NCBI GenBank assembly: GCA_007693505.1
Contig: REDL01000029.1
Coordinates: 1 to 35,718 of the forward strand
DNA length: 35,718 nt
Direction: 5' to 3'
From: Desulfovibrionales bacterium
Lineage (GTDB): Bacteria > Desulfobacterota > Desulfovibrionia > Desulfovibrionales > Desulfonatronaceae
How positions within the stretch are numbered: position 1 is the first letter of the stretch; every line of letters starts with the position of its first letter. The notes beneath the pieces were generated by a model. The model was not told where the DNA came from, did not search any database, and saw only the letters and a list, made by a program, of their open reading frames with translations. This document shows positions 1 through 35,718 of the stretch, one piece after another. The position numbers and the translations under genes are program-made.

Positions 1-506
1 CATGCCCGGAAACGAGGCACCCATGCGCGCCGCAAGGCGTGTGGTGCCCTTGGCACTCCAGATAAACCTTGGCAGGGGCACCGCCTCAGAGCCGCCAGGG
101 CAAGCTCACCAAGCGCCTGGGCGGACATGACAACGTCTGTCCCGCCACCCGACCCCACTCAGCCGCTGACCGCCTCCCTGCCCCTGGGCCATGCCGCGCG
201 CCCTCCCAGTCATGCGCTGAAGGCCGCCCAGGACAACCTCGCGCCTTGCAGGATCGCCCACGCCAGAAAGAGAAAGGCCACCCATCCCAGAAGGGCAGGC
301 GGCCTTGTTCGTGACGGAAGTGCTTTGCTATCCACGGGGAAGACGATGGTGTTCTATGGGGCGCATGAAAAGGTGGGCTTGTTCCCGCAGTCGCTTCCGG
401 CTATCCGTTGGGTCAGGGAGTTCCACATGACATATCATCCAGTCGCATACCGACAAGCCCAGCCGGTAAACCACGCCAAGAGAACCGTCAGCCTGCCTCT
501 CTATCC
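1..506 (+). repeat. Left copy of 0.5-kb direct repeat
   Basis: This stretch matches 24016-24511 in the same orientation almost throughout, with a net 11-base length difference. The first 50 bases are nearly identical. Similarity stops just after the first ~26 codons of a umuD-like frame. The copy begins at the window edge, so its true left end is unknown. It contains an imperfect GGCC hairpin (274-306) and no other credible gene. Confidence 0.85.
274..306. other. GGCC hairpin, degenerate copy
   Basis: An inverted repeat AAGGCC...GGCCTT with two further C/G pairs after one mismatch. It corresponds to the perfect hairpin at 24278-24310 upstream of the intact umuD. On the minus strand it is followed by a T-rich stretch, so it may act as a terminator or leader in that direction. 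Confidence 0.5.
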
Positions 507-513
507 TCTTTGA
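427..513 (+). pseudogene. umuD 5' fragment
   Basis: The frame starts at the same ATG, behind the same GGGAG site, as the intact umuD at 24431. It encodes 28 residues that match it through SLPLY and then hits TGA. The cleavage site, catalytic serine and lysine are all missing, and the sequence after 507 is unrelated to umuD. This is a truncated remnant created at the repeat boundary. Confidence 0.7.
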
Positions 514-540
514 CCCGGAGCACCCCCCCCATGTGGACAC

Positions 541-1053
541 CCCAGAACCCCAGAAGACCGCCTCCTGGACCACTACCTTGCCGCCAACCCCGGCCTGCTG
601 TTCCTGGAGGTCGAGGTCGGCCAGGGCGATGAGAATTGCGGCCCGAGGCGTCTTGGTGGGCTGCTGGTCCCTGGCGGTGAGAGTCGTGTTCGCGCCCAGG
701 GCTCATACAACCGTGCCGACATCGCCGCTGCCGTGCAGGGTCAGCATGTCCACGTGCTTGAGGCGAAGCGGAAGCTGAACCGGACGGTGATCGGCCAGGT
801 GCAGGTGGGCGTGGCTTTGCTGCGGCGCGACTTCAGCCCGGCCTCGGTTCAGGGCGTAGCGGTCTGTGCTTTCGGTAATCCTGATCTGGAGTGGTATTGT
901 CGGGAGCAAGGCATCCGGACGGCTCTGTATCCGATGGATTTGCCCAAAGGGTCGGTCCGGGATCGGAGTGATGGCCGGGTGGACCGGCGTAAGGCGCCTA
1001 CCCCAGGCCGCAGGCAGGCGTTCATGCGGGGCTGGGACGCCGCCGTGGCCTAA
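541..1053 (+). pseudogene. Decayed PD-(D/E)XK nuclease-like frame
   Basis: An open frame runs from just after the umuD stop to TAA at 1051-1053 without a good start codon. The only in-frame starts are late, the best being GTG at 733. A C-run at about 522-530 and a switch of plausible coding frame near 535-560 (VDTPEP in one frame, EDRLLDHYLAANPG in another) suggest a frameshift. The translation contains VLEAKRKLNRTVIGQ followed by a hydrophobic strand. This resembles the E-x-K half of PD-(D/E)XK nucleases, but the earlier acidic position seems replaced (RRLGGLLVPGG). It is convergent with the DUF499 gene and ends 33 bases from it. The family assignment is my inference; a short unrelated ORF is possible. 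Confidence 0.35.
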
Positions 1054-1086
1054 AAGTTGTGGAGCGCGCTGCTTGTCTCCGATTTC

Positions 1087-4000
1087 TCACTCCTCCTCAA
1101 ACCCCTGACTCTCAAACTTCAGCGCCCTGCTGTTCTCGGTCACGATGCGGATGACGTTATCTGGTACTCCTGTGGGGATGTCGGCTTCGATTTCCAGGGT
1201 GACGCGGACATTGGCTCCTTGGAGGGCGTCCAGGTGGGCGATGATTTCTTCGGCCACGCGTCCGGCGTCGCTGCCGGTGCGCTTGGGGTTTAGGGTTACC
1301 GTGCCGTGGAAGCGCCTTTTGGTTTTGGCTTGCGAGGGGGCCGGGTCGCCTGGGTTTGGATGCGGCAGATCATCTCCTGGTTGCGGTGGCATTGGGATGT
1401 CATTTGGCGAGCCGGGCTGATGTGGTATGCCTGTCTTTTCCAGTTCGGCCTTGAGTTGCTCCCTGGCCGCCTGAGGTTTGACCAGCAGGCCCGGATCTTC
1501 CGGGGTGATGGGCAGGCGCTGGGTGAAGCACCGCAGACCCTGATAGCGACCGGCTGCCTCGTCGTACCCGTCGGCATAGGCAAAGGAATCCACTTCCCAG
1601 GTCATCAAACCCACGCCGTCACGGGCTGCTGCAGCCAGTACGCCGGAGTCCCGCAGTCTAGGCAGGTAGGGGTAGCGGGCGTAGTCCTCCACGAGCTGGC
1701 GGATGGAGACATGCGCATCCCGCCATAAGGGTATCTTGTCCATGTCCATCCTGAGCATGGTGCCGGACATGGCGGTGATCAGCAGCTCGTCGCCCTTGAG
1801 CTTCTTGCTGACCCGCACGGCCAGGGCGTCCTGGCCGGTGAGACGGGAGGTCTGCCAGGTCAACGGGGATTGGGGTGTGGGTTGGGAGGGAACCAGCAGC
1901 CAGAGATAGGCTTCGGGAAGTCTGGCCGATACCGTGGAATCCGCGGATTTGAGCTGGGTCTCGGCCTGGCGGACCTGGTGGGGAGACAGGTCCAGAGATT
2001 CACGTTCATCAAGTATGGATTGCCAGGCCAGATAGCGGCGCACGGACTCATCCAAATCCTGAAGGCGGGCCTGATCCACGGCCAGAAAGACCAGGGTGTT
2101 GCGCAAGAGGCGCGGGGTGTTGCCCCGGAATTCCAGGATAGCCTTGGCAGCTGCCAGGGCCTTGCTCTCGGCGTCCTTGGTATGCGGGGCATCCGGCCCG
2201 AGGACCACCAGCCGGGCTTCGGTGTCGTCGGGGACGTCCTGACCGGATTTGGGCAGGGGGTGGATCTTGTTGAAGTCCCCGGTGTTGCGCAGGTCCGCCC
2301 GCAGGCGTTTGTCCATCTCCATGACCACGGGGTCAGGGTTGCGCTTGTACTGTTCGGCCCGGTCCTCGGCCAGTTTGGTCACCGTGGGCTGGGTGGAGTA
2401 CCAATAACGTGAGCCGTCCTGGTAGAGGTAGGTGGCGGTGTTGGCCAGACGGCGAAGGGCGTCGCCAAAGACCGCCGGTGTCTCTCCGGGCACCACGCAG
2501 CCCAGGCGGACCCGACGATCCTCCACTCCCTGGTGGGCGGCCCCGGCTGTGGGCGCGGAGCCAAGGTAGATGGTCCGAGCCACCCGCCTGGTGGCGGAAT
2601 GTTTGCCAAGGTTGGGCACTTCCGCGTCGATCTTCAGGGGCAGGGAATTGGTTCCGTCCACATCCTTTTCAATGATCGGCAACCAGTTGTCCGAGAGGTA
2701 TCTGGTCAGCTCGAACTGGACGCGCGGGTCGTCGATGGGGATCGTGGACGGCATGATCAAGGGGCTGCGGTCACCCTTCTCCCAGAGAGAGTGGATAACC
2801 GCGGCCATCAGGCGCAGGACGCCCCGGGTGCGCTGGAATTTCACCAGGGTGGACCAGTCCGTATACAGCCGGTCGAAAACCTCCGGGTGGATGGGATAGG
2901 CGGCCTGGATGCGCTTTTCGTAGTCTGAATCGCGGCATTCCGGTGGAAACTCGGCGCTCTGGGCACGATACAAATCAACAAAGGCCCGTGCGGCCACGTC
3001 TCGGTGCTTGAACGCATTCGTGCCCATCAGCGGCTCGAAAAGCCGCCTGCGCACGATTTCAAACCCTTCCTCGGCGCTGGCCGGACGCCAGGAAGATTCG
3101 ATCCGCCCAACCACGTTTCGCAGCCGGTCCAGGGCTTCCCGGCCCCGGATGCCGCCGACCTCCACGTCGTCGGCCTTGGTATGGGGAGACCCGCCCGTGT
3201 CCGAAGCCGGAAGGGAGACGACCAGCAGGCAGTTGCCCGCCAGCTTGGCGGATTCGGTTAAAACCTGGGCAAAGGAAAACTGGGTTTCAAAGCTCCCTCC
3301 CGGCAGATCGGAAGCATCGTGGAGTTGCCGCGCATAGGCCACCCATTCGTCGATCAGGATCAGGCAGGGGCCGTAATCCTTCAGGAGTTGGCGCAGGACG
3401 TCGCCGGGGCTGGTGGAAAATTTGTCGTCTTCCTGGATACGCTGAAAGGCTTCACGCCCGCCTAGTTGCCACGCCAACTCGCCCCAGAGGGTGCGCACAA
3501 CGGTGCCGTCTTCCTTGGTCACCGGATTGCCGGGAGAAATCTTGTTGCCCACCAGGACCACACAGCGGGCCTTGGGTACGATTTTCATTCCGGCCTCCAG
3601 CATCACCGCGTCAATGCCATCCAATTCTCCTGGCGCGATCCCGGAAAAAAGGTGCAACAGGGCGAGCATGGTATGGGTCTTGCCGCCGCCGAAATTGGTC
3701 TGAAGCTGGATGACCGGATCACCGCCCTGGCCCGAGATGCGCAACAACGCACCGATCAGGAGCAGCCTGAGGCTGTCGGTGATGAACGTCCGGCGGAAGA
3801 ACTCTCTGGGGTCGAGGTATTCCTTTGTTCCCTCCCCCAGGTGCACCTGCCACAGGTCAGCGGCAAATTCAGCCTGCTGATAGCGCCCGCTGGCGACATC
3901 CTTATGGGGGGTGATCACCTCACGCCAGGGCTTCAGGGCAGTAAAGGACGCCTCCACCAGTCCCCCTCCGGCCTTGCGCTTTTGGCCCCGCACCTGTTCG

Positions 4001-4431
4001 TCGAATATCAGGCGGCGCAGCTCCATCTTCATCTTGCCCACGGCGTCGGCCTGGGGGGCGGAAACCGCTGCCAGCAGCCGAGCCATGGAATCCAGGGCGC
4101 GATCCGCGTCGTCGCTGGAAAAGGGTTCCTGGTGCGCCCATTTGTTGCGCCAATCCCGCAGCTCGGACACTAGGCTCCGTTCGGCAAATCCCAGGGTGTA
4201 CTTGAAGATGTCGTTCCAGGTCTCCCACATCAACCGGAGCTGGCCCGAGGCGTCCCACTGGACAATGGGTTTGCTGGTCAGCATCGGGTCGTCGGCAAAA
4301 CGCCGGATCGTCTCCATGTTCACGGCCCCGGTCTTGATCCTGGCCTGCACCTCGCGCTCCACGAAGGGCCCAAGCCCCTGGCGCAGAAGCTCCATCGCTT
4401 TGCCGACGCGTTCATGATTTGTCAGGGCCAT
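1087..4431 (-). CDS. DUF499 ATPase with Swt1/HEPN-like N-terminal domain
   Basis: The 1114-residue protein is a large P-loop ATPase of the DUF499 type. Residues 1-130 look like a Swt1-family HEPN domain: helical, with DWRNKWAHQ giving an R95-x4-H100 motif of the kind used by HEPN ribonucleases. A Walker A-like NFGGGKTH lies at 246-253 and a Walker B LILIDEW at 357-363. The C-terminal part contains a proline-rich linker (about 1020-1050) and a small terminal domain. The start at 4431 is supported by AAGGA inside the upstream mini-gene, which ends 3 bases earlier, so translation is probably coupled. It is the last gene of a helicase-methylase-ATPase set and probably powers or gates the response. 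What it acts on is unknown. DUF499 proteins recur in defence islands next to DUF1156 methylases. Confidence 0.85.
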   Translation of the reverse strand: MALTNHERVGKAMELLRQGLGPFVEREVQARIKTGAVNMETIRRFADDPMLTSKPIVQWDASGQLRLMWETWNDIFKYTLGFAERSLVSELRDWRNKWAHQEPFSSDDADRALDSMARLLAAVSAPQADAVGKMKMELRRLIFDEQVRGQKRKAGGGLVEASFTALKPWREVITPHKDVASGRYQQAEFAADLWQVHLGEGTKEYLDPREFFRRTFITDSLRLLLIGALLRISGQGGDPVIQLQTNFGGGKTHTMLALLHLFSGIAPGELDGIDAVMLEAGMKIVPKARCVVLVGNKISPGNPVTKEDGTVVRTLWGELAWQLGGREAFQRIQEDDKFSTSPGDVLRQLLKDYGPCLILIDEWVAYARQLHDASDLPGGSFETQFSFAQVLTESAKLAGNCLLVVSLPASDTGGSPHTKADDVEVGGIRGREALDRLRNVVGRIESSWRPASAEEGFEIVRRRLFEPLMGTNAFKHRDVAARAFVDLYRAQSAEFPPECRDSDYEKRIQAAYPIHPEVFDRLYTDWSTLVKFQRTRGVLRLMAAVIHSLWEKGDRSPLIMPSTIPIDDPRVQFELTRYLSDNWLPIIEKDVDGTNSLPLKIDAEVPNLGKHSATRRVARTIYLGSAPTAGAAHQGVEDRRVRLGCVVPGETPAVFGDALRRLANTATYLYQDGSRYWYSTQPTVTKLAEDRAEQYKRNPDPVVMEMDKRLRADLRNTGDFNKIHPLPKSGQDVPDDTEARLVVLGPDAPHTKDAESKALAAAKAILEFRGNTPRLLRNTLVFLAVDQARLQDLDESVRRYLAWQSILDERESLDLSPHQVRQAETQLKSADSTVSARLPEAYLWLLVPSQPTPQSPLTWQTSRLTGQDALAVRVSKKLKGDELLITAMSGTMLRMDMDKIPLWRDAHVSIRQLVEDYARYPYLPRLRDSGVLAAAARDGVGLMTWEVDSFAYADGYDEAAGRYQGLRCFTQRLPITPEDPGLLVKPQAAREQLKAELEKTGIPHQPGSPNDIPMPPQPGDDLPHPNPGDPAPSQAKTKRRFHGTVTLNPKRTGSDAGRVAEEIIAHLDALQGANVRVTLEIEADIPTGVPDNVIRIVTENSRALKFESQGFEEE

Positions 4432-4434
4432 GTT

Positions 4435-4539
4435 TCAGTCCTTGCTGTTTTGAGCCATCAGGGAGTTCTTGATTTCCCGCGCCCATGGGTTGATCTGGCC
4501 GTAGGTTTCAATCAACGGAGGCGCATCTTGTGAGGTCAT
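4435..4539 (-). CDS. 34-residue mini-protein coupled to DUF499 ATPase
   Basis: A short frame begins MTSQDAPPLIETYG and ends at TGA 3 bases before the ATPase start. Its ATG overlaps the TGA of the 60-residue gene upstream (ATGA). The AAGGA near its end is the apparent ribosome site of the ATPase. I do not recognise the peptide. It has a conserved-looking aromatic core (YGQINPWAREI) and no membrane segment. It may be a real subunit fragment or simply a translational-coupling leader for the ATPase. Confidence 0.5.
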   Translation of the reverse strand: MTSQDAPPLIETYGQINPWAREIKNSLMAQNSKD

Positions 4540-4718
4540 TGCGGGAACCATTTTCGTTGGACCGCTTCGATTTCGCTGCGCAGGATTTCCAATTGTCGAA
4601 TCGCAGCCAGTTCACGTTTCCGTCGAGCCTCTTCAGCCACGTCTTCCATCAAGGCCTGCAGTTGCTCATCGGTCGGTTCGTTGTGGATGTCGTTCAGGTC
4701 GAAGGCTTCGGTTTGCAT
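4536..4718 (-). CDS. Small charged helical protein, 60 residues
   Basis: The start at 4718 has CAGGAG seven bases upstream. The longer frame reaching 4886 runs through REP palindromes and is rejected. The protein is acidic at the N-terminus (DLNDIHNEPTDEQ) and then strongly helical with alternating charge (EEARRKRELAAIRQLEILR), so it could form a short coiled coil. Its stop overlaps the start of the next mini-gene by 4 bases. It lies between the methylase and the ATPase of the defence module, so it may be an adaptor or regulator. No family is recognised. Confidence 0.65.
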   Translation of the reverse strand: MQTEAFDLNDIHNEPTDEQLQALMEDVAEEARRKRELAAIRQLEILRSEIEAVQRKWFPQ

Positions 4719-4779
4719 ATTGTTCTCCTGGAGAAAGTACGACGATAGACGATCAAGACAGGACGATTCTCTCCTTCTC

Positions 4780-4827
4780 GTTCCCACGCTCCAGCGTGGG
4801 AATGCAGCACCCGACGCTCCAGCGTCG
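4780..4827. repeat. REP palindrome pair R1
   Basis: Two adjacent hairpins share the core GCTCCAGC. The constant one has stem TTCCCACGCT/AGCGTGGGAA (4780-4802). The variable one has stem CGACGCT/AGCGTCG (4812-4827). The order is constant then variable. Together with the inverted pair R2 (4957-5004) it bounds the gap between the methylase and the small gene. Confidence 0.85.
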
Positions 4828-4956
4828 CGTATTGAACTCCGGTGACACGCTGTTATTTTTTTGAAATACTTGAGCATTTGGCACATTTTGCGACCCTGAA
4901 CCGTTGCGTGATCTGTCTTGGCGCTGAGAATTGACTACCCACTCCGTGCCGACACG

Positions 4957-5004
4957 GGGCGCTGGAGCGCCCAGGGCTGCGTTCCCACGCTGGAGCGTGG
5001 GAAC
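4957..5004. repeat. REP palindrome pair R2 (inverted relative to R1)
   Basis: The variable hairpin GGGCGCT/AGCGCCC (4957-4972) is followed by the constant GTTCCCACGCT/AGCGTGGGAAC hairpin (4981-5004). The order is reversed compared with R1. The ~130 bases between R1 and R2 hold no gene and show no similarity I can see to the RAYT gene. Confidence 0.85.
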
Positions 5005-5037
5005 GAGCGGGGCAGGACGATTCACCACTTTTACCAT

Positions 5038-7923
5038 TTAAAACAAGTTCCCCCGTTCCTGCTTCATTGTCCGCGTTTCCTGAGCCAGTTGCATGATATC
5101 CGGCCAGCTCTGGACCAGAGCATTGTAGGAGAGGGCTTCAGCAGCACGCTTCTTCCGCTCACACAGAGTGTAGAGCCGATATGCCAATTCCCTGGCCGGT
5201 TCACCCCGCGCTCCCAGCTTGGCCAAAACCTTGGCCGCGCCCTGCTCCCCGGCAGTCTCCAACTCCCGGATCAAATGATGGACCATCTCCCAGACCGTAA
5301 GCCGCTTTTCCTTGTCCGGGTCCCAGTCCTGGGGCAGTTCCTCGGGCTTGAACAGCCGAACCTTTCCGGCCTTGGAAACAAGGAGGTTCGCCTCAACCAA
5401 GCCGGACACGCTGGTATTCTTGGCCCGCGCCAGCACATCCGCAATGCCGAACTCACCCTCGCCAAACCAATACTGCTCGAACCAGGATATGGCCCAGCGG
5501 GTGTCATGGTCAAAATCCCCTTCCTGTTCAGCCAGAGTCTCGTCCAGAATCTGGTTGATCAAAGCCAAGGCCTCGCGCACGGTCATGGAATTACCCTTGG
5601 CGTCCAGGACCCTGGCGTAGCGTGTGAACACGCCCATGCCCGGACCAATGGCCGCTTGGGCAAGGTCTACTGGCGCAATGTTTCCGCGCTGCATCAGGCG
5701 CAGGGCTACGGGCAATTCGGACTTAAGGGTGTTGATGAAATCGCGACGGGTGGCAGTGGGGGCGGAGGGCTCGCGTTTGCGGCAGACCAGGACGATGCTG
5801 GAAGCGAGGGCGTTGGTGCCCGAACCAATCATGCGGTTGCCAAGCTCTGTGCGCATCGGCCACGTACCGCTAACGGCAAAGCCAGCATAAATCACTGCTT
5901 CAAGAAAAGTTTCCCAGCCAGTGCTCGATATGCCAACAGCACTTGAAGTTTCTGATTGTTTAAATGCATAATATATTGTGACTGGGAAAACAGAATTGGA
6001 CTGCTCTGCGATGCGTTGAATTGCATGAGTCATGCCTTTAAGAAAGAATGCTTCAGCTTTTTCTTTGTTGCCATGACGATAAGGCGTAGCTACAAGTTCA
6101 TTTTCCTTGGGAACGGCAAGGGTAGCAAAAATTTCTGGGAAAAATGACCGAAGTGAACGTCGTAGCCAGACGTAGAAAAAATCTGAAAGATCAGCATAAC
6201 CGATATTATCATAGTAAGGCGGGTCTGTAGAAACTATCTTGTCGCTTACGAAAGAATGTGTAGATGCATCAGCTTGGGTAGATTTCCCTAACATGAGAGA
6301 GAATGGAACTGTTGACAAAGCTTTCGCAACGAGCCCTGCTGCTGAGACGTAGTTGCCTGAAGCATCACCAATGGGATTCGACTCCGCAAAGTCCCAGGTC
6401 ATAGGTAACGCTTGTCGGCTGAAAGTGTTGATAACCCCACTTTGCGTTGGAGTAGGGTCCCAACGCCCGAGAGTGGAGCCTCGGTCAGTGACTTTGTCGA
6501 GCGCAAATCCTAAGTACACAGCCACAGCCTCCGCATACGCCCTCACACCAGCCCCACCATCACGCAGAGGCTTGTCATCGTTAGGTAGCCCAGCTTTGAT
6601 GCTGTCTTGGCGGACACGTTCCATGGCATCGCCCACTAGGTCCGAAAAGGTCGTCAGGGCAACGAGTTGGCGGGGGGTGAAGAGGTCTCGCCACTTGGTC
6701 ATACCGTATTCCTGCACTCGAAAGCCGAGCGCCTTTGCAGGAAGATCGGTTTCCGGCACATCACCCGGCTCCGCACTCATCGCAACGGCTTCCATCTCAG
6801 AACTTGGCGAGAGATAGACGCGTCCGCGATCGCCTTCAGCGACAATCGCCATTAGGCGCACACCCATGCGTCCTGCTTTGGCTTCAGATCGCAAATAGTT
6901 GAACGGCATCGGCGTCCCTGACAAAAGGCAGAGGAAACTGCTGCCACTACTTGCTGACTTGGTGCCTCGCTTCGTCGCAGCAAGGTCCCTCGGTATTCCC
7001 ACCTTAACCGTAAACCGGTACCCATCCCCCTCGATCACCGGCTCAACATAGGCCTCCTTGCCTTTTTTCGTTGACAGCATGAACGTGGATGCCAGGGGCA
7101 CGTCCACGTGGGCGAAGGCCGGGTTGGGGCTTTTGACCGTGCGTGCCCAGAGCCAGGCGATGACCGTGAGCTTGCGGCCTTGATACTGTTTCAGGTCCGG
7201 GCGCTCGGCGACCATTTCCGGGGTGATCTCCACCTTGGGGTAGAGATGCCCGATGCGTTTCTTGGCCTCGTCGCGCATCCACTTGCCGTAGTAGCGGACG
7301 TCCTCGGCCAGGCCCTGGGCACCTTTCCAGGGGCGTTCCAGGAGGCGGTTGTCCCGGCGGGACTGGGGATTGACCGGGGGGCGTCCGGCGAACTTGGGCG
7401 GGATTTCGATCATGGCCTTGTTGATCAGCACGGCCACGGGGTTCAGGTCGCTGGCATAGGCTTCCAGGCCGAGGCGCTGGGCCTCCAGGGGCAGGGAGCC
7501 GCCCCCGGCAAAGGGATCGTGAAACGCGGGCAGCTTGTTGCGGTCGAACAGTTCCCTGGCCCTGGGATGATCGGCGTTCTCGGCGCAGGCCCGTCGCCAG
7601 CTCTGCCAGATTTCCGCCCGCGCCTTCTCTAGGACCTCCTCGTTGGTGGTGTTCTCCCACTGCACCAGATCCTCGATGATCTTGAACAGCCGCTGCCGCT
7701 CCTTTTCCTGGGCCTTTTCCGTTGAAAACAGGTCCGGGTTGGCCGAAGGGTCGTCCACCATCTGGGCGAAGATCACGGCCCTGGCCGCGGCCAGAGGCCG
7801 CCTGGCCCACCACAGATGCAGCGTGCTCGGATGCCCATGCCGAATGGACTTCTCCCGCGCCGAGGCCTTGTTGATGGCATCCAGAGGCAGGGCCACTTCG
7901 ATGAGCTTTTTCTTGGTTTTCAT
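5038..7923 (-). CDS. DUF1156-type DNA methyltransferase
   Basis: The 961-residue protein has the DUF1156 N-terminus ([22 protein letters not shown], then [19 protein letters not shown]). The SAM-binding motif DPFAGGG lies at 136-142 and the catalytic DPPYYDN at 567-573. It is a predicted DNA amino-methyltransferase, most likely N6-adenine, that would mark self DNA for the helicase/ATPase module. Codons in the middle (about 5880-6480, including DPPY) are clearly more AT-rich than the flanks, suggesting allelic replacement of this part. It starts 26 bases after the MazF-like gene and may share its transcript. The ribosome site is weak (AAAGAGA). Function is inferred from motifs and neighbours. 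Confidence 0.9.
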
Positions 7924-7949
7924 TGTGGTCTCTTTTGCGGGATAACCCT

Positions 7950-8318
7950 CTATCCATGTGATATGGCAGAGCCGTTTTCTTTCGGCATGGTTCGTTGCAA
8001 TGTCTGGATAATCATTGTCAAAAGCTGGGCGAATGTTTGATCTTTGAGGATGGCTACCCGCTTGACGATCAGCCCCGCATTGGCGGTGAACAGTTTCATC
8101 GGACGTGCATAACTCACTGTGTTCAATGTACCGCGAGATAATTCCGCATCCGTCAAGCGCAGGGAGGCGCCTGAGTATGGATTGCTTGTGATCTGGCAGA
8201 GCAGCCAGTCATCGTAACCTGTCTCAGTCAAGGCCACCGCGGGACGCAATTTTGCTCCGGACAGGTCTGAAAAGGGGAAGGGGATTACAACGACGGAAGC
8301 TGGGACAAGTGTGACCAT
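7950..8318 (-). CDS. MazF/PemK-family toxin
   Basis: The 122-residue protein has the MazF/PemK fold signature: [20 protein letters not shown] at the N-terminus, then [24 protein letters not shown] and a C-terminal helix. These toxins are sequence-specific mRNA endoribonucleases inhibited by the partner antitoxin. The start at 8318 follows a strong GAGGAGGTT. The frame overlaps the antitoxin gene by 34 bases, the normal arrangement for such pairs. The stop lies 26 bases before the DUF1156 methylase, so toxin and methylase may be co-expressed. Confidence 0.88.
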
Positions 8319-8512
8319 GCGGCAACCTCCTCAGGTTTTTCCCAGTCCCTGGCCAAAGCGGGTTCACTGACAACGGCGGGGCATGTCCGTTCATCCTCTG
8401 CACTCTCGTCGAGAAAAGTGACCATGACACGACGCGGACCGGCAACTTCGACCGGCTCAAGGAGCCGCAGCCGTCCTTCAGCTTCAAGAATGCCTTCAAC
8501 CGTCAGCAACAT
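8285..8512 (-). CDS. MazE-like antitoxin
   Basis: A 75-residue acidic protein preceded by AGGAGG 7 bases before ATG. The N-terminal strands (MLLTVEGILEAEGRLRLLEP, then RRVMVTFLDE) resemble the short beta-rich DNA-binding segment of antitoxins annotated next to PemK toxins. The acidic, disordered C-terminus ([11 protein letters not shown]) fits a toxin-wrapping tail. It overlaps and precedes the toxin gene. It probably represses its own promoter, which would lie within 8513-8534, right beside REP pair R3. Confidence 0.8.
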   Translation of the reverse strand: MLLTVEGILEAEGRLRLLEPVEVAGPRRVMVTFLDESAEDERTCPAVVSEPALARDWEKPEEVAAWSHLSQLPSL

Positions 8513-8534
8513 CGACTATCCTCCTCATTTTTAT

Positions 8535-8584
8535 CGTTCCCACGCTGGAGCGTGGGAATGCAGCCCAGGGCGCTCCAGCGCCCT
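8535..8584. repeat. REP palindrome pair R3
   Basis: Constant hairpin (CGTTCCCACGCT/AGCGTGGGAA, 8535-8558) followed by a variable hairpin AGGGCGCT/AGCGCCCT (8567-8584). The order is as in R1 and R5. It opens a short unit closed by R4. Confidence 0.85.
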
Positions 8585-8589
8585 GTGTT

Positions 8590-8703
8590 ATCAGCACCAG
8601 GCACCAGGGATCAATCTTGATCAGTCCCTCCTGACCGGGTTAGTCGCGTGCACTGGAATACCGTCGATGCCCGGAGGTGATCGATAAAGCCGCGTTTCGC
8701 TGG
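8590..8703 (-). pseudogene. RAYT 3'-end remnant between REP pairs
   Basis: This segment aligns with the last ~38 codons of the intact RAYT gene (8896-9020). Shared blocks include the TCAGCACCAGG and GATCAATCTTGATCAGTCC stretches, and the KRGxxD codons are recognisable. Small deletions have shifted the frame. The rest of the gene is missing, so R3 + remnant + R4 is an internally deleted derivative of the R5-RAYT-R6 unit. Confidence 0.75.
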
Positions 8704-8711
8704 ATATCAAT

Positions 8712-8762
8712 CCCCGACGCTGGAGCGTCGGGGGCTATGTTCCCACGCTGGAGCGTGGGAAC
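8712..8762. repeat. REP palindrome pair R4 (inverted)
   Basis: Variable hairpin CCCCGACGCT/AGCGTCGGGG (8712-8733), then the constant hairpin GTTCCCACGCT/AGCGTGGGAAC (8739-8762). Inverted relative to R3. The 86 bases up to R5 hold no gene. Confidence 0.85.
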
Positions 8763-8848
8763 AATCGGTACGGAGTGAAATCTTTCATAATCACGGAGCG
8801 ATGTGAACGGGTTCATGCCGTGATGTCCTCATGATCAGATATTTTATC

Positions 8849-8895
8849 GTTCCCACGCTCCAGCGTGGGAATGCAGCCCAGGGCGCTCCAGCGCC
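8849..8895. repeat. REP palindrome pair R5, downstream of RAYT
   Basis: Constant hairpin (8849-8871) followed by the variable GGCGCT/AGCGCC hairpin (8881-8895). It lies 8 bases past the RAYT stop and faces R6 on the other side of the gene. It is nearly identical to R3. Confidence 0.85.
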
Positions 8896-8903
8896 TTGTG
8901 ATA

Positions 8904-9437
8904 TCAGCACCAGGGATCAATCTTGATCAGTCCCTCCTGCCCAAGATAGTTGCGCGCACTGGAATACCGCCAATGCTCGGGAAGATCGACATAGCCACGT
9001 TTCACCGGATTGAAATGGATATATTCCAGCTTTTGCCGCATCATGTCTTCACTGTACACCATTTCAGCATGGGAACCCTCCTGCCAGAACTGGTATTCCC
9101 GGTCACGCTTGTGTGCCTGTTTTGCAAACCGCATCCGAATCAGAAGCCGTTCCGCCTTGCTGGTTTCCAGCAATTCAATAAGCCGGGCTGCAGTGTAGGA
9201 CTTGAAACTGCCTAGGCACTTGTCCAAACGGGGAGCCTGGGCCACAAAATGCAGGTGGTTTTCCAAAATCACGTAGCCATAGATCTGTAAGCCATCATGC
9301 AGGCGCTGATAGGTCCAGCTGTCGAGAATGATTTGCACCGCGTCGGGACGTGTAAAAACGGGCAGCCATTCAACAACGGTGCAGGTCAAAAAATGAGGCT
9401 TGTCCGGCTCCTGAATGACATATCGGCTTCTAGCCAT
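8904..9437 (-). CDS. REP-associated tyrosine transposase (RAYT, Y1/IS200-like)
   Basis: The 177-residue protein is a Y1 transposase domain. It has the early strand KPHFLTCTVVEWLPVF, the metal-binding HUH motif in ENHLHFVAQ, and the C-terminal RAYT signature EYIHFNPVKRGYVDLPEHWRYSS. RAYTs nick and join single-stranded DNA at REP hairpins and are usually single-copy domesticated genes. Inverted REP pairs R5 and R6 flank this one within 10-25 bases, as expected for its substrate. The unit sits between the toxin-antitoxin/methylase genes and the helicase, so it may have inserted into a once continuous operon. The ribosome site is weak. Confidence 0.92.
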   Translation of the reverse strand: MARSRYVIQEPDKPHFLTCTVVEWLPVFTRPDAVQIILDSWTYQRLHDGLQIYGYVILENHLHFVAQAPRLDKCLGSFKSYTAARLIELLETSKAERLLIRMRFAKQAHKRDREYQFWQEGSHAEMVYSEDMMRQKLEYIHFNPVKRGYVDLPEHWRYSSARNYLGQEGLIKIDPWC

Positions 9438-9457
9438 GCCTGTACTCTCTCCATTCG

Positions 9458-9506
9458 CGACGCTGGAGCGTCTGGGGCTGCGTTCCCACGCTGGAGCGTG
9501 GGAACG
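9458..9506. repeat. REP palindrome pair R6, upstream of RAYT
   Basis: Variable hairpin CGACGCT/AGCGTC (9458-9474), then the constant CGTTCCCACGCT/AGCGTGGGAACG hairpin (9481-9506). Inverted relative to R5. It lies in the 93-base gap between the helicase stop and the RAYT start. Confidence 0.85.
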
Positions 9507-9530
9507 ATCGGCGGGGGCTCCCGGGCTCCT

Positions 9531-13112
<3,582 letters not shown>

Positions 13113-13326
13113 AGAGGCAGGAGGGATTATGATAGCTATGTCCTTTTCGACAAGCTTTTGAAGAGAGGTGCATGTGCTAGGAAGATCCGAGCAATGATCG
13201 GCATTACATCCTTTAGGTGTGAATTGATACCGGTCACGCCTCGCAAAGCGATACTATTTTTCATCTTGTGCCAAGTTTTATTCCTTTTCCTTGTCTTCGC
13301 AACTAGTGTCAACCTATAGCCATTAA
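13113..13326. other. Intergenic region upstream of helicase
   Basis: This gap separates the helicase from the Sak4-like gene. It is less GC-rich than the genes. Apart from the hairpin that follows at 13327 I see no gene. The promoter of the helicase-methylase-ATPase set should lie here, but no convincing -35/-10 pair stands out. Confidence 0.4.
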
Positions 13327-13361
13327 CCGGAGAAGCCCTTACGATTTAAGGGCTTCCCCGG
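13327..13361 (-). terminator. Hairpin terminator after Sak4-like gene
   Basis: A perfect 10-bp stem GAAGCCCTTA/TAAGGGCTTC with a 5-base loop, extended past one mismatch by CCGG/CCGG. It lies 12 bases past the stop of the Sak4-like gene. The following U-tract is poor, so it may be factor-assisted. It would close the long minus-strand run. Confidence 0.6.
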
Positions 13362-13373
13362 CCAATTCCTCGT

Positions 13374-14387
13374 CTAAGCGGCTTTCTTGTAATTCTCCAG
13401 CGCCGCGAAATAATCCGTCAACTGTTTCAGCATCTTCGCATCGCGCTTGCAACGGCTTAGCGTGATGAACTGCTCACTGATCTCGCCGGGCGTCAGATCT
13501 TTCGACCCATGGCCATACTTCTTGGCCAAATACATCTCATAGAACTCCACCTGACCCCCCAGGCCCAGAGTCCGCAACACGCCGAAAAGGTCACCAACTG
13601 ACGTCCCCCTCTCCGTCCGTGGTTCCACCTTCGGCGGAGCGGGCATCTGAACGACATTCCGGGCTGGTTTGGGATCGACCGGGTGGTCGTCACCGTTGCC
13701 GTTAACTGGCTCGCCGTTCAGCCACGCAATCAGCTTCTTGCCGGTCTCTTTGCCAGGGGTGAAGTAACTCCCATCGAATAACCCCGTCCTGTCCTTCGTG
13801 GCCGTGGCAATGTGGCCGTCAACACTCAACTCCAGGACGGCAGTGAACTCGTACTCCAGGCCGTCTCTCTGAATCGGTGCCAGCCCGATCTTCACAGGCT
13901 TGGTCTTGCCCGTGCGCTCATCTTTCACGACTTCCCAGGCCGTCTTGCTGCGGATCGTCGCGATGATGTGCAGGGGTGCTCCGAGCATGGCGTCGACCAG
14001 GGCATTGTGCTTCGGCGAAGCCTCCCTCCAGGCCGCGAAGTTGTTCTTCACAGCCTGCGTTGCCCGGTCAACGAACTCCAGGATGCCCCCTTCGCCTGCC
14101 CAGGCATGGGTCAGACTGTCGATAATCAGGACGTCATATCCTGCCTCAGCCGCGCCCTGGATGGCTTTGACGTACCGGGCAGGGTCGAACGGGGGCGTCA
14201 GTTCGGCCACGTCGTAGGCACACAGGTCCGCATAGAGAGAGCCGCTACCGCGCTCCGTGTCGAGCAGGGCGATCTTGCCACCGAGGCCCTGGGCGATGAG
14301 CAGGGCGGAGTAGGTCTTGCCGCTGCCGCTAGGGCCGATGAGACCAAGGCGGATTTTGGATTGCTGCCGTTTGGCTGGTGTGAACAT
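13374..14387 (-). CDS. RecA-like AAA ATPase, Sak4-like (AAA_24)
   Basis: The 337-residue protein starts at 14387 behind a perfect AAGGAGG; a longer frame to 14438 crosses a hairpin and is rejected. Walker A GPSGSGKT lies at 18-25, the ALLDTERGSGS strand follows, and Walker B YDVLIIDSLTHAW is at about 84-96. This matches phage 'nucleotide-binding protein' AAA_24 ATPases, related to Sak4. Sak4 proteins are RecA-fold single-strand annealing/recombination factors that work with phage SSBs. The C-terminal 70 residues are helical and preceded by a proline-rich linker. Its neighbours gp157 and RadC, and the SSB-like protein upstream in the set, support a recombination role. The exact activity is inferred. 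Confidence 0.8.
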   Translation of the reverse strand: MFTPAKRQQSKIRLGLIGPSGSGKTYSALLIAQGLGGKIALLDTERGSGSLYADLCAYDVAELTPPFDPARYVKAIQGAAEAGYDVLIIDSLTHAWAGEGGILEFVDRATQAVKNNFAAWREASPKHNALVDAMLGAPLHIIATIRSKTAWEVVKDERTGKTKPVKIGLAPIQRDGLEYEFTAVLELSVDGHIATATKDRTGLFDGSYFTPGKETGKKLIAWLNGEPVNGNGDDHPVDPKPARNVVQMPAPPKVEPRTERGTSVGDLFGVLRTLGLGGQVEFYEMYLAKKYGHGSKDLTPGEISEQFITLSRCKRDAKMLKQLTDYFAALENYKKAA

Positions 14388-14418
14388 GTGGTGCCTCCTT
14401 ATCTTGGGGTTTTGGAAA

Positions 14419-14454
14419 CAAAACGGCCCGCCGCTCAATGTGAACGACGGGCCG
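14419..14454 (-). terminator. Leader hairpin before Sak4-like gene
   Basis: The stem CGGCCCG/CGGGCCG is followed on the minus strand by TTTTGTTT. It lies between the gp157 stop and the strong ribosome site of the Sak4-like gene. It has the form of an intrinsic terminator but sits inside a co-directional gene run, so it could be an attenuator. It belongs to the hairpin series described in the findings. Confidence 0.65.
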
Positions 14455-14483
14455 GATGCCGCGCGTGGGGTTGTGGATGTGGA

Positions 14484-14975
14484 TCAGTTTATGACGAGGG
14501 ACTGCTTCTCGACGATCTGTGCACCGGGTACGGCCTGACCCTTCTTGAGCACGTCGCGGATTACCGACTTCCGGGGCACATACTCGATCCGGGTTTCCAC
14601 GAACTGACTGGGGAGTTCCCGCAGGTCCACGATCTCAACGGACGACGACTTACGCAGGAACAGGGTGGACTTCACGCCTTTGATCCGCTGAAGACCCTGC
14701 TGCTGGAAGATTCCGGCTAGGTACTCCCGAAACAGGATCAGCCTGGATTCCATCGCCTTGCGCCGGGAGCGGATGCGGTCCTCCTCGCTCTTCAGAAATT
14801 CCACTTCGGCCTGCCTCTTGCGCACAGCATAGGCCACCGCGTCGGCCTTCTCGGCCTCGGCTATGGCCAGTTCATCAAGATAGGTCAGGGCCGCCTGCTG
14901 CTGGTCCTCTCCGAGTTCCTCGCTCACAGCCAGGATGTTTTCGATCTCTTCCTCGATTCCGATCAGGGTGGTCAT
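14484..14975 (-). CDS. Siphovirus gp157-family protein
   Basis: The 163-residue protein fits the Siphovirus gp157 family. It has an acidic N-terminus and a long central coiled coil (AIAEAEKADAVAYAVRKRQA onward, about 40-90). A C-terminal beta segment follows (KGVKSTLFLRKSSSVEIVD, then LPSQFVETRIEYVPRKSVIRDVLKKG). Members sit in phage replication/recombination modules and are linked to host resistance in lactococcal phages; their biochemical role is not settled. The start follows AAGGAGG and has its own leader hairpin. The gene lies between RadC and the Sak4-like ATPase. Confidence 0.85.
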   Translation of the reverse strand: MTTLIGIEEEIENILAVSEELGEDQQQAALTYLDELAIAEAEKADAVAYAVRKRQAEVEFLKSEEDRIRSRRKAMESRLILFREYLAGIFQQQGLQRIKGVKSTLFLRKSSSVEIVDLRELPSQFVETRIEYVPRKSVIRDVLKKGQAVPGAQIVEKQSLVIN

Positions 14976-14995
14976 TCGTCGCCTCCTTGTGGATG

Positions 14996-15031
14996 AAAAG
15001 AAAAGGCCGCATCCCGATTAGAGATACGGCT
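14996..15031 (-). terminator. Leader hairpin before gp157 gene
   Basis: On the minus strand a GCCG...CGGC stem with inner AT/AT pairs is followed by CTTTTCTTTTC, then by the AAGGAGG site of gp157. It is weaker than the other members of the series because of one internal mismatch. Confidence 0.5.
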
Positions 15032-15060
15032 CGGCACGCTTGATGAACAGCAGGTTCGGC

Positions 15061-15486
15061 CTACAGCAGCCCCTGAGCCTGGAAGGAATAATGCCCGGTG
15101 CGACTGATGATCACATGATCCAGGAAGCGTACATCGAGCACCTGGGCCGCCTTTTGGAGCCTGCGGGTGAGTTCCTGGTCCGGGATGCTGGGGCTGGGGT
15201 CGCCGCCAGGGTGGTTGTGGGCGACGATGATCCCGGAGGCCTGCTTCATAAGGGCGAGACGCATGATCTCGCGGATGTAGACGGGTGTCTGGTCAACTGT
15301 CCCTTTGCTCACGACCCGCCTGGCCATGACGTTGTTCTTGTTGTCGAGCAGGAAGAGCACGAAGTATTCGATCTTCCTGTCCCGGTACGGAAGCATCTTC
15401 ACCACGACATGCTCGGGATGCGACAGATTCTCGCAGGCCGGTTCGACAGCGTACAGCTCCGCCAAAAGATCTCTAACCTTGTGCAT
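15061..15486 (-). CDS. RadC-like JAB-domain protein
   Basis: The 141-residue protein is essentially only the RadC JAB/MPN domain, shorter than chromosomal RadC (about 220) because the N-terminal HhH part is absent. The metal-binding JAMM motif is complete: H90-x-H92, S100 and D103 in HNHPGGDPSPSIPD. The upstream strand carries VVSKGTVDQTPVYIREIMRLAL. Short RadC proteins of this kind are common on phages, satellites and integrative elements; their role is not established. It precedes gp157 in the same orientation. Upstream, the PEP-CTERM insert separates it from the VWA gene. Confidence 0.88.
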   Translation of the reverse strand: MHKVRDLLAELYAVEPACENLSHPEHVVVKMLPYRDRKIEYFVLFLLDNKNNVMARRVVSKGTVDQTPVYIREIMRLALMKQASGIIVAHNHPGGDPSPSIPDQELTRRLQKAAQVLDVRFLDHVIISRTGHYSFQAQGLL

Positions 15487-15510
15487 GGAACCTCACTATG
15501 ATGGGGAGTG

Positions 15511-15544
15511 AAAGGCTCGCCATCTGATTGAGATGATGGGCCTT
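15511..15544 (-). terminator. Leader hairpin before radC-like gene
   Basis: Paired blocks AAGGC/GCCTT and CATCT/AGATG form a two-part hairpin 25 bases upstream of the ATG. It lacks a clean U-tract but occupies the same place as the other leader hairpins. Confidence 0.45.
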
Positions 15545-15548
15545 GGCA

Positions 15549-16061
15549 GTGAGGAAGGGGGGCTACCGAGCCTGAGCGACCATGTTTTGGAAAGTGATGT
15601 GTCGGAAAATGTTACACTAAAAATTTAACGATCAATTCAAAAAAAATCTTATATTTTATAATATTGAGTCTTTTTTTTGTTTAAAACTGTTATAGATGGT
15701 ATAAAAATATTTTTTTTTGAAACACCAATGATTTCATTGGGTTTTGAGATGTGACTGTTGTTTCTGTCGGAATTGTTAACACTTTCGGCTGGAATTGTGT
15801 CGGAATACTTTACATGTTCCTGTTTGAGTAACTGAACTGTTTCAACAACCGATTGAATTATCCTTCTTAATTGTAAGGGCACACTTTTTGCTCTAGTATG
15901 TTGAAAACGTGCACAATACTGAACTAAATTAATCAGGTTTGGTTTGATATTTTAAAACTATTCGGTTTTACGGCATGTTCCTCTGCATGTGCTAATGAAA
16001 ATAAAAGATGCGTTATCTGGAAACTTTTTTATAGTCCACAAACTTTTTCACGGAGGAAATC
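15549..16061. other. AT-rich intergenic stretch with possible gene remnant
   Basis: Composition changes sharply to AT-rich with long A and T runs. On the minus strand a frame without a convincing start is open from about 15950 to 15649. It reads like part of a helical protein (LVQYCARFQHTRAKSVPLQL, then IIQSVVETVQLLKQEH), weakly reminiscent of a histidine-kinase core, before degenerating. I cannot assign it. The remainder should hold the promoter of the PEP-CTERM gene. Confidence 0.35.
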
Positions 16062-16895
16062 ATGAAAAAATTAATTCTGGTCTTGGCCACTTCCTGCGCT
16101 TTGTTTTTTTTACTAGCGGTTGGGAATGCCTTTGCAACTCCTCTTGAGTACAAATTTACATTCACCGGTGCAGACCTGCTGAATAATGTCTTTGTTTCTG
16201 GCGCTGACGGCTCCACCCCGGTTGACAACGATCTTTTCAACGGCGCGAGATTGTTGCGTGTCGGAGCAAATCCAAACCACGCAGATGTCGCACGGACGTA
16301 TGTTGCAAGCCAGCATACAACATTCCAAAAACGTTGGGATGAATATGCTGCAAATGATTACTTTCTGTACGAATTTGCTCTTTGGGGTTGGGATGGATTA
16401 GGTGCTGGATGGGGCGAAGATTTCAAGCCTACCGAATGGTTAAGCCATTCAGGAGAAGGGGCTGCTGCTAACTGGAATACCAGCTTGCTAACGTGGCCTT
16501 GGGGAGTTCCTCCTGCTGGCTACATTACAGATCAACGACCTGACTGGGAGGCTGACTGGCCAGACGGACGAATTCTTCTGAACGATTCAGCTAGTTGGAG
16601 TAGTTATATCTTTACTGCTAATGTACTTATTGATCCAGTTACTGGATGGTGGGGACAAGACGTAGGAAATGCCCCAAATGATCTATTAATCCCTGAGCTT
16701 ACTATCTGGTTTGGTGGATATATTTATGGGTGGGATGCAGATGCTTCTGCTTGGGATTATCACCTCTATGAAGGTAACATCACTCTTACCGGAGACCAGA
16801 TTAATGTCGTCCCCGAACCCGGCACCATCGCCCTGCTGGGCATCGGCTTGGCCGGCCTGGGTCTGTACGGATACCGCCGCAAGAACAAGGCATAG
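16062..16895 (+). CDS. PEP-CTERM sorting domain protein
   Basis: The 277-residue secreted protein has a signal peptide (MKKLILVLATSCALFFLLAV, cleavage near NAFA-T) and the C-terminal PEP-CTERM signal: VPEPGT, a hydrophobic helix ALLGIGLAGLGLYGY, then RRKNK. PEP-CTERM proteins are processed by an exosortase and usually linked to exopolysaccharide or biofilm matrix. The middle is rich in Trp, Asp and Asn, with no known domain. CGGAGG eight bases upstream supports the start. It is a single plus-strand gene among minus-strand phage-like genes, more AT-rich than its surroundings and followed by its own terminator, so it looks like inserted cargo. No exosortase is in the window. Confidence 0.9.
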   Translation: MKKLILVLATSCALFFLLAVGNAFATPLEYKFTFTGADLLNNVFVSGADGSTPVDNDLFNGARLLRVGANPNHADVARTYVASQHTTFQKRWDEYAANDYFLYEFALWGWDGLGAGWGEDFKPTEWLSHSGEGAAANWNTSLLTWPWGVPPAGYITDQRPDWEADWPDGRILLNDSASWSSYIFTANVLIDPVTGWWGQDVGNAPNDLLIPELTIWFGGYIYGWDADASAWDYHLYEGNITLTGDQINVVPEPGTIALLGIGLAGLGLYGYRRKNKA

Positions 16896-16917
16896 TTCAA
16901 CCAGCTTCCTCCTTCAT

Positions 16918-16956
16918 CAACCCCGCCCCGGCATGTCCGAGGCGGGGTTGTCGTTT
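16918..16956 (+). terminator. Intrinsic terminator of PEP-CTERM gene
   Basis: A 10-bp GC-rich stem CAACCCCGCC/GGCGGGGTTG is followed by TCGTTTTC, 23 bases after the stop codon. Confidence 0.8.
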
Positions 16957-17009
16957 TCTGGGCAGGTAATGGCTGCTGCCGCGTTGCTGCTTGAACGCAA
17001 CTGGGCTGA

Positions 17010-19046
17010 TCACTGTGAGATGAGCAGCCCCTCCAGCAGCCGAAACGCCTTCTCGGGCAGTTCCCGGACATCCTTAAGGAGCTCGATCCGTGGGAACAGT
17101 TCAGGGTGTCGCACGTCCTCGATGCCCAAGGTCATAACCTCGATTTTGAGGTCAGTGGCCTCCCTGATCGCAGCCACTGCGCTCTCGCCATCGTTCGGAT
17201 CGCCGTCAGTGAGGATGATCACGATCTTTCTAGGCTCCGGCAGGCTGACCATTTCGGTCAGAACATACCGGAGAGACTCTGCCAACGGAGTTCCGCCTCT
17301 AGCAGCGGGCGGCCAGGGCAAGGCCGAAGCGGGTCTCTGGCCGTGCAAGAGTACAGGATCAACTTGAGTAGCGGGCACTCCTGTAGCCGGATCGCATGTG
17401 GTGCTCCGGTAAAAAGCCGGAAAGACCGTAAGACCCAGATTCACGCCACGGATCGGTGACAAGGCCTTGACCAGGGCCATGCACACGTCTCGGGTGATGG
17501 GGAAGCGGTCCCCGCTGCGCATGCTGCCGCTGTTGTCCACCAGCAGATGGATCGCCGTATTCACCTGGCGCACCTGGTCATTGCGAAGGAACAGCTTCGA
17601 CTCGCCGGTCCTGATCCGGTGCAGCCGGGACCGGGCAATGCGACTGCCTGCCGCGCTGGGTTTGGCGTGATCCAGTGCCTGGGCTTGGAGCAGTCCACGG
17701 AGCTTGCCGGACAGTTTGGCCACCACTGACGTCGATGGACTGACCTGATGCTTGCGGTAGCCGAAGTCAGGCAGTGTGGATTGTTTCGTGGGCCTGGCTA
17801 TCCTGATGGTGCCGGGATCAAGGCCAAGGTCAGCCTCACGCTGTTGCACCAGGGCCTTCAGTTGCTCGCCAAGGTCCGCCTGCTCATCCTGGGATTCCAG
17901 CGCCTGGATCACAGCTTCCCGGACTGGATCGGGTAGGGGCGCATCCTCATCTGGTACTGTGACCGAGCCGCCACCGGTGCTGTCAGCCACGTCTCCTGCC
18001 TCGGCGTTCACATTGCCTGGACTGCTTGCGGGGTCGGTCCCGTCGCCGTCAACATCGGCGTCCTGCTCGACTGAATCTCCAGAGCCATCGCTTTCCTGCT
18101 GACTGGAATCCCCACTGTCTTCTTGCGGTTCATCCTGCTCACCCTGGCCATGGTCGGCTTCTCCATCCTGGCCGTCTCCGCCATCACTCTCAGGGCTACC
18201 AGGCTGGCCCGTATCGCCGTTCTCGCGCCCTTTGTCCTCGCCAGGCATGTCAGGCTCAGGCTCGCCTTGAGGGCCTTCAGGGGCGTCCTGGGGCGCTTCC
18301 TGGGGTTGGTGGTCCTCCTGACGTTCCGGTTCCGGTTCGGGCTCGGGCGGTTTCTCCTTGGCCCTCTGCTGAAGCAGGTCCACGATCCGGCCAACGATGG
18401 CAACAACGTCTTCCGTGCTGGTTGCTGTCTCAATGTCGCTGATCAGGGTGAACAGATCGCGCTCCAACTCCGGGCCGAACGTCTTGAGGAACTGCTCCCT
18501 GGTCTTCAGGGCCAGGTCGGCGACTTCGGGCTGACCAAGGTGCAGTGTTCTGAGAACCAGCGAGACGTAAGCCGTGATCACCGCTTCGGGCGGAGCGTCT
18601 GGGTCCAGCTCGAACACTCCGGCCTTGGTCTTGCGTAGCTGGGAAATCAGGACTCTGAGGTTCGTGGCCATGCCGGGGTAGAGATCGGCCATGGCCTTCT
18701 CGATCCGCACGTCCTCCAGAATGTTCCAAAGGCTCTTCTGGAGCGGGCTCTCCCTGGGGATGGTGTTGAGGTTCGTAAGCCGGACATGGCCTACCTCGTG
18801 GTCCAGATAGCCCCTGACGATCCAGGAGTTCTCCTTGCTTGTCAGAGGCATGACCACGGTCTGGCCGTCCGTGCTGGCAGTGCCGTTGCCGCCAAAAACG
18901 ACCTTCACCCCGTGCTTCCTCCCCAGCCCGGCGGCAAGAACCGCGAGCTGGGATGGTGTCAGGGCCTTTGGGGTTGCCATCGGTGTGGCCTGGGCCTGCG
19001 CGGCCAGCCGTGACAACTCTGCTTCTACCGAATGGTGTTGTAGCAT
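17010..19046 (-). CDS. CobT-like VWA protein with HExxH motif
   Basis: The 678-residue protein has three parts. Residues 30-130 carry HEVGH (83-87) followed by NILEDVRIE (108-116), the pattern of a zinc metallopeptidase-like helix and third ligand seen at the N-terminus of CobT-type VWA proteins. Residues 230-370 are a very acidic, Pro/Gly/Ser-rich linker. Residues 495-678 are a von Willebrand A domain with MIDAS residues DNSGS (504-508), T586 and D614. Such VWA proteins pair with MoxR/CobS-type AAA+ ATPases, here encoded two genes upstream. The CobT resemblance does not imply cobalamin synthesis, as no cob genes are nearby. Start from AAGGAGG; 11 bases separate it from the DUF3150 gene. Confidence 0.85.
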   Translation of the reverse strand: MLQHHSVEAELSRLAAQAQATPMATPKALTPSQLAVLAAGLGRKHGVKVVFGGNGTASTDGQTVVMPLTSKENSWIVRGYLDHEVGHVRLTNLNTIPRESPLQKSLWNILEDVRIEKAMADLYPGMATNLRVLISQLRKTKAGVFELDPDAPPEAVITAYVSLVLRTLHLGQPEVADLALKTREQFLKTFGPELERDLFTLISDIETATSTEDVVAIVGRIVDLLQQRAKEKPPEPEPEPERQEDHQPQEAPQDAPEGPQGEPEPDMPGEDKGRENGDTGQPGSPESDGGDGQDGEADHGQGEQDEPQEDSGDSSQQESDGSGDSVEQDADVDGDGTDPASSPGNVNAEAGDVADSTGGGSVTVPDEDAPLPDPVREAVIQALESQDEQADLGEQLKALVQQREADLGLDPGTIRIARPTKQSTLPDFGYRKHQVSPSTSVVAKLSGKLRGLLQAQALDHAKPSAAGSRIARSRLHRIRTGESKLFLRNDQVRQVNTAIHLLVDNSGSMRSGDRFPITRDVCMALVKALSPIRGVNLGLTVFPAFYRSTTCDPATGVPATQVDPVLLHGQRPASALPWPPAARGGTPLAESLRYVLTEMVSLPEPRKIVIILTDGDPNDGESAVAAIREATDLKIEVMTLGIEDVRHPELFPRIELLKDVRELPEKAFRLLEGLLISQ

Positions 19047-19057
19047 TTACACCTCCT

Positions 19058-20029
19058 TCAGAACCAAGCGTCGGGGAGCCTGGGCTGGGTGCTGGGCTGG
19101 GAGATGGCCGGAGGAACAATGACCGGCTGCGGGGCCGGAGTCTCGGGCTGGGCAGGAGCTATGGTGTCGGCGCGAGGCTGGGGCTGCTCGTATGTGAACG
19201 TGTAGTCACGCCCTTGCTCAGCGGCATCCAGAATGTCCTTGAGAACGTCCGGGCTTTTCAGTTGCACCAGCAGGCGGGTCAACTTGAAGAGCGCAGTGCC
19301 GGTGAGTGCTCCCCCGGAATCGCGCTGATCCAGGAAGGTCTGAAGTTCAGCCTCAATCACGGACACGCCGTGATTGACGAAAGACAGGCCGCGAAGCTTC
19401 TCGGCCAGACGATCCAGGCGGTTCAAGTTCTTGAAAGTGGCCCGCTCCCTGTCTCGCAGGCTGTTGTAGGTTTCACCAGCAAGGATGCTGATCTCCCGAA
19501 GCATGGTGCCGGTCAGGTCCGTCGTGAGGACTTCGGCGAACTCCAGGTCATTCTCCGCCGAACTCATCCTGAAGCAGCGCCAAGTGAAGCCGAACTTGCG
19601 TTCAATGCTGGCCGGCGTCTCCAGGTAGGGTCGCAAGATGGACGCCCAGCGCCTGTTCTTCTCCAGCCAGGCGTTTTGTTCCCGGTGGAAGTCCGCCAGG
19701 AAGCGGTCCCGCTCTGTTTGGAATTCCCTGGCCAGGTCGCCAAGTGCGTCCTCGATCTCAGCCTTGCGGGCCTCCGGGGCAATCCAGATCTTGCCGGAGT
19801 AGAGCGAGAGGGCCACGCCTTCGAGGTAGGTCACGGCCTTGGTCCGCACCGCCTGAATGGGCTTGAACGCCTCCCTGTTGTGCAGGCGTTTGGAGCCAAG
19901 GCTGACAAGCTCTTCCGGTGGAAGCTCGACCCCGGCGAAGTCCTCGGGCTTGAGGTTCTTGCTGCCGGACCAGCTTTTGATGTCCAAAATCAAGCCCAAG
20001 CTGTTTGCGAAGATGCGGTCTGTTGTCAT
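19058..20029 (-). CDS. DUF3150 protein
   Basis: The 323-residue protein fits DUF3150: an alpha-helical protein with a Trp-rich N-terminus (LILDIKSWSG), a charged helical centre (about 95-230) and a proline-rich tail. It recurs between a MoxR/CobS-like ATPase and a VWA protein on plasmids, phages and integrative elements. No catalytic motif is visible, so an adaptor or substrate-binding role in the triad is likely but unproven. AGGAGG precedes the start. Only 11 bases separate its stop from the VWA start, so the two are surely co-translated from one message. Confidence 0.8.
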   Translation of the reverse strand: MTTDRIFANSLGLILDIKSWSGSKNLKPEDFAGVELPPEELVSLGSKRLHNREAFKPIQAVRTKAVTYLEGVALSLYSGKIWIAPEARKAEIEDALGDLAREFQTERDRFLADFHREQNAWLEKNRRWASILRPYLETPASIERKFGFTWRCFRMSSAENDLEFAEVLTTDLTGTMLREISILAGETYNSLRDRERATFKNLNRLDRLAEKLRGLSFVNHGVSVIEAELQTFLDQRDSGGALTGTALFKLTRLLVQLKSPDVLKDILDAAEQGRDYTFTYEQPQPRADTIAPAQPETPAPQPVIVPPAISQPSTQPRLPDAWF

Positions 20030-20054
20030 GTGGTCCTCCTGTGGTCAGGGGTTA

Positions 20055-20090
20055 GAAAAAACGAACGGGCGGCCAGATACTGACCGCCCG
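20055..20090 (-). terminator. Hairpin between AAA+ and DUF3150 genes
   Basis: The stem CGGGCGG/CCGCCCG, with inner CAG/CTG pairing, is followed on the minus strand by TTCGTTTTTTC. It is a textbook intrinsic terminator inside the AAA+/DUF3150/VWA run, 26 bases before the DUF3150 start. It probably acts as an attenuator that sets the ratio of ATPase to its partners. Confidence 0.75.
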
Positions 20091-20130
20091 CTTGCCTCGG
20101 GGTGTGGTTTTGGTGGTTGTGCATCACCTC

Positions 20131-21069
20131 CTACAATTCGGCGTTGAAAATGCGCTGGAAGGTCTCCGCGAAGATCGGCCTGCCCTCGGTGCTGGACTTG
20201 TTGACCACCACGTATTTCAGGGCATGGCCCAGCGGGTTCTTGATCCGGGGCACCTTGCGGAAAAACTGCGCCGCCTTGGCCCACTCGACCAGCTCCCTGG
20301 TGCTGAGCGTGTCCGCGATCGGGTTCTCTTCCGCCGTGTGCATCTTGCGAATCTCACCGGCGAAATTCACCATCTGCTCGCTGATGTCCCGATTGCCCAG
20401 GAGCATTTCCAGGATGTCGATCTCCACGTTGGGCTCTGGATAATCCAATAAAAACGTCCACCTGAGCCTATTCATGAAGGCCTTGCTCATCTTGAGCGTC
20501 CCGGAATAGCCGCTGGCCTCGCCGTCACCCTGGCCGGTTGTGTTGGCAGTGGCGATGAATCGAAAGTCGGGTTCGGGGTGGATCACCTCACCGCTGTTGA
20601 CAGACAGGGTGAGCGGACGACCATCAAGGACCGTGTTCAGGCCGACCAAGGTTGAAGGGTCCACAAGGTCGATCTCGTCGAACAGGAATACGCCGCCAGA
20701 CTTCATTGCCTGGGGGAGCGGGCCGTACTCGAACGTGAAGCCCCCGCCGGCGTTCGGCACGTACTGGCCAATCAGGTCGATCAGCTCAAGTCGATTGTGT
20801 CCCGTGACCGGGAAGACCGGGGCGTTGCTCCGGGCCGCCACCTCGTTGACCAGGGAGGACTTCCCCGAGCCGGTGGGTCCGCTGATCAGGCAGGACATGC
20901 CGCCGAACTGCCACCAGCCCAGGAAGTCAGCCGTGACCTCGGGCCGAAAACGGTAATCCGTGACTGTGGGCACGTACTGCTGCCAGGAGTGCTTTTCCCG
21001 GACCGGCCAAGGCACAGGCGGGAACGAGGCGTGAAATAGGGACTGAACTGTCGGTGCTGTGTTCGTCAT
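20131..21069 (-). CDS. MoxR/CobS-like AAA+ ATPase
   Basis: The 312-residue protein is a MoxR/CobS-clade AAA+ ATPase: Walker A GPTGSGKS (64-71), Walker B LFDEID (129-134), sensor-1 ATANT (173-177) and an arginine-finger region NRLRW (200-204). MoxR ATPases remodel protein complexes together with a VWA partner, here the gene at 17010-19046. The start overlaps the stop of the 80-residue gene by 4 bases (ATGA), and an AAGGAGG site lies inside that gene. Residues 1-50 are an N-terminal extension without a known motif. Cobaltochelatase function is unlikely in this context. Confidence 0.88.
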   Translation of the reverse strand: MTNTAPTVQSLFHASFPPVPWPVREKHSWQQYVPTVTDYRFRPEVTADFLGWWQFGGMSCLISGPTGSGKSSLVNEVAARSNAPVFPVTGHNRLELIDLIGQYVPNAGGGFTFEYGPLPQAMKSGGVFLFDEIDLVDPSTLVGLNTVLDGRPLTLSVNSGEVIHPEPDFRFIATANTTGQGDGEASGYSGTLKMSKAFMNRLRWTFLLDYPEPNVEIDILEMLLGNRDISEQMVNFAGEIRKMHTAEENPIADTLSTRELVEWAKAAQFFRKVPRIKNPLGHALKYVVVNKSSTEGRPIFAETFQRIFNAEL

Positions 21070-21308
21070 CGGACCTCCTTTTGTTGATCATTGAGTTGTT
21101 CAATTTGAGATTCGAGCACTGCCGCATACCCAGTGCCGCCTGCGGAATCGATGTGTCGGAGAATATCCAGCTGGACACGATTGATAGCCTGCTCGACGAC
21201 GCTGGACCGGCAGGGGGCCGTCCCATTGCGAGAACTGGCGTGTTCGCGGAACAGACTGTTGATTTCGTCAACCGAAAGGTCAGATACGTCGCGTCCAAAA
21301 ATGTGCAT
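21066..21308 (-). CDS. Hypothetical protein, 80 residues, coupled to AAA+ gene
   Basis: The start at 21308 is set by AAAGGAGG; a longer frame to 21494 has no site and overlaps the next gene. The protein begins MHIFGRDVSDLSVDEINSLF and ends in a helical, Gln/Glu-rich tail (LESQIEQLNDQQKEVR). No family recognised. Translational coupling to the AAA+ ATPase suggests a small partner or adaptor of the triad. Confidence 0.7.
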   Translation of the reverse strand: MHIFGRDVSDLSVDEINSLFREHASSRNGTAPCRSSVVEQAINRVQLDILRHIDSAGGTGYAAVLESQIEQLNDQQKEVR

Positions 21309-21330
21309 GCTTCCTCCTTTCGTTGCTGAG

Positions 21331-21501
21331 CTAAGATGTGACCTGCACGGGATGACTGACTGGACGATAGGACTTGGAGCCCTTGGACCGGATGACGATG
21401 GGCGCGTTGCCGATGTTAATCGCTCCGGGATGGGGCTTCGGGTATCCACCGCGTGGGCGACGGAAGAACGAGCGGTTGAATTGAGCTTCGACATAATTCA
21501 T
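21331..21501 (-). CDS. Hypothetical basic protein, 56 residues
   Basis: The start at 21501 follows a perfect AAGGAGG. The protein begins MNYVEAQFNRSFFRRPRGG and is basic and Pro/Gly/Arg-rich with a short beta-like segment (GNAPIVIRSKGSK). It may bind nucleic acid, but no family is recognised. It lies 22 bases before the 80-residue gene and directly behind a very stable hairpin. Confidence 0.6.
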   Translation of the reverse strand: MNYVEAQFNRSFFRRPRGGYPKPHPGAINIGNAPIVIRSKGSKSYRPVSHPVQVTS

Positions 21502-21527
21502 GGCGGCCTCCTTGAGTTTGTAACGAC

Positions 21528-21568
21528 GAAGGCCGCACACACTGGACAATCCAGCGTGCACGGCCTTC
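21528..21568 (-). terminator. Long leader hairpin before 56-residue gene
   Basis: The outer stem GAAGGCCG/CGGCCTTC is continued by CAC/GTG and CTGGA/TCCAG pairs around a 3-base loop. It is the most stable member of the series. It lacks a U-tract, so it may be an RNA structure that protects or regulates rather than terminates. Confidence 0.65.
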
Positions 21569-21609
21569 AACAAGTCGATTTCTCCGACTCAGCGCCGGAA
21601 ATTGGGCGC

Positions 21610-21642
21610 AAAAAAAACCGCTCCAGCTTAATCGCTGTGCGG
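21610..21642 (-). terminator. Intrinsic terminator after SSB-like gene
   Basis: The stems CCGC/GCGG and CAGC/GCTG form a hairpin followed on the minus strand by eight T residues. It lies 66 bases past the stop of the SSB-like gene and 40 bases ahead of the long leader hairpin. Confidence 0.75.
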
Positions 21643-21707
21643 CTCGACGGGCGTTCTATGTGTTCCGATTCGATCTCTGATTGTTAGCCTCCAGGCTGTG
21701 AAGTTGG

Positions 21708-22160
21708 TTAGAAGGGGACTTCCGATGTCTCTTCGGCGGTGGCGGCAGCGGGCCGTCTGGCCATGTCCACCATCTCCTTGAAGCCAGTCCCGGCAGCTAC
21801 GAACGGCTGGAAATCAAGAACCGTGTAGTCTGCTTCACGATTGACGTTCACGCTGAACCTTTGACTGCCGTAGCGATCAACGTAGTGCGAAACACGGCAT
21901 CCATTCAGCTCGATGAGGGCGCTCCTGCCCTCCAAGGCCTTGTGCGCCGCCTCGCCAATGCCGTTCCAGAAATTCACTCGCAGGACGATCCGCTCGCCGG
22001 TATTGTCGTCCGTGGCCAGCAGATAGGTGACATAGCGGCTCCGCTTGTTCTCATCGCCGGGATAGAACTTCGAGAACTCGGGATTGCCGGTCCATCCGCG
22101 AGCGGTGCAGAGTTCAACAACTTGGCCGGTGACGGGATTGGTGATCGTTTCGATTTTCAT
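21708..22160 (-). CDS. SSB-like single-stranded DNA-binding protein
   Basis: The start at 22160 has AAGGAG seven bases upstream; the longer frame to 22415 runs through the neighbouring gene and is rejected. The 150-residue protein has an OB-fold-like middle (RYVTYLLATDDNTGERIVLR, NFWNGIGEAAHKALEG, LIELNGCRVSHYVDRYGSQ), much as in SSB proteins. It ends in an acidic tip TSEVPF, comparable to the DDIPF tail by which SSB recruits partners. It probably coats ssDNA for the Sak4-like ATPase. Direct family membership is inferred; other phage OB-fold proteins are possible. Confidence 0.6.
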   Translation of the reverse strand: MKIETITNPVTGQVVELCTARGWTGNPEFSKFYPGDENKRSRYVTYLLATDDNTGERIVLRVNFWNGIGEAAHKALEGRSALIELNGCRVSHYVDRYGSQRFSVNVNREADYTVLDFQPFVAAGTGFKEMVDMARRPAAATAEETSEVPF

Positions 22161-22272
22161 GCTTTTGCTCCTTGTGTGTTTGGTTGATGCGGTGGTTAGC
22201 GGTTGGCTGGAAACATTGACTGCTGACAACGGTTGCTGATTCCGACAGGGCCATCTCGAAAGGGCCAAGACG

Positions 22273-22494
22273 CTACGCCGCCTGAAAGTCAGGCAGATCG
22301 ACGTGCTCGTCGTGATCCCAAAACTCATCGAGGTACGCCTCGCACTTCGCCATGCTCCAGCGCAGTGCCGCCTCCTTGACGCATTCGAAACAATGCACCG
22401 TCTCGCGACGGACAACCCCGTTGGTGTCCATCCGTGTGAGTGTGGCTCCGCAGGAAAGCGTCTGGCCGCGGTAACGAATTTGATTTGTGCACAT
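22273..22494 (-). CDS. Small Cys-containing, zinc-ribbon-like protein
   Basis: A 73-residue protein with Cys at the start (MCTNQIRYRG), SCGATL, and HCFECVKE further on. The spacing could hold one zinc ion. The C-terminal half is acidic and Trp-rich (AYLDEFWDHDEHVDLPDF). TAGGAG lies six bases before ATG. It is the first gene of the minus-strand set and has its own strong leader terminator. A regulatory role is possible but not shown. Confidence 0.6.
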   Translation of the reverse strand: MCTNQIRYRGQTLSCGATLTRMDTNGVVRRETVHCFECVKEAALRWSMAKCEAYLDEFWDHDEHVDLPDFQAA

Positions 22495-22526
22495 TTTCTA
22501 CTCCTAGCTGTTACTGGTTCAGTACG

Positions 22527-22561
22527 AAAAAAGGCCGCGACACCTCCTGGGTGTGCGGCCT
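22527..22561 (-). terminator. Leader terminator at head of minus-strand set
   Basis: The stem AGGCCGC/GCGGCCT with inner ACACC/GGTGT is followed by six T residues on the minus strand, 33 bases before the first gene's ATG. Its loop side also carries AGGAGG. This is the clearest hairpin-plus-U-tract of the series and may attenuate the whole set. Confidence 0.8.
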
Positions 22562-22857
22562 GAGCCTCGTTGACTGCTGTGCATGGGGGTCAAAGTATGT
22601 CCATTGCAGCTACCTCCTCGCTGATGATTCAAAGGGGCACCCCCCCCCACCCCCGGTGGGAATGTCTGTTGGGTCCCATCGAACCCCCTATATGAATAAG
22701 GTTCCGCGTCCCCGCACACGACCAGATTTCACCCCGGCAGCACCGGGGTCTTCAGTGGGGAGGCCAGTCGCTTGTTGAGGTCGCGGCGCGGCCCTTGGTA
22801 TCCAGACCCTGGCTCTGAGAAACCGACTTCCAGGATGCTTTCTCCAGGAGAACGTCC
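22562..22857. other. Divergent control region, no gene seen
   Basis: About 300 bases between the leader terminator of the minus-strand set and the terS operator. There is a C-run near 22640. The region must contain the promoter of the minus-strand genes, but I could not pick a reliable one, and no frame in it is convincing. Confidence 0.4.
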
Positions 22858-22886
22858 GCTCAAAATTTTTTGGAAAAATTTTGAGC
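22858..22886. promoter_or_regulatory. 13-bp perfect palindrome, likely operator of terS gene
   Basis: GCTCAAAATTTTT and its complement are separated by TGG. A possible promoter overlaps it (TTGGAA at 22870, TATAGA at 22894, spacer 18), so a repressor bound here would block terS transcription. It could also act as an AT-rich hairpin terminator for the minus strand. The palindrome is certain; its role is inferred. Confidence 0.6.
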
Positions 22887-22956
22887 ATTGACTTATAGAT
22901 GGAGGCTATGGGAAAGATTCAGGAAATTAATAATGGAAAGAAAGGAGGGTGCAGCC

Positions 22957-23457
22957 ATGCAGAAGAAAGGCGGTCGGCCACGAAAGTTCAAGAATAGAAG
23001 GCAGTTGGAAGAGGCGATAGAGGCATACTTTGCCAAATGTGACGAAAGTTGCATTCCGCCTACAATGCCTGGCTTAGCCATGGCCTTGGGTTTCACTAAG
23101 GCAAGCAGCCTGGATTACATGGAGAAACAGTCGGCGGCGAGATCACAATTTTCTGCGGCGATCCAGAAGGCGCGGTTGATCATTGAGGCATACTGGGAGT
23201 CGGTTTTGGTCAGTATGGACTCGACACCGGGGCAGGTGCAGGGGGCGATTTTCGTGCTGAAGAACTCGTTTGGGTGGAAGACTCCGAGAGAGGCAGGAGA
23301 GGCGGGGGATGTAAAGGCTGGTGAGGTGACGGTGCGGGAGCTTGGGATGGATCAGTGGACGGCGATGTGGAGAGAGGATGTTTTTCGGAGGAATGGAGAG
23401 AGGGAAAATCGAGAAGCTTTATCATCAATTTTGAAGGGGAGTTTTTTTTTGGGGTGA
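22957..23457 (+). CDS. Terminase small subunit-like (gp3-type) DNA-packaging protein
   Basis: The 166-residue protein starts behind AAAGGAGG; an upstream ATG at 22888 lacks a site. It begins with a basic GGRPRKFKN stretch, then the family pattern: QLEEAIEAYFAKCDE, GLAMALGFTKASSLDYMEKQ, AAIQKARLIIEAYWE and GAIFVLKNSFGWK. This is the DNA-recognition subunit of the P22 gp3-like small terminases that select viral DNA for packaging. No large terminase, portal or capsid gene is present, and the gene lies 154 bases from the tRNA attachment fragment. Phage satellites place a terS of their own in such a position to redirect helper packaging. A remnant prophage is the alternative. Confidence 0.82.
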   Translation: MQKKGGRPRKFKNRRQLEEAIEAYFAKCDESCIPPTMPGLAMALGFTKASSLDYMEKQSAARSQFSAAIQKARLIIEAYWESVLVSMDSTPGQVQGAIFVLKNSFGWKTPREAGEAGDVKAGEVTVRELGMDQWTAMWREDVFRRNGERENREALSSILKGSFFLG

Positions 23458-23483
23458 GAGGTGGGGGATTTTTCAGGAGGCTA

Positions 23484-23516
23484 TGGAAGTACCGGTGGAA
23501 GTACTTCTGGAAGTAC
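23484..23516. repeat. Three TGGAAGTAC repeats spaced by 12 bp
   Basis: Exact copies of TGGAAGTAC start at 23484, 23496 and 23508. The regular 12-bp period lies between terS and the tRNA fragment. This fits binding sites for an excisionase, integrase arm domain or initiator, but no protein is identified. Confidence 0.7.
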
Positions 23517-23610
23517 TTTGCTGTATTCTGAGGTTTTTCATGTATCTTTATGCATCTGCAACTATTTGAAAACATTGGGTGGTGCCACTTCTCAGGCGTA
23601 AAGAGTCAGC

Positions 23611-23655
23611 CCTTTCACGCCGGTAACAGGGGTTCGAATCCCCTTGGGGACGCCA
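23611..23655 (+). other. tRNA-Glu(UUC) 3' fragment: attachment site of integrated element
   Basis: From CCTTTCACG onward this is the anticodon loop (anticodon TTC), the 3' anticodon strand, the variable loop, a perfect T-arm (AGGGG TTCGAAT CCCCT), the 3' acceptor strand TGGGGAC, and GCCA. The matching 5' acceptor GTCCCCA and D-arm are absent upstream. The crossover therefore falls at the anticodon loop, the standard outcome of tRNA-targeted integration. The intact tRNA should lie to the left, outside the window. Confidence 0.85.
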
Positions 23656-23664
23656 ATTAAAATC

Positions 23665-23705
23665 AAAGGGTTGCAAGCAATCATGCTTGCAACCCTTTTT
23701 CTTTT
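23665..23705 (+). terminator. Intrinsic terminator of tRNA-Glu locus
   Basis: A 14-bp perfect stem AAAGGGTTGCAAGC/GCTTGCAACCCTTT with a 6-base loop and a T-rich tail, 9 bases after the CCA end. This is probably the native terminator of the original tRNA gene, left on the chromosomal side of the att site. Confidence 0.85.
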
Positions 23706-24015
23706 CCAACCCTATTTCCAACCTCCAAGGCCAGTTTCCAACTTTTTCGCCTTCAGATTTTCCTTGGCATGAATTTCCATCTGAGGCGATTCTGGATGTC
23801 TTCCAGCCCGGTCGCCCCGAGCCCTCGCCCAGCCCCATCCAGACCGCGTTCCTCGCATCGCCCCTCACCCCCGCGCAGCCCAGCCGACCACCCATGTCAT
23901 CTCAGCCGCCCTTGGCCCCCAGCCCGCCGAGGCCAGGACTGAGGCGGCTCCGGTCGTTGGTTTCCTGGCCGTTTCTCATACTGCGACCCAGTCATCCAGT
24001 TCCATAGTCCACACC
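23706..24015. other. Gap between tRNA terminator and repeat; doubtful small ORF at its end
   Basis: About 310 GC-rich bases without a convincing gene. On the minus strand a short frame from 24143 to 23976 (MSAKALAELGLATPRRC at its start, MELDDWVAV at its end) has plausible codons, mostly inside the repeat. In the left repeat copy the same frame is broken by one missing base, so it is at best doubtful. No ribosome site is seen. Confidence 0.4.
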
Positions 24016-24511
24016 ATGCCCGGAAACGAGGCACCCATGCGCGCCGCAAGGCGTGTGGTGCCCTTGGCATTCCAGATGTGCCTTGGCAGGGGGCACCGCC
24101 TCGGAGTCGCCAGGCCAAGCTCAGCAAGCGCCTTGGCGGACATGGCAACGTCTGTCCCGCCCCCCGCTCCCGATCCACCCAGCCGCTGACCGCCTCCCGC
24201 GAGCCCTGCCCGCCGTGGGTTGAAGCCCGTACAGGGCAACCTCGTGCCTTGCAGGATGGCCATGCGCCAGAAAGAGAAAGGCCGCCCATCCCAGCAGGGC
24301 AGGCGGCCTTGTTCGTGTTGGAAGTGCTTTTCTATCCACGGCGAAGGCGATGGTGTTCTATGGGGCGCATGAAAAGGCGGGCTTGTTCCCGCAGTCGCTT
24401 CCGGCTATCCGCTGGGTCAGGGAGTTCCACATGACATATCCCCCAGTCGCATATCGACCAGCTCCGCCAAGACACCACACCAAGCGACCCGTCAGCCTGC
24501 CGCTCTACCTG
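24016..24511 (+). repeat. Right copy of 0.5-kb direct repeat
   Basis: Same orientation as 1-506. The match runs through the GGCC hairpin, the leader and the first ~26 codons of umuD. Here the gene continues intact. The two copies differ by scattered substitutions and small indels, so the duplication is not recent. Confidence 0.85.
24278..24310. other. Perfect GGCC hairpin upstream of umuD
   Basis: The stem AAGGCCGCC/GGCGGCCTT. On the minus strand it is followed by TTTCTCTTTC, resembling the leader hairpins of the 13.4-22.5 kb set. It lies 121 bases before the umuD start. Confidence 0.6.
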
Positions 24512-24877
24512 TCAACCGTTGCCGCTGGCTTCCCGTCACCTGCCGGCGATTATTTGGAAAAACGCCTGGATATCAACGAGCACCTGATCCGGAACCAGGC
24601 GGCGACGTTCCTGGTCCGGGCATCCGGCGACTCGATGAAGGACGCTGGGATTCTGGATGGGGATATGCTGGTCGTGGACCGGTCAGTTCAGGCCACGGAC
24701 GGCAAGATCGTGATCGCCCTGTCCCACGGCGAGTTCACGGTGAAGACGTTGAAGCAGCGGGACGGGAAGGCGTACCTGGCTCCGGCCAATACCGCCTACC
24801 CGGAGATCGAGGTGACGCCGGAGATGGAGTGCGTGGTGTGGGGTGTGGTGGTGAGCGTGATCAGGGAGTTGGGGTGA
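24431..24877 (+). CDS. umuD: UmuD-like translesion polymerase subunit (S24 peptidase)
   Basis: The 148-residue protein matches UmuD end to end. It has an Ala32-Gly33 cleavage site in AAGFPSPAGDYLEKRLD, catalytic Ser68 in RASGDSM and Lys105 in GEFTVK. The Ser and Lys are 37 residues apart, as in E. coli UmuD (60 and 97). RecA-stimulated self-cleavage would yield UmuD', the accessory subunit of DNA polymerase V. GGGAG six bases before ATG supports the start; a longer frame from 24350 includes leader sequence. No umuC follows: the next gene is the convergent hsdR. It must work with a UmuC encoded elsewhere or has another role. Confidence 0.92.
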   Translation: MTYPPVAYRPAPPRHHTKRPVSLPLYLSTVAAGFPSPAGDYLEKRLDINEHLIRNQAATFLVRASGDSMKDAGILDGDMLVVDRSVQATDGKIVIALSHGEFTVKTLKQRDGKAYLAPANTAYPEIEVTPEMECVVWGVVVSVIRELG

Positions 24878-24995
24878 CGCATTTCAGGACAACTGTTGAC
24901 TACGCAGCCTCAGCCACTCAGCTGAAAGCATTTCCGCCTGCTCCAAGACTGTCTGGGTGGCCTTTTCCTGCTTGTCTGCTGATAACCGAATCCGA

Positions 24996-27900
24996 TTAAG
25001 CTGCCCTCGCCACCACACCGCTATGCGCTGCCCTAAGGGCATCGAATATCCCATCGACAACCTCTTCCTTACCCAGGAACAGTTCCTCTGGCCCCCCGGC
25101 GTGAATATCGCTGAAAGGTGGGTCGTAGAGGGCCTTGGCTTCCATTGTGCCCCGCATGGTGAGCTGATCAATGACCATCTCGATGAACCGGATTTGTTGC
25201 GCGGTCAAGCTGCGGTCGTTCAGGAAATCTGAGAAGGCAGCCTGGGCGGCGGACCTGTCCATTCCAACCAGGGTGCGCACGAAGTAGGCCAGGGACGGTG
25301 CCTGACTGCGAACCAGTAGGCTGGAGAGCAGGGATTCTCCCTCGTCATCGCCGATTTCGGCCAGGGTCCGCTCCAGGCCCTGCAAGTCAGTTTCGGTGAG
25401 GGGCTGATTGGTGCGCAGGCGGTGGATCACGATGTGGTCCAGGTGGTTGCGCAGGAAGTCCTTGACCTTCTTTTCGTATTGGGGACCGGTCATCCGGGGC
25501 ATGGGAACCGCTTCAAATGCTTGTGATCCGACAATTTCGTCCTGAAAGCTGGTGTAAACAATATTGCGATTCTTCTTGTCCAGGAATGGAACCAGGCCGC
25601 GCAGGCGCAAGCGTATTTCTTCAAGGCCAGCCAGACCGATATCTTCCCAGAATTCACTTTCCTGTAGGCGAACCAGATAAGCCAGTTCTCGGGCCACGGC
25701 AGGGATGGCAGTCTTGTCTTCCAGAAGCATGGCGATGTCCACGACCCGCTTGCGTTTGCTCTCAAAAACACCGGCATTGCCTTCTGAAAGTGCAAGCTGC
25801 ATCTGTAAAAGGGTCAGATCGAACAGACGGGATTCGATGTCGTCGGTGGGCATTTCGCTGGGCAGCCCCGCAACTTCTGATTCCAGGGTTTGCCGATCCG
25901 TGTCAGTCAACTGCTCCCAGACGCCACGATTTTGAAAACGCTCAACAGACTCCAGGTGCATGCGTACGATGAAGTTATCCCGGTTCATGGCCGAGACTTC
26001 ACCGTAAAGTCCTTCGGTGAGTGGTCCGCGAAGATGTGCATCCGGGTCCAGGTCAGGCGTATTTTGAATATGCCCGAGAAGCTGAACACGGGAACGGAAT
26101 AGGCGAACGCCCAGGGGAGCGCCTTCCATGGCGTTGATCCCGTCAGGGTTCTCCTGGAAAAACTCGAAGTTGAAGCAGAAGTCAAAAACCCGGAAGTCTT
26201 CTTTGTCCAGACCAGGGGCGAACAGGTTCAGGCAGAGCCGGGTTCCTCGTCCGATCATCTGCCAGAATTTGATTTTGGAGTAGACCGGCTTGAAAAAAAC
26301 CAGGTTGGCCACCTCCGGGATGTCAATGCCTGTGTCCAGCATGTCCACGGAAATGGCGATAATCGGGTACTTGTCTTTCTGGGAGAAGTCGTCGATCAGG
26401 CTTTGTGGGTATTTGGCCTTGTTGTCGATAACCCTGGCGAAGTGTCCGGCATAGTGCGGATAGTGATGGTTGAAGCGTTCCTCAATGAACTTGGCGTGGT
26501 CGTGGTTACGGGCAAAGATGATGGTCTTGGCCAGCCGGTCCCCGCCCTCTACTTTGTGGCCGTGCTCCATCAGGTACTTGAGCACCTTGTCCACGGTGTC
26601 CGTGTTGAACAGCCAGTTGTTGACGGCGCTGGCATTGACAAAACTCGGCAGCTTGCCGTCATCGTTGTCGTCGCCCCAATCCAGACTCTCCCACTGAGCT
26701 TTTTCCTCATCACTCAAAGAGTCGTAGTCGATCCCCTCCCTGGGAAATCGGAGGTCCACCTGCTGGACTTTGGGCGGCACCAGATAGCCGTCCTTGACTG
26801 CCTGCTCCAGTTCGTAGGCGTCCGTGGGAACGCCGGGTTCCAGGTCAAAAAGCTCATAAGTGTTCTTGTCCACCTCTTCCCTGGGGGTAGCGGTCAGGCC
26901 GACCAGCAGGGAGTCGAAGTAGCGAAAGATCGCTCCGTATTTTTGATAGACAGAACGGTGAGCCTCGTCGATGATCACCAGATCAAAATGACCGACGCTG
27001 AACCGGGCTTGGCCGCCCTCGGTCTCATCAATCAAACCCATCATGGTGGGATAGGTGGAGACGTAGACCCGCCCCTCGGAATCCTTGTCCGTGACCAGAT
27101 TCACCGGGCTGGAATCAGGCAGATGCGTCTTGAAAGCATTGCATGCCTGTTTAACCAGGGATACCCGGTCCGCCAGGAACAGAACTCGCTTCACCCATCC
27201 GGCCCGCTGCAACACGTCCACCAGGGAGATGACCGTCCGGGTTTTTCCAGAGCCCGTGGCCATAACCAGCAGGGCCTTGCGGCGGAACTGAATGAACTGC
27301 TCAAAAATGCTTCCGATGGCTCTTTTCTGGTAGTATCTCTCGGCAATAGCGTCCTTGGCCTGGGCCACATCCAAGGATTTGCGCTTGGCTCGGCGCAAGA
27401 CAAGGCTGAATAACTCGTCCTTTTTGTAGAACCCAGCAACTCGCCTTGCGGGGTATGTCGTGTCGTCCCAGAGCCAGGTTGTATAGCCGTTGGAGTAGAA
27501 GATCACCGGGCGTTGACCAAACTTCTTTTCCAGGCAATCGGCATAGAGCTTGGCTTGCTGCTTGCCAGCCTCGGGATCAACCGTGGTGCGCTTGGCCTCA
27601 ATCACAGCCAGGGGCTTGCCGTCGTCTCCCCACAAAACGTAGTCCACAAAGCCGATGCCTTGCTTGTTCGGCATGCCCTGCACTTCGCACTCACGATCTC
27701 GGGACTTATCCAAAGGCCACCCGGCGCGGTGCAGTTCAACATCGATCAGGTATCGGCGGGTCTCGGATTCTGAATAGTCGTGGGTGTCGGGCTGCTGGCG
27801 TGTTTCGGCGCGGACCTTGGCCAACTGTTCACGCAGGGCCTGCAACTCTTCATCCAGGGCGTCTCGTTCCTGCTGACGCTTGAGGGCTTCCCGGCCTTGC

Positions 27901-28388
27901 TCGGCCAGTTTCTTTTCCAGGGCTTCCAGTTCCTTACGCGGAACGGCCTCTGCCTCACTGATCGGCGTTGGCACCTTGGCATCCTGCCAGGACAGCCCCT
28001 GGGGCAGGGCCTTGGGCAGATACGTACGCACCAGCCAGTGGCAGATGTGGTAGAGTTCCTTGACCACCTGCAAGGCGTCCAATTCCCGAATGGGTCGCGC
28101 ATTGTGGACGGCCTGGTTGCCCACTTTCTGGATGACCCGCGTTTTCTGATAGACGGCCTGAGGCAGGAGATTCTGGAAGGACGGCTCATGCAGCAGCGCC
28201 CCCAGAGTCTGGTCGTAGGGCATGCGCAGCCCCGCATCATGGCGGTACAGCCAGTGAACCCCAGCCTCCAGGGCAAAGCGGGCATGAAAACAGGCCGCGC
28301 GAGGATCGCCCTTGATATGGCCTTCCGCCTTGGTCGCGGAGTCGGCGATGGTCTGAAATTCAGTGGGCAGGAAGGCGAAGTTGCTCAT
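24996..28388 (-). CDS. hsdR: Type I restriction enzyme R subunit (HsdR)
   Basis: The 1130-residue protein has an N-terminal DUF4145/HEPN-like domain (1-120), a coiled coil (about 145-200), and an endonuclease domain with D249 and E264-A-K266 (PD-(D/E)XK). The helicase part has Walker A ATGSGKT (377-383), DEAH (474-477), GLTATP (about 497-502) and a second lobe with IGRGTRL. It is the motor and nuclease of the type I complex, cutting unmethylated DNA far from the recognition site. The start [11 protein letters not shown] is the usual one for this family; a frame to 28496 adds 36 residues without support. The ribosome site is weak. It is the last gene of the hsd operon. Confidence 0.95.
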
Positions 28389-28540
28389 TTTTTCTCTCAA
28401 AGAGGCACGGAGGACGAGGGGAAAAATTTGATTGTTCTTTTGCCAATGGCATTGCTGAAAATTAACTTTACAACCTTGCGTCAATGAACTGAACAACGCC
28501 GTGTTTCAACAATTTATTCCCAAAGTTGAACAGTTGGAAA

Positions 28541-30466
28541 TCACTGTTTTTCAGTGCTCCGATACGCCTGTTGTTCATGATTGGGTTGCTGGGGGAAACG
28601 GCGCTCCAGCAGACCTTCATCAACCAATGGCTTGATAAACCGTTGACGGATGTCGATGGAGGATCGCCTTAAAAGATTCGCAATCTGAGCAAGTGTCAGA
28701 AAATGTCCGGCACAGAGATTCAGGATCGAGGAACGGAGAATGTCTCCGCTGACTCTACGGGCATTTCTGACAGGCTTGGCTATTTCGAGCAGGCGTACAT
28801 CCTGTTCCGGGTTGTCCAGCATCGGGCCGCGATGCCCAGCGATGGCAGAAGCTGAATCTTCGGACCTCGACATGATATCTTTGGACCTCCAAGCTGAATC
28901 TTCGGACCTCGGCATGGTATCTTCGGACCTCGAAGCCGAATCTTCGGAGCTGACGGCCAAGTCGACGGCTTCAGCTCCGGATATCCGATAGGTGGTGCCC
29001 CGGCCTTTCCCGTCAGCCTCGAGCATTCCACTGTCCACCAGCCCTTTGAGCAGCAACGTGATGTCTCTGGGATGAAGCTTGGTGATCTGCTTCAACCGGG
29101 AGTTGGACACGTAGCCCTCGATTTCAGCCGTGGCGAGGGTCATTCGGTTCTGCTCGTCCAGGTGATCGAATCCTGGACCGAAGCGCAGCCGCAGGCGGTG
29201 CAAGGCGTCTTCGGGCAACAGACTGACGGTGCGCAAGCGCAGTACGGTGGTGTCCAGTTCGCGGTTCTCGGATAATTCAGGCGGACGATAATGTTGCGAC
29301 CTCCAGTTTTCCAATACGCGGGGAATGCCCGAACCGGCTTGTTCGCCCAGGCCGAGCAAGGCGAACATCTTTTGCATGTTGCGGTTTCTGCAATCGCTGT
29401 TTCCACCTGACAATGCGTCATTGACGGGAATGCGCATCCGCCCAGGATTCCGAAACTCATAGTAATCCGGCCCTTTGAGCACGAGAATGGAAAGAGAGCC
29501 AGAGTAGTCGGCATGAATAATCGCATTCACCAGCGCTTCTCGCAATGCCATGTGGATCGGCGTTTCGTCTTCACGCTGATCCTTATTCAACTTGAAAGGA
29601 ATTTTCAGGTCGCGAAAAAGGCGCAGGATCGTGAATCGATAAAAGTCGAACAGGTTGCCGGACCATGTGCCGTCAGGGGTCAGTCGATCAACCCAGCTGT
29701 TACGCGAGCCGTCCGGCGGCAGCTCGCGGTAGTCCACGAAATAGTTGGGCATCGCCTCCTGGATGGAGGCCTGCTTGCCGAACATCAAGAGACCGGCCAT
29801 GGTCAGCCCTTGCGCTCCGGTTTGTCGATCGCGCATCCAGCCACCCAGTTGGCGCAGGAATTCCATGTCGTCGGCGCTACTGAACGGGTGATCCGGCTTG
29901 GCTGCGCTGAAGCGGTTACGGTAGGCTTTCAGAGTACTCTCGTCGATGTCGGTGTGATCAAATCCTTCCAGCAATCGGGCGTCCCGCGCATCCTCGACCT
30001 GTTCGGCCAGCATCCTCCGAACTTCATTCTCCGGGCAGCGAAAATCCCCGGAGTGCTGGCGCTTAAAGGTGCCGCTCAGGGGATTGCCATTGATGAATAC
30101 CGGCCGCTCCTTGCGAGAAGCGCGGGGCACGTGGATCCTGATGACCCAGCGATTGTTCGCCGTTGGAAGGGACTGAATCGCCGTGTTTGACAGAATGTTC
30201 CTGCTGACCTTTTGGGGATTGTTGAGCTGCGCCCAAAGGTCATTGATGACGCGATCCGGATTTTCGATCCCATGAACCTGGAGCGTCTCGTCCTCACGCT
30301 CCGTCACTCCCAGCAGAATGATGCCGCCGTCGGTATTCGCAAAGGCGGAATAGGTTTCAAACACGTCTTGCGGCAAGGCCCCACGACCATCCCGCCCGCC
30401 AGCGCGTTTCGCCTCAAGATCAAAATCCTCGTGCAACTCATCCGGATTGAAGACGCCAAGACTCAT
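28541..30466 (-). CDS. AlbA/Schlafen-type ATP-binding protein in hsd operon
   Basis: The 641-residue protein has an N-terminal AlbA_2/Schlafen-like domain (ELHEDFDLEAKR, then FANTDGGIILLGV at 43-55). A HATPase_c_4-type region follows (REALVNAIIHADYSG and FRNPGRMRIP), and C-terminal winged-helix segments follow those. Such proteins are frequent passengers of type I systems between hsdS and hsdR, with a proposed regulatory or RNA/DNA-binding role. Residues ~515-549 contain five 7-residue repeats of R-S-E-D-S/T type, encoded by 21-bp tandem repeats. Its start lies 3 bases after the hsdS stop. The 150-base gap to hsdR contains no gene. Confidence 0.85.
   Translation of the reverse strand: MSLGVFNPDELHEDFDLEAKRAGGRDGRGALPQDVFETYSAFANTDGGIILLGVTEREDETLQVHGIENPDRVINDLWAQLNNPQKVSRNILSNTAIQSLPTANNRWVIRIHVPRASRKERPVFINGNPLSGTFKRQHSGDFRCPENEVRRMLAEQVEDARDARLLEGFDHTDIDESTLKAYRNRFSAAKPDHPFSSADDMEFLRQLGGWMRDRQTGAQGLTMAGLLMFGKQASIQEAMPNYFVDYRELPPDGSRNSWVDRLTPDGTWSGNLFDFYRFTILRLFRDLKIPFKLNKDQREDETPIHMALREALVNAIIHADYSGSLSILVLKGPDYYEFRNPGRMRIPVNDALSGGNSDCRNRNMQKMFALLGLGEQAGSGIPRVLENWRSQHYRPPELSENRELDTTVLRLRTVSLLPEDALHRLRLRFGPGFDHLDEQNRMTLATAEIEGYVSNSRLKQITKLHPRDITLLLKGLVDSGMLEADGKGRGTTYRISGAEAVDLAVSSEDSASRSEDTMPRSEDSAWRSKDIMSRSEDSASAIAGHRGPMLDNPEQDVRLLEIAKPVRNARRVSGDILRSSILNLCAGHFLTLAQIANLLRRSSIDIRQRFIKPLVDEGLLERRFPQQPNHEQQAYRSTEKQ
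28851..28955 (-). repeat. Five 21-bp tandem repeats inside the AlbA-type gene
   Basis: Units start at 28851, 28872, 28893, 28914 and 28935. Units 1 and 3 are nearly identical, as are 2 and 4, so a 42-bp pair was duplicated. They encode heptapeptides of the form RSEDSAS, RSEDTMP and so on. In-frame copy-number change would not break the gene. Confidence 0.85.
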
Positions 30467-30469
30467 GGT

Positions 30470-31621
30470 CTACAACTCCCCATTGAAGGCTCGATGCTGA
30501 AGCGAGGCGAACAGTGTGTCCAGCTCGGCTAGGTGAGAGCGGAGCCGGGCCTTTTGGCGTTCGATGGACTCGACGATAGAGGCGAAGCGTTGTTGGAGGT
30601 CGAGGGGAGGTTTGGTAAGTTTGATACTTTTTACATCGTTGAAGTTCAACCCAGCTTTTACACCTTCTCGGTTTAAACGATCAAATTGGATTTGACCTCC
30701 TTTTGACGCTAATTGATGGCTGACAAAAACAGGGTTCATGTTTTTGAATCGCAGGATTGCTAAATGCTGATTTATATGTGCTTTCATTATCCCATGAGGA
30801 ACAACGGCTGACCTCCCCAGATCAGCGGTAATACTCAACAAGACATCTCCTGGTTGGACTTGAGTTCGTTTTGATTCAGCCGATTCAGGCGCCTTTACAA
30901 AAGCAGTGTCGGATAAATCTAGCTGACCTTTTTTGAGATTTTGAATGCGTATAAACAGGTCGCCTGTTTCTGAGTAATAGCTTGCCCATCCTCTCGAACC
31001 GCTTGTTAAAAAGCTTATTTCGCCCTCAACGCTCACCACTTCCCACCCCTTCGGATTCATCACCGGATCACCGAACATATCCAGAAAAGTGGACTGGATC
31101 AGAGCGTCAAGCTGGGCAATGGACTCGCGGCGCTTGGCCCGCAAGTCGTCTGCTGCGTCGAGGATTTTTGCGATGCGTTTTTGCTCGGGGAGGGGCGGAA
31201 GGGGGATTTGTAATGATGCCAATTGGCTTGGGCTTAACCGAGGAAGGTTCGCCCCCGAGCAGCGACTTGTCGCCAATTCGACCATTGATGGAGTTCTGAG
31301 AAAGTAAAACAAGTAATCACGAAACAATTCTTCGCCAGGGAGAATTGGAATAATGTCCGTGCTGCATACTCCTTGAAAAGTTGGTCTAGCAATTTTACGT
31401 AGATAGGGCCTAAGTTTTCCAAAAAGAATATGCCGCTCAGAAAATTTGAACTTGCTGCTCTTTATATCTGCGGAAGCAACGTTCTCTGACAATTCAATTT
31501 TTCCATCACTATCAATATGCTCTAATCCCAAATATGAAGTATCCGCATGGATATTGACAGGCATGACAGATTGACGATCAAGCCTTGCAATTTCACCAAG
31601 CATTTTTTGCTGCCATTGCAC
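30470..31621 (-). CDS. hsdS: Type I specificity subunit (HsdS)
   Basis: The 383-residue protein has two target-recognition domains, each followed by a conserved helical spacer: PPLPEQKRIAKILDAADDLR after the first and PPLDLQQRFASIVESIERQK after the second. It determines the DNA sequence methylated by HsdM and attacked by HsdR. The recognition-domain codons (about 30600-31000 and 31220-31530) are AT-rich, while the central spacer (31050-31200) is GC-rich, a sign of recognition-domain exchange. Confidence 0.95.
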   Translation of the reverse strand: MQWQQKMLGEIARLDRQSVMPVNIHADTSYLGLEHIDSDGKIELSENVASADIKSSKFKFSERHILFGKLRPYLRKIARPTFQGVCSTDIIPILPGEELFRDYLFYFLRTPSMVELATSRCSGANLPRLSPSQLASLQIPLPPLPEQKRIAKILDAADDLRAKRRESIAQLDALIQSTFLDMFGDPVMNPKGWEVVSVEGEISFLTSGSRGWASYYSETGDLFIRIQNLKKGQLDLSDTAFVKAPESAESKRTQVQPGDVLLSITADLGRSAVVPHGIMKAHINQHLAILRFKNMNPVFVSHQLASKGGQIQFDRLNREGVKAGLNFNDVKSIKLTKPPLDLQQRFASIVESIERQKARLRSHLAELDTLFASLQHRAFNGEL

Positions 31622-31683
31622 CTGAAATCCTCCCTCTTCTCCGTGAGATACTGAATATTTGTCTCTACTAAAAAGAACACCTT

Positions 31684-31890
31684 CTATTCTTCCGGTACCT
31701 TATCCTGTACAGGATTCAAACAATCCACATCGAATTGAAGCATAATCTCCTTATCAATAGCCCCAATCTCATGCAAAGCCTCCATGGTCTCATGGATAGC
31801 CGCGAACGCTTCGGATTTATACATTTTATCGAGATCCATACCTCTATCTTCCTCACCGTGCTCTTCATGCCCGTAAGTTCTCTGTTTCAT
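31684..31890 (-). pseudogene. Truncated NadS/HigA-like antitoxin
   Basis: The 68-residue product contains YKSEAFAAIHETMEALHEIG and IDKEIMLQFDVDCLNPV. This is the conserved N-terminal region of NadS/HigA-like HTH antitoxins, which normally continues after 'PEE' into the helix-turn-helix. Here a TAG follows PEE at once and the HTH is lost. Its ATG overlaps the hsdM stop (ATGA). No toxin gene is adjacent. It may be a remnant, or a retained N-terminal peptide. Confidence 0.65.
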
Positions 31891-33368
31891 CCCAACATCC
31901 CCTCCAGCTCCAGCCGCCCCTCCGCAATCTCATCCTCCAACCGTGCCAGCCGTTCCAGGATCACCTTGGGTGGTTCGTGCTCCACGGCTTCGTATTCCAC
32001 TTCCTTGTAGCGGTTGATGGACAGGTCGTAGTTGTTGGCCACGATTTCGGCCTTGGGCACGAAGAAGCTTTTGTCCGTGCGCTTGCGCTCGGTCTCGGTT
32101 TCCCTGTTCTTCCAACGGGCCAGGATGTCCGGGAGGTCGCTTTTGTCCGGTTGCGGGGTGCGTTTGTCGTCCAGGGAAAAGCCGTCGGCCTGCATGTCAT
32201 AGAACCAGACCTGATCCGTGCCGCCGGAATTGGTCTTGGTAAACAGGAGGATGGCTGTGGAGACCCCGGCGTAGGGTTTGAACACGCCCGAGGGCATGGA
32301 GATGATTCCGTCCAGTTTCTGGTCCTCCACCAGGATTTTGCGCAGGGCCTTGTGGGCCTTGGAAGAGCCAAAAAGTACGCCGTCCGGTACGATGACCGCT
32401 GCCCGTCCACCGGTCTGGAGTAGGCGCAGGAACAGGGCCAGGAAGAGCAGTTCGGTTTTCTTGGTCTTGACGATCTGAAGCAGGTCCTTGGCTGTGGATT
32501 CATAGTCCAGGCTTCCGGCAAAGGGCGGATTAGCCAGGATCAGGGAGTACATCTCCTCTTCCAACTCGTCGGCCTGGGCCAGGGAGTCCTTGTAGCGGAT
32601 GTCTGGATTCTGGATGCCGTGCAGGAGCATGTTCATACTGCCGATGCGCAACATGGTGGAGTCGAAGTCAAAGCCATGGAAAAGACCGTGGTTGAAATGC
32701 TCACTCAATTGAGGATCGCTATACACCTCGGGGTAATGTTTGCGGATATATTCAGCCACGGCCACGGGAAATCCGCAGGTGCCGGAGGCCGGGTCGCACA
32801 TCACGTCTTTAGGCGTGGGGACGGTCATGTCGACCATCAGCCTGATGATATGGCGCGGAGTCCGAAACTGGCCGTTCTGTCCAGCGCTGGCGATTTTGCC
32901 CAGCATGTATTCGTAGAGGTCGCCCTTGGTATCACTCTGGGACATCTCGATGCCATCTAATTGATCCACCACGTTGGCTAGAACCCTGGGTGTGGGCATC
33001 ATGAACAGGGCATCCTTCATGTGGTGGCTGTAGGTGGAGTCGCCCTCGGCCTCGTCCCCGCCATTGCGGCCCAGAGACTTGATGAACGGAAAAACCTCGT
33101 CGCGCACTATGGTGAACATCTGCTCCGGCGCGGTCTCCTTGAATCGGGACCATCGCAGATGGTCAAGGTCCGGGCTGAAGATCGGGTCTGCAATGGGCTG
33201 TCCGAGACGGGCCGCCTTGCGTTCCTGGAGAGTATGCAGTTCATCCAGGCGCTTGATGAACAGTAGGTAGGTCAGTTGTTCGATGACAGAGAGGGGATTG
33301 GAAATGCCCCCGGACCACATCGTGTCCCAGATGCGGTCAACCTTGGATTTGAGTTCGCCGGTGATCAT
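31887..33368 (-). CDS. hsdM: Type I DNA methyltransferase subunit (HsdM)
   Basis: The 493-residue protein has the HsdM N-terminal helical domain (ELKSKVDRIWDTMWSGGISN), SAM motif DPASGTCGF (192-200) and catalytic NPPF (280-283) for N6-adenine methylation, plus the C-terminal helix that binds HsdS. It methylates host DNA and forms the core of the restriction complex. Its ATG overlaps the stop of the upstream PD-(D/E)XK gene by 4 bases. Confidence 0.96.
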   Translation of the reverse strand: MITGELKSKVDRIWDTMWSGGISNPLSVIEQLTYLLFIKRLDELHTLQERKAARLGQPIADPIFSPDLDHLRWSRFKETAPEQMFTIVRDEVFPFIKSLGRNGGDEAEGDSTYSHHMKDALFMMPTPRVLANVVDQLDGIEMSQSDTKGDLYEYMLGKIASAGQNGQFRTPRHIIRLMVDMTVPTPKDVMCDPASGTCGFPVAVAEYIRKHYPEVYSDPQLSEHFNHGLFHGFDFDSTMLRIGSMNMLLHGIQNPDIRYKDSLAQADELEEEMYSLILANPPFAGSLDYESTAKDLLQIVKTKKTELLFLALFLRLLQTGGRAAVIVPDGVLFGSSKAHKALRKILVEDQKLDGIISMPSGVFKPYAGVSTAILLFTKTNSGGTDQVWFYDMQADGFSLDDKRTPQPDKSDLPDILARWKNRETETERKRTDKSFFVPKAEIVANNYDLSINRYKEVEYEAVEHEPPKVILERLARLEDEIAEGRLELEGMLG

Positions 33369-34390
33369 TGTGCATCCTCAGATAAAGAAGAACCGTTCTC
33401 AACCGTAGCGGCCAGCCAGAGCTCTGCATTCTCTTGATCCATTCGATAGTAAAATTGTTTTTCGCCGCCAGCCGCCCACAAAGCCTTAAATGGCCAGTTA
33501 GAACGCCCCATCCGTCTTTTCACAGCCATTGTGAGCATGGCAAGGTCCGCCCGCGCTTGGTATCGTGTCCTGCCGGATTCAGCTTCAATTTCACGAAGGG
33601 GAACAAGTTCTCCAGGGCGTGAGGAACAGAGGTTTAAGGCTGCAAGAGTAGTTTGATTTGCAAACTCACGGAGGAACTGGAAGTCTTCAATCGACCATTT
33701 AACTTCAGGATATTCTGGTGCAGTGAGACGGGGTACGGTTTTTTGGGGCGCGATTGTAAACTCCTCGACACCTTGGACTGGATAAAGCTTCGATACTGTG
33801 ATGATGGTCTCGTTTGCTGTCCGGTACGCCAAGAACTTCTTTAGGGTTATGTCCACTCCCATTTCCGTGAGCCAGACAACTGTTGCCGTAACCGTTGGTG
33901 GGAAGTCCGATGCGACAAGCATGATGCGCGGTTTCCTAATCTGTTCGACCGACAGTTCGAAATCCACATGATCGTTCAGCAAGTCCAGAGCCTGTTCTTC
34001 ATCCGTCTTGTCGCCACGACTGCTTAAAAATCGTGCATGCTGGGAAGCAAGGATTTCAGGGGTGAACCTGCTGGCCATTGCCGCGTACTTGATTGCCTGC
34101 ATCTCAACGGTTTCTGGAGCTCTGTCTCGCTTCAGTTCCGTCACAACCAGGCGGCCTGATTTGTCGAGTCCAAGTATGTCCAGACGGTCCCGCTCATGTT
34201 GACCGGAGAAAGATTTCCAGCGGTCGAACTCAAATGTCACGATCAGGATGTCGTCACCCAGGATGTGAGGGTGCGCGAGTATCCACTCTTGAAGGTGGCT
34301 CCTTTCCGTGAGCCCGGCCTCGACAAGGGTGATTTGGTTGGCTGGCTTGGCAATAGACCCTTCGACCGTGAAGACAAGCTCATCGCTCAT
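33365..34390 (-). CDS. PD-(D/E)XK nuclease-like protein leading the hsd operon
   Basis: The 341-residue protein has an N-terminal domain with FDRWKS, RLDILGLDKSGRLVVTELKR (D71, E85-x-K87) and QAIKYAAM. This is the catalytic pattern of NucS/DUF91-like PD-(D/E)XK nucleases. The C-terminal half has a separate alpha/beta segment and a hydrophobic WxAxxGGEKQFYYRM motif reminiscent of a winged-helix or DNA-binding tail. It is translationally coupled to hsdM, so it is probably part of or a regulator of the type I system. AGGGGA precedes its start at 34390. Confidence 0.75.
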   Translation of the reverse strand: MSDELVFTVEGSIAKPANQITLVEAGLTERSHLQEWILAHPHILGDDILIVTFEFDRWKSFSGQHERDRLDILGLDKSGRLVVTELKRDRAPETVEMQAIKYAAMASRFTPEILASQHARFLSSRGDKTDEEQALDLLNDHVDFELSVEQIRKPRIMLVASDFPPTVTATVVWLTEMGVDITLKKFLAYRTANETIITVSKLYPVQGVEEFTIAPQKTVPRLTAPEYPEVKWSIEDFQFLREFANQTTLAALNLCSSRPGELVPLREIEAESGRTRYQARADLAMLTMAVKRRMGRSNWPFKALWAAGGEKQFYYRMDQENAELWLAATVENGSSLSEDAQ

Positions 34391-34401
34391 AAGCGATTCC
34401 C

Positions 34402-34554
34402 CTAATTCAACTCATCCCGAAATGTCTTCGACAGCCTGAACACCACCACCTTCCTGATCACCCACAGATAGACGCCAGCCAAGGCCGAGCAGGGGGCATC
34501 AAAGACTGAATCAGGACCTGCGAAGGTGAAGGGGCCGGTAAAGTCGAGGTTCAT
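34402..34554 (-). pseudogene. Chimeric ORF: unknown N-terminus fused to HU C-terminus
   Basis: A 50-residue frame begins MNLDFTGPFTFAGPDSVF and continues AGVYLWV, resembling the start of proteins with a GIY-type nuclease fold. It switches in frame to VVVFRLSKTFRDELN, the C-terminus of the HU gene at 35407 (VVVLRLSKKFRDELN). The joined ORF lies between the DUF4124 gene and the hsd operon. It looks like a recombination scar, not a functional protein. Confidence 0.6.
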
Positions 34555-34564
34555 TGTGCGAGAA

Positions 34565-35362
34565 TTATGGGCACTGCATCATGTTGCCTACTTGCTGGCA
34601 GGCACCTGTAGGCCCGAAAAAAGTGTTTCCTGCACCCCGGTTGTACCTATTCCCGTGGTTATCCCAGCAACCGGCACCGTCACAATTTGTGATCACAGAA
34701 GGGCTTGGTGGGGCTGGGAGTTTCATGCCTCCATCACTGGAACTTGTTGAAGGCCTGTTTGATGTTGGGGGAGCAACGGCATATAAAGCAGCGTCCCTTG
34801 ATGCTTCAATTTTTACTAATTGGCCTGCCAAGCGCATCTTGTCGAAGTCCTGGTTTTTAGAGCGCGAAGGAAGACTTGACCTTGCTTCCCTGACCATGCC
34901 GTCAAATCGGGTATTAATTGCAGACCAGTCGCTGGATACGGACTGAGCAGCCAGAGCTCTTGATCTTTGATGTTCGATATTTTGGAGCAGATTTGAGAGG
35001 CGTGATTGTGCGAACGTATCTCGACTGTTATGTAACCCCCTGACTTCTCTGATGAGATTGTCATAACGGGTATTGATTTCATACGGGTCTGGTTTTCTTG
35101 TGGCAGTCTCCCGGGGCGGTGGAGGAGTGGCCATTTGGCGTGCTCCTGGAACTTGACGAGGCGGAGCATAGGCGTTTGGTGTGCTCACACTGCGATCATG
35201 GACATTCACATTAAGCTTATGTTCCGGAACAATTTCGGCATCCTCCGCGCAGGGAACCTGTGTAAAAATAATTGTTCCCGTCTCACTGGTGCATTTGTAA
35301 ATTTGCGCGTTCCCGTTCACGGGCATAGCGAGCAATAAGCCGACAGCAATAACTTTTAGCAT
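34565..35362 (-). CDS. Secreted DUF4124 domain protein
   Basis: The start at 35362 follows GGAGG; a start 7 codons upstream would place that site inside the gene. The 265-residue protein has a signal peptide (MLKVIAVGLLLAMPVNGNA), a DUF4124 domain just after cleavage (QIYKCTSETGTIIFTQVPC), a Pro-rich linker, a helical middle (about 85-190) and a Cys-containing C-terminus. It is probably periplasmic; its function is unknown. Composition is a little more AT-rich than that of the genes around it. It is flanked by two copies of an HU gene tail. Confidence 0.75.
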   Translation of the reverse strand: MLKVIAVGLLLAMPVNGNAQIYKCTSETGTIIFTQVPCAEDAEIVPEHKLNVNVHDRSVSTPNAYAPPRQVPGARQMATPPPPRETATRKPDPYEINTRYDNLIREVRGLHNSRDTFAQSRLSNLLQNIEHQRSRALAAQSVSSDWSAINTRFDGMVREARSSLPSRSKNQDFDKMRLAGQLVKIEASRDAALYAVAPPTSNRPSTSSSDGGMKLPAPPSPSVITNCDGAGCWDNHGNRYNRGAGNTFFGPTGACQQVGNMMQCP

Positions 35363-35406
35363 GATCCATAGCCCTCCTTTCAAAGATTCCCGCTTCCTCC
35401 TGCCCC

Positions 35407-35691
35407 TCAGTTCAACTCATCCCGAAACTTCTTAGACAGCCGAAGCACAACCACATTGCGCGGCTCCAGGGTGATGGCCTCGCTGGTCTGCGGGTTGCGG
35501 CCCTTCCTGACTTTCTTCGCATACGCATCGAACTTGCCGAAGCCGGAAATCAGCAGGGCGTGATCACGAACTATCGCGGCCTTCATGATGGCGAGCAGTG
35601 ACTCGACGTGCTTTTTGACTTCGCCGCGTGTGCGGTCGGTCCTCTCGTGAACCTCGTCAATGATGTCGGCTTTGGTCAGGGTGTTGCTCAT
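35407..35691 (-). CDS. HU/IHF-family DNA-bending protein
   Basis: The 94-residue protein has the full HU/IHF fold: an N-terminal helical dimerization part (LTKADIIDEVHERTDRTRGE), the core strand ISGFGKF, and an arm with RKGRNPQTSEAI. The RNPQT tip carries the intercalating proline. The C-terminus is RNVVVLRLSKKFRDELN. HU/IHF proteins bend DNA and assist integration, recombination and transcription. GAGGA precedes the start. Whether it is IHF alpha or HU cannot be told from sequence alone. Confidence 0.9.
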   Translation of the reverse strand: MSNTLTKADIIDEVHERTDRTRGEVKKHVESLLAIMKAAIVRDHALLISGFGKFDAYAKKVRKGRNPQTSEAITLEPRNVVVLRLSKKFRDELN

Positions 35692-35718
35692 TGATCATCC
35701 TCTAGGTTTGGATTCGTG

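Follow-up and report, generated by a model that had tools for sequence, protein, structure and literature searches.

The window, that is, the whole 35,718-nucleotide stretch of contig REDL01000029.1 from a Desulfovibrionales bacterium that was analyzed here, carries on its minus strand genes for a MoxR/CobS-like AAA+ ATPase of 312 aa (20131..21069; Pfam AAA_5 3.4e-22, CbbQ_C 4.3e-5), a DUF3150 protein of 323 aa (19058..20029; Pfam DUF3150 8e-47) and a CobT-like protein of 678 aa (17010..19046; Pfam CobT 3.6e-12, VWA 4e-9). These Pfam matches bear out the AAA+/DUF3150/HExxH-VWA triad that the first-pass annotation had read at this place, and the order ATPase, DUF3150, VWA is that of the SXT/IncC-type module. 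The CobT-like protein consists of an N-terminal HExxH domain (HEVGH, residues 83-87), a long acidic linker and a C-terminal VWA/MIDAS part. The DUF3150 protein ends in LPDAWF, and its AF2 model (mean pLDDT 83.8) has a folded core and a low-confidence tail, with residues 304-323 below 50. The 80-residue ORF at 21331-21573 matched no family.

Downstream of the triad, three further minus-strand genes encode a RadC-like JAB protein (15061..15486; Pfam 1.6e-38), gp157 (14484..14975; Pfam 2.4e-36; phrog_253, 'Mu Gam-like end protection', 3.5e-28) and a Sak4-like AAA_24 protein (13374..14438; Pfam AAA_24 1.3e-20; phrog_1366, unknown function, 4.4e-84; phrog_124, Sak4-like, 2.7e-9), the last of which is probably the annealase/recombinase of the window's version of the module. 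A PEP-CTERM gene (16062-16895, plus strand) lies between them and the triad. A possible SSB-like protein (21708..22160, minus strand; start at 22160 chosen by us within ORF 21708-22415) is suggested by its C-terminal tip SEVPF; it had no significant Pfam match and was matched only by the profile built from its own sequence, not by our SSB profile. The proposed shared direction of transcription thus holds for RadC, gp157 and the Sak4-like gene, whereas the gp3/TerS-like gene (22888-23457) is on the plus strand and is therefore not co-directional with the triad. Module-profile matches in the window were confined to the ATPase, RadC, the window-derived SSB-like profile, VWA, gp157, Sak4 and DUF3150, and these profiles found no lambda-type exonuclease and no Bet/RecT. 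Neither tRNA genes nor transfer genes were found on the contig, which is only 35.7 kb long, and TraI_2, the one relaxase family searched, was not found in the genome (0/1).

Searched against PDB sequences, the ATPase profile matched midasin (1.6e-100), CobS (4.2e-62), CbbQ and NorQ, and the VWA-protein profile matched CobT (1.7e-28). Fold comparison aligned the CobT-like protein with NorD of NorQD (Z 21.3, rmsd 2.9, 239 aligned), a result that bears on the VWA part, the N-terminal HExxH domain being barely covered. Judged by these matches, the ATPase and the CobT-like protein belong by homology to the CobS/CobT, NorQ/NorD and CbbQ class, in which a ring ATPase is served by a VWA co-factor. The DUF3150 profile had no PDB match better than E 0.36, and what the DUF3150 model matched in fold was partial and for the most part helical (best Z 9.1, 96 residues aligned); since such a Z is within the range common for helical models, no fold relative is claimed. 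Residues H83, E84, H87, E111 and D112 of the HExxH domain and the MIDAS residues D504/S506/S508 are invariant in 43 aligned VWA proteins, namely the window sequence and 42 of 43 non-redundant relatives of 500-640 aa (L094 left out), both structure alignments having been selected by length. Two full-length VWA proteins (L008, L055) lack HExxH. HExxH and the downstream Glu, a presumed ligand, suggest a putative gluzincin-like metallopeptidase.

A genome-contig scan with five closer sequences gave 95 relatives, and among the best 80 the ATPase lies upstream of DUF3150 in all 72 testable loci and the VWA gene downstream in 65 of 67. Upstream, an annealase was found in 59/61 testable loci, an exonuclease in 59/61 and both in 58/61, and the triad is therefore an arm of annealing-recombination modules, including the ssb-bet-exo region of SXT/R391 and IncC elements. 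Exceptions to the order are L008 (VWA gene on the opposite strand), L062 and L067 (no ATPase annotated within the stretch read) and L101 and L110 (no VWA gene within 5 kb). The earlier idea of a conserved three-gene block tied to recombination genes is thus upheld; the three genes are co-conserved in a context other than that of cob genes.

The DUF3150 tail of the window belongs to a general pattern. An aromatic C-terminal residue was found in the DUF3150 protein of 95 of 97 loci (80 scan loci plus 19 hand-chosen ones, less L086 and L105, which lack a stop; several of the loci share a genome). The two others are L063 (EFCL) and L129 (possibly frameshifted), and a short copy of 277 aa ending in RKW (L117) was counted as aromatic. 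Outside this set, L067 and L069 are aromatic and L062 (FGI) is not; 16 of 18 annotated plasmid-type loci have the aromatic end, and of 24 clustered DUF3150 proteins (the window's own excluded) L048, L052 and L056 do not, with no ATPase matched in L048 and L056. The lambda-type exonucleases of the same operons share this end (39/43), as do 13/17 WGR-profile matches, while it is rare or absent in Bet/RecT (3/41), Erf (0/31), the ATPase (6/95), VWA (0/88) and RadC (0/16). The RecE-like exonuclease of Erf-type operons rarely has it (1/38) and DUF3150 alone is tagged there, so direct tagging of clients is not general. At one locus (L040) an Endonuclease I ends in KGLW, as its DUF3150 does, which was left uncounted and may be a coincidence.

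None of 11 exonucleases from places without detected DUF3150 has an aromatic end, these controls being only distantly related (for L158-L163, profile E 9e-35 to 8.6e-7); the Fisher test of exonuclease ends was made with 10 controls at first and 11 in the repeat. Searching 148 genomes for YqaJ yielded four matches, from three of the genomes, and phage records were then added. Sequences with open ends (L154, L156) or ending before the stop (L167, L169, L170) were excluded, and the tails of L162 and L163 were taken from the profile-matched minus-strand ORF. The absence of DUF3150 from G356, G365 and G462 comes from a run with no positive control match, the same family search being positive elsewhere. 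L155, L157 and L009 were not used as controls because an ATPase adjoins the exonuclease there; their tails are ESSYF, DSCFW and SLFW.

The tails also match within one element. For the last five residues, exonuclease and DUF3150 tails scored 12.8 within an element against 3.2 when shuffled (fraction 0.0018, 6 clusters), and those of the protein encoded after the ATPase and DUF3150 scored 12.7 against 0.7 (fraction 0.0003, 7 clusters, no rows dropped); with 3, 4 and 5 residues the latter test gave fractions of 0.0003, 0.0001 and 0.0003 (23 rows, 7 clusters), small cluster numbers underlying all of these statistics. The tails of Bet, ATPase, VWA, SSB and RadC did not match that of DUF3150 significantly relative to shuffled pairing, nor did those of WGR-annotated proteins alone (3 clusters, fraction 0.18). 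In R997, of which 58 of 78 annotated features were read, 57 other proteins were compared with the DUF3150 tail, and only two of them match it: the exonuclease with a score of 23 and the WGR-related protein with 17, the next best scoring 3. In P. putida the exonuclease, post-ATPase protein and DUF3150 have a non-aromatic tail in common (EAFCL, SAFCV, EEFCL). Sharing is absent in L073 (exonuclease IYKYL, DUF3150 PFFY), L135 (exonuclease DERPSP), L008, L062, L067 and L069, and in the window, which has no post-ATPase gene and has Sak4, gp157 and RadC nearby, DUF3150 is the only tagged protein. Kinship with WGR proteins holds for the post-ATPase proteins of R997 (6.6e-27) and V. tubiashii (1.6e-11) and was unsupported for their counterparts in IncC, pVAS114, P. 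putida and Rhodoferax (profile comparison 4.1%). An element-specific C-terminal tail is thus common to exonuclease, post-ATPase protein (in part WGR-related) and DUF3150 in many elements. This is a new observation. The literature searched on CobS/CobT/MoxR/VWA proteins with conjugative, plasmid, phage, IncC or SXT elements gave no account of shared tails, DUF3150 is not mentioned in it, and the triad is not mentioned in the consulted portions of PMC2786100, PMC11541004, PMC3915882, PMC10539172 and PMC9709138.

The share of acidic residues is higher at positions -4 to -13 than over the first 200 positions (0.24 vs 0.15 in DUF3150; 0.23 vs 0.13 in the exonuclease), and the SSBs of some modules (L004, L071) have the tip IPF. 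Both would fit acidic-plus-Phe tails that imitate the SSB C-terminal tip and bind host SSB partners or compete with SSB, but the matching is element-specific, tails such as GLW, SFYF, EFCL and LLMF are unlike the SSB tip and SSB tails do not follow DUF3150 tails, which makes such mimicry unlikely. Rather, we suggest, with about an even chance of being right, that the triad serves a mobile annealing-recombination module as its remodelling arm, a tail-reading machine of the CobS/CobT-like (NorQ/NorD-like) kind. The module would comprise an annealase and a 5'-3' exonuclease, in some types also SSB and RadC. On this view the C-terminal tails would serve as an address tag, bound by the ATPase ring together with the VWA protein through its MIDAS side; proteins so tagged would be stripped from DNA or pulled apart, and may be cut by the N-terminal HExxH domain. 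This could keep exonuclease resection in check or free the annealing complex for another round. DUF3150 would act as the adaptor that always bears the tag, with the exonuclease and post-ATPase protein recruited directly where they bear the same tag; in the window version the partners would be Sak4, gp157 and RadC and the tag would be on DUF3150 only. More tentatively, going by the tails, we propose that such mobile elements have their own tag-directed AAA+ machine, possibly a metalloprotease, which may read an element-specific, usually aromatic tag on exonuclease, post-ATPase (WGR-related) protein and DUF3150 adaptor and may control DNA-end resection and annealing during transfer, tag and reader co-varying so that each element would act on its own recombination proteins only. 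The co-variation observed is that among the tails of the tagged proteins themselves.

The same tail data fit another use of the tag, in which a common hub would hold exonuclease, post-ATPase protein and DUF3150 by their tails and so assemble one recombination complex; this hub could be the ATPase-VWA ring, and the ring would load or move the complex with no unfolding or cutting. A missing helper of this sort would fit the finding that SXT-Bet/Exo alone is ~50-fold weaker than lambda Red/RecET in E. coli, although the authors, in the available part of that paper, explain the weak SXT-Exo activity otherwise (PMC3118119). The annealase is seldom tagged and the invariance of HExxH suggests more than docking, and we regard this as possible but rather doubtful. 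The conserved HExxH and E would suit a switch in which this domain clips the conserved C-terminal peptide off DUF3150, the exonuclease and the post-ATPase protein, for which metallopeptidases paired with FxSxx-COOH peptides in other ATPase systems are a precedent in the portion of PMC7159879 consulted. FxSxx is, however, a different motif and the VWA proteins of L008 and L055 dispense with HExxH, so that we give this processing little credence.

A phage or satellite origin, as first proposed, is not supported by the distribution of DUF3150, which is almost missing from phage and viral collections. It occurs in 1077 of 72,556 plasmid records, 960 of them typed conjugative, and in 1 of 50,697 phage records, that one being an ICE-like island with traN, ssb and bet; one viral-contig scan gave one partial locus and another none, and three further short viral contigs have ATPase, Bet and exonuclease. 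It is found instead on conjugative plasmids and ICEs and, in Desulfovibrionales, Chromatiales and Methylococcales, as copies in the chromosome. For the most part, then, the triad does not belong to phages or satellites. Defence genes are also present on the window contig, and nothing else here speaks for the role in host conflict that had been envisaged. The absence of cobalamin genes read by the first-pass annotation agrees with our data: no cob genes were present in the annotated stretches read and no CobN was found in the genome (0/1) by a search whose control was positive in 5 of 14, with a missed gene possible because the assembly is 98.46% complete. A machine for phage/satellite conflict, or a viral-type CobST that hijacks host CobN as suggested in the accessible text of PMC8651126, is accordingly very improbable: the TerS-like gp3 gene, the defence genes, the four viral-collection contigs with module genes (L009, L155, L156, L157) and the metallopeptidase-VWA plus MoxR pair of jumbo phages (PMC7824862, in part) would favor it, but those contigs are only 4.3-4.6 kb fragments, the sole phage record is ICE-like and the genome has no detected CobN.

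The tail-reading machine proposed here would matter for mobile recombination, as the ATPase-DUF3150-VWA genes adjoin Bet/Exo genes and DUF3150 alone is in >1000 plasmid records. The shared tails raise direct questions as to which protein reads them and what becomes of an exonuclease without its tail, and the triad might bear on the poor performance of the SXT-Bet/Exo pair alone in E. coli. Roy et al., in 2020, reportedly found that IncC and SXT elements repair CRISPR-made breaks during conjugation. According to the part of PMC2791158 consulted, Bet/Exo recombination promotes SXT/R391 diversity, and deletion of SXT s067, s068 and s070 lowered transfer 10-fold or less. These genes should lie within the triad stretch of SXT, so the system, which the first-pass annotation had called undescribed, had in this respect already been touched by others. 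The smallness of these defects weighs against the remodelling-arm explanation.

Among known systems, the jumbo-phage pair resembles the triad by description in having an N-terminal metallopeptidase fused to VWA and paired with MoxR; in the available text it is proposed for virion assembly, with no DUF3150 or tail tag described (PMC7824862). The cobaltochelatase subunits CobS/CobT are like the window pair by the profile matches given above, whereas the window genome has no detected CobN, the DUF3150 gene sits between the two and the alignment with CobT begins only after the HExxH part. The NorQ/NorD and CbbQ/CbbO pairs of AAA+ and VWA proteins are likewise related through the VWA fold (NorD) and the ATPase profile (NorQ, CbbQ), but these known pairs act on metabolic enzymes, whereas the neighbours of the triad are recombination proteins with shared tails. 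The closest counterpart in gene content is the recombination region of SXT/R391 ICEs and IncC, where ATPase, post-ATPase protein, DUF3150 and HExxH-VWA adjoin ssb-bet-exo, with RadC in R997; compared with it, the window lacks the post-ATPase gene, has defence genes around it and carries Sak4/gp157 in place of bet/exo.

The triad is encoded on the minus strand of the 35,718-base contig, and comprises a MoxR/CobS-like AAA+ ATPase (20131-21069), a DUF3150 protein (19058-20029) that is the single copy in this genome (G000), and a CobT-like protein (17010-19046) whose residues 83-87 read HEVGH and whose C-terminal domain is VWA. RadC, gp157 and Sak4-like genes lie downstream, past a plus-strand gene for a PEP-CTERM exported protein (16062-16895) that separates the triad from RadC. 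An HmaABC defence system of three genes (HmaA helicase, HmaB methylase and HmaC ATPase; PADLOC, 1136 to 1679 bits) occupies 1087-13112, with two small ORFs separating HmaA from HmaB, one of which (7950-8318) is weakly MazF-like (phrog_1936, 1.3e-5). A gp3/TerS-like packaging gene and an S24 peptidase gene (22888-24877, plus strand), opposed to the triad direction, may be a prophage remnant. Upstream of the triad is a type I restriction locus, hsdR-hsdS-hsdM (24996-33368), in which a Schlafen/AlbA_2 gene separates hsdR from hsdS; a NucS_C match below threshold lies next to the locus at 33365-34390 (24996-34390 overall).

Gene order was counted over 80 loci with profiles built from the collected proteins, using only loci with enough sequence. 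The ATPase gene lay within 4 kb upstream of DUF3150 in all 72 such loci; in 65 of 67 the VWA gene followed within 5 kb (the exceptions being L101 and L110). An annealase (Erf or Bet/RecT) and an exonuclease were each present in 59 of 61 loci and both together in 58 of 61; RadC followed in 14 of 65 and SSB preceded in 19 of 51. The Desulfovibrio type pairs Erf (Pfam, 1.6e-29) with a RecE-like exonuclease (phrog_434; 2.3e-8 and 9.1e-18 in two members), and Bet/RecT with a lambda-type exonuclease is found in most of the plasmid and ICE types that were read, as well as in Chromatiales and Methylococcales. The ATPase and DUF3150 genes of IncC and pVAS114 are separated by the ssb/bet/exo genes; among other plasmids, L008 has its VWA gene on the other strand, and no ATPase is annotated in the parts of L062 and L067 that were read. 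Many plasmid types encode an extra protein after the ATPase, annotated as WGR in two; the unannotated ones of R997 (6.6e-27) and V. tubiashii (1.6e-11) are WGR-related, and no such relationship was found for those of IncC, pVAS114, P. putida and Rhodoferax. Separately, at L056:6757-9777 a divergent, tailless DUF3150 with no ATPase or VWA matched adjoins a Sak4-like gene (47% to that of the window) and a PD-(D/E)XK nuclease, and at L051:10852-14792 the VWA gene is broken into pieces separated by a 438-aa ORF.

Our tblastn search with the window DUF3150 gave hits in 1077 plasmid records out of 72,556, and 960 of these hit records are typed as conjugative. Of 50,697 phage records it hit one, a genomic island of Salmonella that carries traN, ssb and bet. 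Viral contigs scanned twice with DUF3150 gave one partial locus, then none; scanned with the exonuclease they gave six, three being 4.5-4.6 kb fragments that carry ATPase, Bet and exonuclease. Within the class of the window, 90 of 348 genomes carried DUF3150, one with 7 matches; among the best 80 of 95 relatives taken from a scan of named genomes were Desulfovibrio, Nitratidesulfovibrio, Mailhella, Thiocapsa, Lamprocystis, Methylomonas and others. Three genomes of one genus (G102, G104, G114) have 5 to 7 matches each, and at L043 a second Erf/exonuclease start lies ~16 kb downstream of the first, which suggests repeated integrative elements. DUF3150 pieces with stops were seen at G108:C7:109468-110185.

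A short, usually aromatic C-terminal tail, first noticed in a handful of loci and then sought in loci fetched later, is common to several module proteins. The last residue of DUF3150 was aromatic in 95 of 97 loci, and in the same operons that of the lambda-type exonuclease in 39 of 43 and of WGR-profile proteins in 13 of 17, compared with Bet/RecT 3/41, Erf 0/31, RecE-like exonuclease 1/38, ATPase 6/95, VWA 0/88, RadC 0/16, SSB 13/31, and a background of 29/231 among other proteins encoded at 18 annotated plasmid-type loci. As controls, 11 exonucleases came from sources in which no DUF3150 was found (five from phages, two from viral contigs and four from three genomes), and none ended in an aromatic residue (Fisher p 1.4e-8, with related loci counted as independent); with distinct tails only, the comparison was 26/30 versus 0/11 (p 4e-7). 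The controls are only distantly related to the exonucleases linked to the triad. For the phages the absence of DUF3150 rests on tblastn, for the three genomes on a family search, and for the viral contigs L158 and L159 on profiles run over the available stretch. In the AF2 model of the window DUF3150 (mean pLDDT 83.8) the core is confident and residues 304-323 form a low-confidence tail (<50).

The tails also match within elements. Exonuclease, post-ATPase protein and DUF3150 end respectively in SFYF, NYYF and SFYF in R997, in SAYF, AAFF and GAYF in V. tubiashii, and in EAFCL, SAFCV and EEFCL in P. putida; Pelobacter has LTWDF (WGR) and LTYDF (DUF3150), Rhodoferax ILDF and PLDF, and Methylomonas DFWF (exonuclease) and DYWF (DUF3150). 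When each DUF3150 cluster (45% identity) was represented by one locus and own partners were compared with shuffled ones, last-five similarity to DUF3150 was 12.8 versus 3.2 for the exonuclease (fraction 0.0018, 6 clusters) and 12.7 versus 0.7 for the post-ATPase protein (0.0003, 7 clusters, nothing dropped); an earlier test on the 18 plasmid-type loci pointed the same way (0.0001 or less). WGR-profile proteins alone gave no significant match (0.18, 3 clusters), nor were Bet, ATPase, VWA, SSB, RadC or RecE-like exonuclease significantly above shuffled, the ATPase being nearest (0.07-0.23). Among 57 other R997 proteins (58 of 78 annotated features were read), only the exonuclease (23) and the WGR-related protein (17) resemble the DUF3150 tail, the next scoring 3.

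Tail sharing was not found in L073, L135, L008, L062, L067 and L069, and the divergent DUF3150 proteins of L048 and L056, with no ATPase matched, lack the tail. In the Erf-type operons scanned the tag (GLW) is on DUF3150 alone, except at L040, where an Endonuclease I homologue (L040:5472-6257) ends in KGLW, resembling the GLW of its DUF3150. The window groups with this pattern, as its DUF3150 ends in LPDAWF and none of its other genes has a tail to match; the tip of its SSB-like protein is SEVPF. Some Bet/RecT proteins also have aromatic tails (L068 GNYF, L007 and L072 GSYY, L157 GVGF), and most annealases differ.

Alongside the observed linkage, homology, tails and conserved residues of the module, we propose that the ring ATPase and its VWA co-factor would grip proteins bearing the element's own C-terminal tag. 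DUF3150, nearly always tagged, is likely the adaptor or first client, and elements of the lambda-exonuclease type would have the exonuclease and post-ATPase protein join it as tagged proteins. Once annealing is ready, the machine might remove the exonuclease from DNA ends or else degrade it. Here we infer a tag receptor, the direction of action and proteolysis or cleavage by the HExxH domain, and the chances for and against the remodelling reading as a whole seem to us about equal. No mention of DUF3150 was found in the literature searched. Two papers state that deleting SXT genes, among them bet, exo, s067, s068 and s070, lowers transfer 10-fold or less (PMC2791158), and that s066 is exo and SXT-Bet with SXT-Exo performs dsDNA recombination in E. 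coli ~50-fold below RecET or lambda Red (PMC3118119). Since s066 is exo, s067, s068 and s070 should fall in the DUF3150-module stretch.

The machinery itself has known relatives. Against PDB, the ATPase profile matched CobS (4.2e-62), midasin (1.6e-100), CbbQ and NorQ, and the VWA profile CobT (1.7e-28) and NorD (7e-14); DUF3150 had no sequence relative there (best E 0.36). The modelled VWA domain superposes on NorD of the NorQD complex (Z 21.3, rmsd 2.9, 239 aligned). All 43 aligned VWA proteins have H83, E84, H87 and E111, and HExxH is absent from two full-length proteins outside that set (L008, L055); judging from these sequences, the N-terminal domain of most VWA proteins probably has a metal site. 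In published work, a MoxR and metallopeptidase-VWA pair reported in jumbo phages has been proposed to act in virion assembly (PMC7824862), viral CobST to use host CobN (PMC8651126), and another set of ATPase systems has an associated metallopeptidase and proteins ending in FxSxx (PMC7159879). CobN was not found in the genome of the window, which argues against cobalt insertion.
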